Notes under the pieces: model-generated | Told to the model about the DNA's origin: nothing | The model's database searches: none | Seen by the model: the letters and a program-made list of their open reading frames with translations, nothing else | Program-made: the position numbers and the translations under genes | Shown: piece by piece, positions 1-63,829 of the stretch | Numbering within the stretch: the stretch's first letter is position 1 | Layout: every line of letters starts with the position of its first letter | Source of the DNA: Alphaproteobacteria bacterium | GTDB taxonomy: Bacteria; Pseudomonadota; Alphaproteobacteria; Sphingomonadales; Sphingomonadaceae | DNA: 63,829 nt | Assembly (NCBI GenBank): GCA_018970445.1 | Contig: JAGWWF010000022.1 | Span: forward strand, 1-63,829 | Reading direction: 5' to 3'

Positions 1-2
1 AG

Positions 3-1445
3 GCCGAGATCGCCGCCGCTTTGGCCGCCATCGTGCCCGATGGCGTGATTGCCGATGCTGCCGGCCTGTCCCCTTATGGCAGCGATGGGCTGACCATGTA
101 TGCCCAAAGCCCGCTGGCCGTGGTGCTGCCGCGCACCTCCGATCAGGTGGCGCGCGTGCTGGCCTGGTGCCATGGCCGCGGCGTCAAGGTGGTGGCGCGC
201 GGTTCGGGCACGTCCCTTTCGGGCGGGGCGCTGCCGCTGGCCGATGGCATCGTGCTGGGGATGAGCCGGTTCAACCGCATCCTGGCCGTGGATTATGATC
301 AGCGCATCGCCGTGGTGCAGCCGGGCGTCACCAATCTGGCCGTTTCCCAGGCGGTGGCGCCGCGCGGATTCTATTATGCGCCCGATCCATCCAGCCAGAT
401 CGCCTGTTCGATCGGCGGCAATGTCGCGGAAAATGCCGGCGGGGTGCATTGCCTGAAATATGGCACCACCAGCCCCAATCTGCTGGGCGTCGAACTGGTG
501 CTGATCGATGGCACCGTGCTGCGGCTGGGCGGGCCGGGCATGGAACAGCCGGGGCTGGACCTGCTGGGCCTGGTGTGCGGTTCCGAAGGGCTGCTGGGCG
601 TGGTGACCGAAGCCACGGTGCGCATCCTGCCCAAACCGGCCACGGCGCGCGCGCTGCTGCTGGGCTTTGCCAGCGTGGCGGCGGCCGGCGATTGCGTGGC
701 GGCGATCATGGCGGCCGGCATCATCCCGGCGGGCCTTGAGATGATGGACGCGCCGGCCATCCGCGCGGCCGAGGCTTTCGTGAAGGCGGGATACCCAACC
801 GATGTCGCCGCCCTGATGATTGCCGAAGCCGATGGCACCGGCCCCCAGGTGGATGATCAACTGGCGCAGATCGGCGCCATCGCCCGCGCCCATGGCTGCA
901 CCCACATGCGCGAAAGCCATGATGAAGCGCAGCGGTTGCTGTTCTGGGCCGGGCGCAAGGCGGCGTTTCCGGCGGTGGGGCGCATTGCATCCGATTATTA
1001 TTGCGTCGATGGCACCATCCCGCGCCGCGCGCTGGGCCGGGTGCTTGACGAGATTTCCGCCATCGTCGCCCGCCATGGCCTCAGCGTCGCCAATGTGTTT
1101 CACGCCGGCGATGGCAATCTGCACCCGCTGGTGATGTATGATGCCAGCATTGCCGGCCAGACCGAGGCGGCCGAGGCGGCCGGGGCCGAGATACTGCTGG
1201 CCTGCGTGGCGGCTGGCGGCGTGCTCACCGGTGAACATGGCGTGGGGGTGGAGAAGCGCGATCTGATGCCCCACCAGTTCAACGCCACCGATCTGGATGT
1301 GCAGAGCCGGCTGAAATGCGCCTTTGATGCACGCGGCCTGCTCAATCCCGGCAAGCTGTTCCCCAGCCTGGCCCGCTGTGCCGAACTCAATGCCGTGCAT
1401 GTGCATGGCGGCCGCCTGGCCCACCCCGAATTGCCGCGCTTCTGA
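3..1445 (+). CDS. glcD: Glycolate oxidase FAD subunit GlcD (5' partial)
   Basis: FAD-binding subunit of the three-part glycolate oxidase, which oxidises glycolate (and D-lactate) to glyoxylate and passes electrons through GlcE/GlcF to the respiratory chain at the inner membrane. The VAO-type FAD site is visible as VVARGSGTSLSGG about 60 residues in, and the C-terminal FAD-oxidase domain has FHAGDGNLHPL and GEHGVGVEKRD. The frame is open to the left edge, so the true start lies outside; the TTG at 21 is only the first start-like codon inside. About 480 codons are present against a usual length near 500, so little is missing. The stop overlaps the glcE ATG by one base. Assignment rests on motifs plus the adjacent glcE and glcF. 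Confidence 0.93.
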   Translation, partial: AEIAAALAAIVPDGVIADAAGLSPYGSDGLTMYAQSPLAVVLPRTSDQVARVLAWCHGRGVKVVARGSGTSLSGGALPLADGIVLGMSRFNRILAVDYDQRIAVVQPGVTNLAVSQAVAPRGFYYAPDPSSQIACSIGGNVAENAGGVHCLKYGTTSPNLLGVELVLIDGTVLRLGGPGMEQPGLDLLGLVCGSEGLLGVVTEATVRILPKPATARALLLGFASVAAAGDCVAAIMAAGIIPAGLEMMDAPAIRAAEAFVKAGYPTDVAALMIAEADGTGPQVDDQLAQIGAIARAHGCTHMRESHDEAQRLLFWAGRKAAFPAVGRIASDYYCVDGTIPRRALGRVLDEISAIVARHGLSVANVFHAGDGNLHPLVMYDASIAGQTEAAEAAGAEILLACVAAGGVLTGEHGVGVEKRDLMPHQFNATDLDVQSRLKCAFDARGLLNPGKLFPSLARCAELNAVHVHGGRLAHPELPRF

Positions 1446-2563
1446 TGACGATCCATGCGCCCGCAAGCCCCGAGGAACTGGCCGCGATCCTCAAAACTGC
1501 GCCCGGCACCCGGCTGGCGGTGCGCGGGGCGGGCAGCCGGCCGGCCTTTCATCCCGCCGCCGATGGCTGGATCGATACCGCCGGCCTGGGCGGCGCCATC
1601 CGGTATGATCCGGCCGAACTGATGCTCACCGCGCCGGCCGCCACCCCGATGGCGCAGATCGCGGCGCTGCTGGCCGCCACCGGCCAGTGCCTGGGCTTTG
1701 AACCGCCCGGCGATGGCGCGGCGTGGAGCCGTGGGGCAGGCACGCTGGGCGGCGCGGTCGCCTGCGGCCTGTCGGGCCCGCGCCGGCCCTTTGCCGGCGC
1801 GGCGCGGGATCATGTGCTGGCGCTGGCCGGCGTGACGGGCGCGGGCGAGGCGTTCACGGCCGGCGGCAAGGTGCTCAAGAATGTGACCGGTTTTGATCTG
1901 CCGCGCCTGCTCACCGGATCGCGGGGCAGCCTGGCGGTGCTCACCGAACTCACCGTGCGGCTGGCACCGCTGCCGCCGGCCTGCGCCAGCTATGCCCTGC
2001 CGGCCGACACGGCGGCGCGCGCGCTGCGCCTGATGGCCGATGCGCTGATGGTGGATGGCGGCATCACCGGGGCCGCCTGGGCCGATGGCGCGGTGCACCT
2101 GCGCATCGAGGCGGGCACGGCGGCGCTGCCGGCGCTGATGGAGGCGCTGGCGGCGCGGCTGCCGGGTGGGCAGTGGCGCGACGCGGCCGCCAGCCGGGCA
2201 CATTGGGCCGCCATGGCCGACCAGTCAGACCTGGCCGCCGATCGCATCCTGTGGCGCTGCCCGCTGCCGGCGGGCGCGGCGGCGGCGCTGGAGCTGCCGG
2301 CCGGCGCGCAGCTGCGGCTGGATTGGGGCGGGGCGCTGGCCTGGATCATCCTGCCGCCGGCGCTGGCCGATTATGATGTGCCGGCCGCCGTGGCGGCCGC
2401 GGCCGGGCGCGACGGCCATGCCCGCCGGCTGCGCCTGCCCGATGGGTTGGCCAGCGCGGTGCCGGCGATCAGCCCGGCCGATCCGGCGCTGGCGGCCCTG
2501 CAGGGCCGGATCAAGGCGCTGCTTGATCCGGCCGGCGTGCTGGCGGCGGAGGCGGTGGGATGA
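1445..2563 (+). CDS. glcE: Glycolate oxidase FAD-binding subunit GlcE
   Basis: Second, shorter FAD-binding subunit of glycolate oxidase, 372 residues. The N-terminal half carries a degenerate VAO FAD-binding fold: RGAGSRPAF near residue 28, then GKVLKNVTGFDLPRLLTGS and GSLAVLTELTVRLAPLP, both typical of GlcE. The C-terminal half is alanine-rich and poorly conserved, as usual in this subunit. The ATG overlaps the glcD stop by one base, and the stop overlaps the glcF start (ATGA), so the three are translationally coupled. Without glcD and glcF beside it the protein could be taken for any VAO-family oxidase; the context settles the call. Confidence 0.92.
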   Translation: MTIHAPASPEELAAILKTAPGTRLAVRGAGSRPAFHPAADGWIDTAGLGGAIRYDPAELMLTAPAATPMAQIAALLAATGQCLGFEPPGDGAAWSRGAGTLGGAVACGLSGPRRPFAGAARDHVLALAGVTGAGEAFTAGGKVLKNVTGFDLPRLLTGSRGSLAVLTELTVRLAPLPPACASYALPADTAARALRLMADALMVDGGITGAAWADGAVHLRIEAGTAALPALMEALAARLPGGQWRDAAASRAHWAAMADQSDLAADRILWRCPLPAGAAAALELPAGAQLRLDWGGALAWIILPPALADYDVPAAVAAAAGRDGHARRLRLPDGLASAVPAISPADPALAALQGRIKALLDPAGVLAAEAVG

Positions 2564-3819
2564 GCGGGATCGATGTTGCCGCCGCGCAGGCGCGCATCCG
2601 CAGTTGCGTGCACTGCGGCTTCTGCACCGCCACCTGCCCCACCTATGTGGTGACCGGCGACGAGCTCGACAGCCCGCGCGGGCGCATCTGGCTGATGAAG
2701 GACATGCTGGCCGCGTCCGATCGGCCGCCCAGCCCGCGCGCCGTCCACCACATCGATCGCTGCCTGTCGTGCCTGGCCTGCACCACCACCTGCCCGTCGG
2801 GCGTGGATTACATGCACCTGGTGGATGCGGCGCGGGCCCATATCGAAACCACCTATCGCCGGCCCTGGCCGCAGCGGCTGCTGCGTGCCGCCCTGCCGTG
2901 GCTGCTCACCCGGCGGCGGCTGTTCCGGCTGGCCTTGCAGCTGGGCCGGCTGGCGCGCCCGCTGGCCGGGCTGCTGCCGCCGCAACTGGCAGCGATGCTG
3001 GGCCAGGTGCCGGCGCGGCTGCCGGCCGCCGGGCGGGCCGAACGGCGGCAGCCGCTGGCGGTGGCACAGCCCTTGGGCCGGGTGATCCTGCATCTGGGCT
3101 GCGTGCAGCCGGTGCTGCGCCCGGCCATCGATGATGCGGCGCTGCGCCTGCTGGCCCGCCACGGGTTTGAAGTGGTGATCACCCGCCAATCATCCTGCTG
3201 CGGCGCGCTGGATCATCATCTGGGCCGCGAGGCCGCGGCCCGTGCCCATGCCGCCGCCAACATCGCGGCCTGGGACGCGGCGGGCGACGTGGAGGCGATC
3301 ATCATCACCGCATCGGGCTGCGGCACGGTGATCAAGGATTATGCCGCGCTGTTCGGCGATGATCCGGCCATGGCGGCGCGGGCGCGGGCCGTGGCGGCCA
3401 AGGCGATGGACATTTCGGAATTCCTCGCCCGGCTGCCGCCCCTGCCATCGGTGCTGGCGCCCGGCCGCGCCGTGGCCTGGCACAGCGCCTGTTCGCTGCA
3501 ACATGGCCAGCAGGTGAAGGTGGCTCCGCCGGCGCTGCTGGCCGCCGCCGGGTTTGATGTGCGCCAGCCGGCCGAGGCGCATATCTGCTGCGGTTCGGCC
3601 GGCAGCTATGCGATTTTGCAGCCGGAAATGAGCGCAACGCTGAAGGCGCGCAAGCAGGTGGCGCTGGCGGCAACCGGCGCCCGGCTGGTGGCCAGCAGCA
3701 ACATCGGCTGCATCGGCCATCTGGCCAGCAGCGAACTGCATATCGTCCACATGGTCGAACTGCTCGATTGGGCCAGCGGCGGGCCGCCGCCGGCCGGCAT
3801 GGCGGCGCAAACCGGCTGA
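2560..3819 (+). CDS. glcF: Glycolate oxidase iron-sulfur subunit GlcF
   Basis: Iron-sulfur subunit that takes electrons from GlcD/GlcE, 419 residues. Two ferredoxin-type [4Fe-4S] motifs lie near the N-terminus: CVHCGFCTATCP at about residues 16-27 and CLSCLACTTTCPSG at about 68-81. Two cysteine-rich CCG domains follow (SSCCGALDHHLG in the middle, HICCGSAGSY near the end), the signature of GlcF, LutA and heterodisulfide-reductase-like subunits. The start overlaps the glcE stop as ATGA. It is the last gene of the operon; 305 bp with no gene follow. Confidence 0.93.
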   Translation: MSGIDVAAAQARIRSCVHCGFCTATCPTYVVTGDELDSPRGRIWLMKDMLAASDRPPSPRAVHHIDRCLSCLACTTTCPSGVDYMHLVDAARAHIETTYRRPWPQRLLRAALPWLLTRRRLFRLALQLGRLARPLAGLLPPQLAAMLGQVPARLPAAGRAERRQPLAVAQPLGRVILHLGCVQPVLRPAIDDAALRLLARHGFEVVITRQSSCCGALDHHLGREAAARAHAAANIAAWDAAGDVEAIIITASGCGTVIKDYAALFGDDPAMAARARAVAAKAMDISEFLARLPPLPSVLAPGRAVAWHSACSLQHGQQVKVAPPALLAAAGFDVRQPAEAHICCGSAGSYAILQPEMSATLKARKQVALAATGARLVASSNIGCIGHLASSELHIVHMVELLDWASGGPPPAGMAAQTG

Positions 3820-3889
3820 TCGGCGGCGATCGGGCGATGACAATGCGCCGCAGGGCGGGCGCGGTGCAGCCAGGGCCCGCTGAATCGCG

Positions 3890-3917
3890 TTGACAGCATC
3901 TGTATACAGTCTACAAC
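3890..3917 (+). promoter_or_regulatory. Candidate promoter with CTGTATACAG palindrome
   Basis: The 305-bp gap between glcF and the receptor gene contains no convincing ORF. It holds TTGACA at 3890-3895 and TACAAC at 3912-3917, spaced 16 bp, a fair sigma-70-type promoter. Between them is the perfect 10-bp palindrome CTGTATACAG (3900-3909), placed where a repressor would block RNA polymerase. GTATAC-centred palindromes are common among GntR-family operators, but the regulator is not identifiable here. The leader from this promoter to the ATG at 4125 would be about 200 nt; I see no riboswitch-like fold by eye. The same core recurs at 57466-57479. Confidence 0.5.
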
Positions 3918-4124
3918 AGAGCCGCACCAAAGGCCGGGGAGTGGCCGATGGAGGCCAGCCGGCGCGGCGACAGATCATGCCATGCAGCAGGATCGCCCGT
4001 AGCAGGCGGAACGTGGGGCAGGGTTTGGGGTGGATCGCGTCGCGCGCAGCCGCCCGCCAGGATCCGGTTGCACACCGCCCAAAACGCGCCGACCGACCGT
4101 TGTTGACGTGGGGAGTGACACCAG

Positions 4125-6764
4125 ATGCGCAATCGTTTTCAGATCAGCCGCAGCCGCCATTTGATCGAGGCCGGGCTGGCCGCACTGGCGCTGGCCAGCG
4201 CCTCGGCCGCCGTGGCGCAAACGGCACCGGCCCCGGCCGCCGATGCCGCCACCGAAACCGACGAGGCCGAGGAAATCGTGGTGACCGGCACCAGCATCCG
4301 CGGTGTCGCCCCGATCGGTTCGCCGCTGGTCAGCGTCGATCAGGAATTCGTCAAGGTCAACGCCCCGGCCAACATGTCCGAACTGCTCAGCCTGGTGCCG
4401 CAGCTGGGCAATTTCGGCACCAATCACGAAGTCGCCACCACCGGCCGCTTCCGCACCGGCGGCTTCCTGCCCAACATCCACAACATCGGCATCTTTGCCA
4501 CGCTGGCGCTGTTCAACGGCCACCGCATGGCCGCGGTGGGCGGCGAGGCGGTGCTGCCCGATCCCGGCATGGTGCCGGTGCTGGCCATCGGCCGGGTGGA
4601 AATCGTCGCCGATGGTTCATCGGCGGTCTATGGTTCCGATGCCGTCGCCGGGGTGGCCAACTTCATCTATCGCCGCGACATGGATGGGTTCGAAGCCCAG
4701 GGCACCTATGGCTTCTCGCCGGAACACAGCTATGAAAAGCGCAATCTGGCGCTGGGCTGGGGCAAGAAATGGTCCACCGGCAATGTGATGATCGTGGGCG
4801 AATACAGCGCCAACAAATCCCCCACCAACGAGGAAATCCCCTTCATCCGCGCCGATCAGCGTTTCCGCGGCGGCCGTGATCAGCGCACCACCACCTGCGA
4901 TCTGCCCAACGTGACGATCGGCAGCACCGTCTATGCCTATCCCAGCTTTGTCACCGGCAGCGCCAACCGCAACCGTTGCGAAAACCAGCTGGCCCAGGAA
5001 GTCGTGCCGGAATCGACCCGTTTTTCGCTGCTGGCCACCGCGCGCCAGGAACTGAACGAGACGGTGACGCTGTGGGCGGAGGGCAATTATTCCAACCTGA
5101 AGACCAGCCGCGTCGCCAACCCGCGCAACCTCAACATCACCGTGCCGGCCACCAATCCCTATCTGGTGCTGCCGCCGGGCGTGACGCTGGCGCCGGGCCA
5201 GACGGTGAGCGTGGTGCGCAACGGCGTTGGCCTGTTCCCCAATCCGGTCAACACCCAGCGGTCCGAAGTGATGGCCATCACGCTGGGTGCCGATGTGAAG
5301 CTGGGCAGCGGCTGGCTGCTCAACGTGATGACCCATTATTCCAAGACCAATGATTACAACGACCAGCCCGAAATCGATCTGGTCAACGCCCAGAATCTGG
5401 CCAATGGCACGACCTTGACCACCGCCTTCAACCCCTTTGGCCAGGCCGGCCAGAACAATGCCGCGGTGCTGGCGCAGATCAACAACGGCTTCACCCAGAT
5501 CAACGACAGTTCGCAATATCTGCGCCAGTTGATGGTGAAGGCCGATGGCCCGCTGTTCGCGCTGGGCGGCGGCGATGCCCGCATGGCGGTGGGCACCGAA
5601 TTCCGCGACGAACAGGCCGATCAGCTGCAGATTGGCGGCGTGCCCGGCCCGAACCAGCTGCTGGTGCGCGATGATCGCATTTCGCGCTTTGTCGCGGCGG
5701 CCTTTGCCGAAGTGAACCTGCCCTTCTTCAGCGCGCAGAACGCCGTCACCGGCCTCCAGCGGCTGGAACTGTCGCTGTCGGCGCGCTACGATCATTATCA
5801 GCAGCTGGGCGGCACCTTCAATCCCAAGGTGGGCCTGGTGTGGGCGCCGGCCAAGGATCTGTCGCTGCGCGGTTCGTGGAGCACCAGCTTCGTCGCGCCC
5901 AACATGGGCCTGATCACCTCGATCTTCGGCGTGCCGCAGATCGGGCTGAACATTGCCGGCTTTGGCAACAACGTGAACGTCTACAACCAGGGCGGCGGCA
6001 ACCCGGCGCTCACCCCCGAAGAGGCGCGAACCTATTCGCTGGGGGCGGATTTCACCCCCACCTTCGTGCCGGGCCTGAAATTGTCGGTCACCTATTACAA
6101 CGTCACCTACAAGAATCTGGTCTACAAGCCCACCCAGGCCGATGCCTTCAACAACCCGTTCTTCAGCTTTGCGGTGATCCGCAATCCCACGGCGCAACAG
6201 GTGCTGGATGCCATTGCCGCAGCGCCGCCGCAAAGCCCGGTGCCAACGCGCATCGATGCCATCTTCCAGTCCTTTGCCATCAACGTGGGCCAGCGCATCA
6301 TCGACGGGCTTGATTTCGATCTGAACTACAAGCTGCCCACCGACATCGGCACCTTCACCTTCAACGTGAACGCCAACCGGCAACTGGGCTTCCGCCAGGA
6401 ACTGGCCCCCGGCACCGGCTTTCAGGACATCATCGGCCAGCAGAGCGCGATCAAGTGGCGCGGGCGCGGCCAGCTCAGCTGGAACCTGGATGATCTGACC
6501 GTGTCCGGCTTCATGAACTATATCGGCGGCTTCACCAACATCACCACCGGCACGCCCTTCCCCAATGTCAGCAGCTGGGAGACGTTCGATCTGACCGTGC
6601 AGTATAATCTGGAAAAGGTGCTCAAGGGCAGCCAGATCCAGCTGCGCGGATCGAACATCTTCAATCGCTGGCCGCCCTTCTATGATGGCACCCAGGGCTT
6701 TTTCAACGCCGCCCATTCGCCGTTCGGGCGCACGCTGGAATTGACCCTGCGGACGCGGTTCTGA
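4125..6764 (+). CDS. TonB-dependent receptor
   Basis: Outer-membrane TonB-dependent receptor of 879 residues that should import a ligand across the outer membrane using TonB energy. A signal peptide is visible (basic start, hydrophobic stretch, cleavage near SAAVAQTAPA). The plug domain begins with EIVVTGTSIRG, resembling a TonB box, and has DGSSAVYGSDAVAGVANF, a well-conserved plug motif. The remaining residues form the beta-barrel, ending in aromatic FGRTLELTLRTRF as expected for barrel insertion. The ligand cannot be told from sequence. The next gene, an exported sugar-isomerase-like protein, hints at a carbohydrate or small organic acid (inference). It is preceded by a candidate regulated promoter. 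Confidence 0.93.
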   Translation: MRNRFQISRSRHLIEAGLAALALASASAAVAQTAPAPAADAATETDEAEEIVVTGTSIRGVAPIGSPLVSVDQEFVKVNAPANMSELLSLVPQLGNFGTNHEVATTGRFRTGGFLPNIHNIGIFATLALFNGHRMAAVGGEAVLPDPGMVPVLAIGRVEIVADGSSAVYGSDAVAGVANFIYRRDMDGFEAQGTYGFSPEHSYEKRNLALGWGKKWSTGNVMIVGEYSANKSPTNEEIPFIRADQRFRGGRDQRTTTCDLPNVTIGSTVYAYPSFVTGSANRNRCENQLAQEVVPESTRFSLLATARQELNETVTLWAEGNYSNLKTSRVANPRNLNITVPATNPYLVLPPGVTLAPGQTVSVVRNGVGLFPNPVNTQRSEVMAITLGADVKLGSGWLLNVMTHYSKTNDYNDQPEIDLVNAQNLANGTTLTTAFNPFGQAGQNNAAVLAQINNGFTQINDSSQYLRQLMVKADGPLFALGGGDARMAVGTEFRDEQADQLQIGGVPGPNQLLVRDDRISRFVAAAFAEVNLPFFSAQNAVTGLQRLELSLSARYDHYQQLGGTFNPKVGLVWAPAKDLSLRGSWSTSFVAPNMGLITSIFGVPQIGLNIAGFGNNVNVYNQGGGNPALTPEEARTYSLGADFTPTFVPGLKLSVTYYNVTYKNLVYKPTQADAFNNPFFSFAVIRNPTAQQVLDAIAAAPPQSPVPTRIDAIFQSFAINVGQRIIDGLDFDLNYKLPTDIGTFTFNVNANRQLGFRQELAPGTGFQDIIGQQSAIKWRGRGQLSWNLDDLTVSGFMNYIGGFTNITTGTPFPNVSSWETFDLTVQYNLEKVLKGSQIQLRGSNIFNRWPPFYDGTQGFFNAAHSPFGRTLELTLRTRF

Positions 6765-6798
6765 TCCGGCACCGGCTGGCGAAGGGGGGAGGGGCAGG

Positions 6799-7872
6799 AT
6801 GCTGATCAACCGTCGCCAGTTCGGGCAGGGTGGCCTGGCCGCCACCCTGTTCGCGGGCTTCCCCAGCCTGGCGCTTGCCCAGGCGCAAGGGGCGCTGCCG
6901 CCAAGATCGCCGCTGGGCGTGGCCGGCACCGGGCTTTCGGCGCACTTGCGCGGGCTTGATGGCGTGGCCAGGGGGCTGCGCGATGATCCGGTGGCGTTTC
7001 TGGACTATGTGCGCAGCCTGGGCGGCGGCGGCGTGCAGATCGCGGTGCCGCCCGCCCATGTCGCCCGCTTTCGCGCCCGGCTGGACGAGCTGGGCATGTA
7101 TTATGAAGGCCAGGCGGCGCTGCCCAGCCGGCGCGATGGCGATTATGCCGCCTTCGAAGCCAGCGTGCAGACCGCCGCCGCCCTGGGGGCCAGCGTGATG
7201 CGCGCCGTTTCGCGCCCGCCCGAAGGCGGCACCGGCCGGCGCTATGAAACATTCCGCAGCCTGGCCGACTGGCAGGCCTGGCTGGACGAAGCCAATGCGA
7301 TCATCGAACGCTGCGTGCCGATTGCGGCGAAATACAAGGTGGCGATCGCGCTGGAAAACCACAAGGATCGCACGGTTGACGAACATGTCGCCCTGCTCAA
7401 GCGCATCGACAGCGAGTGGCTGGGAAGCCTGATCGATCCCGGCAACAACATGAGCTTCATGGAAATGCCGGAGGAAACCGTGCGGGCGCTGAGCCCGTGG
7501 GTGAAGGCCTGTTCGCTCAAGGACATGGGCGTTGCGCCTTATCGCGATGGTTTCCTGCTGTCGGAAGTGCCGTTCGATACCGGCATGACCGATCAGGCGA
7601 AATTGTTCGGCATCATGAAAAAGGCCAATCCCAAGCTGTTCCCCACCACCGAACTGATCACCCGCGATCCGTTGCAGGTGCCGGTGCTCACCGATGGCTA
7701 TCACGCGCCCTTTGCCGATCGCCGGCCCCGGGTGAAGCGCTGGCTGGCGATGGTGAACAGGCGCCAGACCGTGCTGCCGCAGGTGAGCGGCCTGTCGCCG
7801 GCCGAACAGTTCAGGCAGGAAGAGGACAACACCCGCCAGGTGTTTGCCTGGGGGCTGAAGAAACTGGCCTAG
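6799..7872 (+). CDS. Tat-exported TIM-barrel protein, sugar phosphate isomerase/epimerase-like
   Basis: A 357-residue protein of the xylose isomerase-like TIM-barrel superfamily. The N-terminus NRRQFGQGGLAATLFAG, ending before LALAQAQ, looks like a twin-arginine signal, which would place it in the periplasm. Barrel features include VAIALENHKDRTVDEHVALL, GSLIDPGNN and VKACSLKDMG, which carry the acidic and His ligands usual in this fold. A purine-rich ribosome site (GGAGGGGCAGG) lies just before the ATG. It follows the receptor gene by 34 bp and is probably co-transcribed. Its stop shares a CTAG with the stop of the opposing gene. The substrate is unknown. Confidence 0.8.
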   Translation: MLINRRQFGQGGLAATLFAGFPSLALAQAQGALPPRSPLGVAGTGLSAHLRGLDGVARGLRDDPVAFLDYVRSLGGGGVQIAVPPAHVARFRARLDELGMYYEGQAALPSRRDGDYAAFEASVQTAAALGASVMRAVSRPPEGGTGRRYETFRSLADWQAWLDEANAIIERCVPIAAKYKVAIALENHKDRTVDEHVALLKRIDSEWLGSLIDPGNNMSFMEMPEETVRALSPWVKACSLKDMGVAPYRDGFLLSEVPFDTGMTDQAKLFGIMKKANPKLFPTTELITRDPLQVPVLTDGYHAPFADRRPRVKRWLAMVNRRQTVLPQVSGLSPAEQFRQEEDNTRQVFAWGLKKLA

Positions 7873-8849
7873 AGCCGATCGATGAACCAGTAGCCGGCGG
7901 TGCTGCCGATGGCATAGGCGGCCGTGAAGATCGCCGGCTGCAACGCAGCCGGTGCCAGCCGGCGCAGCAGCCACAGCAGGCCGGATGCGCCGGCGATGAT
8001 CGCCAGTTGGCCGGCCTCCACCCCGATGTTGAAGGCCAGCAGCGCCATCGGCACCTCGCCGGCGGGCAGGCCCACCTCGCGCAGCGCGCCAGCAAAGCCG
8101 AAGCCGTGCAGCAGGCCAAACAGGAAGGCCACCAGCCAGGGCAGCCGCTGTGACAGGCGGGGCTGGTCGGGCGCTGATCCGGTCTGGGCCTTCACGATCT
8201 CCACCGCCAGAAACAGGATCGACAGCGCAATCACCGCTTCCACCGGGGCCTGCGGCAGGCCGAACAGGCCCAGCGTGGTGCCAGCCAGGGTGATCGAATG
8301 GGCGATGGTGAAGGCGGTGGCGGCCGCCACCACCGGCCAGCCGCGGCGCAGCAGCAGCACCAGCGCCACCACGAACAGCAGATGATCGATGCCGCCCACG
8401 ATATGTTCAACGCCGATCACCCCATAGGTTTGCGCCACCTGCCAGCGGCTGGCGCGACGGGCCAGCGTGATCGTGGGCGCATCAACCCGCAGCTGGGCGG
8501 CCTGCACCGCCGCGTCCAGCGGCGCGACGCGGATCAGGCCATCGGGGCTGCCGGGTGCCAGCCCGGCCACGCCCAGCCGCGCGCCGGCCAGGGGCCGCGT
8601 GCAGCGGGCGGTGCCGGCGGCCACCAGCGCGCCGCCCACCAGTTGCGGCCGCGCCAGCGCCAGCCGGCAGAAACCGGGCAGCAGCGGCCGGCCGCTGCCG
8701 GCCACCCCGCCCAGCACCGGGGCCTTCCACAGCACATCCCACTGGCCGGCGGCGGTTTCGCGCAGCTCCAGATAGAAGGGCCGCAGTTCATCGGCGCGCG
8801 CCGGGCCGGCCAGTGCCAGCAGCAGCCAGGCCAGCAGCAGCCGGATCAT
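7869..8849 (-). CDS. HupE/UreJ-like membrane protein
   Basis: A 326-residue protein with a signal peptide (LLLAWLLLALAGPARA), an extracytoplasmic region of about 125 residues, then about six or seven hydrophobic helices. The signature GVIGVEHIVGGIDHLLFVV matches the HupE/UreJ family, in which some members are nickel or cobalt permeases. A second His-bearing helix reads LFGLLHGFGFAGAL. The ATG overlaps the stop of the isomerase gene (ATGA), and DUF3604 lies upstream of that, so the three form one transcript. Metal transport is family knowledge only for true HupE; in this context the role is unknown. Confidence 0.82.
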   Translation of the reverse strand: MIRLLLAWLLLALAGPARADELRPFYLELRETAAGQWDVLWKAPVLGGVAGSGRPLLPGFCRLALARPQLVGGALVAAGTARCTRPLAGARLGVAGLAPGSPDGLIRVAPLDAAVQAAQLRVDAPTITLARRASRWQVAQTYGVIGVEHIVGGIDHLLFVVALVLLLRRGWPVVAAATAFTIAHSITLAGTTLGLFGLPQAPVEAVIALSILFLAVEIVKAQTGSAPDQPRLSQRLPWLVAFLFGLLHGFGFAGALREVGLPAGEVPMALLAFNIGVEAGQLAIIAGASGLLWLLRRLAPAALQPAIFTAAYAIGSTAGYWFIDRL

Positions 8850-9691
8850 CGCACCGGCTCGATCACCACGTCGTATCGCGCCATCAGCGCCTTGAGATCT
8901 TCGGCCTCGGCGCGGGCGATGGCGGCGCGGCGCCAGTCATTCTCCAGCCGCTGGCGCACATCGGCCAGGCGGGACGGCGGCGGGGCCTCGCGCCGGTCGA
9001 TGCGCACCAGATGCAGGCCAAAGCCCGATGCCACCGGCCCGGCCCAGCGGCCGGTGGGCAGGCCGGCCAGCGCGGCGGCGAAATTGTCACCAAACTGCAT
9101 CGCCAGTTCATCGGCCGGTGCGGCGGCCAGCCGGGCTGGCAGTGGCAGCGCCGGCGCGGCCAGGGCCGGGGCCGCGCCCCGGTTCAGCGCCGCCAGCGTG
9201 GCGGCGGCAGCGGCGCGGCTGGCCGGCGTGTCATCGCCCACAAAGCGTTGTTCCAGCCAGTAACGCGCCGGCCGGGCATAACGGGCCGGATCGCGATCCA
9301 GCAGCGCCTGCAAATCGGCATCGCGCGGCACCTGCGCTTCGGCGCGGGCAGCCGCGATGGCCAGCATCTTGTTGCGCAATCGCTTCTTCACCGCATCGTC
9401 ATCCCGGTCCAGCCCCAGCGCCAGCGCCTCGCGATAATAGATTTCGGTGCGGACATGATTGCGGATCAGATCATCCAGCTCGGCCGCTGTCGGCACCCGG
9501 CGAAAGGCGCGGACATGATGTTCGATGATGCCGCCCACCACGGCCGCATCCACCACAATGCGCCGATCGCCCACATCGGCGGGGCGGCCCTGCATGATGG
9601 CAAACACCAGGCCGCCGGCCAGCAGGAAATGCAGCAGCGGTTCACGCAGGAGCGATGCGATGCGGGCCGGGATCATCATGCTTCGGATCAT
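8846..9691 (-). CDS. Parvulin-type peptidyl-prolyl isomerase, membrane-anchored
   Basis: About 281 residues. The ATG at 9691 was chosen because it overlaps the DUF3604 stop as ATGA; a GTG 15 bp upstream would add five residues. A single N-terminal hydrophobic segment (PLLHFLLAGGLVFAIM) anchors it, leaving the rest in the periplasm. The middle resembles SurA/PpiC chaperone regions (RNHVRTEIYYREALALGLD). The C-terminal PpiC-like domain has LPTGRWAGPVASGFGLHLVRI, the conserved end of the parvulin fold. It probably helps fold a periplasmic or outer-membrane partner, perhaps the DUF3604 lipoprotein (inference). Parvulin assignment is good; catalytic activity is not certain. Confidence 0.82.
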   Translation of the reverse strand: MIRSMMIPARIASLLREPLLHFLLAGGLVFAIMQGRPADVGDRRIVVDAAVVGGIIEHHVRAFRRVPTAAELDDLIRNHVRTEIYYREALALGLDRDDDAVKKRLRNKMLAIAAARAEAQVPRDADLQALLDRDPARYARPARYWLEQRFVGDDTPASRAAAAATLAALNRGAAPALAAPALPLPARLAAAPADELAMQFGDNFAAALAGLPTGRWAGPVASGFGLHLVRIDRREAPPPSRLADVRQRLENDWRRAAIARAEAEDLKALMARYDVVIEPVR

Positions 9692-11571
9692 CCCGGCGTC
9701 ACCCACACCGGCGAGCTGTAGGCGCGTTCCTGGGCCTTCACCCGCACCTGCGGCGGCAGTTTCAGCTTGTACCGCACCGCATCAAAGGCTGGCCAGGTGG
9801 GGGTGGGGATTTCCAGCACGCGCACATAATAGAAGGCGCGCACGGCCGGATCGAAATCCGGATCGGCCCACAGCGTGGTCAGCGTGGCCGCGCCGATGCT
9901 GTTGCGATAGGTGGCGGTGGCCAGATCGACCGTGTCCCCCACCGGTGGCAGCCGGCCGCCCACCGGACGCCGGGTTTCCGGGCTGCTCCACGCCACGTCA
10001 AACACGCGTTCGCGTGCCTTGCCGGCCCGATCAACCCAGCCCTTCACCACCTGCACGCGATCCAGATTGGCACCCTGCGGGTCTTTCAGGGCCGAGATGA
10101 TGAGGCGCGGGGGCGTCTTGCCGGGCGGCAATTCCCCGCCCATCGGAACCCCGCGCGCATAGCCCGCGCGCACCCAGTCCCCCTTCAGATCGGCCGGCGT
10201 GAAATCGCGGCCGGCGAACAGCCGCAACGTGATCCGCGGCCCGGTGGTGGCATAGACCTCGCGCCGCGCCATCGCATCGAAAATGGCGGCCCGGGTGTTG
10301 GCGCGCGCCCACACCCCGGCATAGCCGCTGGCCAGATAATGCCAGCCAAAGCGTTCCGGGCGCGGGCCGATGTTCTGGGGTGACAGCGCCCGGGCGGCCG
10401 AAGGTTCGTTGCCGCTGTGCTTGCCGAAGAAATTGTCCTCGTCCGCCGTCGCCAGCGCGGTGTGGCTGTCGGTCGATCCGATCACCCCGAACTTGTAGGG
10501 ATTGGCGCCGGTGGCCGCTTCGATCAGCAACCCGCGCTTCAGCGCCTCGCGCACATATTCGCCGGCAAACATGCCGGGCTGCTTGGGCTGGTTGCTCATC
10601 AGATTGTTGAGCTCCCACCCCGTCACGCCATAGCCGGCCATTTCGTCATTGGGTGACAGATAGGGGTGCGCTTCGCTGTCGCCCTTGATCTGGGTGATTT
10701 CCACCACCGGCTCCAGCCGGGCGCGACGCCGGGCATGGGCCGCCGTCATCGGCCCGCCGCCGGGCATGGTGAGTTCGAACATCAGCCCGTTCGACAGATT
10801 GCCGTTGTGCGGAATCGCCAGCACGCGGCCACCGGTGTCCTTTTCATAGGCCTCCATGGCGTTCCAGATCTCGTCCGGCGTTGCCTTGTAGGTGGGATCG
10901 ATCGGCACCACGCTGCGCACCCGATCGGCCCCGTCGCGAAAGATGATGTTGCGGTGCAGATTGTTGCCGCCCTGCATCAGCGTGTATTCATAGCCATGAA
11001 AGGCAGTGAAGCGGCCCGGTTCGTTGTATCGCTCCACCGCATCGATGCTGGCGTTCCACACCGATTTGGTGCGTTCGGCCGCGCCATCGGGGTTCAGCAT
11101 GGCCTGCGGCAGATCATTGGCGCCGCGCGCCGCCAGTATCTCCACCATGGCGCGGCGCGATCCGTCCGGCCCTTCGTGCATCATGTCGTGCCAGCGCCGC
11201 ATGCGCTCATCGCGGATGAACAGGCGCGGCGCGTCATACAGCGCCTTGGTTGCGCCCAGGCCTTCGGCATGATCGGCGATCACCAGAAAATCCAGCGGCC
11301 GGGCCAGCTTCGCCTGCATGCCGGTGGTGGCCGTCACCGCCTCGCCGCGGGCAAAGCGCAGCGCGTCTTCCGGCCCCAGCCGCACGCCCAGGCCAAAGGC
11401 ATCCACCGAATTGCTGGTGTGCAGATGCGTGTCCCCCCAATAGACCCGGTCGGGAAATTCGCTCAGTTTCACGCTGTCAGGCCGGGGCTTCGGCGGCGCT
11501 GCGGCTTCACAGCCCGCCAGCAGCGCCGCGCCGCCCAGTGCCAATGCCGCCCGCAGCGCCGTGCCCGTCAT
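9688..11571 (-). CDS. DUF3604 lipoprotein (PHP-like metal-dependent hydrolase fold)
   Basis: A 627-residue protein. The ATG at 11571 is preceded by GGAAGGGA and gives a clear lipoprotein signal with lipobox LAGC (Cys21); the longer reading frame upstream lacks any signal and runs into the divergent promoter. The body has metal-binding motifs of the PHP/amidohydrolase-like DUF3604 family: YWGDTHLHTSNSVDAF, DFLVIADHAEGL, FHGYEYTL, VLAIPHNGNLSNG and GSTDSHTALA. It is likely anchored to a periplasmic face of the envelope. It is the first gene of the coupled trio with the isomerase and HupE-like genes. The substrate of the family is not known to me. Confidence 0.88.
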   Translation of the reverse strand: MTGTALRAALALGGAALLAGCEAAAPPKPRPDSVKLSEFPDRVYWGDTHLHTSNSVDAFGLGVRLGPEDALRFARGEAVTATTGMQAKLARPLDFLVIADHAEGLGATKALYDAPRLFIRDERMRRWHDMMHEGPDGSRRAMVEILAARGANDLPQAMLNPDGAAERTKSVWNASIDAVERYNEPGRFTAFHGYEYTLMQGGNNLHRNIIFRDGADRVRSVVPIDPTYKATPDEIWNAMEAYEKDTGGRVLAIPHNGNLSNGLMFELTMPGGGPMTAAHARRRARLEPVVEITQIKGDSEAHPYLSPNDEMAGYGVTGWELNNLMSNQPKQPGMFAGEYVREALKRGLLIEAATGANPYKFGVIGSTDSHTALATADEDNFFGKHSGNEPSAARALSPQNIGPRPERFGWHYLASGYAGVWARANTRAAIFDAMARREVYATTGPRITLRLFAGRDFTPADLKGDWVRAGYARGVPMGGELPPGKTPPRLIISALKDPQGANLDRVQVVKGWVDRAGKARERVFDVAWSSPETRRPVGGRLPPVGDTVDLATATYRNSIGAATLTTLWADPDFDPAVRAFYYVRVLEIPTPTWPAFDAVRYKLKLPPQVRVKAQERAYSSPVWVTPG

Positions 11572-11652
11572 GCCGCGTCCCTTCCCAAAGCCGGGCCGCA
11601 TCATGCCATGCGGTCGCGCCCGGTCAATGCCGGGCCAGGTGCCTGCATGTCG

Positions 11653-11681
11653 TTGACTTGGCACGCCGGCCGCCGCAAACT
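11653..11681 (+). promoter_or_regulatory. Weak candidate promoter of the protease operon
   Basis: The 137-bp divergent region between the DUF3604 gene and the first caspase gene holds TTGACT at 11653-11658 and CAAACT at 11676-11681, 17 bp apart. The -35 is good and the -10 is poor. A G-rich ribosome site (GGGGGAA) lies about 8 bp before the ATG at 11709. No operator-like palindrome was seen. Confidence 0.35.
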
Positions 11682-11708
11682 TGGGCGCAGGTTCGGGGGA
11701 ACAGACAC

Positions 11709-14700
11709 ATGCCGTTGCGCAAGGCTGCGGGCTGGCTGGTGGTGATGCTGCTGGCGGTGCTGGCACCGGCGGCGCGGCCGCTCGCCGCCCAACCCGCAGC
11801 AAGCCCGGCGGTGGAACCGCGCATCGTGGTGCAGGCGATCAGCGAGGCCGGCATCGATGTCGCGGCCTGGTCGCCCGATGGCCGCTTCATCTGGACCGCA
11901 TCGGGCTTCGGCCGCGAACTGCTGCTGTGGGATGCGAAACGCGGCATCATCATCGACGGGCTGCGCCTGCCTTCGCCGCCGGGGGCCACGGCTGATGTGA
12001 TGCGGCTGACCCGCATGGCCATGGCGCCCGACGGCCGCAGCCTCACCATCGATGGCGAGGTGATGGATGTGCAGAGCCAGGCCAACATCGCGGGCCGCCG
12101 CTATGTCGTCAACACCGCCAGCCGCCGCATCAGCATCGCGCCGCCGCCGCCGGTGGCGGCCGGCCGCACGGCGGACAAGGCGGCGCTCGACTGGATCAAT
12201 GCGCTTTCGGCCATCTATGCCGGCGGCGAGGACATGACGCGGGCGGCCGCAGAACAGATATTGCCGCGGCTGCCGGCCGCCCCCGATGGCCGCACCCGCA
12301 TGGTGCGGGCCGGCACCGGCTTTGGCCCGGTCGGCCCGGATGGCAAGGTGCGGCTGCCGCGCGTGACCGATCACACCAGCAGCATCGCCGATGCCGAACT
12401 GTCGCCGGATGAACGCATCCTGGCGGTGCTGACCATGAACGAGGAATTTTCGGCCAAGGGTGGCGATGCCATCCAGTCGGTGCAGCTGCTCGATCTGGCC
12501 AGCGGCCGCATGCTGCCGCGCGTGGAGGCTGCCGGCGATTTCGATCGGCTGCGCTGGATCGACAACGAACGCTTTGCCGTGTTCGAAAGCGATGATCAGG
12601 ATGATCCGCTGAGCGATGCCACCGAAGGCGAACTGTCGCAGATGGCGATCTACAAGGCCAGCACCGGCACGCTGCTGGCCCGCGTGCCCGGCCGCTGTTT
12701 CACGGCGATGCTGCCCGATGGCCGCTTCATCGGGGCGGGCCTGGCCAATTGCCGCCGTGGCGTGCCGCCGGCCAGGGGGCTGGAACTGCTGGCCGGTGAT
12801 CGCTGGCAGCCGCTGCCCGGCCCGGCCATCGCGCGCGATGCCCATGTGCGGGTGCTGGCGGTGTCGCCCACCGGCGATCGTTATGTCTATGGCGTGCGGC
12901 TGGCCAATGGCGCCAACCGCATCCAGATCGTCGATCTGGCCACGGGGGCGGCCGGCCCGTCGCTCGGTCTGGATGATACCGCCATATTGACGATGATCAG
13001 CTTTGCGCCCGACGGCCGCCGATTGTGGATCGCCGGCAACGGCACGCTGGCCGAATGGCAGATCGATGCGCCGCCCGCTGCCGATGGCACGCCGGCCCTG
13101 CGCGAACTGCCCGGCCTGGTGCTGATGCCGCAGCGCATGGCTGGCGATGGCCGCTGGCTGATGGTGGGCGGCGCGCTGGAAGAACGCATCCAGATGATCG
13201 ATCTGGCCGATGATCGCGGATCGCGCACGGTGGAATTCCCCGGCTCGGCGGCGGTGGGCCTGATGCGCGGCCGGCCGGTGCAGTGGGCGGCATCGATCAC
13301 CGAAGGCATCAGGCTGTGGGATCGGCGCAACGGCCGCGTGCTGGTGTCGATCCGGCTGTTGCCGGGCGGGCGGTTCGTGGCGGTGGCCCCCGATGGCCGT
13401 TACGACACCAACATGGGGCCGGATTCGGAAAACTTCCGCTGGCTGGTCACCGATCGGCCGTGGGAATCGCTGGCCCCGCAAACGCTGATGCGCGATTATT
13501 ACGAACCCCGGCTGATTGCCAAGCTGATGGATTGCGCCCGCGCCGGCAATTGCGCCAGCGCGCTGCATCCGGTGCCGCCGGTGGCCGGGCTGAACCGGCA
13601 ATTGCCGCAGGTGGCGGTAACGGCGGTGCGTGCAACCGAACCGGGCCTGGCCGAAGTGGATGTGGTGGCCAGCGAGACCATCGATCCGCAAACGCGCACG
13701 CCATCGGGCGTGTTCGGCATCAAATTGTTGATGAACAACCGCGAAATCGCCCGCGATCCCGATGATCCGGCCGCCGGGCCGGCCGATCTGGCGGCCTGGC
13801 AGACAGCCAATGCCACCGAACCGGGCGACGACAAGGGCAACCGATACTGGACCTTCACCGTGCCCATTCCCACCGATGGCAAGCCGATCCGCTTTTCCGC
13901 CTACAGCTTCAACAGCGCGCGGGTGAAAAGCGATACCGCCCATCATGATTGGCAGCCGCCGCCGCAGCGCCCGCGCCCACGCCGCGCCTATGTCGTCACG
14001 ATCGGGGTGAATGATTATGCCGAACCCCGGCTGAAACTGGATTTCGCCGTGCCCGATGCCGATCTGATCGGCCAGCGGCTGGCCAGCCTGCCGGGATACG
14101 AGGTGCGGCGCATCACCCTGACCAGCACGCCGCGCCGGCCGGTGCTGGCCGATCAGATCAGCGCGGCGCTGCTGATCCTGGCGGGTGCCGATCCCGGCCC
14201 CGAACGCGAAACGCTGCGCGCCGGCGGCCATGATGCCGCGCAGCTGGCCGAAGCAACCCCGGATGATGTGGTGATCATCAGCTTTTCCGGCCACGGCTTT
14301 GCCCAGCCCAGTGGCAGTTTCGCGCTGCTCGCATCCGATGTGCGCTGGGGGGCGCTGGATGCCGCCCCCGATCCCGACAGCGTGATTCCGGCCGAAGAAC
14401 TCACCATGCTGCTGCGCGCCATCAAGGCCGGAGAAATTGCCTTCATCATCGACGCCTGCCATTCCGGCGCGGCGGTGGAAACCCCGGATTTCAAGCCCGG
14501 CCCGATGGGCGATCCTGGCCTGGGCCAGCTGGCGTTCGACAAGGGTCTGCGCATCCTGGCCGCCACCCAGGGCGATGATGTGGCGATCGAAAACCCCAAT
14601 CTGGCCCATGGCCTGCTTTCAGCCGCGCTGGGCGAAGGCCTGACCCCCAGCGGCGGCCCGGCCGATCGCGACCGCGATGGCCGCGTGCTGCTGAACGAAT

Positions 14701-14888
14701 GGCTGGAATATGCCGTGGCGCGGCTGCCCAGCCTGGAGGAAGAGGTGCGGCGCGGCGGCGGCCCGATCATCACGCGCGGCGTGCGGCTGGTGCTGCGCAG
14801 CCGCGATGAACCACCGCGCAGCCAGCTGCCCAGCCTGTTCGATTTCACCGGCACGCCCTCGCCGGTGGTGCTGCGGGGGCGGCCATGA
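11709..14888 (+). CDS. Exported WD40-like/caspase-family protease
   Basis: A 1059-residue protein with a signal peptide (RKAAGWLVVMLLAVLAPAARPLAAQ), so it acts outside the cytoplasm. Residues of about 35-620 contain repeated propeller-like segments (AAWSPDGRFIWTASG, ADAELSPDERILAVL, ISFAPDGRRLWIAGNG, VAVAPDGRYDTN), a WD40-like beta-propeller. A linker domain follows, then a C-terminal caspase/metacaspase (C14) domain starting near AYVVTIGVNDYAEPRL. The dyad is visible: His862 in ISFSGHGF and Cys917 in IIDACHSGAA. The start at 11709 gives the signal; the frame is open far upstream but that part is antisense to DUF3604. It overlaps the next caspase gene by ATGA. Cytoplasmic caspase-WD40 proteins are known in bacteria; a secreted one in a protease operon is the odd feature. 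Confidence 0.88.
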   Translation: MPLRKAAGWLVVMLLAVLAPAARPLAAQPAASPAVEPRIVVQAISEAGIDVAAWSPDGRFIWTASGFGRELLLWDAKRGIIIDGLRLPSPPGATADVMRLTRMAMAPDGRSLTIDGEVMDVQSQANIAGRRYVVNTASRRISIAPPPPVAAGRTADKAALDWINALSAIYAGGEDMTRAAAEQILPRLPAAPDGRTRMVRAGTGFGPVGPDGKVRLPRVTDHTSSIADAELSPDERILAVLTMNEEFSAKGGDAIQSVQLLDLASGRMLPRVEAAGDFDRLRWIDNERFAVFESDDQDDPLSDATEGELSQMAIYKASTGTLLARVPGRCFTAMLPDGRFIGAGLANCRRGVPPARGLELLAGDRWQPLPGPAIARDAHVRVLAVSPTGDRYVYGVRLANGANRIQIVDLATGAAGPSLGLDDTAILTMISFAPDGRRLWIAGNGTLAEWQIDAPPAADGTPALRELPGLVLMPQRMAGDGRWLMVGGALEERIQMIDLADDRGSRTVEFPGSAAVGLMRGRPVQWAASITEGIRLWDRRNGRVLVSIRLLPGGRFVAVAPDGRYDTNMGPDSENFRWLVTDRPWESLAPQTLMRDYYEPRLIAKLMDCARAGNCASALHPVPPVAGLNRQLPQVAVTAVRATEPGLAEVDVVASETIDPQTRTPSGVFGIKLLMNNREIARDPDDPAAGPADLAAWQTANATEPGDDKGNRYWTFTVPIPTDGKPIRFSAYSFNSARVKSDTAHHDWQPPPQRPRPRRAYVVTIGVNDYAEPRLKLDFAVPDADLIGQRLASLPGYEVRRITLTSTPRRPVLADQISAALLILAGADPGPERETLRAGGHDAAQLAEATPDDVVIISFSGHGFAQPSGSFALLASDVRWGALDAAPDPDSVIPAEELTMLLRAIKAGEIAFIIDACHSGAAVETPDFKPGPMGDPGLGQLAFDKGLRILAATQGDDVAIENPNLAHGLLSAALGEGLTPSGGPADRDRDGRVLLNEWLEYAVARLPSLEEEVRRGGGPIITRGVRLVLRSRDEPPRSQLPSLFDFTGTPSPVVLRGRP

Positions 14889-16789
14889 TGCGGATCATCC
14901 TGCTGCTCATCGCCGCGCTGATCGCTGCCCCGGCCACGGCTGCGCCCACCGTGCGCGCCGTGTTCGTGGGCATCGATGTCTATCGTTTTTCCAACCAGCG
15001 CCGCCCCGGTGCCGGCTTTGACGATCTGTCGGGCGCGGTGGCCGATGCCGGCCGCATCAAGGCGGCGCTGGGCCAGGCGCTGGGCGTGGCCTTTGATCAG
15101 CTGCCCGCCAATGGCTGCCAATCGGCCAATGATCGTTCGATCACCCTGATCAACCAGTGTGCCACCCGCGCCAGCATCCTGGCCAGCTGGGCTGCGGTGG
15201 CCAACCGCAGCCAGCCGCAGGATATCCTCATCCTCTATTTTGCCGGCCACGGCTCGCGCTTCATCGATGGCACCACGCTGGATCAGGCCAGCCGCTACAA
15301 CAGCACGCTGATGCCGCACGACGCCCGCGACCCCGGCGCGCTGACCGCCGGCGACATATTGGATCACGAGGTGCGTCGCCTGATCAACGCCGCCACCTCG
15401 CGCGGGGTGCGGGTGGTCACCATCTTCGACAGTTGCAACAGCGGCACCGCCAACCGCAACGGCACCAGCGCCAGCCGCAGCGCGCCCAGCCTGGCGGTGG
15501 CCAACCTCACCCGCAACAGCCCGCCGGCGCAATATGGCAACATGGGGGCCTGGCGCGTGCATCTGGCCGCCGCCGGTGATGGCCAGGATGCGCAGGAAGC
15601 CGGCAGCGTGGGCCAGCGCGCCGGCCTGTTCACCACGGCGCTGGCCCGCGCGCTGGCGCAAACGCCCGGCGCCAGCTTTGCCGATCTGGCCGCCCGCGCC
15701 GTGATCGAGGTGACCGCGGCCAGCGGCGGCCGCCAGCTGCCCCATGCCGAAGGCGCGCTGCGCGCCAGCCTGAACGGCGAGGAAATCCGCGTGCCGCTGT
15801 TCCAGGTGGTGCGCGAACGCGGTGGCCTGCTGCTGCTGGGCGGCGGCCTGCTGGGGGTCACGCCCGGATCGCGCTTTGCGCTGTTCGGGGCCACCAGCGC
15901 CGCGCTGGATGCCGGCACCACGCCGCTGGCCACGGCGCGGGTGGTTTCGGTGCGCAACAGCGTGGGCCAGTTGCAGCTGGAAGGGCCGGCCCCGCCCGGT
16001 CTGCCGGCGCGGCTGATGGCGCGGGAGGTGCACCATGAATTTGGCGGCCCGGTGCTGGCGCTGGCCAGCGATGACGCGGCTGCCGCCCAGGTGGCGGCCG
16101 GGCTGGGTTTCGTGCGGGTGGCGGCCGATGCGCCATTCCGGCTGCAACGCGGGCCGGCCGGCATGCTGCTGGCGCGGGCCAGCGGCCTGCAACTGGCGGC
16201 ACTGCCGCCGCCCGAAGATCCGGCGTTCCGGCCGCAGCTGGCCGCCGCGCTGGGCAAGATCGCGCGGGTGGAACAATGGCTGGCCGGCCTGCGCAGCCGG
16301 CCCGATCTGTGCCTGGCGGTCAGCAACGCGCCATCGGCCGGTTACAACCCGGCCAGCTGCCCATCGGGCCCGCCGCCGGCCAGTGTCACCCTGCGCCAGG
16401 CCCAGTCGATCCGGCTGGGCCTGGTCAACCGCGCTGCCGCGCCGCGCCAGCTGTATGTGTTCCACATTGGCCCCCGTTATGATGTCACCCTGGTGCTGCC
16501 GGCCTTTGGCGGGCGCGACAGCGCGCTGCCGCCCGGCGAGGCGCTGCGCGACGGGGTGGATATCTATCCCACCGAACCGGGCGATGTGCGCATCGTCGCA
16601 CTGTCGAGCAGCGTGCCGCTGGACGTGTCGGCGCTGGAACAGACCGGCACCGACGTGATCGACAGCGATGCCTGCCTGACTGCGGTGGCGCGCAATTTCT
16701 GCCAGCGCGCCGATACCAGCCGGTCGGGCACCGCCGGCGAGGCGCGGGCCTGGTCGGCCGTGATCATCCCGGCGCGGGTGCTGCCGTGA
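14885..16789 (+). CDS. Exported caspase-family protease, DUF4384-like C-terminus
   Basis: A 634-residue protein with a signal peptide cleaved near ALIAAPATAA, followed directly by a caspase-like domain (VRAVFVGIDVYRFSN). The dyad is His122 in LYFAGHGSRF and Cys184 in TIFDSCNSGT. Around residues 305-370 is a small beta-rich region (LLGVTPGSRFALFGAT). The C-terminal 130 residues (SIRLGLVNRAAAPRQLYVF through GDVRIVALSSSVPLDVS) resemble DUF4384, which often follows bacterial caspase domains. The start overlaps the first caspase stop (ATGA) and the stop overlaps the trypsin gene GTG, so all three are coupled. The substrate is unknown; bacterial caspase homologues usually cut after Arg or Lys (family knowledge). 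Confidence 0.88.
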   Translation: MMRIILLLIAALIAAPATAAPTVRAVFVGIDVYRFSNQRRPGAGFDDLSGAVADAGRIKAALGQALGVAFDQLPANGCQSANDRSITLINQCATRASILASWAAVANRSQPQDILILYFAGHGSRFIDGTTLDQASRYNSTLMPHDARDPGALTAGDILDHEVRRLINAATSRGVRVVTIFDSCNSGTANRNGTSASRSAPSLAVANLTRNSPPAQYGNMGAWRVHLAAAGDGQDAQEAGSVGQRAGLFTTALARALAQTPGASFADLAARAVIEVTAASGGRQLPHAEGALRASLNGEEIRVPLFQVVRERGGLLLLGGGLLGVTPGSRFALFGATSAALDAGTTPLATARVVSVRNSVGQLQLEGPAPPGLPARLMAREVHHEFGGPVLALASDDAAAAQVAAGLGFVRVAADAPFRLQRGPAGMLLARASGLQLAALPPPEDPAFRPQLAAALGKIARVEQWLAGLRSRPDLCLAVSNAPSAGYNPASCPSGPPPASVTLRQAQSIRLGLVNRAAAPRQLYVFHIGPRYDVTLVLPAFGGRDSALPPGEALRDGVDIYPTEPGDVRIVALSSSVPLDVSALEQTGTDVIDSDACLTAVARNFCQRADTSRSGTAGEARAWSAVIIPARVLP

Positions 16790-17874
16790 AGGCTGCGCTG
16801 CTGGCCCTGTTCAGCCTGCTGGCCGGCCAGCCGGCGCCGCCGCCGGCCCCGCCCCCGGCCGAAGCCCCACTGCCTTTGCCGGCCGAAGCCCCGTTGCCGC
16901 TGCCCACCGAACCGCCGCCGCCGGCCGCGGGGCAAGCCGGCACCCCGATTGAAGTGGTCGAACCGGCGCACCGCGTCGTGCGCGGCACCCCGGCGCAAGG
17001 CTTTGTGCCCTGGCAGGTGCAGTTCTTCACCACCCTGCCGATTTCGGAAGATGAACTGCGCAAGGATCGCGCCAAGCCGCCCACCGATCGCAGCAAGCGC
17101 TTTTTCGAGCGCATGACCCGTTATGAACAGGATCATCTGTGCGGCGGCGTGCTGATCGCGCCGCAATGGGCGCTCACGGCGGCGCACTGCCTGGTGGCCC
17201 CAAACGAAGCCTATAGTTACGCGCTGGACGATATCCGGGTGCGGATTGGGCACAACCAGCTCACCCAGGCCACGGTGATGCGCATCGAACGCGCCATCGT
17301 GCACGGCGATTACCGGCGTGCCGGCACGCGCCAGCACGATATCGCCCTGCTGCACCTGGTGCCGGAACCGGGCAAGACCAACCTCGACATGGTGGCCCAC
17401 AGCGATCCGATCCGGATCGAAACCGGCCCGGTGCCGGCGGCGGCCACGCTGATGGTGACGGGCTGGGGCCAGACCGGCGAGATCGAAGCCGGGCAAGAAC
17501 GCGATGTGCGCGGCCAGCCGATGCGCAGCTCGCTCGATCTGCTGGAAGGCCGGTTGCGCCCGGTATCGGCGCGCGACTGTGGCCGGGTGGCGGCCTATCG
17601 CCGGTCGCTGGGGCCCGGCGCGATCTGCGCGGTGGGCGGCGATGCCCGGCAGCAGGACACCTGCCAGGGCGACAGCGGCGGCCCGCTCACCATGCAAGGC
17701 CGGCTGGTCGGGCTGGTCAGCTGGGGAGTGGGCTGTGGCCGGCCGGGCGTGCCGGCCATCTATACGCGGGTGGCGCATTATGCCGGCTGGATCCGGCTGG
17801 TGCAGGATCAGGCCCCGGCCGGGCGCATCAGCCGCTGCCGGGTGGCGGCGCCGGGCCGGCTGGCCTGCCGCTGA
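16786..17874 (+). CDS. Exported trypsin-like serine protease (S1)
   Basis: A 362-residue protein starting at GTG, overlapping the preceding stop as GTGA. A short hydrophobic signal is followed by a Pro/Ala-rich linker with a repeated APLPLP unit (residues 16-47). The S1 domain begins near HRVVRGTPAQGFVPWQVQF. The triad is visible: His134 (LTAAHCL), Asp185 (HDIALLHL) and Ser297 (CQGDSGGPL). Asp291, six residues before the serine, occupies the S1-pocket position that gives trypsin-like Arg/Lys specificity. Paired cysteines suggest disulfides, fitting export. R63-VV and R66 resemble the zymogen cleavage site of chymotrypsin-type proteases, so it may be activated by cleavage (inference). Confidence 0.92.
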   Translation: MKAALLALFSLLAGQPAPPPAPPPAEAPLPLPAEAPLPLPTEPPPPAAGQAGTPIEVVEPAHRVVRGTPAQGFVPWQVQFFTTLPISEDELRKDRAKPPTDRSKRFFERMTRYEQDHLCGGVLIAPQWALTAAHCLVAPNEAYSYALDDIRVRIGHNQLTQATVMRIERAIVHGDYRRAGTRQHDIALLHLVPEPGKTNLDMVAHSDPIRIETGPVPAAATLMVTGWGQTGEIEAGQERDVRGQPMRSSLDLLEGRLRPVSARDCGRVAAYRRSLGPGAICAVGGDARQQDTCQGDSGGPLTMQGRLVGLVSWGVGCGRPGVPAIYTRVAHYAGWIRLVQDQAPAGRISRCRVAAPGRLACR

Positions 17875-19653
17875 TCAGGATGGCACTGCCAGCTTGCGAT
17901 CGGCATAGCTGGATCGCCATTCGGCCAGATCGGCCAGCATGATGGCGGCGGCCTCTTCCAGCGCCAGCGCGGCAAATCCGGGCGAAAGATCGGCGCGGCG
18001 CAGCACGTCTGCCACCCGTGCCAGCCGTTCCGCCGTGGCCTGGGATCGCCGCGCCACGCCGGCAAAATCCCCGGCGCCGCGCAGGCCGAACAGCGCGCCG
18101 CCCACAGTGGGCAGCCCGGCCGACAGCAGGCTGAGTTCCAGGCTGTAAGGCTTGATCGCGCCATAGGCGACGATCAGCCCGATCAACGTGCCCACACCGA
18201 TCAGGCCGGTGAGGATCAGCAGCGCCTGGCCGCCGCTGTGCAGCCGGTGATCCAGCCGGTGCATGCGGTGGTGCACCAGATGATGATAGGCGCTTTGCGC
18301 ATCCAGTTCATGCGCCACGATATGGCGGGTGAGCGCGGCAAAGCCGGCATGATCGGCTGCGGCCGGCGGGCGCGGCAGGCCCTGCCAGATCGCCAGCGCA
18401 TACCAGTCGGTCCAGCGGCGCGGGCCGACCAGATCGCGCCCCGGCGGGCTGGCCGCGCCGATCAGGCGCAGGCTGCGCTGCAGGCGCAGGGTTTCGGCCA
18501 GATAGCGATAATCCAGCCAGCGCCGGTGCCATTGCCGGCCGTTGCCGATGCTGGTGTTCAGCACCACCGCCCCCACCACCAGCAGTTCGGCCACCAGCAG
18601 CGGCACCTTGGCCCCCGGCAACAGCCCGGCCATCAGCGCCAGCACCACCGCGATCGACGCGCCGAAAAAGTTGAACACCAGCCCGCTGCGAAAGATATGG
18701 GCATAATGAGTGGCCAGGCCATCGGCCCAGGCAAAGGCCGCCTCCAGCCGGTCCAGCCCTTCGGCCGGCACCCCGGCGTCGGCACAGCCCTGGGCATGAT
18801 CGGCCCAATCGGCGCGATTGGCGTCGCGATAGGGCGGCGCCTTCAGGAAGCCGCGCCGCAACGGCTGCACCCCGGTGGCGGCCAGCAGCAATGGCCATTC
18901 CGCCCGCCAGCGCCGGCGCTGTTCGGTTTCGGCCAGATAGATGTCCAGCTCGGTCGCCGGCAGCGGCGGAGTGAGCAGCACCGCCAGCACGCGGGCCAGC
19001 ATGGCATCATCCAGCGTGGCCGATGGCACCGTATCCAGCCGCAGCCGTTCGGGCGGCACCGCATCCAGCCCGGCCCACAGCAATTCGGGCGGGCTGCCGG
19101 CGCTGGGCACATGCACCACCGGCACGCCGCGCCGCACCGCTTCGGCCACCACGGCCGCCGTGCCGCCGGGGCCGCGTTCGGGTTCGCCATCCCACAGCGC
19201 GATCAGCAGTTCGCTGCCCGCCACCGTCACATCGCCGGCCAGCACATAGGCATTGTCGCCCGCCGCCGCCCCGGCGGGGGCTTCCCACACATGCGCGGCG
19301 CGGGCCAGCAGGCCGGCCATGCGCGCCTGATCGGCGGCCGGCATGGTGGCGGCAAAGCGCGCCCGTTCAAACGGCAGTATGGCAGCAAGGGCATAGCCCT
19401 GGGCCAGCGCGGCTTCGGCCGCGATCTGATCGGTGCCGGCGGCCAGGCCGGAAATCAGCGTGAGCTGCGGCGGCGCATCGGCAAAATGCCCGGCCTGCTG
19501 CGCCGCGATGCGCGCCACATCGGCCTTCACCCGTGCCAGCACCCCGCCAATGGCCGCGGTGAGCGCCGGTTCGATGGCCGGATCCAGCGTGCGGTGCCCG
19601 GTGATGCCGATGGTGAGCGCCAGCAGCGGCCGCGGCGGGTGGGCGGCGGTCAT
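17875..19653 (-). CDS. SLOG-domain protein with multi-TM SLATT-like C-terminus
   Basis: About 592 residues from the ATG at 19653; an in-frame GTG at 19698 would add 15. The N-terminal third looks like a SLOG (LOG/DprA-like Rossmann) domain: LALTIGITGHR at 11-21, LISGLAAGTDQIAAEAA at 66-82, then YALAAILPFE and SELLIALWDG. Such domains bind nucleotides or related ligands. The C-terminal half has two hydrophobic helices (about 321-367), the motif YRYLAETLRLQRSL, two more helices (about 472-530) and a final helix AERLARVADVLRRAD. This layout resembles SLATT-type membrane effectors. It is convergent with the trypsin gene, with abutting stop codons. The family call is by motif only. Confidence 0.68.
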   Translation of the reverse strand: MTAAHPPRPLLALTIGITGHRTLDPAIEPALTAAIGGVLARVKADVARIAAQQAGHFADAPPQLTLISGLAAGTDQIAAEAALAQGYALAAILPFERARFAATMPAADQARMAGLLARAAHVWEAPAGAAAGDNAYVLAGDVTVAGSELLIALWDGEPERGPGGTAAVVAEAVRRGVPVVHVPSAGSPPELLWAGLDAVPPERLRLDTVPSATLDDAMLARVLAVLLTPPLPATELDIYLAETEQRRRWRAEWPLLLAATGVQPLRRGFLKAPPYRDANRADWADHAQGCADAGVPAEGLDRLEAAFAWADGLATHYAHIFRSGLVFNFFGASIAVVLALMAGLLPGAKVPLLVAELLVVGAVVLNTSIGNGRQWHRRWLDYRYLAETLRLQRSLRLIGAASPPGRDLVGPRRWTDWYALAIWQGLPRPPAAADHAGFAALTRHIVAHELDAQSAYHHLVHHRMHRLDHRLHSGGQALLILTGLIGVGTLIGLIVAYGAIKPYSLELSLLSAGLPTVGGALFGLRGAGDFAGVARRSQATAERLARVADVLRRADLSPGFAALALEEAAAIMLADLAEWRSSYADRKLAVPS

Positions 19654-19783
19654 GGCTGGCCGGCCCGACACTGGCTGATCGCTTCCATGCCCGTTCACCC
19701 CGCCTGCCGCAGCCGGAGCGAACCGGCTGCGGCCACTGGGTAAAGACCGGGCGGCAAAGTTGCAAGCCCGGCGCGCGGGCGCT

Positions 19784-20872
19784 TTAGGCCAGCGCAGTCC
19801 GCCGCCGGCGCAGCGTGGCGCCTACCAGCCCAAAGCCGGCGATCAGCATGGCCCAGCTGCCCGGTTCGGGCACGGCCGGCACACGGCTGGTGTTGACCGG
19901 CGGCAGCCAGGAAAAATTGGCCGGCGGCGCCGGCAGCGGCAACAGATCAGGATCCGGCAGCGGCGCAGAGGCTTCCACCACGCTGGCCGAGGTATAGGTG
20001 GCCGCATCGAACCGCCGGCCGATCATGATCTGATCATTGCTGGGGGCCGAAAAGGCACTGAATCCGCCATCGCCGGCCATCCGGAAGGGTTCGGAACTGC
20101 CATCATTGCGCGGATCGCCAAACGCCACCTGCACGCCTTCGCAACCCAGCAGGGTGGTGCAAAAGCCGTTGCGGATCCGCACGCGGGTGTGGGTGAAATA
20201 CTGGATATAATGGGTGGCACCCGCCGCGATCGGCGCCAGCGTCAGGTTCAGCGGCGTTGCCCCCCATTCATAGGCCACGCGACCATCGCCATCATAAGTC
20301 GAGAATCCAGTGAACATCCTGCCGTCGGACGTCACGATATCGCTGGCCAGGCGCGGCGCGGCCGAACCCATCGAACCAAAGGCGCTGTACAGATCGGTCC
20401 GGTTGCCGCTGAAGGGGCCGGCGTCAAACTGTTGCACAGTGAAGTTGAAACGGACTTCGGTGGAACTGTTGCCGCCCTGGATGCCGATGAAGCCGGGCGT
20501 GATGATCGAATCGAGCCGCAGAAAGGCAGTGGAGGTGCCGCTGTTGGTGATGGCGATCTGCAGATTGGTTTCCAGCTCGGCAAAGCCATCCCCCTGAGCA
20601 TAGACATTCTGCAGGAAGAAGAAATTGCCGTTGGGCTGCACATAGCTGGTCAATTGCAGGCCGTTCGAACGATTGCCGCTGGAAAAGCTGAAATCCTCGT
20701 TGGAAACACCGAATGTCTCGCCGCCTTCCTGCGGCGTGTATGGCGAGGTGTGCCGCATCGTGCTGGTCATCGTCAGCACTTCGGTGATGCTGGGCGCTGC
20801 GATGGCCGGCACGCTGGCTGCACCCGCCGCCAGCACAAGGCCAAGCAGCTTCAAACCCGAATTCATGATCAT
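19784..20872 (-). CDS. PEP-CTERM secreted protein, copy 1
   Basis: A 362-residue secreted protein. The ATG at 20872 follows GGGTGGGGACA and gives a signal peptide (LKLLGLVLAAGAASVPAIAA). The body has no recognised enzyme motif. The C-terminus has the PEP-CTERM sorting signal: VPEPGSWAMLIAGFGLVGA then a basic tail LRRRRTALA. PEP-CTERM proteins are processed by exosortase and released to the envelope or matrix; no exosortase gene is in this window. It is homologous to the next gene: both contain VAFGDPRNDGSSE and end alike. The longer frame upstream has no signal and was rejected. Confidence 0.88.
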   Translation of the reverse strand: MIMNSGLKLLGLVLAAGAASVPAIAAPSITEVLTMTSTMRHTSPYTPQEGGETFGVSNEDFSFSSGNRSNGLQLTSYVQPNGNFFFLQNVYAQGDGFAELETNLQIAITNSGTSTAFLRLDSIITPGFIGIQGGNSSTEVRFNFTVQQFDAGPFSGNRTDLYSAFGSMGSAAPRLASDIVTSDGRMFTGFSTYDGDGRVAYEWGATPLNLTLAPIAAGATHYIQYFTHTRVRIRNGFCTTLLGCEGVQVAFGDPRNDGSSEPFRMAGDGGFSAFSAPSNDQIMIGRRFDAATYTSASVVEASAPLPDPDLLPLPAPPANFSWLPPVNTSRVPAVPEPGSWAMLIAGFGLVGATLRRRRTALA

Positions 20873-20984
20873 TGTCCCCACCCTACAAGCCCGGCAATCA
20901 ATATGGATTGCCTCAAGGCCGGCAGGTGAAGAAGTAACCATGTCGCAGCAGGTTGCAAGGATAATTTTATCAAATTACCAATAA

Positions 20985-20998
20985 ATCTGAATTCAGAT
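20985..20998. repeat. 14-bp perfect palindrome at the 3' end of PEP-CTERM copy 2
   Basis: ATCTGAATTCAGAT is a perfect palindrome overlapping the stop codon of the upstream minus-strand gene, in an A+T-rich patch. It could be a short hairpin or a protein site. It has no U-tract, so I do not call it a terminator. Confidence 0.3.
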
Positions 20999-22135
20999 CG
21001 TCTGCCGCCGCTGCCGCCGCTGCGCCGTGCCCACCAACCCAAAGCCGGCGATCAGCATGGCCCAGCTGGCCGGTTCGGGAACGCTGCCAGGTGGGGGAAC
21101 AAAGATGCCGGTGTAGACAATTGGCGTGACCACAGGGTCTTCTCTGACATCGGGGGTGCTTTGCGGTGCAAGTGCAGTCTCGATCTTGTATGCATCGAAC
21201 TTCGCGCCAACAACCGGACTGTACGAACCTGGCAGGCCGGATAGTGACGCCGCAGCCGTTCGAAGGGCGCTGAGTTCGGAGCTGCCATCGTTGCGTGGAT
21301 CGCCGAAAGCCACCTGCAGGCCAGCACAGGTGGCGAAATCGCTGCATTCACTTTCCATGCGGATGTCTGTGGACAACACATAGTAGAAATTCCGCGTCTC
21401 ATAGCCATAGAGCGGCTTCAGGTTGATGCCGATGTTTGTCGCGCCCCAGTCGAGCACGTTCCAGTTCGGCGCGGTGCCACCATTATACACTTCCGGCCCG
21501 CCGCTGTTCTGGGCCTTGAGCCCGTTGAGTGTAAAACTGGTATCCCCCATTGTCACCAGGAAGGTGGGATCGTTGGTGGGGTAGATGAATCGATTGATCG
21601 CTGCTTCGCCGGTCATCTGGAACGCGAAGGGACGGGTGGGGCGGCCGTCGATGAGGGTAAAATTGAAATTTGCTTCAACAGCGCCAGCACCAAAATTCTG
21701 ACGGGCCAGGTGACCCGGCGTAATTTGCGAATCGAAGCGGAATTCGGCGGGATTGGGACTGTCATTGTAGAGCGTGAATTTGACTTCCGTGTACATGCTG
21801 ACGTAGCAGCTGCCGATGCAAGTCAGGTTGTGCAGAAAAAAGAAATTCCCCTTGTCATCAAGTTTGGACGTCAAGTCGTAGCTGAGTCCAGCAACTTGTG
21901 TTGGCGATCGTCCAAAGTGCGAGAAGCTGTAATCACCCGGCCCGCCAAAATCACTGCCGTACAGGCCATCAAAACCACCATATCGACGGTCTAGGGACCA
22001 CTCGATGTAGTTCGATATTTCGGATTTTTCGATGATGGCCGCGCTTGCTGATATATTCCATCCCATTGCACCCAGCATGCAACCCGTGATCAACGCACGA
22101 CGACCCAGCAATGGCAGCTTGGAAAACAGTTTCAC
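20993..22135 (-). CDS. PEP-CTERM secreted protein, copy 2
   Basis: About 380 residues from a GTG at 22135 that sits behind a GGGGG ribosome site and opens a signal peptide (FSKLPLLGRRALITGCMLGA, cleavage near NISASAA). The ORF extends 42 codons further with no signal-like start, so GTG was preferred. The C-terminus has VPEPASWAMLIAGFGLVG plus an Arg-rich tail, a PEP-CTERM sorting signal. The middle shares VAFGDPRNDGSSEL and spacing with copy 1, so the two are tandem paralogues. Base composition is visibly less G+C-rich than its neighbours, with many A/T-ending codons, hinting at separate ancestry or relaxed selection. Function unknown. Confidence 0.82.
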   Translation of the reverse strand: MKLFSKLPLLGRRALITGCMLGAMGWNISASAAIIEKSEISNYIEWSLDRRYGGFDGLYGSDFGGPGDYSFSHFGRSPTQVAGLSYDLTSKLDDKGNFFFLHNLTCIGSCYVSMYTEVKFTLYNDSPNPAEFRFDSQITPGHLARQNFGAGAVEANFNFTLIDGRPTRPFAFQMTGEAAINRFIYPTNDPTFLVTMGDTSFTLNGLKAQNSGGPEVYNGGTAPNWNVLDWGATNIGINLKPLYGYETRNFYYVLSTDIRMESECSDFATCAGLQVAFGDPRNDGSSELSALRTAAASLSGLPGSYSPVVGAKFDAYKIETALAPQSTPDVREDPVVTPIVYTGIFVPPPGSVPEPASWAMLIAGFGLVGTAQRRQRRQTI

Positions 22136-22279
22136 GATGCAGAACCCCCGATGGCAACGGAACGAGCATGATGCGCCCGGCACCAATAGGCAAGGCAAAT
22201 TTACGAGTGTTATATGCCGGTTAACCAAAATGACCGATAAGATTGCAAATATCTGATTCAAAACGCTTTCTGGAAATGA

Positions 22280-22620
22280 TTATGCGAGTGACCAGGCGCT
22301 GGCCGACGCAGAGCGCGCCGTGGCGGCCCGTTGCCGCCGCAGGGCGACACCGGCCAAACCGAACCCGGTGATCAGCATCAGCCAGCTCGACGGTTCGGGC
22401 ACGGCGCCGGCCGAGTCCACCGGCGGCAGCCAGTCGAAGGTGGCTGGTGCGGCCGGTGCCGGCAGCGGGGCCGGCGGCGGCGCGGTGAGTTCCACCACAT
22501 TTGCCATGGCATAGGTGACCGCATCGAAGCGGCGACCGATCAATTGGGCGCTGCCGCTGCCGGCAATGAAATTGTGCCCGCGCCAACAAGAAATATTGCC
22601 AGAAATTTCCCGTGACGCAT
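22280..22620 (-). pseudogene. Deletion remnant of a third PEP-CTERM paralogue
   Basis: A GGAGG ribosome site precedes an ATG at 22620 that encodes a perfect-looking signal peptide (KFLAIFLVGAGTISLPAAAA), but the frame stops after 26 codons (TGA at 22540-22542). Immediately after, in another frame, comes the C-terminal tail of a PEP-CTERM paralogue: LIGRRFDAVTYAMANVVE, a Pro/Ala stretch, WLPPVDSAGAVPEPSSWLM and GLAGVALRRQR. This matches the end of copy 1 (MIGRRFDAATYTSASVVE). The roughly 250-residue centre is missing, and the junction is out of frame. A 145-codon ORF covering the tail has no signal and is not a credible gene. I read this as a gene collapsed by internal deletion. Confidence 0.75.
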
Positions 22621-22772
22621 CTTGTGCCTCCATCAGCCCTGCAACGGTGCATTCGCCCGAAACTGCGCTGGCAGCGCAACAATGGTTAACGGTCGCCCGA
22701 ATTCGGATAACTTGCAAACTGTTTTCACTGCGTTCCGACCATTTCGTTCAAATGAAACAAACAATGCCGGGT

Positions 22773-24635
22773 TCAGGGTGAGAGCGTAGGCAAGTCATCG
22801 CATTGACGTTTTGCATCGGCCAGCACGGCCGGCGTGGATTTCATTCGGTTGAGCAGGGCAATGGCGGCTTCGCAACTGGCCCCGGCCTCGGCAGCGCGCC
22901 CGCCGCGCGCCAGCACGCGGGCCTTGAGCAACAGCAGTTCGGCCTGATCGGGATCATCCGGGCCATATTCGGCATCATAAATCCGCTTGGCGGTGGCCAC
23001 CCGGGCCAGCGCCGTCTCCATCTGCCCGCGCCGGCTTTCGGCTTCGGCCATGTAGAATTCCGCATCACCAACCGCCGCATTGGCCGGCCCGTAAAGTTGG
23101 GCATAGATATCACGGGCCTGCATCAGCGTTGCGATTGCCGTGTCTGCGGCTCCCGAAGCGATCTGGATGCGGCCCTGCAGGATCAGATTGTCGGCCAGCA
23201 GCGGATGATTGCCTTCCAGCACGCGGGCATAGATGCGATTGGCGGCCATGATGCGGGGCAAGGCGGCGGCAATGTTGCCGGCTTCGAAGGCGGCATAGGC
23301 GCTGTTGCGCATGGCGGTCGCAACCCTCTGGTGGTTGCGGCCATAAAGGCTGGTGGTCAACGCTTCGGCCGCTGCAAAATCGCGCGCGGCACCGGGCAGA
23401 TCGCGCAGTTTCGTGCGCGCCCGCGCCATGTAGGTGAACAGATTGGCCCGGTCGGCCCGGTGGTCACCCGGCAGCGCCTGGAAGACGGCAGCGGCTGCGC
23501 CAAGCTCCCGCGTGGCAAGAACATAATTGCCGGTCCGATGCGCCAGCAGCCCGCGTTGCTGCAACCACATCGCATGCAAGGTGGGGCCTTCATCGCTTTC
23601 ATCGTCAAACGCCGCTCTGGCCGCTGCGATCAAGCGTGCGGCCTTGTCGGTGTCCGCCGCCTGGATGGCCGCGTTCGACAGTTTCAGCAGCACCCGGGCC
23701 CGTTCCGGGCTTCTGGCCGGCAGGCGGGCGAGGGCTTGTTCCAGATCGGCCACCGCCTCCTTCGGCAGGCCCAGGTTCATGTAGATCGCGCCTGTGGTGG
23801 CCAGCAGGCGGGCGCTCACCATCGGTTCTTCCGGCAATTCCACCGCGGCGCGCTTGCTGGCGCGCTCCAGGATGGTGAGCGCGGTGATGGAGCGGGGATT
23901 TTCCGTGGCCGGGTTGGCGATTTCGAAGGTGCCGATCAGGAAATCCAGGCTGCGCGTGGCGACCAGCTGCTGGCGCACCGCTTCGGCGCGCTGGAGATTG
24001 GCATAGATGGCCAGGCCGACAGTGACGAGCGCGATGGCCAGCGAACCGCCGGTGATGGCCAGCAACTGGCGCTGCCGCCGGGCGGCGTCGCGCTGGGCCA
24101 GTTGATCCAGTTTCAGCCCGGTGATGCCGGCAATCAGCTTGAGCAGGGCGAGGCGCCTGCCATCCTTGCCGTCGCGCATGTCGGCCGCGATCGGTTCGGC
24201 CGGCACGTCGGACAGGCTGCCATCCTGCGCCAGCCTGAAGCGCAGCGCTGGCGGGAAACATTCGCGATCATCGCCGGCATAAGGTTCGCCATCGATGATC
24301 AGCGGCAGCACGCGCGCTTCGCCATGGGCGCGCTTGAAGGCGAGGATTTCCTCGTTCACCCACATGGATCTGGCCGAACGCGGGCTGCACAGCACGATCT
24401 GGAAACGGGCGGCGGCCAGCGCGGCGCGCAGTTCCCCGCCCAGATCGGCGCTGGCCGGCAGTTCATCGCGGTCGCGGAACACCGGCGGCAGCCTGGCCGG
24501 CACCGGGCCAAAGGGCGATTCCCCGCCAACAAGCGCGCGCGGCAGACGATAGGATTCCAGCGCCTTGTGCAGCCAGCGCGCCATGGCCGTATCGGCGTGG
24601 CTGTAACTGATGAAGGCGCTGTACCGCTGGGTCAT
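22773..24635 (-). CDS. TIR domain - transmembrane - TPR protein
   Basis: A 620-residue protein. An N-terminal TIR domain (residues 1 to about 120) opens with YSAFISYSHADTAMARWLHK, has FRDRDELPASADLG, and carries SMWVNEEILAFK with Glu94/Glu95 near the usual NADase glutamate position. A basic stretch precedes one hydrophobic helix at about 191-213 (LLAITGGSLAIALVTVGLAI). The remaining 400 residues are helical repeats of TPR type, probably on the other side of the membrane. This architecture (TIR_2 plus TPR) is seen in bacterial signalling or defence proteins. Its stop-side neighbour is a PEP-CTERM remnant, and a small gene lies 4 bp upstream. NAD cleavage is possible but unproven. Confidence 0.85.
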   Translation of the reverse strand: MTQRYSAFISYSHADTAMARWLHKALESYRLPRALVGGESPFGPVPARLPPVFRDRDELPASADLGGELRAALAAARFQIVLCSPRSARSMWVNEEILAFKRAHGEARVLPLIIDGEPYAGDDRECFPPALRFRLAQDGSLSDVPAEPIAADMRDGKDGRRLALLKLIAGITGLKLDQLAQRDAARRQRQLLAITGGSLAIALVTVGLAIYANLQRAEAVRQQLVATRSLDFLIGTFEIANPATENPRSITALTILERASKRAAVELPEEPMVSARLLATTGAIYMNLGLPKEAVADLEQALARLPARSPERARVLLKLSNAAIQAADTDKAARLIAAARAAFDDESDEGPTLHAMWLQQRGLLAHRTGNYVLATRELGAAAAVFQALPGDHRADRANLFTYMARARTKLRDLPGAARDFAAAEALTTSLYGRNHQRVATAMRNSAYAAFEAGNIAAALPRIMAANRIYARVLEGNHPLLADNLILQGRIQIASGAADTAIATLMQARDIYAQLYGPANAAVGDAEFYMAEAESRRGQMETALARVATAKRIYDAEYGPDDPDQAELLLLKARVLARGGRAAEAGASCEAAIALLNRMKSTPAVLADAKRQCDDLPTLSP

Positions 24636-24639
24636 CGGA

Positions 24640-24945
24640 TCAGGCCGGATTGTCCCTGATGTGCCGGGCCAGATCGTCGAAGAAACGTTCCAGATTGTTC
24701 AGCACCATCATCTTGAATTCATAATTCACATCCGGGCTGGCGCTTTCGATGATCGGGCTTTCAACCACCTTCTGGGCATAGGCGCGCGCGATCGTCTGGA
24801 CATAATCCGGCGTCAGGCTGATCTCCTCCATCCTGTCCAGGATGCGCAGCTGCACGATCATGATCTGGCGCACCAGCATTTCCAGCGCGGTGATGCGCGA
24901 TACGGTGGCCACCGCATCCAGTTCGACATCGGGATCATCGCTCAT
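24640..24945 (-). CDS. Small conserved-looking protein upstream of the TIR gene
   Basis: A 101-residue protein, acidic and helical, with no recognised domain. It starts MSDDPDVELDAVATVSRI, then LRILDRMEEISLTPDYV, and ends NLERFFDDLARHIRDN. No signal peptide or membrane segment. It sits 4 bp upstream of the TIR-TPR gene on the same strand, so they are very likely co-transcribed and it may be a partner or regulator of the TIR protein (inference). An ATG 12 bp upstream is an alternative start. The divergent epimerase gene starts 76 bp away. Confidence 0.65.
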   Translation of the reverse strand: MSDDPDVELDAVATVSRITALEMLVRQIMIVQLRILDRMEEISLTPDYVQTIARAYAQKVVESPIIESASPDVNYEFKMMVLNNLERFFDDLARHIRDNPA

Positions 24946-25021
24946 GCCCCGCACCATGCCGCAAGCCGGGCGCAGCGCAAAGCCTGTTGCGGCAGCGCCC
25001 GGTCTGCGCCAAGGGCAGGCC

Positions 25022-26014
25022 ATGGCCCGCCAGCTTGACGCCCGCATCGAACGCTTTGCCTTGCATGGCAGTTTTACCATCGCGCGCGGGGCGAAAACCC
25101 ATGTCGATGTGGTGGTGGCCCAGATCCGCGATGGTGATCATCAGGGCCGCGGCGAGGGCACCGCCATCTATTACCGGGGCGACAGCGCCCACGCCGCGCT
25201 GGCCGCCATCGCTGCGTGCGGTGATGCCATTGCCGCGGGCGCCGGCCGCGCCGATCTGCTGGGCCTGTTGCCCGCCGGCGCCGCGCGCAATGCGCTGGAT
25301 TGCGCGCTGTGGGATCTGGAGGCCAGACAGACCGGCACCCGCGTGTGGCAGCGCCTGGGCCTGCCGGTGCCGCAACCGCTGCTGACGGCCTATACCATCA
25401 GCCTGGGCGAGATTGATGCCATGGTGGCCGCCGCCACGGCGGCGCGCGGGCGCGAACTGCTGAAGATCAAGCTGGGCAGCGGCGATGGCCCGGATGGCGA
25501 TGTGGCGCGCATGGCCGCCATCCGCCGGGCCGCGCCCGATGCCCGGCTGATCGTCGATGCCAACGAGGCCTGGGGCGACACCGACATCGAGCGCACGCTG
25601 GCCCGGCTGGCAGCGCTGGGGGTGGAGCTGGTGGAACAGCCGGTGCCGGCCGGCAAGGATGCGCAGCTGGACGGGCTGCGCGCCGCCGTGCCGCTGTGCG
25701 CCGATGAAAGCTGCCACGACCGGTCCAGCCTGGATGCCATCATCGGGCGATACCGGTTCATCAACATCAAGCTGGACAAGGCCGGCGGCCTGACCGAGGC
25801 GCTGGCGCTGCGCCATGCCGCCGCCACGCGCGGGCTGGGGGTGATGACCGGCTGCATGCTGTGCACCAGCCTGGCGATTGCGCCGGCCTTCCTGGTGGCG
25901 ATGCAGGGCCACTATGCCGATCTGGATGGCCCGCTGCTGATCGCCGATCGCCCGCACGGCCTTGCCTTTGCCGGCAGCGATGTGTGGCCGCCCGATGCCG
26001 CCCTGTGGGGCTGA
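25022..26014 (+). CDS. Dipeptide epimerase / N-acyl amino acid racemase, enolase superfamily
   Basis: A 330-residue member of the muconate-lactonising subgroup of the enolase superfamily. The catalytic layout of L-Ala-D/L-Glu epimerases is visible: KIK at 148-150, metal ligands Asp179 (VDANEAW), Glu205 (VEQPVP) and Asp228 (CADES), and the opposite-face base Lys250 in INIKLDKAGGL. The likely role is epimerising D-Glu-containing peptides from murein, or racemising N-acyl glutamate as described for DgcA-type enzymes; sequence does not decide. The ATG at 25022 was chosen because the domain starts just after it. Followed 39 bp later by glnD. Confidence 0.85.
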   Translation: MARQLDARIERFALHGSFTIARGAKTHVDVVVAQIRDGDHQGRGEGTAIYYRGDSAHAALAAIAACGDAIAAGAGRADLLGLLPAGAARNALDCALWDLEARQTGTRVWQRLGLPVPQPLLTAYTISLGEIDAMVAAATAARGRELLKIKLGSGDGPDGDVARMAAIRRAAPDARLIVDANEAWGDTDIERTLARLAALGVELVEQPVPAGKDAQLDGLRAAVPLCADESCHDRSSLDAIIGRYRFINIKLDKAGGLTEALALRHAAATRGLGVMTGCMLCTSLAIAPAFLVAMQGHYADLDGPLLIADRPHGLAFAGSDVWPPDAALWG

Positions 26015-26053
26015 TGGTGGCCAATCCGGCCAAGTCGCTCTATCGTGGCGGCG

Positions 26054-28837
26054 ATGAAGGCCCCTGACAGCCTGCCGAACCGCCGCGCGATCATCGATCG
26101 TCGCCAGCTGGCCCATGATCTGGCCGCCGCCATGGCGCGGCTGGACACGCTGCCGGCGCGTCGGCGCTATCTGGCCGATACGCTGCGCGGCGCGCTGCTG
26201 GCCGGCCGGGCCGAAATCGCCCAGCGGCTGGAACGCCAGCCCGGCAAGGGGCTGGAACTGGCCGCCGCGCAAAGTTTCCTGATCGATCAGATCCTGCGCC
26301 TGGCCTGCGACACGGTGGTGGATCACTTCTATCCGCTGGCCAATCCCACCCAGTCCGAACGGCTGGCGCTGGTGGCGGTGGGCGGTTATGGCCGCGGCCA
26401 GATGGCGCCGTTTTCCGATGTCGACATCATGTTCCTCACTCCCTGGAAACAGACGCCGTGGGGGGAACAGGTGATCGAGACCCTGCTCTATCTGCTGTGG
26501 GATCTGGGCCTGAAACTGGGCCACGCCACCCGCAGCCTTGACGAGATGGTGCGCATGGCCCGCGCCGACATGACGATCTGCACCGCGCTGCTGGAATCGC
26601 GCTTCGTCTGGGGCGATCAGCCGCTGTATGACGAAGCCGCCGTCCGCTTCCGCCGCGAGGTGGTGCAGGGCAATTCGCGGGCGTTCGTGGCCGAAAAACT
26701 GGCCGAACGCGATGCCCGCCACCTGCGCATGGGCGACAGCCGCTATGTCGTGGAACCCAATCTAAAGGAGGGCAAGGGCGGTCTGCGCGATCTGCATGCC
26801 CTGTTCTGGATCGGCAAATATCTGCACCAGGTCGACAGCGTGGCCGGGCTGGTCGACAAGGGCCTGCTCACCGCCGACGAACTGCGCCAGTTCCGCCGTG
26901 CCGAAAGCTTCCTGTGGTCGGTGCGGATCATGCTGCACCACATCACCGGCCGCGCCGAGGAACGCCTCACCTTCGATGTGCAGCGCGAGCTGGCGGTGCG
27001 CCTGGCCTATGCCAACCGCGAGAACATGAGCGCGGTGGAACGCTTCATGCGCCATTATTTCCTGATGGCCAAATCGGTGGGCGACCTTACCGGCCTGTTC
27101 CTGGCGCATCTGGATGAATCCACCGCCCGGCTGGCCTGGCTGCCCACGCTCACCCGCCGCCCGTCGCGGCTGAAGGGCTTCACGCTGCGGCGCGGCCAGA
27201 TCGGCGTGCCGGCCGATGATTTCTTCAAGGCCGATCCGGTGCGGCTGATCGAGATGTTCGCCCTGGCCGACAGCGAGGGGCTGACCATCCACCCGCTCGC
27301 CATGCGGGCTGCCGCCCGCGATGCCGGCCTGATCGATGATCGCATCCGCCGCGACAAGACCGCCAATGCGCTGTTCCTTGGCGTGCTCACCAGCCCGCGC
27401 GATCCCGAAACCGTGCTCAGGTGGATGAACGAAGCCGGGGTGTTCGGCCGTTTCGTGCCGGATTTCGGCCGCGTCGTCGCCCAGATGCAGTATGACATGT
27501 ACCATCATTACACGGTGGACGAGCACACGATCCGCGCCATCGGCCTGGTGGCCCGCATCGAACGCGGCGAACTGAAGGCCGAACATGGCCTGTCATCGGC
27601 GATCATCCACCAGCTGATCGATCGGCGGGTGCTGCATGTGGCGGTGCTGCTGCACGATATCGCCAAGGGGCGCGGCGGCGATCACAGCCTGCTGGGCGCC
27701 GATGTCGCCCGGCGGCTGTGCCCGCGCCTTGGCCTGTCGGCGGCGGAAACCGAAACCGTGGCCTGGCTGGTGGAATATCATCTGCTGATGAGCCGCACCG
27801 CCTTCAAGCGCGATCTGGCCGATTTCAAGACCATCATGGATTTTGCCGCCGCCGTTGCCAGCCCGGAACGGCTGCGCCTGCTGCTGCTGCTGACGGTGGT
27901 GGACATCCGCGCCGTCGGCCCCGGCGTGTGGAACGGCTGGAAGGCGCAGCTGCTGCGCGAACTGTATGAAGCGGCCGAGGAACTGCTGCGCCGCGGCCAC
28001 AAGCAGACCGGCCGTGCCGAACGCATCGCTGCCAAGCAGGCCGCCCTCAAGCTCGCGCTGGCCTGGCCGGATGCCCGCTTTGCCGCCCATGCCAGCCGCC
28101 TGCCCGACAGTTACTGGGTGGCCGAACCCCATGATGTGCTGGTGGCCAATGCCGCGCTGGTGGCCAGTGCCGGGGATGATGGCTGCGTGCCGCTGGCGAT
28201 CGCCTGCACGCCCGATGCCGGCAGCGGCACCACGCTGGTGGCCATCCATGCCCCCGATCACCCCGGCCTGTTCTATCGCATCGCCGGCGCCATCAGCCTG
28301 GCGGGCGGCAACATCTTCGATGCGCGCATCCACACCACCCGCGATGGCATGGCGCTCGACAATTTCGTCGTGCTCGATCCGCTGGGCCAGCCCTTTGCCG
28401 AACCAGGGCAACTGGCCCGGCTGAAACGCAACATCCATGATGTGCTCACCGGCCGCGTGCGCCTGGCCGACAGGCTGGCCGCCCGGCCGCTGGCCCGCCG
28501 CCGCGCCGAACTGTTCCGGGTGGAACCGCGCGTGCTGATCGACAACAAGGCCAGCAACCGCTACACCGTGATCGAGGTGAACGCCGCCGATCGGCCGGCG
28601 CTGCTCTATGCCCTCACCAACGGCCTGTTCCAGCAGAAGCTGACCATCCACAGCGCGCACATCGCCACCTATGGCGAAAAGGCCACCGACACATTTTACG
28701 TCACCGATCTCACCGGGGCCAAGATCGACAACCCGGTACGGCTTAAGGCCATCGAAAAACGCCTGCTCGCCATCGCCGCCACCGCCAGCCCCAAAGTGGA
28801 GACACTGGTGGAACTGGGAAGCGAGGCGGCGGAATAG
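26054..28837 (+). CDS. glnD: [Protein-PII] uridylyltransferase / uridylyl-removing enzyme
   Basis: A 927-residue nitrogen sensor that uridylylates PII under nitrogen limitation and removes UMP when glutamine is high. Domains in order: nucleotidyltransferase with [19 protein letters not shown] near residue 110, a helical region with [17 protein letters not shown], an HD hydrolase domain ([18 protein letters not shown]), and two C-terminal ACT domains ([19 protein letters not shown] and [18 protein letters not shown]). Full length for the family. The ATG at 26054 was preferred; a GTG 9 bp upstream would add three residues. No PII gene is in the window. Confidence 0.97.
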
Positions 28838-28913
28838 ACGCTGCGGCCTATTTGTCGCGGCGGTTGACGTTGCCCGGCGTGCATGGCTTGGAAGCCGGGA
28901 CGGAGGGATTTGC

Positions 28914-31052
28914 ATGACCAAGCCGACGGTGAACGACTGGGCCGCGATGGCCGCGAAGGAAGTGAAGGGCCAGTCGCTGGACTGGCACACGCCCGAAGGC
29001 TTCACCGTCAAGCCGCTCTATACGCACGAAGACACCGCGGGCTGGGATCCGGGCCTGCCCGGCTTTGCGCCGTTCACGCGCGGCGTGCGCGCCTCCATGT
29101 ATGCCGGCCGGCCGTGGACGGTGCGCCAATATGCCGGCTTCTCCACCGCCGAGGAGAGCAACGCCTTCTATCGCCGCAATCTGGCCGCCGGGCAGAAGGG
29201 GCTTTCGGTCGCCTTCGATCTGGCCACCCACCGCGGTTATGATTCCGATCACCCGCGCGTGTCGGGCGATGTCGGCAAGGCCGGGGTTGCCATCGATACG
29301 GTGGAGGACATGAAGATCCTCTTTGACGGCATCCCGCTCGACCAGATGTCGGTCTCCATGACGATGAACGGCGCGGTGATCCCCTGCCTGGCCTTCTTCA
29401 TCGTCGCCGCCGAGGAATCGGGCGTGCCGCAGGCCAAGCTGGACGGCACGATCCAGAACGACATCCTCAAGGAGTTCATGGTCCGCAACACCTATATCTA
29501 TCCGCCGGAACCCTCCATGCGCATCGTGGCCGACATCATCAGCCACACCGCGAAGAACATGCCGAAGTTCAACAGCATCTCCATCTCCGGCTATCACATG
29601 CACGAAGCCGGGGCGACGGCGTTGCAGGAACTGGCCTTCACCCTGGCCGATGGCATGGAATATGTGCGCGCCGCGCAGAGGCAGGGCCTCGATGTCGATG
29701 AATTTGCCGGGCGCCTCTCCTTCTTCTTCGCCATCGGCATGAATTTCTTCATGGAAGTGGCCAAGCTGCGCGCCGCCCGCACGCTGTGGGCGCGCATCAT
29801 GGCCAATTTCGGCGCGAAGGACCCGCGCAGCCTGATGCTGCGCACCCATTGCCAGACGTCCGGCGTTTCGCTGCAGGAGCAGGACCCCTACAACAACGTC
29901 ATCCGCACCACGGTGGAGGCGCTGGCCGCCGCGCTGGGCGGCACGCAGAGCCTGCACACCAATGCGCTGGATGAAGCCATCGCGCTGCCCACCGATTTTT
30001 CCGCCCGCATCGCCCGCAACACCCAGATCGTGCTGCAGGAAGAAACCGGCATCACCAAGGTCGTCGATCCGCTGGGCGGCAGCTACTATGTCGAAGCGCT
30101 GACCAAGCAACTGGTGGACGATGCCCAGGCGATCATCGACAAGATCGAGGGGCTGGGCGGCATGACCAGGGCCGTCGCCAGCGGCCTGCCCAAGCTGGAA
30201 ATCGAAGCCGCCGCCGCCGCCAAACAGGCCGGCATCGACATGGGCGACACGGTGATCGTGGGCGTGAACAAATACAAGCCGGCCACGGTGGACGAGGTGC
30301 CGGTGCTGGATGTGGACAATGTCGCCGTCCGCGCCAGCCAGATCGCCCGGATCGAGGCGGTGAAGGCCGCGCGCGATCCCGCCCGCGTGGACGCGACGCT
30401 GGACGCCCTGCGCGAGGGCGCACGCGGCAACGGCAATGTGCTGGCGCTGGCCATCGAAGCGGCGCGCGCCCGCGCCACGCTGGGCGAAATCTCGGCCGCG
30501 ATGGAAGATGTGTTCGGCCGCCATGTGGCCATCGTCAAGATGGTGAAGGGCGTTTATGCCGATGCCTACAAGGCCGATCCCGCCTATGTGCGCGTGGCGC
30601 AAGGGGTGGAGGCGTTCGAGCGCCGCACCGGCCGCAAACCGCGCGTGCTGATCGTGAAGATGGGCCAGGATGGCCATGATCGCGGCGCCAAGGTGGTGGG
30701 CACCGCGCTGGCCGATCTGGGCTTTGACGCCACGGTGGGGCCTTTGTTCCAGACGCCGCAGGAAGCCCGCGACCTGGCGCTCGAACTGGGCGTCGATCTG
30801 GTGGCGTCCTCGTCACTGGCCGCCGGCCACAAGACGCTGGTGCCGGCCCTGATCGACGAACTGAAAGCCGCCGGCCGCAGCGACATCAAGGTGATCGCCG
30901 GCGGTGTCATCCCGGCGCAGGATTATGATTTCCTGCAACGCGCCGGCACCGTCGCCATCTTCGGCCCCGGCACCAACATCGTCGAAGCCGCCGCCGAACT
31001 GCTGCGCCTGCTGGGCCACAATCTGCCGCCGCTGGGGGAAGCGGCGGCGTGA
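28914..31052 (+). CDS. scpA: Methylmalonyl-CoA mutase
   Basis: A 712-residue adenosylcobalamin-dependent mutase interconverting methylmalonyl-CoA and succinyl-CoA, used for propionyl-CoA assimilation. The catalytic barrel has [34 protein letters not shown] and [20 protein letters not shown]. The C-terminal B12 domain has the base-off cobalamin motif with its ligand His588 in [10 protein letters not shown], and [12 protein letters not shown]. Both domains are on one chain, as in ScpA/MutB-type large subunits. GGAGGG 7 bp before the ATG is a strong ribosome site. No small subunit, MeaB chaperone or propionyl-CoA carboxylase gene is adjacent. Confidence 0.95.
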
Positions 31053-31057
31053 CAGGC

Positions 31058-31089
31058 TTGACAAGCCAAAGAGATATCACAATATGATA
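31058..31089 (+). promoter_or_regulatory. Promoter/operator of hicAB
   Basis: TTGACA (31058-31063) and TATGAT (31083-31088) with a long 19-bp spacer precede hicA. TATCA-N5-TGATA (31075-31079 and 31085-31089) is an inverted repeat overlapping the -10, a plausible site for autorepression by the HicB DNA-binding domain. Confidence 0.45.
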
Positions 31090-31091
31090 GC

Positions 31092-31347
31092 ATGAACAGC
31101 CGGCACAGCAAGACGCTTGCCGCCCTCCACCGCCAGCCCACGCCGGCGAATGTCGAGTGGGCGGAGATTGAGGCGCTGTTGCTGGCGGTTGGGTGCCAGT
31201 TGGTTGAAGGCAGTGGTTCGCGGGTGCGGTTCGTGAAGGATGGCATGGTGGAAAAGCTTCCACCGGCCCTATTCGGAGAAAGAGGCCAAGCGTTATCAGG
31301 TGCGCGCTGCCCGCGACGATCTGGCCCGCCTGGGAGTGACACCGTGA
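31092..31347 (+). pseudogene. hicA: hicA toxin, frameshifted at an A-tract
   Basis: HicA mRNA-interferase-like toxin of a HicAB type II system. The frame from the ATG reads a HicA-like start (EWAEIEALLLAVGCQLVEGS, then RVRFVKDGMVE). After the AAAA run at 31252-31255 the expected HicA C-terminus continues only in the +1 frame: SFHRPYSEKEAKRYQV, ending DDLARLGVTP at a TGA (31345-31347). Removing one A restores an 84-residue HicA whose stop overlaps the hicB GTG. In the sequence as given, the toxin is broken and its first frame reads on into hicB as a 194-residue fused ORF. It may be a true mutation, a sequencing error in a homopolymer, or slippage. Confidence 0.8.
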
Positions 31348-31676
31348 CCAATATCCTGACTTATCGCAATTACAGCGCCGCCGTGGAGTTTGACGCTGAA
31401 GATGCGCTGTTCTTTGGCCGCATCGCCGGCATTGCCGATGGTGTCAGCTTCCATGCCGACAGCGTGCCCGAACTGGTCTCCGCGTTTCACGAAGCGGTGG
31501 ACGATTATCTCGAAACCTGCGCCAGACTGGGGAAATCGCCCGAACGCCCCTATTCCGGCAAACTCATGCTGCGCATCGATCCGGCGCTGCATGCCCGAAC
31601 GGCCAAGGCGGCCGAACTGGCGGGCATGAGCCTGAACCAATGGGCCGAACGCGCCATCGCGGCCGCCGCCGGTTGA
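31344..31676 (+). CDS. hicB: HicB antitoxin
   Basis: A 110-residue HicB-family antitoxin. The N-terminal partial RNase-H-like fold reads LTYRNYSAAVEFDAEDALFF, then GIADGVSFHADSVPELVSAF. The C-terminus LMLRIDPALHARTAKAAELA followed by GMSLNQWAERAI is a ribbon-helix-helix DNA-binding domain used for autoregulation. The start is a GTG whose last two bases are shared with the restored hicA stop (GTGA). It would neutralise HicA; with hicA frameshifted it may now be orphaned or expressed as part of the fused frame. Confidence 0.88.
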   Translation: MTNILTYRNYSAAVEFDAEDALFFGRIAGIADGVSFHADSVPELVSAFHEAVDDYLETCARLGKSPERPYSGKLMLRIDPALHARTAKAAELAGMSLNQWAERAIAAAAG

Positions 31677-31722
31677 TCTGCCGCCCGTGCCCTGCCACCA
31701 TCGCGGGCAAGGAGAGCGCGGC

Positions 31723-32553
31723 ATGAAGATCGAAGCAACCGGCCAGGCCTGCGGGGCGGTGGTGACCGGGGTGGATCTGGCCGCGCCGCTGGCAGCCGAT
31801 GCGGTGGCCGCCATCCGCGCCGCCTGGCTTGCCCACCATGTGCTGGCCTTCCCCGATCAGGCGCTCACCGATGATGATCTGGAACGCTTCACGCTCGCCA
31901 TGGGCGGCTTTGGCGAGGATCCGTTCATCGCGCCCATCCCTGGCCGCCGCCACATCATCGCCGTGCGCCGCGCGGCGGATGAGACCGCGCCGATCTTTGC
32001 CGAAACCTGGCACACCGATTGGAGTTTCCAGGCGCGGCCACCGGCGGGCACCTGCCTCTATGGCATCGAGATTCCGCCCGTGGGCGGGGACACGCTGTTC
32101 GCCAACCAGCACATGGCGCTGGATGCAATGCCCGCCGGCTTGCGCGCCCGTGTGGAGGGGCTGGTGGCCATTCACAGCGCCCAGCGCGCCTATGCGCCCG
32201 ATGGCTTCTATGGCGATCAGGACAAGGGCCGTTCGATGGACATCCGCCCATCCGAAACCGCCCGCGCCACGCAGCGCCATCCCTTTGTCCGCCCGCATCC
32301 CGAAACCGGGCGGCCGGGGCTGTTCGGCTGCCTGGGCTATGTCATCGGCTTTGAAGGCATGGCCGATGCCGATGCCATGGCGCTGCTGGTGGAGTTGTAT
32401 CACTGGCAGGGGCAGGAACGGTTCCAGTATCGCCACCGCTGGCAGCCGAACATGCTGCTGATGTGGGACAATCGATCGGTGCTGCACGCCGCCACCGGCG
32501 GTTATCAGGGCCACGCCCGCCGCCTGCACCGCACCACCATCGCGGCGGCCTGA
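31723..32553 (+). CDS. TauD/TfdA-family Fe(II)/2-oxoglutarate dioxygenase
   Basis: A 276-residue non-haem iron dioxygenase that couples 2-oxoglutarate decarboxylation to substrate hydroxylation. The facial triad is visible as His97-x-Asp99 (ETWHTDWSF) and distal His269 with the 2-oxoglutarate Arg region (HARRLHRTTI). MWDNRSVLHAATGGY is the usual penultimate motif. AAGGAGAG lies 9 bp upstream of the ATG. The substrate (taurine, alkyl sulfate or 2,4-D-like) cannot be told, and no sulfonate transporter is adjacent. The 168-bp convergent gap to the next gene is A+T-rich (AATATTTTTTCT) with no ORF. Confidence 0.9.
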   Translation: MKIEATGQACGAVVTGVDLAAPLAADAVAAIRAAWLAHHVLAFPDQALTDDDLERFTLAMGGFGEDPFIAPIPGRRHIIAVRRAADETAPIFAETWHTDWSFQARPPAGTCLYGIEIPPVGGDTLFANQHMALDAMPAGLRARVEGLVAIHSAQRAYAPDGFYGDQDKGRSMDIRPSETARATQRHPFVRPHPETGRPGLFGCLGYVIGFEGMADADAMALLVELYHWQGQERFQYRHRWQPNMLLMWDNRSVLHAATGGYQGHARRLHRTTIAAA

Positions 32554-32721
32554 AGCGCTGTCCTACAGCGGCAATATCTGTCATCATGCCCAGTCTGATC
32601 GCCGGCATCGGTATCTGAAATTGTTCAATATTTTTTCTGAATCCCGCCAAAATCGAAAAAAGTGTCAAAACTCGCGGCGCCGGTTGCGGCCCGCTGCTCC
32701 TTCTCAGGCCTGATCGATCCT

Positions 32722-33570
32722 TCAGCGACGCGGCACCCGGCCGCGCACCTGGTCAAAGCCGGCCTTGATGGCGGCAAAGCGGGCGTCCACGCCCATTTCG
32801 AACTGGGTGTCGGTGAAGATATAGGGCCAGTCGCCCGCGATCGCTTCCACCACCAGTTCACCGACATAAAGCGGATCAATGCCATTGGCGATGGCCTGGG
32901 CGGCCATGGCGGCAAACGGGTTCACCGGCCCGTCGCTGGGCGGCGGCGGGATGGCGCCGGCCAGCCGTTCCGGCACGGCGCGGGCCAATTCCATGATGCG
33001 AGTGCGGATGAAGCCGGGGCACAGCACCGAAACGCCGATGCCGCGCGCCGCCAGCACCGGCCGCAACCCTTCGGATATCGCCACCACGCCATATTTGGTG
33101 GCGTTGTATCCGGGCGCCACCGCCGCCACCAGCCCGGCCATGGACGCGGTGGAAACGATCTGGCCGCCTTCGCCGCCCGCCTCGATCAACGGGCCGAAAA
33201 TCTCGAAACCCCACACCACGCTCATCAGGTTGACGCCCAGTACCCAGTCCCACTGCGCGTCCGTCCATTCGCCATAGCCGCCACCGCCGCCCACGCCAGC
33301 GTTGTTGACCAGGATATGCACCTTGCCGAACCGGGCGATGGTGGCATCGGCGGCGGCCTGCAATTCGGCCTTCAGGCTGACATCGGCGCGGACCCAGGCC
33401 ACATCGGCGTTGGTGGCCGCCAGCCGTGCCGCCTCCCGCGCCAGCGCGTCGCCATCGATATCGGCCATCATCACCTTCACGCCGGCTTGCGCCAGCGCTT
33501 CGGCAATGCCCAAGCCGATGCCCGATGCCGCGCCGGTGACAAAGGCGACTTTTCCCGGCAAATCCTGCAT
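32722..33570 (-). CDS. Short-chain dehydrogenase/reductase
   Basis: A 282-residue NAD(P)-dependent oxidoreductase of the classical SDR family. It has the nucleotide-binding TGAASGIGLGIAEAL near residue 12, MADIDGDAL after the second strand, LVNNAGVGGGG, and the catalytic YNATKYG. The Asp in MADID suggests NAD rather than NADP preference (inference). AAAGGAA precedes the ATG. Substrate unknown. It is transcribed towards the TauD-type gene and is divergent from the AbrB-Doc module. Confidence 0.9.
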   Translation of the reverse strand: MQDLPGKVAFVTGAASGIGLGIAEALAQAGVKVMMADIDGDALAREAARLAATNADVAWVRADVSLKAELQAAADATIARFGKVHILVNNAGVGGGGGYGEWTDAQWDWVLGVNLMSVVWGFEIFGPLIEAGGEGGQIVSTASMAGLVAAVAPGYNATKYGVVAISEGLRPVLAARGIGVSVLCPGFIRTRIMELARAVPERLAGAIPPPPSDGPVNPFAAMAAQAIANGIDPLYVGELVVEAIAGDWPYIFTDTQFEMGVDARFAAIKAGFDQVRGRVPRR

Positions 33571-33665
33571 TGCTGATTCCTTTCGCAGGCCGGCAGATTA
33601 GCGTGCCCGGCGCGCGCGCCAACTGTGACAAGCAGCGGGGCGTTGACCGCAGCGGCCCTGTCTGT

Positions 33666-33681
33666 TATAACACACGTTATA
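33666..33681 (+). promoter_or_regulatory. Inverted repeat before the AbrB-Doc module
   Basis: TATAAC-ACAC-GTTATA is a perfect inverted repeat (6-4-6), embedded in TGTTATAACACACGTTATAC, 14 bp before the antitoxin start. It is a plausible operator for the AbrB-type antitoxin, and TATAAC may double as a -10. Confidence 0.5.
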
Positions 33682-33695
33682 CCATGGAGTGCGTC

Positions 33696-33923
33696 ATGCA
33701 CCAGTTGAAGATCACCGCCATCGGCAACAGCGCCGGCATCATTCTGCCCAAGGAACTGCTGGCCCGGCTGGGCGTCGAGAAGGGTGACAATGTGGAATTG
33801 CACGATGATGGCCAGGGCGGCCTGCGCATCGTGAAGGCGGACAATGCCTATTCCGAAGCCATGGCGGCCGGGCTGGAGTGTTTTGCGCGCTATCCGCAAA
33901 CCATGGCTGATCTGGCGAAGTGA
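33696..33923 (+). CDS. AbrB/MazE-type antitoxin
   Basis: A 75-residue swapped-hairpin AbrB-fold protein: LKITAIGNSAGIILPKELLA then RLGVEKGDNVELHDD, the standard SpoVT/AbrB layout. The C-terminal tail (YSEAMAAGLECFARYPQTM) would wrap and inhibit the toxin. The start at 33696 has GGAG five bases upstream; an ATG at 33684 is the alternative. It lies 6 bp before the Doc gene, so the two form a toxin-antitoxin pair in which AbrB replaces the Phd antitoxin of phage P1. Confidence 0.9.
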   Translation: MHQLKITAIGNSAGIILPKELLARLGVEKGDNVELHDDGQGGLRIVKADNAYSEAMAAGLECFARYPQTMADLAK

Positions 33924-33929
33924 TCAGCC

Positions 33930-34325
33930 ATGGCCAGCATCATCTTGCCGCCGCTGCAGGCGCTGCTTGATCTGCATCGCCAATCCATCGACCGTTTTGG
34001 CGGCGCGCATGGCGTGCGCGATCCAGGCGGTGTCGAGGCGGCGCTGGCCCGTGCCGAACAGTTGATCGCCTATGGCGGCGAAGATGTCACCCTGTTTCAG
34101 GTGGCGGCGGCCATCGGCCATTCGCTGTGCAAGAATCGGCATCCGTTCGTTGACGGCAACAAGCGCGCGGCCTGGTTCACGATGTTCGTCACGCTGCGGC
34201 TGAATGGCCAGTATCTGGATGTTAGGGAAGCGGATGCCACGGCCATGGTGCTGGGGGTCGCCGAGGGATCGCACAGCGAGGCCGATCTGGCGGCTTTCCT
34301 GGCCACCAACAGCCATCCCCGCTGA
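33930..34325 (+). CDS. doc: Doc (death-on-curing) Fic-fold toxin
   Basis: A 131-residue Fic/Doc protein. The motif HPFVDGNKRAAW (His71 to about residue 82) has the Doc form: Lys replaces the second Gly of canonical Fic and the terminal Arg is lost. In P1 Doc this goes with phosphorylation of elongation factor Tu instead of AMPylation. HGVRDPGGVEAALARAEQ and FQVAAAIGHSLCKN are family-typical. Paired with the AbrB antitoxin upstream. Intact and probably functional. Confidence 0.92.
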   Translation: MASIILPPLQALLDLHRQSIDRFGGAHGVRDPGGVEAALARAEQLIAYGGEDVTLFQVAAAIGHSLCKNRHPFVDGNKRAAWFTMFVTLRLNGQYLDVREADATAMVLGVAEGSHSEADLAAFLATNSHPR

Positions 34326-34342
34326 CGAAAAGGGCCCGCGCC

Positions 34343-35197
34343 ATGCCGATTGCCGCCACCATCCCCGGCCGCACCCGTGATCTGGGCGGGTTTTCGGTGG
34401 CGCGGGTGTTGCCGTTTCCGGGCCGCAGGGCGCTGGGGCCATTCGTGTTCTTCGATGAAATGGGACCGGCCGATTTTCCGCCCGGCGCCGGCATCGATGT
34501 GCGAGCGCACCCGCATATCGGCCTGGCCACCATCACCTGGCTGTTTGCCGGTGCGCTGGGCCACCGCGACAGCCTGGGCACGGATCTGGTCATCCAGCCC
34601 GGCGCTGTGAACTGGATGACGGCGGGGCGCGGCATCGTGCACAGCGAACGCACGCCGCCGGCGCAGCGGGCCGCCGGCCACCACATGCACGGCATCCAGG
34701 CCTGGGTGGCGCTGCCGGTCGCCGCGGCCGAATGCGAACCGGCGTTCGATCACCATCCGGCCGACATGATGCCGCGCCACACGGCCGCTGGCGTGGCGGC
34801 CGTGGTGATCGCCGGCACGCTGTGGGGCCTCAGCTCGCCGGTGCGCTTTGCGCATCCGATCATCTATGCCCAGCTGGACATGGCGGCCGGCGCGCGGCTG
34901 GCGCTGCCGGCGGCATGGGGCGAACGCGGGGTCTATCTTGTTGATGGTGAAGCGCAAATCGATGGCGATCCGGTGGCTGTCGGCAGCCTCGCGATCGCGG
35001 CCGATGGCGACGCCGTGCTGGTGGCGGCAGCGGCCAGCCGGCTGATGCTGCTGGGCGGGGCGCCCCTGCCAGAGGCGCGGCAAATCGAATGGAATTTCGT
35101 CTCCCACGATCCGGCGCGCATCGCCACCGCCGTTCGGGATTGGCGTGAAGGGCGATTCCCGCCGGTGCCGGGCGAAACCGAATTCATCCCCTATTGA
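34343..35197 (+). CDS. Pirin family protein
   Basis: A 284-residue bicupin. The N-terminal cupin has FVFFDEMGPADF, VRAHPHIGLATITWLF and MTAGRGIVHSER, which contain the iron-binding His/Glu set of pirins. The C-terminal half is a second cupin without obvious metal ligands. Pirins are iron proteins with redox-sensing or quercetinase activity; which applies here is unknown. It starts 17 bp after doc and could be read from the same transcript, but probably begins a separate group of metabolic genes. Confidence 0.9.
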   Translation: MPIAATIPGRTRDLGGFSVARVLPFPGRRALGPFVFFDEMGPADFPPGAGIDVRAHPHIGLATITWLFAGALGHRDSLGTDLVIQPGAVNWMTAGRGIVHSERTPPAQRAAGHHMHGIQAWVALPVAAAECEPAFDHHPADMMPRHTAAGVAAVVIAGTLWGLSSPVRFAHPIIYAQLDMAAGARLALPAAWGERGVYLVDGEAQIDGDPVAVGSLAIAADGDAVLVAAAASRLMLLGGAPLPEARQIEWNFVSHDPARIATAVRDWREGRFPPVPGETEFIPY

Positions 35198-35229
35198 GGC
35201 CATGGCCAGAAGGACCTAGGCTACTGCCC

Positions 35230-35649
35230 ATGTTCATCCCCATCACCCCCAGCGTTTCCGTCGCACCGCAGATCGGGCCTGACGATGTTGCCGCCGCTGC
35301 GGCGCACGGCGTTCGCACCATCGTCAACAACCGACCGGATGGCGAGAGTTTCGATCAGCCGCCCGGCGCCCACATCGCTGCGGCCTGCGCCGCGCATGGG
35401 CTTGATTATGTTGCCATTCCCATCGATCATACCGGTTTCAGCCTGGAACAGGTGGAGGCGATGGCCGAAGCCCTGGCCAGCGGCCCGGTGCTGGCCTTTT
35501 GCCGATCCGGCACCCGCAGCTGCAATCTGTGGGCGCTGGCGGCGGCCAGGGGCGGCATGGCCCCGGCCGATATCGTGGCGGCGGCCGGGCAGGGCGGTTA
35601 CAATGTTGCCGGCCTGATGCCGCTGCTCAAGCAATTGTCGGGCGGCTGA
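35230..35649 (+). CDS. TIGR01244/DUF442-type phosphatase
   Basis: A 139-residue protein with the dual-specificity-phosphatase-like DUF442 fold: a Cys-x5-Arg loop Cys91 to Arg97 (AFCRSGTRS), plus TIVNNRPDGE early and GYNVAGLMPLL late. In other proteobacteria this domain is fused to sulfur-metabolising beta-lactamase-fold enzymes (Blh-type); here it is free-standing. The ATG at 35230 was preferred to an upstream ATG because the fold starts immediately. The stop overlaps the next start by one base (TGATG). Confidence 0.82.
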   Translation: MFIPITPSVSVAPQIGPDDVAAAAAHGVRTIVNNRPDGESFDQPPGAHIAAACAAHGLDYVAIPIDHTGFSLEQVEAMAEALASGPVLAFCRSGTRSCNLWALAAARGGMAPADIVAAAGQGGYNVAGLMPLLKQLSGG

Positions 35650-36029
35650 TGGATCGCATCGGCCTGCTCGGCTTTTCGGTGCTGGGGGTGGTGCTGGTGG
35701 TGGCGCTCACCCGCTGGCTCGGCTTTGCCAGGGTGCCGCGGCTGGCCAGCCCGCAGGCCGCCGCCGAACTGGCACAGGCGGCGATTCCGGGCCTGATCGT
35801 GGCCGAAACCGTGCTGGCGGTGGACGCATCGGCGGCGCTGGTGGCCGCAACCACGGGCCAGGTGGCGCTGGTGCGTGGTTTTGGTGACCGGTTCGTGGTC
35901 CGCCTGCTCGATCGGCCGCTGGTCAGCCGTGCCGGGCCGGTGGTGCGGGTGCGGCCGCGCGAGACCATGTTCCCCGAAACCGCGCTTGATCTGGGCCCGG
36001 CGGCCGGCGCCTGGGCGGCCCGGCTGTGA
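35649..36029 (+). CDS. Small membrane-anchored protein of unknown function
   Basis: A 126-residue protein with one N-terminal hydrophobic helix (LGFSVLGVVLVVALTRWLG), then a soluble beta-rich part (TTGQVALVRGFGDRFVVRLL). I recognise no family. It shares a base with the preceding stop and overlaps the following GTG start by 4 bp, so it is locked into the operon between the DUF442 phosphatase and the sterol desaturase-like gene. Confidence 0.7.
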   Translation: MDRIGLLGFSVLGVVLVVALTRWLGFARVPRLASPQAAAELAQAAIPGLIVAETVLAVDASAALVAATTGQVALVRGFGDRFVVRLLDRPLVSRAGPVVRVRPRETMFPETALDLGPAAGAWAARL

Positions 36030-36937
36030 ACTGGTCCAGCCTGCCCGATCCGGTGGCCATCGCCATTCCGGTGTTCGTCGTCTGCATCATCCTGGAACTG
36101 GTCGCGGTGCGGCTGGGCCGGCGCGGCGATTATGATTGGCGCGACACCGGCACCAGCCTGGCCATGGGCCTGGGCAACACCATCACCGGCGCGCTGCTGG
36201 CCGGCAGCGTATCGGGCATCGCGCTGTGGCTGTGGCAGCATCGCCTGTTCGACATCGCGCCGGGCTGGGCCAGCTTTGCGCTGTGCTTCGTGCTGGATGA
36301 TCTGGCCTATTACTGGATCCACCGCGCCGGCCACCGCATCCGCTGGGCCTGGGCGGCGCATGTCATCCATCATTCGTCCCAGCACTATAATCTTTCCACC
36401 GCACTGCGGCAGACGTGGAGCGGCCTGTTCGGCCTCACCTTCATCATCAAGCTGCCGTTGTTCCTGATCGGCTTTCCGCTCGAACTGGTTGCCTTTTGCG
36501 GCGGCCTCAACCTGGTCTATCAATTCTGGATCCACACCGAAGTGGTGGGCCGCCTGCCGCGCTGGTTCGAAGCGGTGATGAACACGCCATCCCACCACCG
36601 CGTCCACCACGGCACCAACCCGCGCTATCTTGATCGCAACTATGCCGGCGTGTTCATCATCTGGGATCGGCTGTTCGGCACGTTCGAGGCGGAGCGCGAT
36701 GATGAGCCGGTGCGTTATGGCATCATCAAGAATCTCGCCAGCTTCAATCCCTTCTGGGTCGCCATCCACGAATGGCTGGGCATCGCCCGCGACGTGATCG
36801 CCGCGCGCAGCCTGCGCCAGGCGCTGCTGGCCATGTTCGGCCCGCCCGGCGCGCTGACCGGAGACAGCGCCGACACGATCCGCGCCCGCTGGGAACAGGA
36901 CAACGCCGCACCTGCCGCCACCCAGCCCGCGGAATGA
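36026..36937 (+). CDS. Sterol desaturase / fatty acid hydroxylase family protein
   Basis: A 303-residue integral membrane di-iron enzyme. Several hydrophobic segments enclose the His clusters of the family: YYWIHRAGHRIRWAW, HVIHHSSQHYN, and THPSHH-like TPSHHRVHHGTNPRY. These bind two irons for hydroxylation or desaturation of lipids or carotenoids. It begins at a GTG that overlaps the previous stop (GTGA) and ends in ATGA with the nitroreductase gene. Substrate unknown; carotenoid or hopanoid modification is possible. Confidence 0.88.
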   Translation: MNWSSLPDPVAIAIPVFVVCIILELVAVRLGRRGDYDWRDTGTSLAMGLGNTITGALLAGSVSGIALWLWQHRLFDIAPGWASFALCFVLDDLAYYWIHRAGHRIRWAWAAHVIHHSSQHYNLSTALRQTWSGLFGLTFIIKLPLFLIGFPLELVAFCGGLNLVYQFWIHTEVVGRLPRWFEAVMNTPSHHRVHHGTNPRYLDRNYAGVFIIWDRLFGTFEAERDDEPVRYGIIKNLASFNPFWVAIHEWLGIARDVIAARSLRQALLAMFGPPGALTGDSADTIRARWEQDNAAPAATQPAE

Positions 36938-38145
36938 CCAGCCGCCGCCAATTGCTGTTCGGTGCCGGCGGGCTGGCGCTGGCCGGGGTCGCCGGCCGGG
37001 CCTGGCAACAGGGCCTGCTGGGCGGGGGCAATCCGGCGCTGGCCGCCTGGGATGACTGGTCGAGCGGGCGGCTGGTCGGCCCGCTGAAACTGGTGGGGGC
37101 CGGCGTGCTGGCCGCCAGCCCGCACAACAGCCAGCCCTGGTCGTTCGCGGTCGGCCGGCTGGGGGTCGACATCTTCGAGGTGCCGGGGCGCAATCTGGGC
37201 GCCATGGATCCGTTCGGCCGCGAACGGCTGGCCGGGCTGGGCGCGGCGATCCACAACATGGCGCTGGCCTCCACTGCCGCCGGCCGCGCCGCGCGGGTGC
37301 GGCTGCTGCCCGATCCCGGCAATCCGGCCCATGTCGCCCGCATCCTGCTGGGCCCCGAAGGCAGCGGCCCGGCGCCGCATCCGTTGCTGCCCTTCATCGG
37401 CCGCCGCCACACCCATCGCGGCCCCTGGCGCGGCGGCACGCTGGCCGATGCCCGAATGGCCGCCGTGCTGAACTTCCCCGCCTTTGCCGGTGTGCGCGTC
37501 GCGCTGTTCGCCGCCGGCAGCGCCGCCGGCCAGCGCTTTGCCGCGCTCACCAGCGATGCCACTGCCGCCATCGTTGCCGATGCCGCGATGATGGCAGACA
37601 GCCACCGCTGGATGCGCCACGAACGCCGCGATGCCGATCGGCTGAAGGATGGCCTCACCCTTGCCACCGCCGGGGTGTCGCCGTGGCTGGCCGGCCTGGC
37701 GGCGCTGCTGCCCGCGCCATCGGCGGCCAGCGAAGGCGATCATTGGCTGGCCAACACGCGGGATCAGCAACTGCCCACCGCCTCGCTGTTCGGCCTGATC
37801 CTCACGCCCACGCCCCATGATCGCCGCAGCGCCCTGCTGGTGGGCAGCGCCTGGCAACGCCTGCATCTGAACGCCACCGCCGCCGGCCTGGTGGCCCAGC
37901 CCTTGAACCAGCTGCCCGAAATCATCGACCGCGAGGCCCAGCTGCGCCAGCCGCCGCGTTTTGCCCGCCTGGCCGATGCATTGCTGGACGATGCGGCCTG
38001 GCGGCCGTCCTTCGCCTTCCGCCTTGGCCTTGCCGACACGCCGGCCCCGCCCGCCCTGCGCCGCCCGGTCAGCGCCGTGATCGGCCACCCGGCCCGGATG
38101 GAATGGGAAGTGGAACAATGGCGCGCCGCCGGCGGTGCGTTCTGA
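36934..38145 (+). CDS. Acg-type FMN-binding nitroreductase-like protein, Tat signal
   Basis: A 403-residue protein of the nitroreductase fold, closest in pattern to the Acg family. It opens with a twin-arginine-like signal (TSRRQLLFGAGGLALAGVAG), suggesting export. ASPHNSQPWSFAV is the FMN-binding start of the first half; FIGRRHTHRGPW and AQPLNQLPEI are also typical. Acg proteins may sequester FMN and need not reduce nitro compounds. The ATG overlaps the preceding stop. Last gene of the coupled plus-strand set. Confidence 0.82.
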   Translation: MTSRRQLLFGAGGLALAGVAGRAWQQGLLGGGNPALAAWDDWSSGRLVGPLKLVGAGVLAASPHNSQPWSFAVGRLGVDIFEVPGRNLGAMDPFGRERLAGLGAAIHNMALASTAAGRAARVRLLPDPGNPAHVARILLGPEGSGPAPHPLLPFIGRRHTHRGPWRGGTLADARMAAVLNFPAFAGVRVALFAAGSAAGQRFAALTSDATAAIVADAAMMADSHRWMRHERRDADRLKDGLTLATAGVSPWLAGLAALLPAPSAASEGDHWLANTRDQQLPTASLFGLILTPTPHDRRSALLVGSAWQRLHLNATAAGLVAQPLNQLPEIIDREAQLRQPPRFARLADALLDDAAWRPSFAFRLGLADTPAPPALRRPVSAVIGHPARMEWEVEQWRAAGGAF

Positions 38146-38187
38146 GAGGGCAGGAACAAGCGGTCTGTTGCGCTGGTGCCCGCCGCC

Positions 38188-39885
38188 TCACCCCGCCGGC
38201 AGATCGCCGGCCAGCTGTTCGCGCAGCGCGCGGCGCAGGAATTTGCCGCTGGCGTTGCGGGGCAGGGGTTCGGCCTGGAACCAGATGTGGCGGGGCAGCT
38301 TGTAGCTGGCAATCAGGCTGGCGCAGTGCTGGCGCAAGGTTTCGGCGTCCAGCGCTTCGTCGGGCTTGATGACGACGGCCACACCCACGTCTTCGCCCAG
38401 GCGCTGATCGGGCACGCCGAACACGCAGCATTCGGCCACGGCGGGGTGGCGATAGATGGCGGCTTCCACTTCGGCGCAATAGACATTCTCGCCGCCGCGC
38501 AGCACCATGTCCTTCTTGCGGTCGACGATGAAGATGAAGCCATGTTCATCGATGCGGGCGATGTCGCCGGTGTGCAGCCAGCCATCGGTGATGCTGGCGG
38601 CGGTGGCTTCGGGCCGGTTGATATAGCCCTTGATGACGGCGGCACCGCGCACCCACAATTCGCCGATGTCGCCCTGGGGCACGCTGTTGCCGGCATCGTC
38701 GACACATTTGGTTTCATAGGCCGGCATGGCCGGGCCGGCGCTGTCGGGCTTGTCGACAAAGAAATCGCCGCTGTTCGACGTGATGATGCCGCAGGTTTCG
38801 GTCATGCCATAGCCGGTGCCGGGGCGGGCGCCGGCCACCTTGTCTTCGATCTTGTGCACCAGATCGGGGGGCACCTGGGCACCGCCGCCCGACATGGCGG
38901 TGAGGCTGGACAGATCGGTGCTGGCGAAATCCGGGTGGTTGATCAGTTCGCGCGCCATCACCGGCACGCCGCCCACCGACGTGACGCGTTCGCGGGCAAT
39001 GATGCGCAGCGCTTCGCCGGCATCCCAGCGGTACATCAGCACGATGGTGCCGCCGGCGGCCGTGGCGGCATAGGCACCGCAATTGTTGGCCGTGACATGG
39101 AACAGCGGGGTGGTGAGCAGCACGACCGGCACGGCCGGGGCGGCGGGCGGCGCGGTGCCGGTGGCGCGCTGCACCGCCAGCGCCGTGGAGGCACCGGCAT
39201 AGAGCATGTTGAACAAATTGGTGATGCAGCCGCGGTGGGTGAGCTGGGCACCCTTGGGAAAGCCGGTGGTGCCCGATGTGTAGAAGATGCAGGCATCGGC
39301 ATCGGGATCGATCGCCACGGCCGGCATCGGGCCGGGGTGGGCGATCACGCTGGCAAAGGGTGTCACCCCCGGTTCGGGTCCATCCAGCCGCACGCCGATC
39401 AGCGTGATGCCGGCCGGCGGCGGCGCGATGGCGCGAAATCGCTCCAGCCGCTCGGCATCAAGAAACAGCGCGCGCGGGGCGGCATCGCCAAGGGCATAGG
39501 CCATTTCCTGAGGCGTCCACCAGGCGTTCATGCCCACCACGGTGATGCCGGTGGCAACACAGGCCCAATAGATCAGCAGCCATTCGGGATAGTTGCGCAT
39601 GGCGATCGCCACCCGATCACCGGGCTGGACACCCTGTGCCGCCAGCCAGGCGGCGATGGCGTCCACCCGGGCATGGGCCTGCGCATAGCTCAACCGTTCA
39701 TCGCCATAGACGAGATAGGGGCGATCCGCGAATTGCGCGGTGGACTGCCACAGCGCGCGCACATCGGGCAGCGCCGTGGCATAGGCCCGCACCGGGTGGC
39801 CGTTGACGGTGATGGTGGTGATTTCGAACGCGCCGCCGGGCCCGGTCAATTCATCGCGCGCCTGCGCCAGTTGTGCGTAATGCAT
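38188..39885 (-). CDS. Acyl-CoA synthetase (AMP-binding)
   Basis: About 565 residues of the ANL adenylating superfamily, activating a fatty or aromatic acid to its CoA thioester. Visible motifs: ACIFYTSGTTGFPKGAQLTH (P-loop), GTGYGMTETCG, GWLHTGDIARIDEHGFIFI with DRKKDMVLRGGENVY, and the C-terminal Lys in LPRNASGKFLRR. The ATG at 39885 has GTGGGG 6 bp upstream; ATG 39891 and GTG 39897 are in frame. No export signal. Chain-length specificity cannot be read. Neighbours give no pathway. Confidence 0.92.
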   Translation of the reverse strand: MHYAQLAQARDELTGPGGAFEITTITVNGHPVRAYATALPDVRALWQSTAQFADRPYLVYGDERLSYAQAHARVDAIAAWLAAQGVQPGDRVAIAMRNYPEWLLIYWACVATGITVVGMNAWWTPQEMAYALGDAAPRALFLDAERLERFRAIAPPPAGITLIGVRLDGPEPGVTPFASVIAHPGPMPAVAIDPDADACIFYTSGTTGFPKGAQLTHRGCITNLFNMLYAGASTALAVQRATGTAPPAAPAVPVVLLTTPLFHVTANNCGAYAATAAGGTIVLMYRWDAGEALRIIARERVTSVGGVPVMARELINHPDFASTDLSSLTAMSGGGAQVPPDLVHKIEDKVAGARPGTGYGMTETCGIITSNSGDFFVDKPDSAGPAMPAYETKCVDDAGNSVPQGDIGELWVRGAAVIKGYINRPEATAASITDGWLHTGDIARIDEHGFIFIVDRKKDMVLRGGENVYCAEVEAAIYRHPAVAECCVFGVPDQRLGEDVGVAVVIKPDEALDAETLRQHCASLIASYKLPRHIWFQAEPLPRNASGKFLRRALREQLAGDLPAG

Positions 39886-39982
39886 GGCCATCCCCACGGC
39901 ATGTTGTTGACAGCCGGTGATACACGCGATGGCGCAGGGCGTAAGCTAGCGGGAGAGGCGGGGTGGCCGCCGTGACAATGGC

Positions 39983-41530
<1,548 letters not shown>

Positions 41531-41611
41531 CTTGTTCCTGTGAAAGCAGCCGCTATCCGGCTTGCATGGCGCAATGCGGGGGATGCCTCAAAAAGTCAAT
41601 GCCGGGCAAGG

Positions 41612-41641
41612 AAAAGGGGGCGGCCATGGCTGGCCGCCCCC
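41612..41641 (-). terminator. Rho-independent terminator after the large receptor gene
   Basis: GGGGGCGGCCA (41616-41626) pairs perfectly with TGGCCGCCCCC (41631-41641) across a 4-nt loop. Read on the minus strand the hairpin is followed by TTTT, 21 bp downstream of the receptor stop. Confidence 0.75.
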
Positions 41642-41662
41642 CGTGATTGGCTCTGCCGATGA

Positions 41663-44569
41663 TCAGAAGCGGAAGCCGGCCGCCAGACCATAACGCCGGG
41701 GTTCCAGCGTGAACACGTTGGTGAACAGGCCCGACGACTGGTCGGTGACATACAGGCCGGTGACGGCATTGTTGTTGGTCAGGTTCTGCACAAAGGCGCG
41801 GACATACCATTTGTCGTCCTTGCCGTTGAACTGCGCCTGGGCGTTGATCACCGTATAGGCCGGCACCCGGTTGATCTGGCCGTTGAAGATATTGCCAAAG
41901 CTGGCGCCGGTGTGCGCCAGATCGACCCGCGGGATGAAGTTCATGCTGTCGCCCACCGGGAAGGTGTATTGCGCGCCGACCGAGAATTTATACTGCGGCG
42001 CCTGCGGCAGTTCGTTGCCGCGGATGTTGGTGGGCTGGCCTTCGGGCAGCATGGCAAAGCCGGTGCCGGCGCTGAGCGCCTGCAGCACGCCGCAGAGGCT
42101 GAAGGCACCGCCCACGCCGGCCGGCAGCCCGCCATCGGACGGGAAATCGGTGGGTGCGCGCAGGCCGGCGCCGGCCTGGAGGCCCGGGATCGCCCCGGCG
42201 TTGATGGCGTTGTTGGCATTGGTGACAAAGGCGCGGGTGGCGGCCTGGCCGCCGGCGCCGTTGTTCACCACGGCGCAGTTGGAGCCGTTGGAGATATCCT
42301 TGATGATCACCGCATCGCTGCGGCCGCCGGTGGGATCGCGCGGATTGGCCAGGAACTTGTCGGAACTGACCCGGGTCTGGAGATAGGAAGCGTTCAGGTT
42401 GACCGCCAGGCGGCGGGTGGGCTGAATGATGAATTCGCCTTCCAGGCCATAGACTTCGGCATCGACATTGTCGTTGACCGAAGTGCGGGCGGTGATGCGC
42501 GACAGTTGCAGGCCCTTGTACTTGTAATAGAAGGCCGTGATGTTGGCGCGCAGCGTGCCATCGAGGAAGCTGTTCTTGGAGCCGATTTCAAAGGCGTCGA
42601 TGAATTCCGGCGTGAAGGTTTCCGGCACCGCGAAGATCGGTTGCAGCGGCGGGTTGATCCCGCCCGACTTGTAGCCGCGCGAGTAGGAGGCATAGAGGAG
42701 ATTGTCCTCGGTGATCTGCCAGTCAAGCACGAAGCGGCCAGTGACTTCGTTGAAGCTGACTTCGCGCACCTGGAACGGCTGCGGCCCGGCGCGGCCCGGA
42801 TCGGCATCGAAACCGGCGGCGGCCGGCGAATTGAACACATTGCCCGTGGTGGTGAAGGGCACGAAGAAGCTGGCCAGGGTGGAGCGCGCCCGCACATATT
42901 TGTCGTCATGGTTGTAACGCAGGCCGGCGGTGATCTTCACGCTGTCGGTGAGGTTGAAATAGGCTTCACCGAACACGCCATAGCTTTCCAGCGTGTAACG
43001 GGCGGTGTTGTTGCGGAAGAACGGCGTGCCCAGATAGCCGCGATTGGCCGCGCCCAGCACGCCGGTGAGATAGTCAATCCCCCAGCTGTTCACATAATAG
43101 CTGTTTTCCGGCAGCACGGTGTTCACATAGATGCCGCCGAGCAGGAAGTTGAACTTGCCATCCCATTGCGAGCTGATGATGCCTTCCAGCGTCTTGCCGC
43201 GCACGATCTGGTTGGACCGGTCAAAATCCTGCGGCGTGGCCGAACAGATGCGCTGGCCGCCATAGGAGCCCAGGCCGTTTTCCACCGCGTCGGACGTGCA
43301 GAAATTGCTGCCGCTGCTGATGGCGTTGACGACATTGGCCAGGCCGGGGATGCCGGCCGACACCGCCTGCGCCGTCGTGATCGCGGCGCGGGCAACAGCC
43401 GGGTTGAACACGCTGAGGTTGTAATCGACCCGGCTGTCCACCGCGTTGCGCTGGTACATGCCGGTCAGCTGCGCCTTGATGCCGCCGAAATCATGCTGCA
43501 CGCGCAGCATGTACTGCTCTTCCTCGGCAAAATAGGTCGGGGTGAAATCGGTGCGGATCTGGCGCAGATCGGGCGGATTGGTGTTGCCGGCGAAATTGTA
43601 GGGATCGGTGCCATACAGGCTGCCCAGGCCCAGCGCGCCAAAGCCGGCGCCGCCCTGCGTCGTCAGGAATTCGCGGCTGGCCAGGGTGCCGACAAAGGTG
43701 GAATTGGCGTTGATGAAGCCGAAATCGCGGCGCGCGGGCAAGCAGCCGAGCACGCCGGTGGGATCGGTCTGGCACAGCTGCTTCTGGATGCGGCTGCGAT
43801 CATCGTTCTCGCGGAAATAATAGGCCATCGCATCAACGGTGGTGCGGTCGGTCGGCTGCCAGCGCACGCTGCCGCGGATGGCATAAAGATCGCGGCCATC
43901 GATGCGGGTGTTGTTGAAGACGTTGGTGGTGAAGCCGTCACGCTTGAGATAGGTGCCCGCCACACGCACGGCCAGCGTATCGGTGATCGGCAGGTTGAAC
44001 ATGCCCTTCAGCCGCAGCGAATCGAAATTGCCATATTCGATTTCGCCGGCAGCGTGGATGCCGCTGGTGGTCGGCTTGGCGTTGACGAAGTTGACCACGC
44101 CGCCGGTGGCGTTGCGGCCGAACAGCGTGCCCTGCGGGCCGCGCAGCACTTCCACGCGCTCCAGATCGAAGAATTCGGCTTCAAACAGGCGGGTGGCGAA
44201 CAGCGGCATGCCTTCGGCGTGGATGGCCGTGGCCGAATCGCAGGTCACGCCCACGCACAGATCGCCGATGCCGCGGATGGTGAAGCTGGAACCGGTGAAA
44301 TTGCCCTTGGTGAAGGTGATGTTGGGCAAGGTGAGCTGGATATCGAGCGGGTTGTTGATCTGCTGGCGTTGCAGCGCCGTGGCGTCGAACGCGGTCACGG
44401 CGATCGGCACGTCCTGCAGGCTTTGCGCGGTGCGCTGTGCGGTAACGACGATTTCCTCGATGCCCGTATCCTCGGCCTGGGCCTGCTGGGCCATCGCCGG
44501 CAGGGCCAGCAAACCGATCATCGACGCGCTGGCCACCAGACCGGCACGGAATCCAGACGTAATACGCAT
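41663..44569 (-). CDS. TonB-dependent receptor (large)
   Basis: A 968-residue outer-membrane receptor. Signal peptide with cleavage near LPAMAQQAQA. The plug begins EEIVVTAQRTAQSLQDVPIA, the typical TonB box of sphingomonad receptors, with RVEVLRGPQGTLFGRNATGG as the conserved plug motif. The long barrel ends TLEPRRYGLAAGFRF. Pattern resembles receptors often assigned to degradation of aromatics or plant compounds, but the ligand is unknown. A strong ribosome site (GGAGGAACGAA) precedes the ATG. Upstream, 214 bp hold no ORF, and I saw no convincing promoter. Confidence 0.94.
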   Translation of the reverse strand: MRITSGFRAGLVASASMIGLLALPAMAQQAQAEDTGIEEIVVTAQRTAQSLQDVPIAVTAFDATALQRQQINNPLDIQLTLPNITFTKGNFTGSSFTIRGIGDLCVGVTCDSATAIHAEGMPLFATRLFEAEFFDLERVEVLRGPQGTLFGRNATGGVVNFVNAKPTTSGIHAAGEIEYGNFDSLRLKGMFNLPITDTLAVRVAGTYLKRDGFTTNVFNNTRIDGRDLYAIRGSVRWQPTDRTTVDAMAYYFRENDDRSRIQKQLCQTDPTGVLGCLPARRDFGFINANSTFVGTLASREFLTTQGGAGFGALGLGSLYGTDPYNFAGNTNPPDLRQIRTDFTPTYFAEEEQYMLRVQHDFGGIKAQLTGMYQRNAVDSRVDYNLSVFNPAVARAAITTAQAVSAGIPGLANVVNAISSGSNFCTSDAVENGLGSYGGQRICSATPQDFDRSNQIVRGKTLEGIISSQWDGKFNFLLGGIYVNTVLPENSYYVNSWGIDYLTGVLGAANRGYLGTPFFRNNTARYTLESYGVFGEAYFNLTDSVKITAGLRYNHDDKYVRARSTLASFFVPFTTTGNVFNSPAAAGFDADPGRAGPQPFQVREVSFNEVTGRFVLDWQITEDNLLYASYSRGYKSGGINPPLQPIFAVPETFTPEFIDAFEIGSKNSFLDGTLRANITAFYYKYKGLQLSRITARTSVNDNVDAEVYGLEGEFIIQPTRRLAVNLNASYLQTRVSSDKFLANPRDPTGGRSDAVIIKDISNGSNCAVVNNGAGGQAATRAFVTNANNAINAGAIPGLQAGAGLRAPTDFPSDGGLPAGVGGAFSLCGVLQALSAGTGFAMLPEGQPTNIRGNELPQAPQYKFSVGAQYTFPVGDSMNFIPRVDLAHTGASFGNIFNGQINRVPAYTVINAQAQFNGKDDKWYVRAFVQNLTNNNAVTGLYVTDQSSGLFTNVFTLEPRRYGLAAGFRF

Positions 44570-44783
44570 GTTCGTTCCTCCCCAAAACCCAAGCTGGCCG
44601 GATCTTTTTTCGGGGCTCTGCTGGCCCTGATCCTGTGCCCGTGCATCACGCCGCCTTTAAGCTTGACGCTGCAACACTCAGTTTGGACAGGAGGGCCGGG
44701 CTTTGTCCAGCGATGACCGGGGCTTGTGCCGGCCGTGCCGCGATGTCGTGCCCGGTTGTGGCGCGGTTGCAACAGTGCAGCGG

Positions 44784-45260
44784 TCAGCGCGCCCGCCCGG
44801 CCGGCAGGATCGCGGCAATCCCGCATTCGCCGCCCGATCGTGCGCCGATCACGTCACGCCCGGCACACAGCCGGCCGGCCTGGCTCTGCTGGTAATAAAA
44901 TCCCTGATAGAAGGACAGCGCCGGGCATTGCTGCGCCAGATAGAGCCGCCAGCGCTGGCCGCCCTTGAGCGTGAGTTCCAGGGCGCGATCGCCGAACAGC
45001 TGGGCGGCGGCAATATTGTCGATCGCGATGCAGCGGTTGCGCCCGCCGCGCGGCAGCCGCTGGCGCAAGGGTGCCGGCAGCGCCTCGCCGCCGGGGCGCA
45101 CCGGCACGCGGCGCCAGGCCTGGCCGTCAAAGCTTTGCGGCGGCGGTGGCCGGCGCTGGGCAGCGGCCACCGGGCCGGCTGCGATCAGCCCGCCGGCCAG
45201 GGCGGGCAGCAACCAGCAGAACCACGTGTTTCGCACCCGCACACTCCGCGCCCCCACCAT
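44784..45260 (-). CDS. Secreted Cys-containing protein, DUF6491-like pattern
   Basis: About 158 residues with a hydrophobic N-terminal signal (TWFCWLLPALAGGLIAAGPV). The mature part has CIAIDNIAAAQLFGDRAL, a QRWRLYLAQQCPAL segment and GRLCAGRDVIGARSGGECG: three spaced cysteines and a beta-rich pattern like small secreted proteins of the DUF6491 type. A second protein with the same pattern is at 57501-57875. The start could also be an internal GTG closer to the signal. Function unknown. Divergent from the FAD-oxidoreductase gene. Confidence 0.6.
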   Translation of the reverse strand: MVGARSVRVRNTWFCWLLPALAGGLIAAGPVAAAQRRPPPPQSFDGQAWRRVPVRPGGEALPAPLRQRLPRGGRNRCIAIDNIAAAQLFGDRALELTLKGGQRWRLYLAQQCPALSFYQGFYYQQSQAGRLCAGRDVIGARSGGECGIAAILPAGRAR

Positions 45261-45390
45261 GGCCGGCCGCATCGCCCCCGATGCGGCCGGCAGAATCCGG
45301 CCTCTGCCACCTGCTGCCACCTGCTTGAACATGCCATGAATGGCGGCGCGCCCCTGTTGCTGGCCGGGCAAAGCCGCTATGCCGGCTGGC

Positions 45391-46791
45391 ATGACCAGCA
45401 CCGCGCCAGCCTTGCCCAGCCCGGCGGCGCTGGCCGCCCTGAAGGCGGCGGCCGGCACCGACTGGACGGATGATCCCGATGTGATCGCGCCGCGCCTGAC
45501 CGATTGGCGCGGCCGCTTCACCGGGTCGACACCGCTGCTGCTGCGGCCGGGCGATACGGCCACCGTGGCAGCGATCGTGCGCGCCGCCGCCGCCCACCGC
45601 GTGGCGCTGGTGCCACAGGGCGGCAACACCGGGCTGGTGGGCGGCGGCATTCCGCCGGCCGATGGATCGGCGGTGCTGATCAGCCTGGCGCGCCTGAATC
45701 GCATCCGCGCCCTGGATGTGGCCGGCCAGCTGGTGACGGCCGAAGCCGGGGTGATCCTGGCCGATCTGCACGCCGCGGCCGAAGCACTGGGCCTGCGCTT
45801 TCCGCTGTCGCTGGGGGCCAAGGGTTCGGCGACGCTGGGCGGGCTGGCGGCGACCAATGCCGGCGGCGTGCAGGTGCTGCGCCACGGCACCATGCGGGCG
45901 CTGGTGGCCGGGATCGAGGCGGTGTTGCCCGATGGCAGCATCGTCAACGGCCTGTCGGGCCTGGTGAAGGACAATACCGGCCCCAATCTGGCACAGCTGC
46001 TGGTGGGCGCCGAAGGCACGCTGGGCATCATCACGGCGCTCACCCTGAAACTTGTGCCCATGCCGCGCCACCGCGCCGTGGGCTGGGCCGGCGTTGCCAG
46101 CCCGCAGGCGGCGCTGGCGCTGCTGGCCGGCGCACAGGCGCTGTCGGGCGGCCAGGTGGAAAGCTTCGAACTGATGCCGGCCGCCGGCGTGGCGCTGGCG
46201 GCCCGTTTTCTGGGCCAGGCTGCGCCGCTGGCCGGGGCGCATCCCTGGCAGTGCCTGGTGGAACTGGCCGGCCCGCAGCCGCTTGACGATCTGCTGGCCC
46301 AGGCGCTGATGGCGGCCGATGATGCGGTGATCGCCCAATCAGATGCCCAGGCACAGGCGCTGTGGCGGCTGCGCGAGGAACTGCCGCTGGCCGAACGCCG
46401 CGAAGGTCCGGCCGTGCACCATGATATTTCGGTGCCGGTCTCGCGCCTGCCCGATTTCGCGCTGGCGGCAACGGCGGCGGTGGAGGCGGCCTTTCCCGGC
46501 GGCCGGGTGATCGCCTTTGGCCATCTGGGCGACGGCAATCTGCATTTCAACGTGCGCGCACCGGCCAGCGATGCGGCGGCCTGGGTGACGGCGAATGGCA
46601 CCGCCATCACCGCGATGGTGCATGATCTGGTGGCGGCGGCCGGCGGTTCCATTTCGGCCGAACATGGCATCGGCGTGCTGAAACGCGCCGATCTGGCCCG
46701 GCTGGGCGATCCGGCGCGGCTGGCGGCGCTGCGCGCGATCAAGCAGGCGCTCGATCCGCTGGCGATCATGAATCCCGGCAAGTTGTATTGA
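45391..46791 (+). CDS. FAD-binding 2-hydroxyacid dehydrogenase (D-2-hydroxyglutarate/D-lactate type)
   Basis: About 466 residues of the VAO family. PQGGNTGLVGGG near residue 85 binds the FAD pyrophosphate; LSLGAKGSATLGGLAATNAGG follows. The C-terminal catalytic domain has AFGHLGDGNLHFNV and SAEHGIGVLKR, with the metal-binding His residues of D-2-hydroxyglutarate dehydrogenases. Likely substrate D-2-hydroxyglutarate or D-lactate. The ATG at 45391 was chosen because the domain starts shortly after; upstream ATGs would add residues resembling nothing. It is unlinked to the glcD paralogue at the left edge. Confidence 0.87.
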   Translation: MTSTAPALPSPAALAALKAAAGTDWTDDPDVIAPRLTDWRGRFTGSTPLLLRPGDTATVAAIVRAAAAHRVALVPQGGNTGLVGGGIPPADGSAVLISLARLNRIRALDVAGQLVTAEAGVILADLHAAAEALGLRFPLSLGAKGSATLGGLAATNAGGVQVLRHGTMRALVAGIEAVLPDGSIVNGLSGLVKDNTGPNLAQLLVGAEGTLGIITALTLKLVPMPRHRAVGWAGVASPQAALALLAGAQALSGGQVESFELMPAAGVALAARFLGQAAPLAGAHPWQCLVELAGPQPLDDLLAQALMAADDAVIAQSDAQAQALWRLREELPLAERREGPAVHHDISVPVSRLPDFALAATAAVEAAFPGGRVIAFGHLGDGNLHFNVRAPASDAAAWVTANGTAITAMVHDLVAAAGGSISAEHGIGVLKRADLARLGDPARLAALRAIKQALDPLAIMNPGKLY

Positions 46792-46893
46792 ATCCCGATA
46801 GCCGCATCACCGCCTTGCGCCGTGCCGCCCTGCCGATTAGGAAGGCCTGCACTTGCAAACCATCAACCCCAATCAGAAAGACCTTTGGGTATC

Positions 46894-47652
46894 ATGGCCA
46901 CTCAGCCCCCCGCCAATCAGCTGCCGCTCTTCTACAACAGCCTTGCGCCGCTGTCGTCGCAGCTCCACCCCAGCCACGGCCTCAAGCCGCGCCCCGATCT
47001 GGGCTTCACCCGCGGCACCCACGCCATTCCGGTGACGGTGGATGAATTCCCGCTGGTGCAGCGCAATTATCCGATCGTGTTCGGCGTGGGCGAAAATCCC
47101 GCCCCGCTGGCGCTGGTGGGCCTGCAGGAAGGCGAAAATCTGTTCCTGGGCGCCGATGACCAGTGGGAAGCCGGTGCCTATGTGCCCGCCTTCGTGCGCC
47201 GTTATCCGTTCATGCTGGCCCGCCTCACCCCGGACGCCCAGGAATTGTCGCTGTGCTTTGACGACAGCGCCGGCATCGTGGTCGAAAATGATGGCACGCC
47301 GCTGTTCGCCGGCACCGATCCGTCGGACATCACCAAGGCCGTGCTGCAGTTCTGCGAACAGTTCGAACAGGCGGTGATGCGCACCCGTGGCTTCATGGAC
47401 GAACTGGCCAAGCTGGACCTGCTGATGGATGGCGAAGTCTCCATCCAGCGCGACGGCCTCGACCAGCCGGCGGTGTATCGCGGTTTCCGCATGGTGGACG
47501 AGCAGAAGCTGCAGAACCTGCGCGGCGATCAGGCCCGCAAGATGGTGCAATCGGGCATGATGGGCCTGGTCTATGCCCATCTGTTCAGCCTGTCGCTGAT
47601 CAGCCCGCTGTTTGAACGCCAGTTCGCCGCCACCACTGCCAAGGCAGCCTGA
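46894..47652 (+). CDS. SapC family protein
   Basis: A 252-residue SapC-family protein. Characteristic parts are HAIPVTVDEFPLVQRNYPIV, VPAFVRRYPFMLA and LCFDDSAGIVVENDGTPLF, the conserved family core. The name derives from a Campylobacter S-layer-related protein; in sphingomonads such genes often lie near TonB receptors and tryptophan halogenases (general knowledge), though not here. No signal peptide, so probably cytoplasmic. A strong bidirectional terminator follows the stop. Confidence 0.9.
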   Translation: MATQPPANQLPLFYNSLAPLSSQLHPSHGLKPRPDLGFTRGTHAIPVTVDEFPLVQRNYPIVFGVGENPAPLALVGLQEGENLFLGADDQWEAGAYVPAFVRRYPFMLARLTPDAQELSLCFDDSAGIVVENDGTPLFAGTDPSDITKAVLQFCEQFEQAVMRTRGFMDELAKLDLLMDGEVSIQRDGLDQPAVYRGFRMVDEQKLQNLRGDQARKMVQSGMMGLVYAHLFSLSLISPLFERQFAATTAKAA

Positions 47653-47661
47653 ACCGGCACG

Positions 47662-47701
47662 AAAAAAGGGGGCGGGTGCCACTGGCGCCCGCCCCCTTTT
47701 T
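47662..47701. terminator. Bidirectional intrinsic terminator
   Basis: AAAAAAGGGGGCGGGTGCC pairs with GGCGCCCGCCCCCTTTTTT around an ACT loop, with one G-T wobble. The A and T runs flank the stem, so it can stop transcription from SapC (plus) and from the convergent secreted-protein operon (minus). Confidence 0.9.
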
Positions 47702-47723
47702 CATGCCCGAACGGGCCGGCGGA

Positions 47724-48329
47724 TCACTTGGCCGGCAGGCGCACGCTGGCCATGATGGCGCGGGCGCTGGTGATGCCGGCATCGAAATAATGCAGCGTCG
47801 GCGCTTCGAAGCTGATCAGCCACAATTTGCCGCCCACCATGGCGGCCACGGCTTCACCCTTGCGGGCCACATCTTCACCCTGCTTGCTGAAGCTGTAGGT
47901 GAAGCGAACGCCGCTGGCCCCGCCAATGCTGGCCGGCTCGATGCTGTCCACGCTGAACAGGCCGCTGTTCTCGGCAATGCGATAACTTTGTTCGAACAGG
48001 GCCGGAATGTCGGTGGGCAGCATGTCGGCGCGCACCTTGGGCAGCGGCCGGTTCTTCCGGTCCACTTCGCGGAACAGGGTGGCACCGTTGATCAGGCCGC
48101 CATAAAAACTCAGCCGGTTCAGCACATCGCCATCCAGCGTCCAGCTTTCGGCCAGCGGGCCGGGGCGGGCACCCAGCTTGTTCCATTCCCGATCCGCCGT
48201 CACCATCATCGCCGATTTGGCAACCGCCACCGACACATTGGGCACGATCAGCCGGTTGGCGGCCAGGGCCGGCGTGGCGACGGCCAGGGTGGCGGCCAGC
48301 GTGGCAGAGATCAGCAGGGAACGGATCAT
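47724..48329 (-). CDS. Secreted protein of unknown function
   Basis: A 201-residue protein with a signal peptide (SLLISATLAATLAVATPALA). The mature part has no enzyme motif; LFREVDRKNRPLPKVRADML and GVRFTYSFSKQGED are notable. It ends at the shared terminator. The ATG overlaps the M48 protease stop (ATGA), so the three genes 47724-50291 form one operon. The presence of an exported M48 protease directly upstream suggests an envelope role (inference). I do not recognise the family. Confidence 0.75.
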   Translation of the reverse strand: MIRSLLISATLAATLAVATPALAANRLIVPNVSVAVAKSAMMVTADREWNKLGARPGPLAESWTLDGDVLNRLSFYGGLINGATLFREVDRKNRPLPKVRADMLPTDIPALFEQSYRIAENSGLFSVDSIEPASIGGASGVRFTYSFSKQGEDVARKGEAVAAMVGGKLWLISFEAPTLHYFDAGITSARAIMASVRLPAK

Positions 48330-49525
48330 GTGGTTGGTCCTGTCGCGGTTTTGGGAGGAAGTCCGGCCATCATGCGCAACATGGCGGCATCGTTGGCATC
48401 GGGCCGCAGATCGAGATAGGCCTTGAGCATGGCCTGGCCTTCGGCCTGCTGGCCCTGGCGCAGCAGGGCAAGGCCCAGGCCGCGGCGGGTTTCGGGATCA
48501 TCATGGCCCTTGGCCAGCGCCTCGCGATAGAAGCCGGCGGCCTGCGCCATGTCGCCGGCCTGGCCGCGCAGCCGATACAGATCGCCGCGCGCCGCCAGCA
48601 GGGCGCCGGTCCAGCCTTCGGTCCGGGCGAAATCGGCCAGCAGCCACTCGGTGCCGCCAAAATCGTTCAGCTTCAGCTGGTCATCCAGAAAGCGGGCATA
48701 CCAGGGGCCCAGGCCGGCGCGGTGGCTGGCGGTGCTGGCGTCTGCGGTGTCGCCGGCCTGGCGGGCCAGCGCGCGCAGATAGGTCATGCGTTCGGCGCTG
48801 GCGGGATGGGTGGCAAAAAAGCCGGAACGGCGCCCGCCCCTGGCCTTCTGGCCGCGCGCCACCCGGCCGGCATCCTCTTCGGCGATCAGCCGTTCCCACA
48901 CATCGGCAAACGCCCCGGTGCGGTATCCGCCCTGCATCACGAAACTGAAGCCGTTCAGATCGGCCTCTTTTTCCTGGGCCTGATTGTAGAGGAAAAAGCC
49001 CTGCAGCGCGCCCAGCGACAGCGCCAGCCCGGCAATCGGAATGAACGAGGCCCAGATGGCGGCATCGGTGGCAGCGCGGGCCTGCTTGAAGCCGGCCAGG
49101 CTGTGCCGGCGTTCATAATGGGCAAATTCATGGCCCAGCACGGCGGCCAGCTCGGCTTCGGTGCGCATGCGCAAGAGCGCGCCCGACCACAGCTGCATCA
49201 TGCCATTGGGCGACATGGAGGCGTTGAAGGCCGGCACCCGCATGATGTAGAGCCGCACCGCGCCACAGCGTTCGGCACCCACCGTCCTGCACAGCACGCC
49301 GCGCACATAATCGTTCAGCGGCTTGTCGGTGATCAGGAAGCGCGAATCCTTCAGCACCGCCTCATCATCGCTGGACATCATCCACAGGCCGCGTTCGTCG
49401 CGGTCCTGCGGTTGCAGGGCACCGCCCCAGGCCGGGATCGGCGGCGCGGTCTGGCCAGCGGCCGCGGTGGCCACCAGCGTGGTGGCCAGCAGCGCGCGGC
49501 GGGCGAAGGATGTGATGCGGCGCAT
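48326..49525 (-). CDS. Exported M48 metalloprotease with TPR-like C-terminus
   Basis: About 399 residues. A signal-like start (RRALLATTLVATAAAGQTA) places it in the periplasm. The M48 zinc site reads AAVLGHEFAHYERRHSL (HExxH), with the third ligand Glu in AQEKEADLNGFSF. A short hydrophobic stretch follows the zinc motif (ASFIPIAGLALSLGALQGFF). The last 100 residues form helical repeats (AAGFYREALAKGHDDPETR), as in BepA/LoiP-type envelope quality-control proteases. The ATG at 49525 was chosen over a GTG one codon upstream. Middle gene of the operon. Confidence 0.88.
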   Translation of the reverse strand: MRRITSFARRALLATTLVATAAAGQTAPPIPAWGGALQPQDRDERGLWMMSSDDEAVLKDSRFLITDKPLNDYVRGVLCRTVGAERCGAVRLYIMRVPAFNASMSPNGMMQLWSGALLRMRTEAELAAVLGHEFAHYERRHSLAGFKQARAATDAAIWASFIPIAGLALSLGALQGFFLYNQAQEKEADLNGFSFVMQGGYRTGAFADVWERLIAEEDAGRVARGQKARGGRRSGFFATHPASAERMTYLRALARQAGDTADASTASHRAGLGPWYARFLDDQLKLNDFGGTEWLLADFARTEGWTGALLAARGDLYRLRGQAGDMAQAAGFYREALAKGHDDPETRRGLGLALLRQGQQAEGQAMLKAYLDLRPDANDAAMLRMMAGLPPKTATGPTT

Positions 49526-49544
49526 CACCGGTGCGACGGGCGGC

Positions 49545-50291
49545 TTATTTCGCGGTGGCGGCAGGGGCCGGCGCCGTGCCGGGGAAATTGGCCAGCAGCT
49601 GGCCCACCCGCTTCACGGCGCCATCGGCTTCGCGCACGTCGCCGCCCATTTGCGGATCGGCATTGAGCCAGACCAGATCGCCGGTCTTCAGATCGACAAG
49701 GCCGGCATAGCCAACATGCACGCCCGGCGCGATCGCCACGCCGAAGAGGCCGGCCATCAGCAGCTGCGCCGCCTTGCGCCCGGCCGAGCCATAGGCATCT
49801 TCGGAAAACAGGAACAGCGCATAATCGGCATCGGCCGCACCCGGCATGCGGGCGATATCCTTGCCCAGCGTGTAATCGAACACGCCCGGCCGCTTCTTGG
49901 TGGGCAGGCGGTTGCCCAGGAAGAACTGGAATTCCATCACCGCCTTGGCCACCACCGGGAACAGGGCGCGATACTGGCTGGCAATGGCGGCACCGGCTTC
50001 GTCGCCGGCCGGCGTTTCGGCCAGCTTCACCCCCATGGTGCCCAGTTGCTGGCGCACCTGGCCATCGATCAGGCCACGCGCGGTTGCGGTCCATTCGGCA
50101 TTGGGCTCGAACAGGCCGCCGGTGGACATGGAACCAACCTTGATGTTGGGCTGGATGATCATGATCCGGGTCTGGCCCGGCACGATCTTCACCCCGTCAC
50201 GCACCCGCGCCACTTCCTGCGCGGCCGCCGGCAGCGCGGCGCTGGCAAGGCCCATCACCGCAATCGCTGCGGCAACCAGAATACGAATCAT
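49545..50291 (-). CDS. Secreted protein of unknown function, operon with M48 protease
   Basis: A 248-residue protein with a clear signal peptide (IRILVAAAIAVMGLASAALP). The mature part includes RIMIIQPNIKVGSMSTGGLF, ADYALFLFSEDAYGSAGRKA and VGYAGLVDLKTGDLVWLNAD, the last resembling lipoproteins that build oligomeric envelope structures (CsgG-like or GNA1162-like), but I cannot assign it. AAGGGG precedes the ATG. First gene of the operon with the M48 protease. Confidence 0.75.
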   Translation of the reverse strand: MIRILVAAAIAVMGLASAALPAAAQEVARVRDGVKIVPGQTRIMIIQPNIKVGSMSTGGLFEPNAEWTATARGLIDGQVRQQLGTMGVKLAETPAGDEAGAAIASQYRALFPVVAKAVMEFQFFLGNRLPTKKRPGVFDYTLGKDIARMPGAADADYALFLFSEDAYGSAGRKAAQLLMAGLFGVAIAPGVHVGYAGLVDLKTGDLVWLNADPQMGGDVREADGAVKRVGQLLANFPGTAPAPAATAK

Positions 50292-50400
50292 CAGCGACCA
50301 CCCCTTGCCTTGTCATTCAGCGGTTGCGACAGGACATGGCCAACAATCAGGCCCATCGCAAGGAAAAAACAAAGCCTTGCCGGCGGCCACGTTCCGCCGT

Positions 50401-50730
50401 TCAGGCGACGATCAGCGCGCCATGATCGTCGCAATGGCCGTCATGCACATGGTGCAGCCGGCCATCGACAAGGAAGTCGACATGGTCGCCGTGCGGCACC
50501 GCTTCATGGCCGCAACCGGGGCCATGAACATGGCCGCAGGCGGTGCCGGTGGTGCAGCCATCGGGATTGGCCGCGCTCACTGCGATCACATGTTCATCGA
50601 CATGATCGCCATGGACATGATGCAGATGGCCATCGTGCAGATAATCGACATGGCCATCATGCTGGACGGCGACATGGCCGCAGCCGGGGCCATGCTGGTG
50701 GGTGTGATCGGGGTGGGAATGGCAGGCCAT
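50401..50730 (-). CDS. His-rich metal-binding protein with internal duplication
   Basis: A 109-residue cytoplasmic protein with about 25 His and 6 Cys and no signal peptide. It is an internal duplication: HGPGCGHVAVQHDGHVDYL in the first half matches HGPGCGHEAVPHGDHVDFL in the second, each followed by a DGxLHHVH unit. The composition points to binding several zinc (or nickel/copper) ions. AAGGAG precedes the ATG. It is divergent from a zinc-receptor-like TonB gene, and a Zur-like box lies between, so a zinc store or chaperone made under zinc limitation is likely (inference). Confidence 0.82.
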   Translation of the reverse strand: MACHSHPDHTHQHGPGCGHVAVQHDGHVDYLHDGHLHHVHGDHVDEHVIAVSAANPDGCTTGTACGHVHGPGCGHEAVPHGDHVDFLVDGRLHHVHDGHCDDHGALIVA

Positions 50731-50849
50731 GAACGGGCTCCTTCATGCAGGGCCGGCGGCAGCGGGCGACGGCCACCACCCTCCTGCCGTTTTCAAGAGG
50801 GTTGAGCCAATGAAGAGGCGGCAATGAGACGTTATCGCCTGACTTGACG

Positions 50850-50864
50850 TGATATAAAGTAACA
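50850..50864. promoter_or_regulatory. Candidate Zur box in divergent promoter
   Basis: TGATATAAAGTAACA matches the proteobacterial Zur-type consensus TGTTATAATATAACA at 12 of 15 positions (consensus from memory). It directly follows a TTGACG -35 (50844-50849) facing the receptor gene and so would overlap the promoter spacer, as expected for a repressor. It is about 50 bp from the receptor ATG and 120 bp from the His-rich gene. Confidence 0.55.
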
Positions 50865-50913
50865 TCTTATGGGGCGCATCATTCACCCCCCCTTGCTGCA
50901 AGGACATTGACCC

Positions 50914-53016
50914 ATGACCAGACCGCACGCGCTGTTTGCCCTGCTGCTGATGTCTGCCGCCCCGGTGTTCGCCGCCGAAGACCAGAGCGACCGCCAGCAT
51001 GGCGAGCAGGATCCCGAAATCATCGTCACCGCGCCCTATGCCCGCGACAAGCGGCTGGTGGCGACCGCCATTTCGGTGCTGTCCGGCACCGAGCTGCAGC
51101 GCCAGACGCGGTCCAGCATCGGTGAAACCCTGGCCCGCCAGCCGGGGGTGACCAGCAGCTTCTTCGGCCCCAACGCCTCCCGCCCGATCCTGCGCGGCTT
51201 GGACAATGAACGGGTGCGCGTGCTCACCGATGGCATCGGCAGCTTCGATGTGTCGAACACGTCGGTCGATCATGCCGTTGCGGTCAACCCGCTGCTGGCC
51301 GATCGCGTGGAGATCGTGCGCGGGCCGGCGGCGCTGCTCTATGGTTCGGGGGCGATCGGCGGCGTCGTCAACATGCGCGATCTGCGCATCCCGCGCGAGG
51401 TGCCCGACAGCGCGGTGCATGTCGACGCCGCAGCCGGTGTGGCCAGCGCGGCCGATGAACGCAATGTTGCGGCCAGCCTGAATGCCCGGCTGGGGGGCGG
51501 CTTTGTTGCCCATGTCGATGCCAGCATCTTCGGATCGGGCGATTATCGCACCGGCGGCTTCATCTTTGGCCGCGAACTGCGCGAAGAGGCCGCCGAAGCG
51601 GGCGGCGAGGTGGCCGAGGAGGCCAGGGCGCGCGGCCGGGTGGAGAACACCGCCGCACGCACCTGGGATGTGGGCGGCGGCATCGCCTGGATCGGCCAGG
51701 ATGGCGCCAGCCTGGGTGTGGCGGTGAGCCATCTGGCCAACCGCTATGGCATCCCCAACACGCTGGAGATCGAGCATCACGACGAGGATCATCATGACGA
51801 CCATCACGACGATCACGATGATCATGCCGGCCATGCCCACGAGGACATCACGCTGGACATGCGGCAGACCCGCGTGGATGTGCGCGGCAGCCTGCCGCTG
51901 GGCGGCGCGTTCAAGCAGCTGAACGTGCGCGGCGGCTGGGCCGATTATCGCCACGACGAGATCGAGGACACTGGCGAGATCGGCACCAGCTTCTTCAACC
52001 GCAGCTGGGAAGGCCGCATCGAGCTGGTGCAGGAAACGCGCGGCGGCTGGCAGGGCGCCAGTGGCGTGCAGATGTTCAGCCGCAATTTCCGCGCCGTGGG
52101 CGAAGAAGCCTATATCCCCGCCAACGAAACCCGCCAGATCGGCCTGTTCACGCTGCAGGAGCTGGATCTGGGCCGGGTGCGGCTGGAAGGCGGTGCCCGC
52201 TATGAGCATGCCAATGTGAAATCGGCCATCGTCGGCCGCGAACGCCGCTTTGATTCGGTGTCGCTGTCAGCCGGTGGCTCGCTCGATCTGGGCCGCGGGT
52301 TCCGCCTGGCCGCCAGCCTGGCCCGCACCGAACGCGCGCCATCGGCCGAGGAATTGTTCGCCAACGGCGCCCATGCCGCCACCCGCGCCTTCGAGATCGG
52401 CAATGCCGATTTCCGCACCGAACGCCAGCTGGGTGCCGAGGCCGTGCTGCGCGGCCGCGGCACCGGCTGGCGCATCGAGCTGTCGGCCTTTCTGAACCGG
52501 TTCGACAATTATATCTTCCTGTCGCCCACCGGTGCCGAGGAAGATGATCTGCCGGTGTTCCGCTATGCCCAGGCCGATGCGCGCTTCTATGGCTTTGAAA
52601 TCGAAGGGTCGCTGAAGGTCGTGCAACTGGGCCAGACCCGCATCGATGTGACCAGCATGGTGGATTATACCCGCGCCAGCATCCTGCGTGGCGGCGGCGC
52701 CGTGCCGCGCATCCCGCCGCTGCGCAGCATCGTCGGCATCGAGGCCGGCAGCGCCGCCGGCATCGGCGGCCGGCTGGAGGTGGAGCATGTGACGCGGCAG
52801 GACCGCATCGCCGGCTTTGAAACCCAAACGCCGGCCTTCACCATGGTCAACGCCAGCCTGAACTGGCAACCGTTCGGGCCCGACAGCGCCACCAGCGTGA
52901 TCGTGCAGGCCAACAACATCTTCGATGTCGAAGCCCGCCGCCACAGCAGCTTCCTGAAAGATGTCGCGCCGCTGTTCGGGCGGGATCTGCGCCTGTCGAT
53001 CCGCACCGCCTTCTGA
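50914..53016 (+). CDS. znuD: ZnuD-like TonB-dependent zinc receptor
   Basis: A 700-residue outer-membrane receptor. Signal peptide (HALFALLLMSAAPVFA), then EIIVTAPYARDKRLVATAIS as the TonB-box/plug start, RPILRGLDNERVRVLTDGIG, and EIVRGPAALLYGSGAIGGVV. At about residues 287-311 an external-loop segment is extremely rich in His and Asp (HHDEDHHDDHHDDHDDHAGH), the hallmark of ZnuD zinc receptors. The C-terminus LFGRDLRLSIRTAF ends in Phe. Its position beside a His-rich protein and a Zur-like box supports zinc uptake. The symbol is by analogy with Neisseria ZnuD. Confidence 0.85.
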   Translation: MTRPHALFALLLMSAAPVFAAEDQSDRQHGEQDPEIIVTAPYARDKRLVATAISVLSGTELQRQTRSSIGETLARQPGVTSSFFGPNASRPILRGLDNERVRVLTDGIGSFDVSNTSVDHAVAVNPLLADRVEIVRGPAALLYGSGAIGGVVNMRDLRIPREVPDSAVHVDAAAGVASAADERNVAASLNARLGGGFVAHVDASIFGSGDYRTGGFIFGRELREEAAEAGGEVAEEARARGRVENTAARTWDVGGGIAWIGQDGASLGVAVSHLANRYGIPNTLEIEHHDEDHHDDHHDDHDDHAGHAHEDITLDMRQTRVDVRGSLPLGGAFKQLNVRGGWADYRHDEIEDTGEIGTSFFNRSWEGRIELVQETRGGWQGASGVQMFSRNFRAVGEEAYIPANETRQIGLFTLQELDLGRVRLEGGARYEHANVKSAIVGRERRFDSVSLSAGGSLDLGRGFRLAASLARTERAPSAEELFANGAHAATRAFEIGNADFRTERQLGAEAVLRGRGTGWRIELSAFLNRFDNYIFLSPTGAEEDDLPVFRYAQADARFYGFEIEGSLKVVQLGQTRIDVTSMVDYTRASILRGGGAVPRIPPLRSIVGIEAGSAAGIGGRLEVEHVTRQDRIAGFETQTPAFTMVNASLNWQPFGPDSATSVIVQANNIFDVEARRHSSFLKDVAPLFGRDLRLSIRTAF

Positions 53017-53158
53017 TCGGCGAAAATCCTGCCCGCCACCCTTGAAAAGCGGCGGGCCATGCCCAGATCATGGGGGCGGCGGCCCGGTCTTCCCCCCCTC
53101 GGCCCGGTTGCCCGTGGCACTGCCTGCCACGCCCCGATGGGCATACAGCCCAGACCCT

Positions 53159-53195
53159 GGCCGCGCCGGCCTCCCCCCAGCCGGCGCGGCCCTTT
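53159..53195 (+). terminator. Intrinsic terminator after the zinc receptor gene
   Basis: GGCCGCGCCGGC (53159-53170) pairs perfectly with GCCGGCGCGGCC (53180-53191) across a 9-nt loop, followed by CTTTCG. It lies between the convergent receptor and amidohydrolase genes. The 183-bp gap has no ORF. Confidence 0.65.
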
Positions 53196-53199
53196 CGTC

Positions 53200-54075
53200 T
53201 CATTCGGCCGCCATCGCCCAGCCCGGTTGCCCGGCCAGCGGCTGCCAGTTGGCGACCAGCTGCTGCACCAGGCCGGCCAGGGCCGCGCGCAGCCGCACGG
53301 CCCCGGCGGTGAGGATCAGCCGCTGCGCATCCAGATAAAGGCTGCGGCACAGCTCGATCTGCACGGCGTGGATGCCGGTGGCGGGCCGGCCATGATGCTG
53401 GGTGGTATGGCCGCCGGCATAGGGATGGTTGCGCGCCACCCGCCAGCCGGCGCGGCGAAAATGATCCTCGATCGCGGCCATGATGGCGGGGCTGGCGCTC
53501 TGGCCATGGCAATCGCCCAGCACGATCTGTGGCGGGCGGGGGCCCTGCGGCTGCGGCATGGAATGGATGTCGATCAGCAGCGCCGCACCATGCGCCGCGC
53601 GCGCCGCCAGCAGCTGGCCGGCGATCAGCGCGTGCCACGGCCGGTGGTAGCTGGCCAGCCGCTGTTCGGCTTCGGCAGCGGCCAGCCGGCGGGCATAGAT
53701 TTCCTGCCCCTGCGCCGCCAGCCGCGGGATCACGCCCAGGCCGGCCGCGACGCGCGGGCCTGGTGTGGCCGGCACGCCCAGCGGGCCATCGAACAGGGCG
53801 AGATCAAGTTCGTCTTCGGCGCGGTTGAGATCGAGCCAGCTGCGGGCATGGGTGGCAGCCAGCACCGGCACGCCGGCAATGCCGTCCAGCAGCGCGTCCA
53901 CCAGCCCGTCCTCGGCCCGCCGCAGATCGGCCAGCGGCAACCGGGAGGCGGCCAGGAAGCTGGCAGGATAATGGCGCCCGCTGTGTGGTGAGGTGATGAA
54001 CAGCGGCCAGCGGCCATCGATGTCGCCGGTCAGGCGCCAGGGCGGCGGGCTATGGGTGCGCAGGGCCATTGCCAT
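53200..54075 (-). CDS. N-formylglutamate amidohydrolase family protein
   Basis: About 291 residues of the FGase family (HutG-like), which hydrolyses N-formyl-L-glutamate to glutamate and formate in histidine breakdown, or related N-acyl amino acids. Motifs: LFITSPHSGRHYP near the start, LDLNRAEDELD, LLIDIHSMPQPQGPRPPQ, and HAVQIELCRSLYLD, which hold the zinc ligands and substrate Arg. The ATG at 54075 was chosen; the longer frame lacks a ribosome site and approaches the tRNA gene. No other hut genes are nearby. Confidence 0.87.
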   Translation of the reverse strand: MAMALRTHSPPPWRLTGDIDGRWPLFITSPHSGRHYPASFLAASRLPLADLRRAEDGLVDALLDGIAGVPVLAATHARSWLDLNRAEDELDLALFDGPLGVPATPGPRVAAGLGVIPRLAAQGQEIYARRLAAAEAEQRLASYHRPWHALIAGQLLAARAAHGAALLIDIHSMPQPQGPRPPQIVLGDCHGQSASPAIMAAIEDHFRRAGWRVARNHPYAGGHTTQHHGRPATGIHAVQIELCRSLYLDAQRLILTAGAVRLRAALAGLVQQLVANWQPLAGQPGWAMAAE

Positions 54076-54184
54076 CCTGCTATGCCCAAAGCCGGGCCAG
54101 GGCAACGCCGGGCGTTTGACGCAGGGCGCGGGCGCAAACGGGCTTGCCAAGCCCGGCATCTGCCACTAACACGCGCTCTCCCGT

Positions 54185-54259
54185 GGACGCGTAGCTCAGT
54201 GGTAGAGCACTGTGTTGACATCGCAGGGGTCGCAGGTTCAATCCCTGCCGCGTCCACCA
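54185..54259 (+). tRNA. tRNA-Val (GAC)
   Basis: A complete 75-nt cloverleaf with encoded CCA. Acceptor GGACGCG pairs with CGCGTCC; D-stem GCTC/GAGC; anticodon stem CTGTG/CGCAG (one G-T) with loop TTGACAT, so the anticodon is GAC; T-stem GCAGG/CCTGC with loop TTCAATC. Discriminator base A. Confidence 0.97.
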
Positions 54260-54354
54260 TTTTGCCAGCTCGGCACCTTCCTCTGGCCGCAGATGATCGG
54301 CTGGGCGTTGCAGACCGCTTCCCCTGTCGCCGGGCTTGGCCTATGGCCGGCACC

Positions 54355-55089
54355 ATGAACGGACCCGCCCGACTTGCCCACAATGGCGCGATGCTTGCCC
54401 ATCGCTTCCGGCCCGGTCGTGGCCCGCTGATCGTGTTTCTGCCCGGCTACATGAGCGACATGACCGGCACCAAGGCGGTGGCGCTGGCCGATTGGACGAA
54501 GGGTGCGGGCCAGGCCTGGCTGCGCCTTGACTATAGCGGCTGCGGGGCCAGCAGCGGCGATTTCCTGGATGGCAGCATCGGCCGCTGGACGGATGATGTG
54601 CTGGCGCTGATCGATCATGTCTGGCCCACCGGCCCGGTGGTGCTGGTGGGATCATCGATCGGCGGCTGGATCGCGCTGCTGGCCGGCTTGCGCCTCAGGG
54701 ATCGGCTGGCCGGGCTGGTGGGGGTGGCCGCCGCGCCCGATTTCACCAGCTGGGGCCTGAAGATCGGCGAGGCCGATCGCCATCGCCTGGCCGAAGACGG
54801 GTTTTTCACCCGTCCGTCCGATTATGGCGAACCCTATCGCTATTCGCGCGCGCTGATCGATGATGCGCCCCGGCATCTGCTGCTGGATGGCCAGATCGGC
54901 ATCAAGGCGCCGGTGCGGCTGCTGCATGGCATGGCCGATACGGCGGTGCCGTGGCGGCTGTCGCTCGACATCGCGGCGCGCATCATTGGCGATGATGTTC
55001 AGGTGCGGCTCATCAAGGATGGCGATCATCGCCTCAGCCGCGAGGCGGATCTTGCGGCGCTGATCGCCACCATCGGGGATCTGGTGTGA
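54355..55089 (+). CDS. Alpha/beta hydrolase
   Basis: About 244 residues (ATG 54355; ATG 54343 is an alternative). Nucleophile elbow VLVGSSIGGWIAL, oxyanion region FLPGYMSDMTGTKA, acid in LLHGMADTAVPW and catalytic His in KDGDHRLS. The pattern resembles ABHD10-type or palmitoyl-thioesterase-like hydrolases. No signal peptide. It begins a plus-strand chain with 4-bp overlap to the TPR gene, running on through a thioesterase into the glyoxalase genes. Confidence 0.85.
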   Translation: MNGPARLAHNGAMLAHRFRPGRGPLIVFLPGYMSDMTGTKAVALADWTKGAGQAWLRLDYSGCGASSGDFLDGSIGRWTDDVLALIDHVWPTGPVVLVGSSIGGWIALLAGLRLRDRLAGLVGVAAAPDFTSWGLKIGEADRHRLAEDGFFTRPSDYGEPYRYSRALIDDAPRHLLLDGQIGIKAPVRLLHGMADTAVPWRLSLDIAARIIGDDVQVRLIKDGDHRLSREADLAALIATIGDLV

Positions 55090-55886
55090 AACCCTGGCCT
55101 GCCCTGTTGCTGCTGGCCGCTGCCCCGGTGCAGGCGGCGCCATCGGACCCCACCCGCTATGCCGCCTGCATCCAGCTGGCCGGCAAGGATCCGGCGCGGG
55201 CGTTGCAGATGGCGCATGGCTGGCGGCTGGAAGGCGGCGGCGTGGCGGCGCGCCATTGCCTGGCCGTGGCCCAGATGCGCGCCGGCCACCATGGTGCCGC
55301 GCTGCAAAGTTACGAGGCCGCCGGCCTGGCCAGCGAGGCAGCGCGCGACAGCCAGACGGTGCCATTGTGGCGGCAGGCCGCCGAAGCTGCCATGATCGCC
55401 GGCCGGCCCGCCGATGCGCTGCGCTTCCTGGATCACGCGCTGGCGCGGGCGGCGGGCAGCGAATTGTCACCCCGCGCCGAGGCCGACCTGCTTGCGCTGC
55501 GGGCCGAGGTGCAGGTGGAACTGGGCCGGCCGGCCCCGGCGCTGGCCGATCTGGCCCGCGCCACCAGCCTGTCCCCGGATTTCTTCATGGCCTGGCTGCT
55601 CAAGGCAACACTGGCGCGGCGCGGCGGCGATCTGGCGACGGCCGAGGCCGCGCTGGTGAAGGCCGCCGATCTGGCGCCGCAATCGCCCGATGTGGAACTG
55701 GAAGCCGGCAATCTGGCCGCCGCCAAGGGCAACATGACGCTGGCGCGCCAGGCCTGGGAAGCCGCCGCGGCCGACGGGCTGGGCACGCCGGCCGGCCAGG
55801 CCGCATCGGCGGCACTGGGCCGCATCGCGCCCGTCCTGCCGGAAAAGCCGCTGACGGGGGAGCGCATGCCTGCTACACCGCGCTGA
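55086..55886 (+). CDS. Secreted TPR protein
   Basis: A 266-residue protein starting at a GTG that overlaps the hydrolase stop (GTGA). Signal peptide (KPWPALLLLAAAPVQAAPS), then helical TPR-like repeats: ALQSYEAAGLASEAAR, ADALRFLDHALARAAG, AEAALVKAADLAPQSPD and ARQAWEAAAADG. It probably scaffolds a periplasmic complex; no catalytic motif. The stop shares a base with the thioesterase start. Confidence 0.82.
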   Translation: MKPWPALLLLAAAPVQAAPSDPTRYAACIQLAGKDPARALQMAHGWRLEGGGVAARHCLAVAQMRAGHHGAALQSYEAAGLASEAARDSQTVPLWRQAAEAAMIAGRPADALRFLDHALARAAGSELSPRAEADLLALRAEVQVELGRPAPALADLARATSLSPDFFMAWLLKATLARRGGDLATAEAALVKAADLAPQSPDVELEAGNLAAAKGNMTLARQAWEAAAADGLGTPAGQAASAALGRIAPVLPEKPLTGERMPATPR

Positions 55887-56320
55887 TGGCCCGATCCGAT
55901 TTCATCTTTGTCTGGCACCAGCGCGCCCGCTATGCCGAGGTTGATGCCCAGGCCGTGGTGTTCAACAGCCGCTATCTGGAATATTTCGATATCGGCATCA
56001 CCGAATATTTCCGCGCCGTCGGCCTCTATCCGCAGCCCAATCTGAAGGGTGCGCCCGAACTGCATGTGGTCAAGGCCGAAGTGACCTATCACGCCCCGGT
56101 GCTGCTGGACGAGATGATGGCGATCTGCGTGCGCTGCCAGAAGATCGGCCGCACCTCCCTCACATTTGCCTTCGAGGTGCACGGGGGCGATGGTGACGAT
56201 CTGCGGGCCAGCGGGATCGAGGTTTCGGTGCATGTCGATGAACCGCGCGGCCGGCCCACCCCGGTGCCCGCGGCCGTGGTGGCGCTGTTTGAAGCCTTTG
56301 AAGGCAGGACGCTGAAATGA
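55886..56320 (+). CDS. Acyl-CoA thioesterase, hot-dog fold (4HBT/YbgC-like)
   Basis: A 144-residue single hot-dog domain. YAEVDAQAVVFNSRYLEYFD contains the Asp of the 4-hydroxybenzoyl-CoA thioesterase signature. It would hydrolyse short acyl- or aryl-CoA thioesters. The ATG overlaps the TPR stop by one base, and the stop overlaps the gloA ATG by 4 bp, so it is coupled to the glyoxalase pair. Confidence 0.87.
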   Translation: MARSDFIFVWHQRARYAEVDAQAVVFNSRYLEYFDIGITEYFRAVGLYPQPNLKGAPELHVVKAEVTYHAPVLLDEMMAICVRCQKIGRTSLTFAFEVHGGDGDDLRASGIEVSVHVDEPRGRPTPVPAAVVALFEAFEGRTLK

Positions 56321-56733
56321 AATATCTCCACACCATGATCCGCGTGTCGGATGTGGCGGAAACCCTGCGCTTCTTCGCGCTGCTCGGCCTGAAGGAGCTG
56401 CGCCGGCACGACAACGAAGCCGGCCGCTTCACCCTGATCTTCCTGGCCGCGCCGGGCGACGAGGGCGCCCAGATCGAGCTGACCCACAATTGGGACGAGG
56501 CGGGCTATGCCGGCGGGCGCAATTTCGGCCATGTCGCCTATGCGGTGGACGATATCTATGCCAGCTGCCAGCGCCTCATGGATGGCGGCGTGGTGATCAA
56601 CCGGCCGCCGCGCGATGGCCGCATGGCGTTCGTGAAATCGCCGGACGGGATTTCGGTGGAATTGTTGCAGGCCGGCCCCGCCTTGCCGCCGGCGCAGCCC
56701 TGGGCATCCATGCCCAATATCGGGAGCTGGTGA
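56317..56733 (+). CDS. gloA: Lactoylglutathione lyase (glyoxalase I)
   Basis: A 138-residue VOC-fold enzyme isomerising the methylglyoxal-glutathione hemithioacetal to S-lactoylglutathione. Metal ligands are visible in YLHTMIRV (His5), QIELTHNWD (Glu), GRNFGHVAYAVDDIYASCQ (His) and GISVELLQA (Glu). KSPDGISVELLQ is a typical GloA end. The ATGA overlap with the thioesterase stop fixes the start. gloB follows after 1 bp, completing the glyoxalase pathway. Confidence 0.92.
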   Translation: MKYLHTMIRVSDVAETLRFFALLGLKELRRHDNEAGRFTLIFLAAPGDEGAQIELTHNWDEAGYAGGRNFGHVAYAVDDIYASCQRLMDGGVVINRPPRDGRMAFVKSPDGISVELLQAGPALPPAQPWASMPNIGSW

Positions 56734-56734
56734 G

Positions 56735-57457
56735 ATGCTGGAGGTGGTGGGCGTTCCGGTGTTGTCAGACAATTATGTCTGGCTGGCCCATGATGCGGCA
56801 TCGGGGGAAACGGCGGTGATCGATCCGGCCGTGGCCGGCCCGGTGCTGGCGGCGGCGACCAGCCGCGGCTGGCGCATCACCCAGATATTGAACACCCACT
56901 GGCATCCCGATCATGTGGGCGGCAATGAAGATATCGTGGCTGCCACCGGCGCCAGCGTCACCGGCCCGGCCGGGGAGGCGGCCAAAATTCCCCATATTTC
57001 GCGGGCGGTGGTGGAAGGCGACACGGTGGCCATCGGCAGCCAGACCGGGCGGGTGATCGATTGCCCGGCCCACACCGCCGGCCACAATGCCTATGCCTTT
57101 GCAGGCGCGCTGTTCTGCGGCGACACATTGTTTGCCATGGGCTGCGGCCGGCTGTTTGAGGGCACCGCCGAACAGATGCACGCGGCATTGGCCAAGTTCA
57201 TGGCGCTGCCGCCACGCACGCTGGTCTATTGCGCGCATGAATATACCCAGTCCAACGCGCGCTTTGCCGTGACGGTGGAGCCGGACAACGCGGCGCTGTT
57301 GAAGCGGGTGGAGGCGGTGGACCGGCTGCGCGCCCGCGGCGAGCCCACCGTGCCGTTCAGCCTGGCGATGGAGGCCGCCACCAACCCGTTCGTGCGCGCC
57401 GGCAGCGTGGCCGAACTGGCCCGCCGCCGTGCCGCCAAGGACAATTTTCGCGGATGA
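56735..57457 (+). CDS. gloB: Hydroxyacylglutathione hydrolase (glyoxalase II)
   Basis: A 240-residue metallo-beta-lactamase-fold enzyme that cleaves S-lactoylglutathione to D-lactate and glutathione. The di-metal motif is NTHWHPDHVGGN; further ligands lie in HTAGHNAY, LFCGDTLFAMGCGRLFEG, and VYCAHEYTQSN. The C-terminal glutathione-binding tail NPFVRAGSVAEL and RRAAKDNFR is typical. Together with gloA it detoxifies methylglyoxal; the D-lactate could feed the FAD-linked dehydrogenases elsewhere in the window. Confidence 0.95.
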   Translation: MLEVVGVPVLSDNYVWLAHDAASGETAVIDPAVAGPVLAAATSRGWRITQILNTHWHPDHVGGNEDIVAATGASVTGPAGEAAKIPHISRAVVEGDTVAIGSQTGRVIDCPAHTAGHNAYAFAGALFCGDTLFAMGCGRLFEGTAEQMHAALAKFMALPPRTLVYCAHEYTQSNARFAVTVEPDNAALLKRVEAVDRLRARGEPTVPFSLAMEAATNPFVRAGSVAELARRRAAKDNFRG

Positions 57458-57465
57458 GCCGTTCA

Positions 57466-57479
57466 GCCTGTATACAGGC
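57466..57479. promoter_or_regulatory. 14-bp perfect palindrome GCCTGTATACAGGC
   Basis: A perfect palindrome in the 43-bp gap between gloB and the secreted-protein gene. Its core CTGTATACAG is identical to the 10-bp palindrome in the promoter at 3900-3909. It may be an operator for the same regulator. Confidence 0.4.
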
Positions 57480-57500
57480 AGCGGCCGGCAACAATCGGCC

Positions 57501-57875
57501 ATGATGCGATCCCTGTTCCTGCTCGCCGCGCTGCTGGCCGCCGCTCCGGCGCTGGCCGATGATGCCGCCCCGGCCAAGCCGACAGTGCAATCCTGCCTGC
57601 ACACCCGCAGCATCCAGCAGGCCCAGGCCGGCCATGATCAGCACTGGTATGTGCGGATGCGCGACGGCAGCTGGTGGCGCAACAAGATGGAATGCCCAGG
57701 TCTCGCCCCGCGCCGCGCCTTGGTGCACAACAGCCCGATCGGCAGCCAGTGCCGGGGCGACATCGTGCAGGTGGTGGATTTCACCATGGGCGGCATCAAT
57801 TTCGGCGGCTGCGGCCTTGCCGATTGGGAACGGGTGGATGGCCCGCCCGCCAAGGCCGCCAAGAAGGCCGATTGA
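57501..57875 (+). CDS. Small secreted protein, DUF6491-like pattern
   Basis: A 124-residue protein with a signal peptide (SLFLLAALLAAAPALADDAA). The mature part has QSCLHTRSIQQAQAGHDQHW, then WWRNKMECPGL, SQCRGD and GGCGLADWERV: four cysteines and the same spacing pattern as the protein at 44784-45260. Two adjacent ATGs (57501, 57504) are possible. Function unknown. Convergent with the ArsI/CadI-like gene, 6 bp away. Confidence 0.7.
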   Translation: MMRSLFLLAALLAAAPALADDAAPAKPTVQSCLHTRSIQQAQAGHDQHWYVRMRDGSWWRNKMECPGLAPRRALVHNSPIGSQCRGDIVQVVDFTMGGINFGGCGLADWERVDGPPAKAAKKAD

Positions 57876-57881
57876 TCCGGT

Positions 57882-58319
57882 TCAGCAGCAGGTGCCGGGT
57901 TTTGCTGCCGGCGTCATCGCCGTCAGCGCTTCCAGGGACGGGCTTTGGCCATAGGTGCGCGCCTGCGCCATGGTGTGGAACGCTTCCCACACCTCGCCCT
58001 GCGGATCGCTGGTCCAGCTTTTTTCGGAAACGGCATAACAGCAGCTGGTCTCGCCTTGCGCCAGCACCGGGCGGTCGGCGGCGGCGATTCGGGCTGTCAC
58101 CTCGGCCAGCTCCTCCGGCGTTTCGGCCTGGATGCCCAGATGCTCGATCCCCGGCGCGGCATGGCCCTGGCTGATGGCGAAATTCACCCGCGGATCATCC
58201 AGCATCCACTTGGCATAATCATCCCGCACCAGGGTGGGCGCGCTGCCGAACAGCGCCGAATAAAAGGCGATGGACTGGCCCAGATCGGTCACGCCGACAT
58301 GCACATGCAAACGCTTCAT
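57882..58319 (-). CDS. ArsI/CadI-family VOC protein
   Basis: A 145-residue VOC-fold protein. The family signature GETSCCYAVSEKSWTSDP is present with the vicinal Cys93-Cys94 pair that binds organoarsenic or cadmium; metal ligands His5, His60 and Glu112 are in place, and the chain ends in another Cys-Cys. ArsI enzymes break the C-As bond of trivalent organoarsenicals; CadI relatives are metal-induced. No arsenic operon surrounds it, so the substrate is uncertain. Confidence 0.85.
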   Translation of the reverse strand: MKRLHVHVGVTDLGQSIAFYSALFGSAPTLVRDDYAKWMLDDPRVNFAISQGHAAPGIEHLGIQAETPEELAEVTARIAAADRPVLAQGETSCCYAVSEKSWTSDPQGEVWEAFHTMAQARTYGQSPSLEALTAMTPAAKPGTCC

Positions 58320-58331
58320 GCGGCTGCTCCT

Positions 58332-59291
58332 TCAGGGGTTGCGCGCGGCCAGCCGCGCCTGGATCGCATCCCAGATGCGCGCCGGGGTGTTGGTGCCGTT
58401 GAACCGGTCGATGGCGCGGATGCCGGTGGGGGAGGTGACGTTGATTTCGGTGAGACAGCCGCCGATCACGTCGATCCCCACAAAGATGAGGCCGCGCCGT
58501 TTCAGCTCCGGCCCCAGCCGGGCGCAGATTTCCTGTTCGCGTGGGCTCAGTTCGGTTGGCTGGGCGCTGCCGCCGGCGGCGAGGTTTGAGCGGATCTCGC
58601 CCTTTTTCGGCAGGCGGTTGATCGCGCCAGCCGGTTCGCCATCCACCAGCACGATGCGCTTGTCCCCTTCCGCCACCGCGGGCAGGAAGGCCTGCACCAT
58701 GAAGGGTTCGCGCCACACGCTGCCGAACAATTCCACCAGCGCCGGCAGATTGCCATCGGCCTTGTCGATCAGGAACACCGCGGTGCCGGCATTGCCATAC
58801 AGCGGCTTGACGACGATCGCGCCGTGGCGGGCGCGAAAATCCATCGCCTCTTCAAGGCTTTTCGTCACCAGCGTTGGCGGCATCAGATCGGGAAAGCGCA
58901 GCACGAACAATTTTTCCGGCGCGTTGCGCACTTCGGCCGGATCGTTCACCACCAGCACCTTGTGCTGCACCTGCTCCAGCAGGTGGGTGGCGGTGATATA
59001 GCCCATGTCGAACGGCGGATCCTGCCGCATCAGCACCACATCGGCGTCATCGGCCAGATCGATGCTGCGTGCCTCCCCCAGCCATTCGAAATGCGCGCCG
59101 GCCTGGTTCATCACCTTGAGCGGCCGCGCCATGCTGCGCACCCGGCCGTTTTCGGCCGATAGATCGCCCGCCAGATAATGCACCAGCGTGGCGCCGCGCG
59201 CCTGCGCCTCCAGCATCAGGGCAAAGCTGGAATCGCCGGAAATGTTGATGGTCTCGATGGGATCCATCTGAACCGCGACGCGCAGGGTCAT
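58332..59291 (-). CDS. gshB: Glutathione synthetase
   Basis: A 319-residue ATP-grasp enzyme joining gamma-glutamylcysteine and glycine. It opens VAVQMDPIETINISGDSSFA, which is diagnostic; further on VLMRQDPPFDMGYITATHLL, VVKPLYGNAGTAVF, GEIRSNLAAGGSA and GCLTEINVTSPTGIRAIDR match family motifs. Full length. It follows a SirB1-like gene 15 bp upstream, in the order rsmI-yraN-SirB1-gshB that is common in alphaproteobacteria. Confidence 0.97.
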   Translation of the reverse strand: MTLRVAVQMDPIETINISGDSSFALMLEAQARGATLVHYLAGDLSAENGRVRSMARPLKVMNQAGAHFEWLGEARSIDLADDADVVLMRQDPPFDMGYITATHLLEQVQHKVLVVNDPAEVRNAPEKLFVLRFPDLMPPTLVTKSLEEAMDFRARHGAIVVKPLYGNAGTAVFLIDKADGNLPALVELFGSVWREPFMVQAFLPAVAEGDKRIVLVDGEPAGAINRLPKKGEIRSNLAAGGSAQPTELSPREQEICARLGPELKRRGLIFVGIDVIGGCLTEINVTSPTGIRAIDRFNGTNTPARIWDAIQARLAARNP

Positions 59292-59306
59292 GGGCTGGCT
59301 TTTCCG

Positions 59307-60107
59307 TTAGGAATCAGAGCGGGCAAGGGTGGCGAGCATGATGCGGATGCGCTGCATCAACGCCGGATCATGGGTGGTTTCCAGCATCGCGGTCAGGCTG
59401 GCGCGGGCCGCGCCCAGCCGGCCGATGCGCTGTTCCAGCTGGGCGCGTTCCCACCACAGCGCCGACAGCCGCGGGGCCATCATCGTCATGCGTTCATACA
59501 GGGTGAGCGCGCGCAGCACCTGGCCGCCCAGCCGCGCCCGGCTGGCCTGGTTCGATACCAGCCGCACCAGCATCTGCCGGTTGCTCATCACCGGGTAACG
59601 GCCACCCACCGGCACGCTGCCGCCGGCGCGGGCAATATCGGCCGCGCGGGCCGGATCAACGATGCTGCCATGATCGAACGGATCGATCAGCACCGGGGTG
59701 CCACTGCCATGCAATTGCACCAGCACATGGCCGGGCAGGGCCAGCGAATCGGCGCGCCAGCCGATGCGCCGGCACAGCGCGACATACAGGATCGACAGGC
59801 TGATCGGCAGGCCCAGCCCGCGTTCTGCCACCGCCACCAGATCGGCATTCAACGGGTTTTCATAATCGCGCGTGTCGCCGGACAGGCCGGCTTCGCCGGC
59901 GATCAGCCCGGCCAGCTTCAGCGCCCGGCCCCTGGCGGTGGCCGGCGCGATATCGCGTTGCAGGGTGACGGCCCAGCCCGATACCAGCCGGCGCAGCCGG
60001 GCGGCATCGGCGCGCGGCCGATCGGCCAGCGCCAGTGCGATACCGGCTTCGATCAGATCGATATCGGCATCATCCATCAGCCCGATCGTGGCCAGTTCCA
60101 TCGTCAT
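59307..60107 (-). CDS. SirB1/transglutaminase-like family protein with TPR
   Basis: A 266-residue protein of the SirB1 (transglutaminase-like) family. GLGLPISLSILYVALCRRIG followed by LPGHVLVQLHG and LIDPFDHG is the family core. The catalytic Cys of true transglutaminases is seen as the C in YVALCRR; activity is unproven in the family. The last 80 residues form helical repeats. The ATG overlaps the yraN stop (ATGA). No signal peptide. Confidence 0.85.
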   Translation of the reverse strand: MTMELATIGLMDDADIDLIEAGIALALADRPRADAARLRRLVSGWAVTLQRDIAPATARGRALKLAGLIAGEAGLSGDTRDYENPLNADLVAVAERGLGLPISLSILYVALCRRIGWRADSLALPGHVLVQLHGSGTPVLIDPFDHGSIVDPARAADIARAGGSVPVGGRYPVMSNRQMLVRLVSNQASRARLGGQVLRALTLYERMTMMAPRLSALWWERAQLEQRIGRLGAARASLTAMLETTHDPALMQRIRIMLATLARSDS

Positions 60108-60460
60108 TCATCCTGCCAGATGGCAATCAGGTGATGCGGCAGGGCCCAGGGCCTGATCACCACCGCGTCGTGCCGCAACGCCGCGCCGGGCCAGCCATAA
60201 CGCGGGGCCAGCCAGCGCGCCGCTGCCTGGCAGCGCCGCTGTGCGGCAGGATGCAACGCCGCCAGCCCGGAGTCGAGCGTGGGCCGCGCCTTCACCTCCA
60301 CAAACACCAGCGCATCGGCCGTTCGCATCACCAGATCAATCTCGCCACCCGGTGTCTGCACCCGGCGGCCGAGCAGGCGATAGCCCTTTGCGATCAACCA
60401 GATGGCGGCAATCTGTTCGGCCCGCCGTCCCCAGCGCTCGCGGGCGCGGCGATCAGCCAT
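60104..60460 (-). CDS. yraN: YraN/UPF0102 nuclease-fold protein
   Basis: A 118-residue protein of the UPF0102 family, with a PD-(D/E)xK-like fold. RWGRRAEQIAAIWLIAKGYR, TPGGEIDLVMRTADALVFVE and VKARP give the D...ExK core. In many proteobacteria it sits with rsmI and the lpoA-like gene, as here. It overlaps the rsmI stop by 8 bp. Function not established, possibly linked to DNA processing. Confidence 0.92.
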   Translation of the reverse strand: MADRRARERWGRRAEQIAAIWLIAKGYRLLGRRVQTPGGEIDLVMRTADALVFVEVKARPTLDSGLAALHPAAQRRCQAAARWLAPRYGWPGAALRHDAVVIRPWALPHHLIAIWQDE

Positions 60461-61316
60461 GCTTCAACGCCAGCGCCCGGGCATAGACCGCGCTGCGCGG
60501 CAGGCCCAGCGCCTGCGCCACATCACGGGCGGCGTCCTTCACGCTCTGGCTGGCCATGGCGGTGCGCAGCGCCGAATCGATATCGGCGGCATCGGGCGCG
60601 GCCGGCGGCAGCGGCGGGCCCACCAGCACGACCAGCTCGCCCTTGGGTGGCGCATCGGCCCAGCGCCCTGCCAGATCGGCCAACGGGCCGGTCACCATCT
60701 CTTCAAAGCGCTTGGTAAGCTCGCGGCCCACGGCGGCCGGCCGGTTGCCCAGCCCGGCCAGCAGATCGGCCAGGCAGGCGGCCAGGCGCGGGCCCGATTC
60801 GTAAAAGGCCAGGGTGGCCGGCACGGCGGCCAGTTCGGCAATGGCGCTGGCCCGCGCCCCCGCCCTGGCCGGCAGGAAACCGGCAAACAAAAAGCGATCG
60901 GTGGGCAGGCCGGCGATGGACAGCGCCGCGATCACCGCCGACGGGCCAGGCACGGTGATCACATTCACCCCGGCAGCACGGGCATCGGCCACCAGCCGAT
61001 AGCCCGGATCGGAAATCAGGGGCGTGCCGGCATCCGATACCAATGCCACCGGCCCGGCCAGCGCTTCGGCGATCAGGCCGGGGCGCACGCTGGCGGCGAC
61101 ATGATCATGATAGGGTGTCAGCCGCGCCTTGATGCCGAAATGCCCCAGCAGCTTGCCCGTCACCCGCGTATCCTCGCAGGCAATCCGGCTGGCGCAGCGC
61201 AGCACCATCAGGGCGCGGCTGCTGATGTCGCCCAGATTGCCGATCGGGGTGGCAACGATGTAAAGGCCGGGGGGCAGGCCGGCAGCGTCTGGCGGATGGG
61301 AAGTTGAATCGTGCAC
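60453..61316 (-). CDS. rsmI: 16S rRNA (cytidine(1402)-2'-O)-methyltransferase
   Basis: About 287 residues of the tetrapyrrole-methylase fold; methylates the 2'-O of C1402 in 16S rRNA. Motifs: GLYIVATPIGNLGDISSRAL, CEDTRVTGKLL, LVSDAGTPLISDPGYRLV, TVPGPSAVIAALSIAGLPTD, FYESGPRL and GPPKGE-like DAPPKGELVVLVGP. The start is a GTG at 61316 (or 61319), since no ATG occurs near the domain start. This overlaps head-to-head with the GTG start of the LpoA-like gene. Confidence 0.95.
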   Translation of the reverse strand: MHDSTSHPPDAAGLPPGLYIVATPIGNLGDISSRALMVLRCASRIACEDTRVTGKLLGHFGIKARLTPYHDHVAASVRPGLIAEALAGPVALVSDAGTPLISDPGYRLVADARAAGVNVITVPGPSAVIAALSIAGLPTDRFLFAGFLPARAGARASAIAELAAVPATLAFYESGPRLAACLADLLAGLGNRPAAVGRELTKRFEEMVTGPLADLAGRWADAPPKGELVVLVGPPLPPAAPDAADIDSALRTAMASQSVKDAARDVAQALGLPRSAVYARALALKHG

Positions 61317-62567
61317 CACAGCATCAAGAGCGTGAAGCGGCGCGGCTGGCAAGCCTTGCGCCCGGCCCTGATCGGCCTGGGCCTGCTGGTGGCGGCCTGT
61401 TCGGCCCCGAAAAAGGCCCCGCCGGTGGTGGCGCCGCCGCCGCCGCCGGTGGTGGCGGCACCGCGGCCGGCGCCGCTGCCCGAAGCCCGGTTGAACAAGG
61501 TGGCGCTGCTGGTGCCGCTGTCGGGCGCCAATGCCGCGCTGGGCGAATCGATCGCCAACGCGGCGGCCATGGCCATGGCCGATCTGGGCAAGCCGCAGGT
61601 GCAACTGCTCACCTACGACAGCGCCAATGGCGCGGGCGAGGCGGCGGCCAGGGCCATGGCCGATGGCGCCGGGCTGATCCTGGGCCCGCTGCTGGGCAGC
61701 GAGGTGCCGGCGGTGCAGGCGGCGGTGGCCGGCCGGCCGGTGCCGATCCTGTCCTTTTCCAACGATGCGGCGGTGGCGAACGGCAATGTCTTTGTGCTGG
61801 GCTTCCAGCCGGGGCAGGCGGTTGCCCGCGTGGTCGGCTATGCCCGGATGCGCGGGGTTGAACGCTTTGCCGCGCTGGTGCCGCAGGGTGTCTACGGCCA
61901 GCGCGCGCAGCTGGCGTTCGTGAAGGCCGTGAACGATGCCGGCGGCCGCTCCACCGCGGTGGTGCCCTACACGCGCGAACCGGCGAAATTGCTGGCCGCC
62001 GCCCGGCAGGTGACCAATTATGATGCCCGCGTGCGCGCCAGCGGCAAGCCGATGATCCGCCCCGATGGCACGGTGGCGCGGGTGGCCGGCGCGCTGGCCC
62101 CGGTGCCGTTCCAGGCGCTGCTGGTCGCCGATTCGGGCGCGGCGGCGGCGCGATTCCTGCAACCGCTGTCGCGCTTTGGTGCCGGGCCGGGGCAGGTGGT
62201 GATCCTGGGCACCGAATTGTGGAACAACGAACCCGGCCTGGCCGCCGTGCCGGCGCTCAAGGGCGCGATCTATGCCACCGTGCCCGATGGCCGCTTCAAC
62301 GGCCTGGCCGCCCGCTATCGCGCCAAACATGGCGGCAACCCGTCGCGCCTGGCGTCGCTGGGTTATGATGCGGTGCTGCTGGCCCATGGCCTGGCGGCGC
62401 GCTGGCCGTTTGGCCAGCCCTTTCCGCGCGCCGCCCTGCTGGCCCGCGATGGCTTTGCCGGCATCGATGGTGCCTTCCGCTTCACCGCCAGCGGCGTGGT
62501 GGAACGCGGGCTGGAGGTGGATCAGCTGGGCACTGGCACCGTTTCGCCCGCGCCGGCGAGTTTCTGA
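61311..62567 (+). CDS. LpoA/YraM-like lipoprotein (PBP activator, periplasmic-binding fold)
   Basis: About 418 residues starting at a GTG at 61311 (GTG at 61332 is an alternative). Lipobox VAAC at Cys30 in the longer form, then a Pro/Val-rich linker and a type I periplasmic-binding fold: VALLVPLSGANAALGES, AGLILGPLLGSEV, ILSFSNDAAV and RFAALVPQGVYG. LpoA in Escherichia coli activates the murein synthase PBP1a; whether this homologue does so is inference. The rsmI-divergent arrangement with yraN beyond rsmI mirrors the enterobacterial yraL-yraM-yraN locus, rearranged. Confidence 0.85.
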   Translation: MHHSIKSVKRRGWQALRPALIGLGLLVAACSAPKKAPPVVAPPPPPVVAAPRPAPLPEARLNKVALLVPLSGANAALGESIANAAAMAMADLGKPQVQLLTYDSANGAGEAAARAMADGAGLILGPLLGSEVPAVQAAVAGRPVPILSFSNDAAVANGNVFVLGFQPGQAVARVVGYARMRGVERFAALVPQGVYGQRAQLAFVKAVNDAGGRSTAVVPYTREPAKLLAAARQVTNYDARVRASGKPMIRPDGTVARVAGALAPVPFQALLVADSGAAAARFLQPLSRFGAGPGQVVILGTELWNNEPGLAAVPALKGAIYATVPDGRFNGLAARYRAKHGGNPSRLASLGYDAVLLAHGLAARWPFGQPFPRAALLARDGFAGIDGAFRFTASGVVERGLEVDQLGTGTVSPAPASF

Positions 62568-62574
62568 TGGCAAA

Positions 62575-62685
62575 ATCCTCCCCCTCTGGGGGGAGGCGCC
62601 GAGCAACGCGAGGCGGAGGGGGCGGTGCGAGCCGTCCTGAAAAGCCCCCTCCGCCCTTCGGGCACCTCCCCCGGAGGGGGAGGAT
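62575..62685. repeat. REP-like large inverted repeat between convergent genes
   Basis: The left arm (62575-62623) begins ATCCTCCCCCTCTGG and ends GGCGGAGGGGGC; the right arm (62644-62685) runs from GCCCCCTCCGCC to CGGAGGGGGAGGAT. The arms are near-complementary, and each also folds on itself (CCTCCCCC with GGGGGAGG). This pattern is familiar as a dispersed intergenic element in alphaproteobacterial genomes. It lies between the convergent LpoA-like and hemW genes and may end both transcripts. Confidence 0.75.
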
Positions 62686-62686
62686 G

Positions 62687-63814
62687 TCAGCGCGCAATCT
62701 CGGCCAGCACGGCGTTGGCCAGCGGCCAGCCGGTGGGCGTCAGGCGGATGCCGGCAGGGCTGATGTGCAGCAGCCCCTGATCGGCCAGCCGCTGCGCCTT
62801 GCCCATGTCCACCGCCTCGGCCAGGGGCATCCCGGCGCGGGCGGCAAAGCGCGCCGCATCCAGCCCTTCGGCCAGGCGCAGCCCCATCACCAGCGCTTCG
62901 GTGGCGCGTTCGGGCACGGTCAGGGCGGTTTCGCTGTCCATGCCGTGCCCGCTGTCTTGCACGCCGGCCAGCCAGGCTTCGGGCTTCTTGCGCCGCAGCG
63001 TTGCCACCCCATCGCGCCGGCCATGCGCGCCCGGCCCGATGCCGGCATAATCGCCATAGCGCCAATAGGCGAGATTGTGCCGGCTCTCCAGCCCCGGCGC
63101 GGCATGGTTGGAGATTTCATAGGCCGGCAGGCCCGCCGCTGCCGTGATCGCCTGGGTCATGGCGAACAGATCGGCGCTGGTCTCCTCGTCGGGCATCACC
63201 AGCCGGCCGCGGGCGTGCAGGGCGGCAAAGCGGGTGCCGGGCTCGATGGTGAGCTGATAGAGCGACAGGTGCGTGGTGCCAAAGCCCAGCGCGCGGGCAA
63301 GTTCGGCGTCCCAGGCCTCGCGCGTCATCCCCGGCCGGTCATAGATGAGGTCGAAACTGACGCGGCCGAACGTCGCCTGCGCCACCTCCAGCGCGGCCAG
63401 CGCGGCGGCAACATCGTGCGGGCGGCCCAGCAGGCGCAGCGCGGCATCATCCAGCGCCTGCACGCCCAGCGACAGGCGGTTGACGCCGGCGGCGGCAAAG
63501 CCGGCAAAGCGCCCGGCCTCCACGCTGGACGGGTTGGCTTCCAGCGTGATCTCCAGATCGGGTTCGGGGCGCCAGTGTTGCTGCGCGGCCTCGATGATGG
63601 CCGCCACCGTGGCCGGCGGCATCAGGCTGGGGGTGCCGCCGCCAAAGAAGATGCTGGCCAGCCGGCGGCCAGGCAGGCGCGCGGCTTCATGCGCCAGATC
63701 GGCCAGCAGCGCCGCCTGCCACGCGGCCTGGTCCACGGTTTCGCGCACATGGCTGTTGAAATCGCAATAGGGGCATTTGGTGACGCAGAACGGCCAGTGG
63801 ACATAGAGGGCCAC
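62687..63814 (-). CDS. hemW: Radical SAM protein HemW (haem chaperone)
   Basis: A 375-residue radical SAM protein. The cluster motif CVTKCPYCDFNSH replaces the CxxxCxxC of the family correctly; YVHWPFC before it, IFFGGGTPSL, EANPSSVEAG and SLGVQALDD are HemW/HemN features. HemW lacks the extra N-terminal Cys of true coproporphyrinogen dehydrogenase HemN, and this protein fits HemW. The start is a GTG at 63814 directly behind GGGGAGGGG. Only 15 bp remain to the window edge and the frame stays open, so the start is not fully certain. Confidence 0.92.
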   Translation of the reverse strand: MALYVHWPFCVTKCPYCDFNSHVRETVDQAAWQAALLADLAHEAARLPGRRLASIFFGGGTPSLMPPATVAAIIEAAQQHWRPEPDLEITLEANPSSVEAGRFAGFAAAGVNRLSLGVQALDDAALRLLGRPHDVAAALAALEVAQATFGRVSFDLIYDRPGMTREAWDAELARALGFGTTHLSLYQLTIEPGTRFAALHARGRLVMPDEETSADLFAMTQAITAAAGLPAYEISNHAAPGLESRHNLAYWRYGDYAGIGPGAHGRRDGVATLRRKKPEAWLAGVQDSGHGMDSETALTVPERATEALVMGLRLAEGLDAARFAARAGMPLAEAVDMGKAQRLADQGLLHISPAGIRLTPTGWPLANAVLAEIAR

Positions 63815-63829
63815 ACTCCCCTCCCCTTC

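Follow-up and report, generated by a model that had tools for sequence, protein, structure and literature searches.

A conserved operon of predicted exported metacaspases and a trypsin zymogen is linked to a transmembrane TIR protein gene

In the animal Toll pathway, extracellular trypsin-type proteases act upstream of a transmembrane TIR receptor. In bacteria, the effector of type I Thoeris has a SLOG domain, and TIR-activated caspase-like immunity was reportedly described by Rousset in 2025. Thoeris, in the available parts of PMC12847820, couples a TIR enzyme to an effector responding to its product, which is a SIR2 effector in type I, a TM-macro protein in type II and a caspase-like protease activated by TIR products in type IV. 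The EAD, EACC1, VMAP and GAP1 conflict systems carry caspase, trypsin, TIR and SLATT parts, and in such systems SLATT is a predicted pore-forming effector that responds to nucleotides (excerpts of PMC7159879 and, for the parts list, PMC8195603). The Canu caspase-nuclease and trypsin-nuclease pairs, as far as the accessible text of PMC12799240 goes, consist of a caspase or trypsin that activates a pro-enzyme partner. In the portions of the literature compared here, bacterial systems with TIR, caspase and trypsin parts are described as raising alarms and carrying out execution inside the cell.

The window, which is the whole 63,829-nucleotide stretch of Sphingomonadaceae DNA that was analysed, contains three joined protease genes (P1, P2 and P3) followed by a SLOG-SLATT gene and a TIR gene:

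11709 to 14888, forward strand: P1, predicted exported beta-propeller metacaspase, ATG start, 1059 amino acids, catalytic H862 and C917
14885 to 16789, forward strand: P2, predicted exported metacaspase, ATG start, 634 amino acids, catalytic H122 and C184
16786 to 17874, forward strand: P3, predicted exported trypsin (S1A) zymogen with a Pro-rich propeptide, GTG start, 362 amino acids, catalytic H134, D185 and S297
16972 to 16974, forward strand: Arg63 codon of P3, immediately followed by VVRG at the predicted activation junction (Arg invariant in 12 of 12)
17875 to 19698, reverse strand: SLOG-SLATT protein, 607 amino acids, stop codon abutting the end of P3 (SLATT_1, E = 2.4e-10)
19784 to 22261, reverse strand: two genes for PEP-CTERM proteins, lying between SLATT and TIR
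22773 to 24635, reverse strand: TIR-TM-TPR protein, 620 amino acids (TIR_2, E = 1.1e-12; TIR residues 8 to 116)

Among the best-ranked matches in the open-access literature this gene set is not described, in agreement with the initial annotation, which knew of no system of exactly this form. The TIR protein resembles Thoeris in combining a TIR domain with a candidate catalytic glutamate (Glu96) but differs in its transmembrane helix and predicted periplasmic TPR part; the proteases differ in their predicted export, in the lack of a recognised ligand domain and in the presence of a trypsin zymogen. A plain type IV Thoeris assignment was set aside, both caspases having heuristic signal peptides and no recognised ligand domain. 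The caspase, trypsin, TIR and SLATT toolkit is common to this locus and to the EAD, EACC1, VMAP and GAP1 systems as the excerpted sources describe them, and the predicted export of the window proteases is one difference. No match to MoxR, vWA, VMAP or EACC1 was found among the window proteins scanned (ten neighbours with Pfam, six proteins with NCBIfam), so filing under VMAP was rejected; the two caspases scored 42 and 36.6 bits against the 140-bit cut-off of the EACC1-associated caspase (NF047832), which was rejected as well. The likeness to Canu lies in a protease activating a pro-enzyme, although in the window the proposed pro-enzyme is the trypsin itself and the place is the periplasm; assignment to Canu was dropped because a scan of ten window neighbours showed no nuclease. 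PADLOC gave weak matches only, to caspase, LmuA, ShosA, SAVED-TIR, Aga TIR, PDC-S66 and ThsB.

The open reading frames, overlaps and catalytic residues of the three protease genes are placed as first annotated. Both joints are 4-bp overlaps (ATGA for P1/P2 and GTGA for P2/P3), and such overlaps occur at 48 of the 57 testable junctions in 31 loci. The proposal of a joint system depended on the three genes being neighbours in related genomes, and they are: the P1-P2-P3 order is kept in Sandarakinorhabdus, other Sphingomonadales and Lysobacterales, that is, across genera and across the boundary between Alpha- and Gammaproteobacteria, while Caulobacterales retain P2 and a trypsin. The conserved order and the overlaps together argue that the operon is more than a chance arrangement. 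P1 and P2 are the only C14 matches in the window's genome and P3 its only high-scoring trypsin; across 13 genomes of the genus, the window's own included, trypsin matches of 131 to 140 bits occur only at these operons.

Distance correlations computed from matrices that include two spurious short P2 rows (G635 and G483) and genome G010 twice were highest among the proteases themselves (P2-P3 0.90, P1-P3 0.83, P1-P2 0.82), followed by those with the neighbours (P3-TIR 0.53, P2-TIR 0.48, P1-TIR 0.36, P3-SLATT 0.33). Lysobacter, a gammaproteobacterium, has P1, P2, P3 and TIR proteins whose nearest relatives, after another Lysobacterales record, are encoded in G528, a Sphingomonadaceae genome (59, 68, 69 and 69% identity, respectively). 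These identities suggest that P1, P2, P3 and the TIR gene were transferred jointly, and the whole locus has apparently moved horizontally. One scan of viral contigs returned no relative of P2, and a viral origin of the operon was rejected on that basis.

Both P1 and P2 match Pfam Peptidase_C14 above the cut-off (E = 3.3e-7 and 9.9e-14, respectively), and their catalytic residues are invariant, H862/C917 in 16 of 16 P1 family members and H122/C184 in 12 of 12 for P2. By caspase fold and His-Cys dyad, both classify as metacaspases/orthocaspases (C14). P1 comprises a propeller (approximately residues 37-580), a beta-sandwich seen in the model (approximately 634-748) and the C14 domain (approximately 755-1010). 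Its WD40 repeats are sub-threshold in Pfam (WD40 E = 0.025, Gmad1 E = 0.0036). The AlphaFold2 model of P1 (mean pLDDT 82.7) matches WD40-type propellers in the PDB with a best E of 1.1e-17, the long alignments having low TM-scores of 0.12-0.24 by query and a best listed value of 0.61 by target. In P2 the C14 match covers residues 24-290, followed by a C-terminal region without a Pfam match, and the P2 profile finds yeast metacaspase-1 at E = 5.9e-24. D54 and D182 of P2 align with Asp positions of solved metacaspases, and D783 and D915 are invariant in the P1 family alignment. The two proteins thus share with described orthocaspases and metacaspases the dyad and the acidic positions, and differ in being encoded in an operon with a trypsin and with a TIR receptor adjoining. 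P1 and P2 may be Arg/Lys-specific metacaspases located in the periplasm.

Signal peptides, called by a simple Sec/lipobox rule, were positive in 15 of 16 P1, 12 of 12 P2 and 12 of 12 P3 family members (11 Sec and one lipoprotein for P3). The same rule was positive in 11 of the 32 other window genes. The SLATT call at least is wrong, as is probably one more, so the rule is supportive rather than decisive. Invariant non-catalytic cysteines (C609 and C615 in P1, C78 and C92 in P2, C119 and C135 in P3) are compatible with export, and together with the heuristic signal peptides they support the annotated export of all three proteins. The accompanying remark that bacterial caspase homologues are as a rule treated as cytoplasmic proteins holds with a reservation: a 2012 survey, in the part available, lists 46 bacterial metacaspases whose lone N-terminal helix may be a signal peptide, as well as 23 operons that combine a metacaspase with further proteolysis domains (PMC3501461).

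P3 matches Pfam Trypsin above the cut-off (E = 2.4e-38). Its His-Asp-Ser triad and Arg63 are invariant in the 12 aligned members, and with this triad and a zymogen N-terminus behind a cleavable residue it is, by sequence, an S1A trypsin. Exceptions exist elsewhere, a TAAHC-like motif not being recognisable in the L195 P3 and GDSGG being absent from 4 of 18 caspase-free trypsins, so not every trypsin copy need be active. The activation residue, read by eye, was basic in 31 of 31 trypsins of caspase loci versus 7 of 21 caspase-free trypsins; the count left out the L209 trypsin and one L152 trypsin, in which the TAAHC-like motif was not found, and the second Parasphingorhabdus trypsin (L072, 4698-5870, non-basic). 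This contrast may be phylogenetic, because the caspase-free trypsins form a longer, divergent subfamily. A protease cascade from P1/P2 to P3 is plausible, since both caspases keep the acidic positions typical of metacaspases and the trypsin activation site has an invariant basic residue.

A basic activation residue does not prove a caspase step, because an Arg/Lys-specific trypsin could activate itself. P3 indeed retains an Asp ahead of its CQGDSGGP motif, as expected for Arg/Lys specificity. The trypsin could accordingly be the sole signalling protease, self-activating, with the two metacaspases acting as regulators rather than upstream activators, and the retention of trypsin, TIR and SLATT genes at caspase-free loci speaks for this; yet the basic residue tracks caspase presence as counted above, and both caspases keep invariant catalytic residues throughout the aligned members. 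We regard a trypsin-only scheme as distinctly improbable.

The operon does not stand by itself: its recurrent neighbours are a TIR-TM-TPR gene and, often, a SLOG-SLATT gene. The window TIR protein has one transmembrane helix (residues 192-210) and a C-terminal TPR part predicted to be periplasmic. Glu96 sits in SMWVNEE, and the glutamate of the motif S-x-W-V-x-D-E is invariant in 11 of 11 members of the other TIR subtype; both are candidates for the catalytic glutamate. By a hydropathy rule, 8 of 9 TIR proteins have one such helix, and the nearly identical L068 and L069 fall below the rule. TIR-TM-TPR genes were present at 23 of 27 testable operon loci and at none of 20 control loci, each 19 kb and taken from genomes carrying some of these genes elsewhere. 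As the TIR profiles had been built from eight of the 27 loci (the window, L035, L068, L070, L072, L073, L075 and L082), the count was repeated minus these, giving 15 of 19 (p = 1.5e-7). Loci with less than 1.9 kb past P3 stood outside the count (L076, L078/L036 of G023, L203, L080, and L030/L067 of G005), and same-genome records were counted once (L072/L162, L077/L205 and L081/L204; also the L066-L070, L078 and L082 records). None of nine profiles matched the 20 control loci at E = 1e-6, and chance neighbourhood was rejected. Linkage between operon and TIR gene is thus well supported at the level of gene neighbourhood.

The protease cascade might nevertheless stand alone, serving quality control of the envelope, the use of nutrients or attacks on other microbes, with TIR and SLATT as frequent neighbours only. 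The three-gene order is the tightest association (P2-P3 at 0.90), and a TIR gene is not near the operon in G002 (4.3 kb flank) or Caulobacter L079 (8.9 kb). Two further genomes, G009 and G014, lack it within more than 1.9 kb of sequence past P3. Against independence stand the TIR counts, with or without the profile-building loci, and the similar TIR and SLATT partners beside caspase-free trypsins, which leave a separate cascade quite unlikely.

The SLOG-SLATT protein combines an N-terminal Rossmann-like domain with membrane helices (hydropathy peaks at 339-357 and 492-510). Its SLATT scores lie just under the cut-offs (SLATT_1, NF033634, 40.5 against 41 bits; Pfam DUF4231, 22.8 against 24.7), and a Lysobacter relative scores 30.9 with NF033634. 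A model from eight sequences reached modest confidence (mean pLDDT 63.7) with no significant PDB match (best E = 0.067). DprA, MCP and YgdH, which are SLOG folds, were among its matches with Foldseek probabilities of 0.80-0.99 at E = 0.39 or worse, so a SLOG-like fold is weakly supported; a likeness to TRPM4, ranked first at a probability of 0.35, was set aside. SLATT and TIR genes are adjacent in many loci in varying orientation, and because the window's clade uses TIR and SLATT subtypes other than those in most other loci, the pairing exists with two kinds. SLATT itself appears loosely coupled to the locus: it was not seen, within the locus sequence covered, in several TIR-bearing loci (L074, L077, L081, L083 and L202 among them), and the nearest relative of the Lysobacter SLATT is not in G528, unlike those of P1, P2, P3 and TIR. 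Both points weaken SLATT as an equal partner.

Elsewhere, exported trypsins are paired with such TIR and SLATT genes at caspase-free loci. With caspase loci left out, a trypsin lay near the SLATT seed in 19 of 33 loci, 18 of them also with TIR, compared with 0 of 20 controls; without L148 and L152 the count was 17 of 31 (p = 3.0e-5). The survey scanned 58 of 79 profile matches, with G000, G008, G009 and G011 viewed in addition and 17 left out, and also included four loci (L146-L149) from another search. High scorers of the SLATT profile, A4, are biased towards such SLATT genes, because most of its source sequences came from caspase loci, with L148, L151 and L152 added; neither TIR nor trypsin was present at 11 of 35 high-scoring SLATT loci.

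We tentatively favour, at somewhat less than an even chance, an envelope protease relay from metacaspase to trypsin that is wired to a transmembrane TIR receptor and a SLOG-SLATT channel. P1, with its sensor propeller, and P2 would be triggered in the periplasm by envelope damage or attack and would cut pro-P3 after Arg63, freeing a Val-Val N-terminus as in trypsin activation. The target of the active protease might then be either the TPR part that the TIR receptor exposes to the periplasm or a ligand of this receptor. In turn, an NAD-derived signal would be made by the TIR domain in the cytoplasm and bound by the SLOG domain, and the SLATT helices would breach the inner membrane, so that the cell is arrested or dies. 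Counting against such a relay are the modest correlations of P3, P2 and P1 with TIR (0.36-0.53), and no conserved cleavage site was seen by eye in the periplasmic part of the TIR proteins. Synteny does not give direction; we infer the direction of signalling and any defence role.

The same synteny data would serve an inside-out scheme in which TIR and SLOG-SLATT sense a cytoplasmic threat and break the inner membrane, so that the periplasmic proteases, as stored executioners, gain access to targets in the cytoplasm much as proteases of granules or lysosomes do. The predicted pore-forming role of SLATT (PMC7159879, in part) and the activation of caspase-like proteases by TIR products in type IV Thoeris (excerpts of PMC12847820) fit this scheme. 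The TIR proteins, mostly with one transmembrane helix and a predicted periplasmic C-terminal part, fit a periplasm sensor instead, and exported enzymes with a zymogen site are unlike nucleotide-gated effectors; we hold an inside-out order to be rather unlikely.

Returning to the envelope relay, exported proteases coupled to a membrane-spanning TIR protein would place sensing outside the inner membrane. A stronger version, which we consider on the unlikely side, is a Toll-like bacterial pathway in which the TIR receptor is switched on from the periplasm by an exported metacaspase-trypsin zymogen cascade and the product of its TIR domain opens the SLOG-SLATT channel. The protease-to-TIR step would be the core of that pathway and the caspases an added layer, because trypsin, TIR receptor and SLATT persist in versions that lack the caspases. 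The likeness to Toll, if the relay holds, is that of proteases outside and upstream of a transmembrane TIR receptor and is an analogy only, as TPR replaces leucine-rich repeats, with no sign of receptor-ectodomain homology. If true, the locus would be a bacterial counterpart of the animal Toll arrangement and would allow direct tests of how protease cascades became coupled to TIR receptors. Even with the direction reversed, the gene set makes clear predictions, namely Arg63 cleavage, periplasmic location and NAD turnover by TIR.

The two PEP-CTERM genes between SLATT and TIR are probably outside the system, since the gap of about 1.1 kb between the TIR C-terminus and SLATT in L028 leaves no room for them. 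Eight further neighbours scanned in the window are metabolic, transport or uncharacterised genes.

The initial annotation placed three overlapping protease genes at 11709-17874, and this was borne out by their coordinates, by the overlaps ATGA (P1/P2) and GTGA (P2/P3) at the junctions, and by Pfam matches above cut-off to Peptidase_C14 (twice) and Trypsin. The active-site residues it had assigned in P1, P2 and P3 were found at exactly those positions. The genes considered here are:

11709-14888, + strand: P1, predicted exported beta-propeller ('WD40') metacaspase; Peptidase_C14 above cut-off
14885-16789, + strand: P2, second predicted exported metacaspase; Peptidase_C14 above cut-off
16786-17874, + strand: P3, predicted exported trypsin (S1A) zymogen; Trypsin above cut-off
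17875-19698, - strand: SLATT gene, for a membrane protein of the SLATT type; SLATT_1 scores 40.5 bits against a cut-off of 41
22773-24635, - strand: TIR gene; its product has a TIR_2 match at the N-terminus (E 1.1e-12), a single hydrophobic helix and TPRs

The 'WD40' region of P1 fell below the Pfam cut-off, but the best Foldseek matches of the P1 model were WD40-type propellers (best E 1.1e-17). In the AlphaFold2 model, built from 16 sequences (mean pLDDT 82.7), the caspase domain is accompanied by an extended all-beta stretch and a beta-sandwich; TM-scores of the propeller matches were low, in our reading because propellers differ in arrangement. P1 and P2 are the sole C14 matches in their own 3.03-Mb genome. 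A PF00089 search of 21 genomes, 13 of them from the window's genus including its own, gave matches of 131-140 bits in seven (G000, the window's own genome, G002, G003 and G008-G011), each at a P1-P2-P3 operon. The operon trypsin of G005, split by a contig end, scored 85.7 bits; all remaining matches were at or below 83.3 bits and look HtrA-like, as we label them. A distinct cluster on the - strand upstream of the operon (7869-11571) carries HupE/UreJ-like, rotamase and DUF3604 genes.

Export of all three proteases is predicted. A simple heuristic rule for Sec or lipoprotein signals was positive for 15/16 P1, 12/12 P2 and 12/12 P3 family members; the one P1 member without a signal (L037, 1889-5092) has an uncertain start. 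The same rule scored 11 of 32 other window genes positive, including genes annotated as TonB receptor and HupE-like; false positives among the 11 are the SLATT gene and probably a second gene. Invariant non-catalytic cysteines (C609 and C615 in P1, C78 and C92 in P2, C119 and C135 in P3) fit oxidising surroundings.

The three genes proved to be neighbours in related genomes as well. Searching 60 genomes, the window's own included, with P2 gave a match at E 1e-5 or better in 18; matches were strong in 13 of 23 other same-genus genomes, and in all 13 P1 precedes and P3 follows P2, the G014 operon being divided between two contigs and the G017 P3 being detected by blastp only. When the genomes of 84,980 species were scanned, at least 151 relatives were confirmed, of which 80 were kept. 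The first 18 of these (L066-L083) are Sandarakinorhabdus, other Sphingomonadales, two Lysobacterales (one of them Lysobacter prati) and, from the Caulobacterales, Caulobacter, Brevundimonas and a Caulobacteraceae MAG. P3 follows P2 in 17 of the 18, the exception (L076) ending inside P2, and P1 lies upstream in 15 (not in L079 or L080; L083 begins inside P2). No P3 match was present in the other 62 kept loci, which carry generic caspases, many of them cyanobacterial. Overlaps of 4 bp occur at 48 of 57 testable P1/P2 and P2/P3 junctions (31 loci), and in six loci (L026, L031, L032, L033, L037 and L203) P1 is present as a tandem array of at least two genes. The G008 P2 (L034, L070) is split into two frames, the operon there being broken or misassembled. 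In Caulobacter L079 the trypsin gene is followed by a third C14 gene (12885-14717), whose product seems to bear a signal peptide. In Parasphingorhabdus marina L072 an additional trypsin gene, with a non-basic activation-site residue, lies upstream of P1 on the opposite strand (4698-5870).

A TIR gene of either subtype adjoins the operon in 23 of 27 unique loci with at least 1.9 kb beyond P3, mostly beyond P3 and, in L081, upstream of P1. The TIR profiles had been built with proteins from eight of the 27; with those eight removed the count is 15/19. At E 1e-6, all nine profiles used were without a match in 20 control loci of 19 kb from genomes carrying some of these genes elsewhere (Fisher p 1.3e-9 and 1.5e-7, respectively, both ignoring relatedness). 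The four loci lacking an adjoining TIR gene are G002 (4.3 kb flank), Caulobacter L079 (8.9 kb), G009 and G014; in the last two the flank is mainly the SLATT gene up to the contig end, and a close TIR relative (80% and 91%) lies near the end of another contig. As background, TIR_2 had 37 matches in 21 genomes, seven in the window's own genome, six of these outside the window. Among 347 family genomes, own included, full-length P2 occurred in 15 and SLATT in 78; in the 15, SLATT lay within 10 kb of P2 in nine, at about 36 kb in one, on other contigs in two and was absent from three. We consider a functional linkage of the proteases and TIR probable.

The operon may also have travelled with its TIR gene. 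After another Lysobacterales record, the closest relatives of the proteases and TIR protein of Lysobacter prati (Gammaproteobacteria) are those of the Sphingomonadaceae genome G528 (P1 59%, P2 68%, P3 69%, TIR 69% identity); against the window, P1-P3 of both Lysobacterales loci show only 33-39%, far under the G528 values. The Lysobacter prati SLATT has several nearest relatives at 50-51%. Pairwise distances correlate among the proteases (P2-P3 0.90, P1-P3 0.83, P1-P2 0.82), with TIR (TIR-SLATT 0.57, P3-TIR 0.53, P2-TIR 0.48, P1-TIR 0.36) and between SLATT and the proteases (P1 0.51, P2 0.40, P3 0.33). By these identities and distances, P1-P3 and, in the Lysobacter-G528 case, TIR look like a moving unit, with SLATT their looser partner.

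In the reverse direction we scanned 62 SLATT neighbourhoods (58 of 79 matches from one search and four from another). Near the 35 SLATT genes of at least 640 bits, TIR was found in 23, trypsin in 21, both in 20 and neither in 11; near the 27 weaker ones, TIR in 14, trypsin in four and both in four. With the two caspase loci among the 35 left out, trypsin lay near 19/33 high-scoring SLATT genes versus 0/20 controls (p 1.2e-5), or 17/31 without L148 and L152, rows of the search profile (p 3.0e-5), in a set biased because that profile was built mostly from caspase-locus SLATT genes. All seven caspase-free trypsins run against Pfam proved to be S1 proteases, with an extended N-terminal region, and 16 of 18 have a signal sequence under a permissive start search. 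Since trypsin, TIR and SLATT genes lie near each other without caspases, the wider theme looks like exported trypsin, TIR receptor and SLATT, to which the caspases would be an addition.

The initial interpretation, with its suggested proteolytic cascade, was right as far as it went; it was incomplete, having missed the adjoining TIR and SLATT genes. The best solved relatives of P2 are metacaspases of yeast and trypanosome, and orthocaspases are described as cleaving after basic residues (PMC6426788). P3 Arg63 immediately precedes VVRG, the place where trypsin zymogens are opened. The activation-site residue is basic in all 31 readable caspase-locus trypsins (29 Arg, two Lys) versus seven of 21 caspase-free ones, the others having Tyr, Ala, Phe, Pro or an unclear residue (p 6.6e-8, ignoring relatedness). 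Because of this difference we suggest, at roughly even odds, that P1/P2 would open P3 after Arg63; self-activation of P3 is a possible alternative. Two Asp residues are invariant in aligned P1 and P2, one in the 'ND' motif and one two positions ahead of the catalytic Cys; we take both to be S1-pocket residues. L195 and four caspase-free trypsins are copies without a recognisable catalytic motif. From synteny and predicted topology we tentatively propose a further step, somewhat less likely than not, in which a signal would pass outside-in to the TIR receptor. Arg residues before the helix suggest that the TIR part lies inside and the TPR part outside, with a clearness that varies by member; the helices of L068 and L069 fall short of our hydropathy threshold. 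The usual neighbour at other loci is a distinct TIR protein whose C-terminal part is TolB-N-like plus TPR (TolB_N E 0.0088, below cut-off).

Bacterial caspases had been taken as usually cytoplasmic. Exported ones are as such not new: N-terminal helices, possibly signal peptides, were already recorded for metacaspases in an earlier survey, which also describes operons holding two or three metacaspases, in Alphaproteobacteria among others (PMC3501461). Thoeris joins TIR enzymes to effectors responding to TIR products, the type IV effector being caspase-like (PMC12847820); SLATT, TIR, caspase and trypsin are found together in other conflict systems (PMC7159879, PMC8195603); proteases of Canu and related loci open partner pro-enzymes (PMC12799240); and LypABC of Caulobacter uses trypsin-like domains (PMC13236601). 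None of these systems, as described in those accounts, joins a transmembrane TIR protein to proteases that are exported.

The N-terminal 200 residues of the SLATT protein form a Rossmann-like fold in the model, whose PDB matches include DprA, molybdenum cofactor carrier protein and YgdH, all SLOG folds, at high probability and non-significant E-values. Two PEP-CTERM protein genes lie between SLATT and TIR (19784-20941 and 20993-22261), and by eye exported-looking genes also adjoin the window's TIR subtype in L149, L151, L157 and L158. A small Ion_trans_2 channel gene (L072, 17532-17975; L163, 8344-8835; Pfam match for two of them) stands beside SLATT in 19/79 loci scanned versus 0/20 controls, which is 18 places as L072 equals L162, six of the 79 having no clear SLATT gene; the channel could also take part in the membrane step. 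At L146 (8933-14045), TIR and SLATT adjoin a caspase with a DUF7379 match and no visible signal peptide, and a CHAT protein, so that here the TIR-SLATT pair is the same but the proteases differ.
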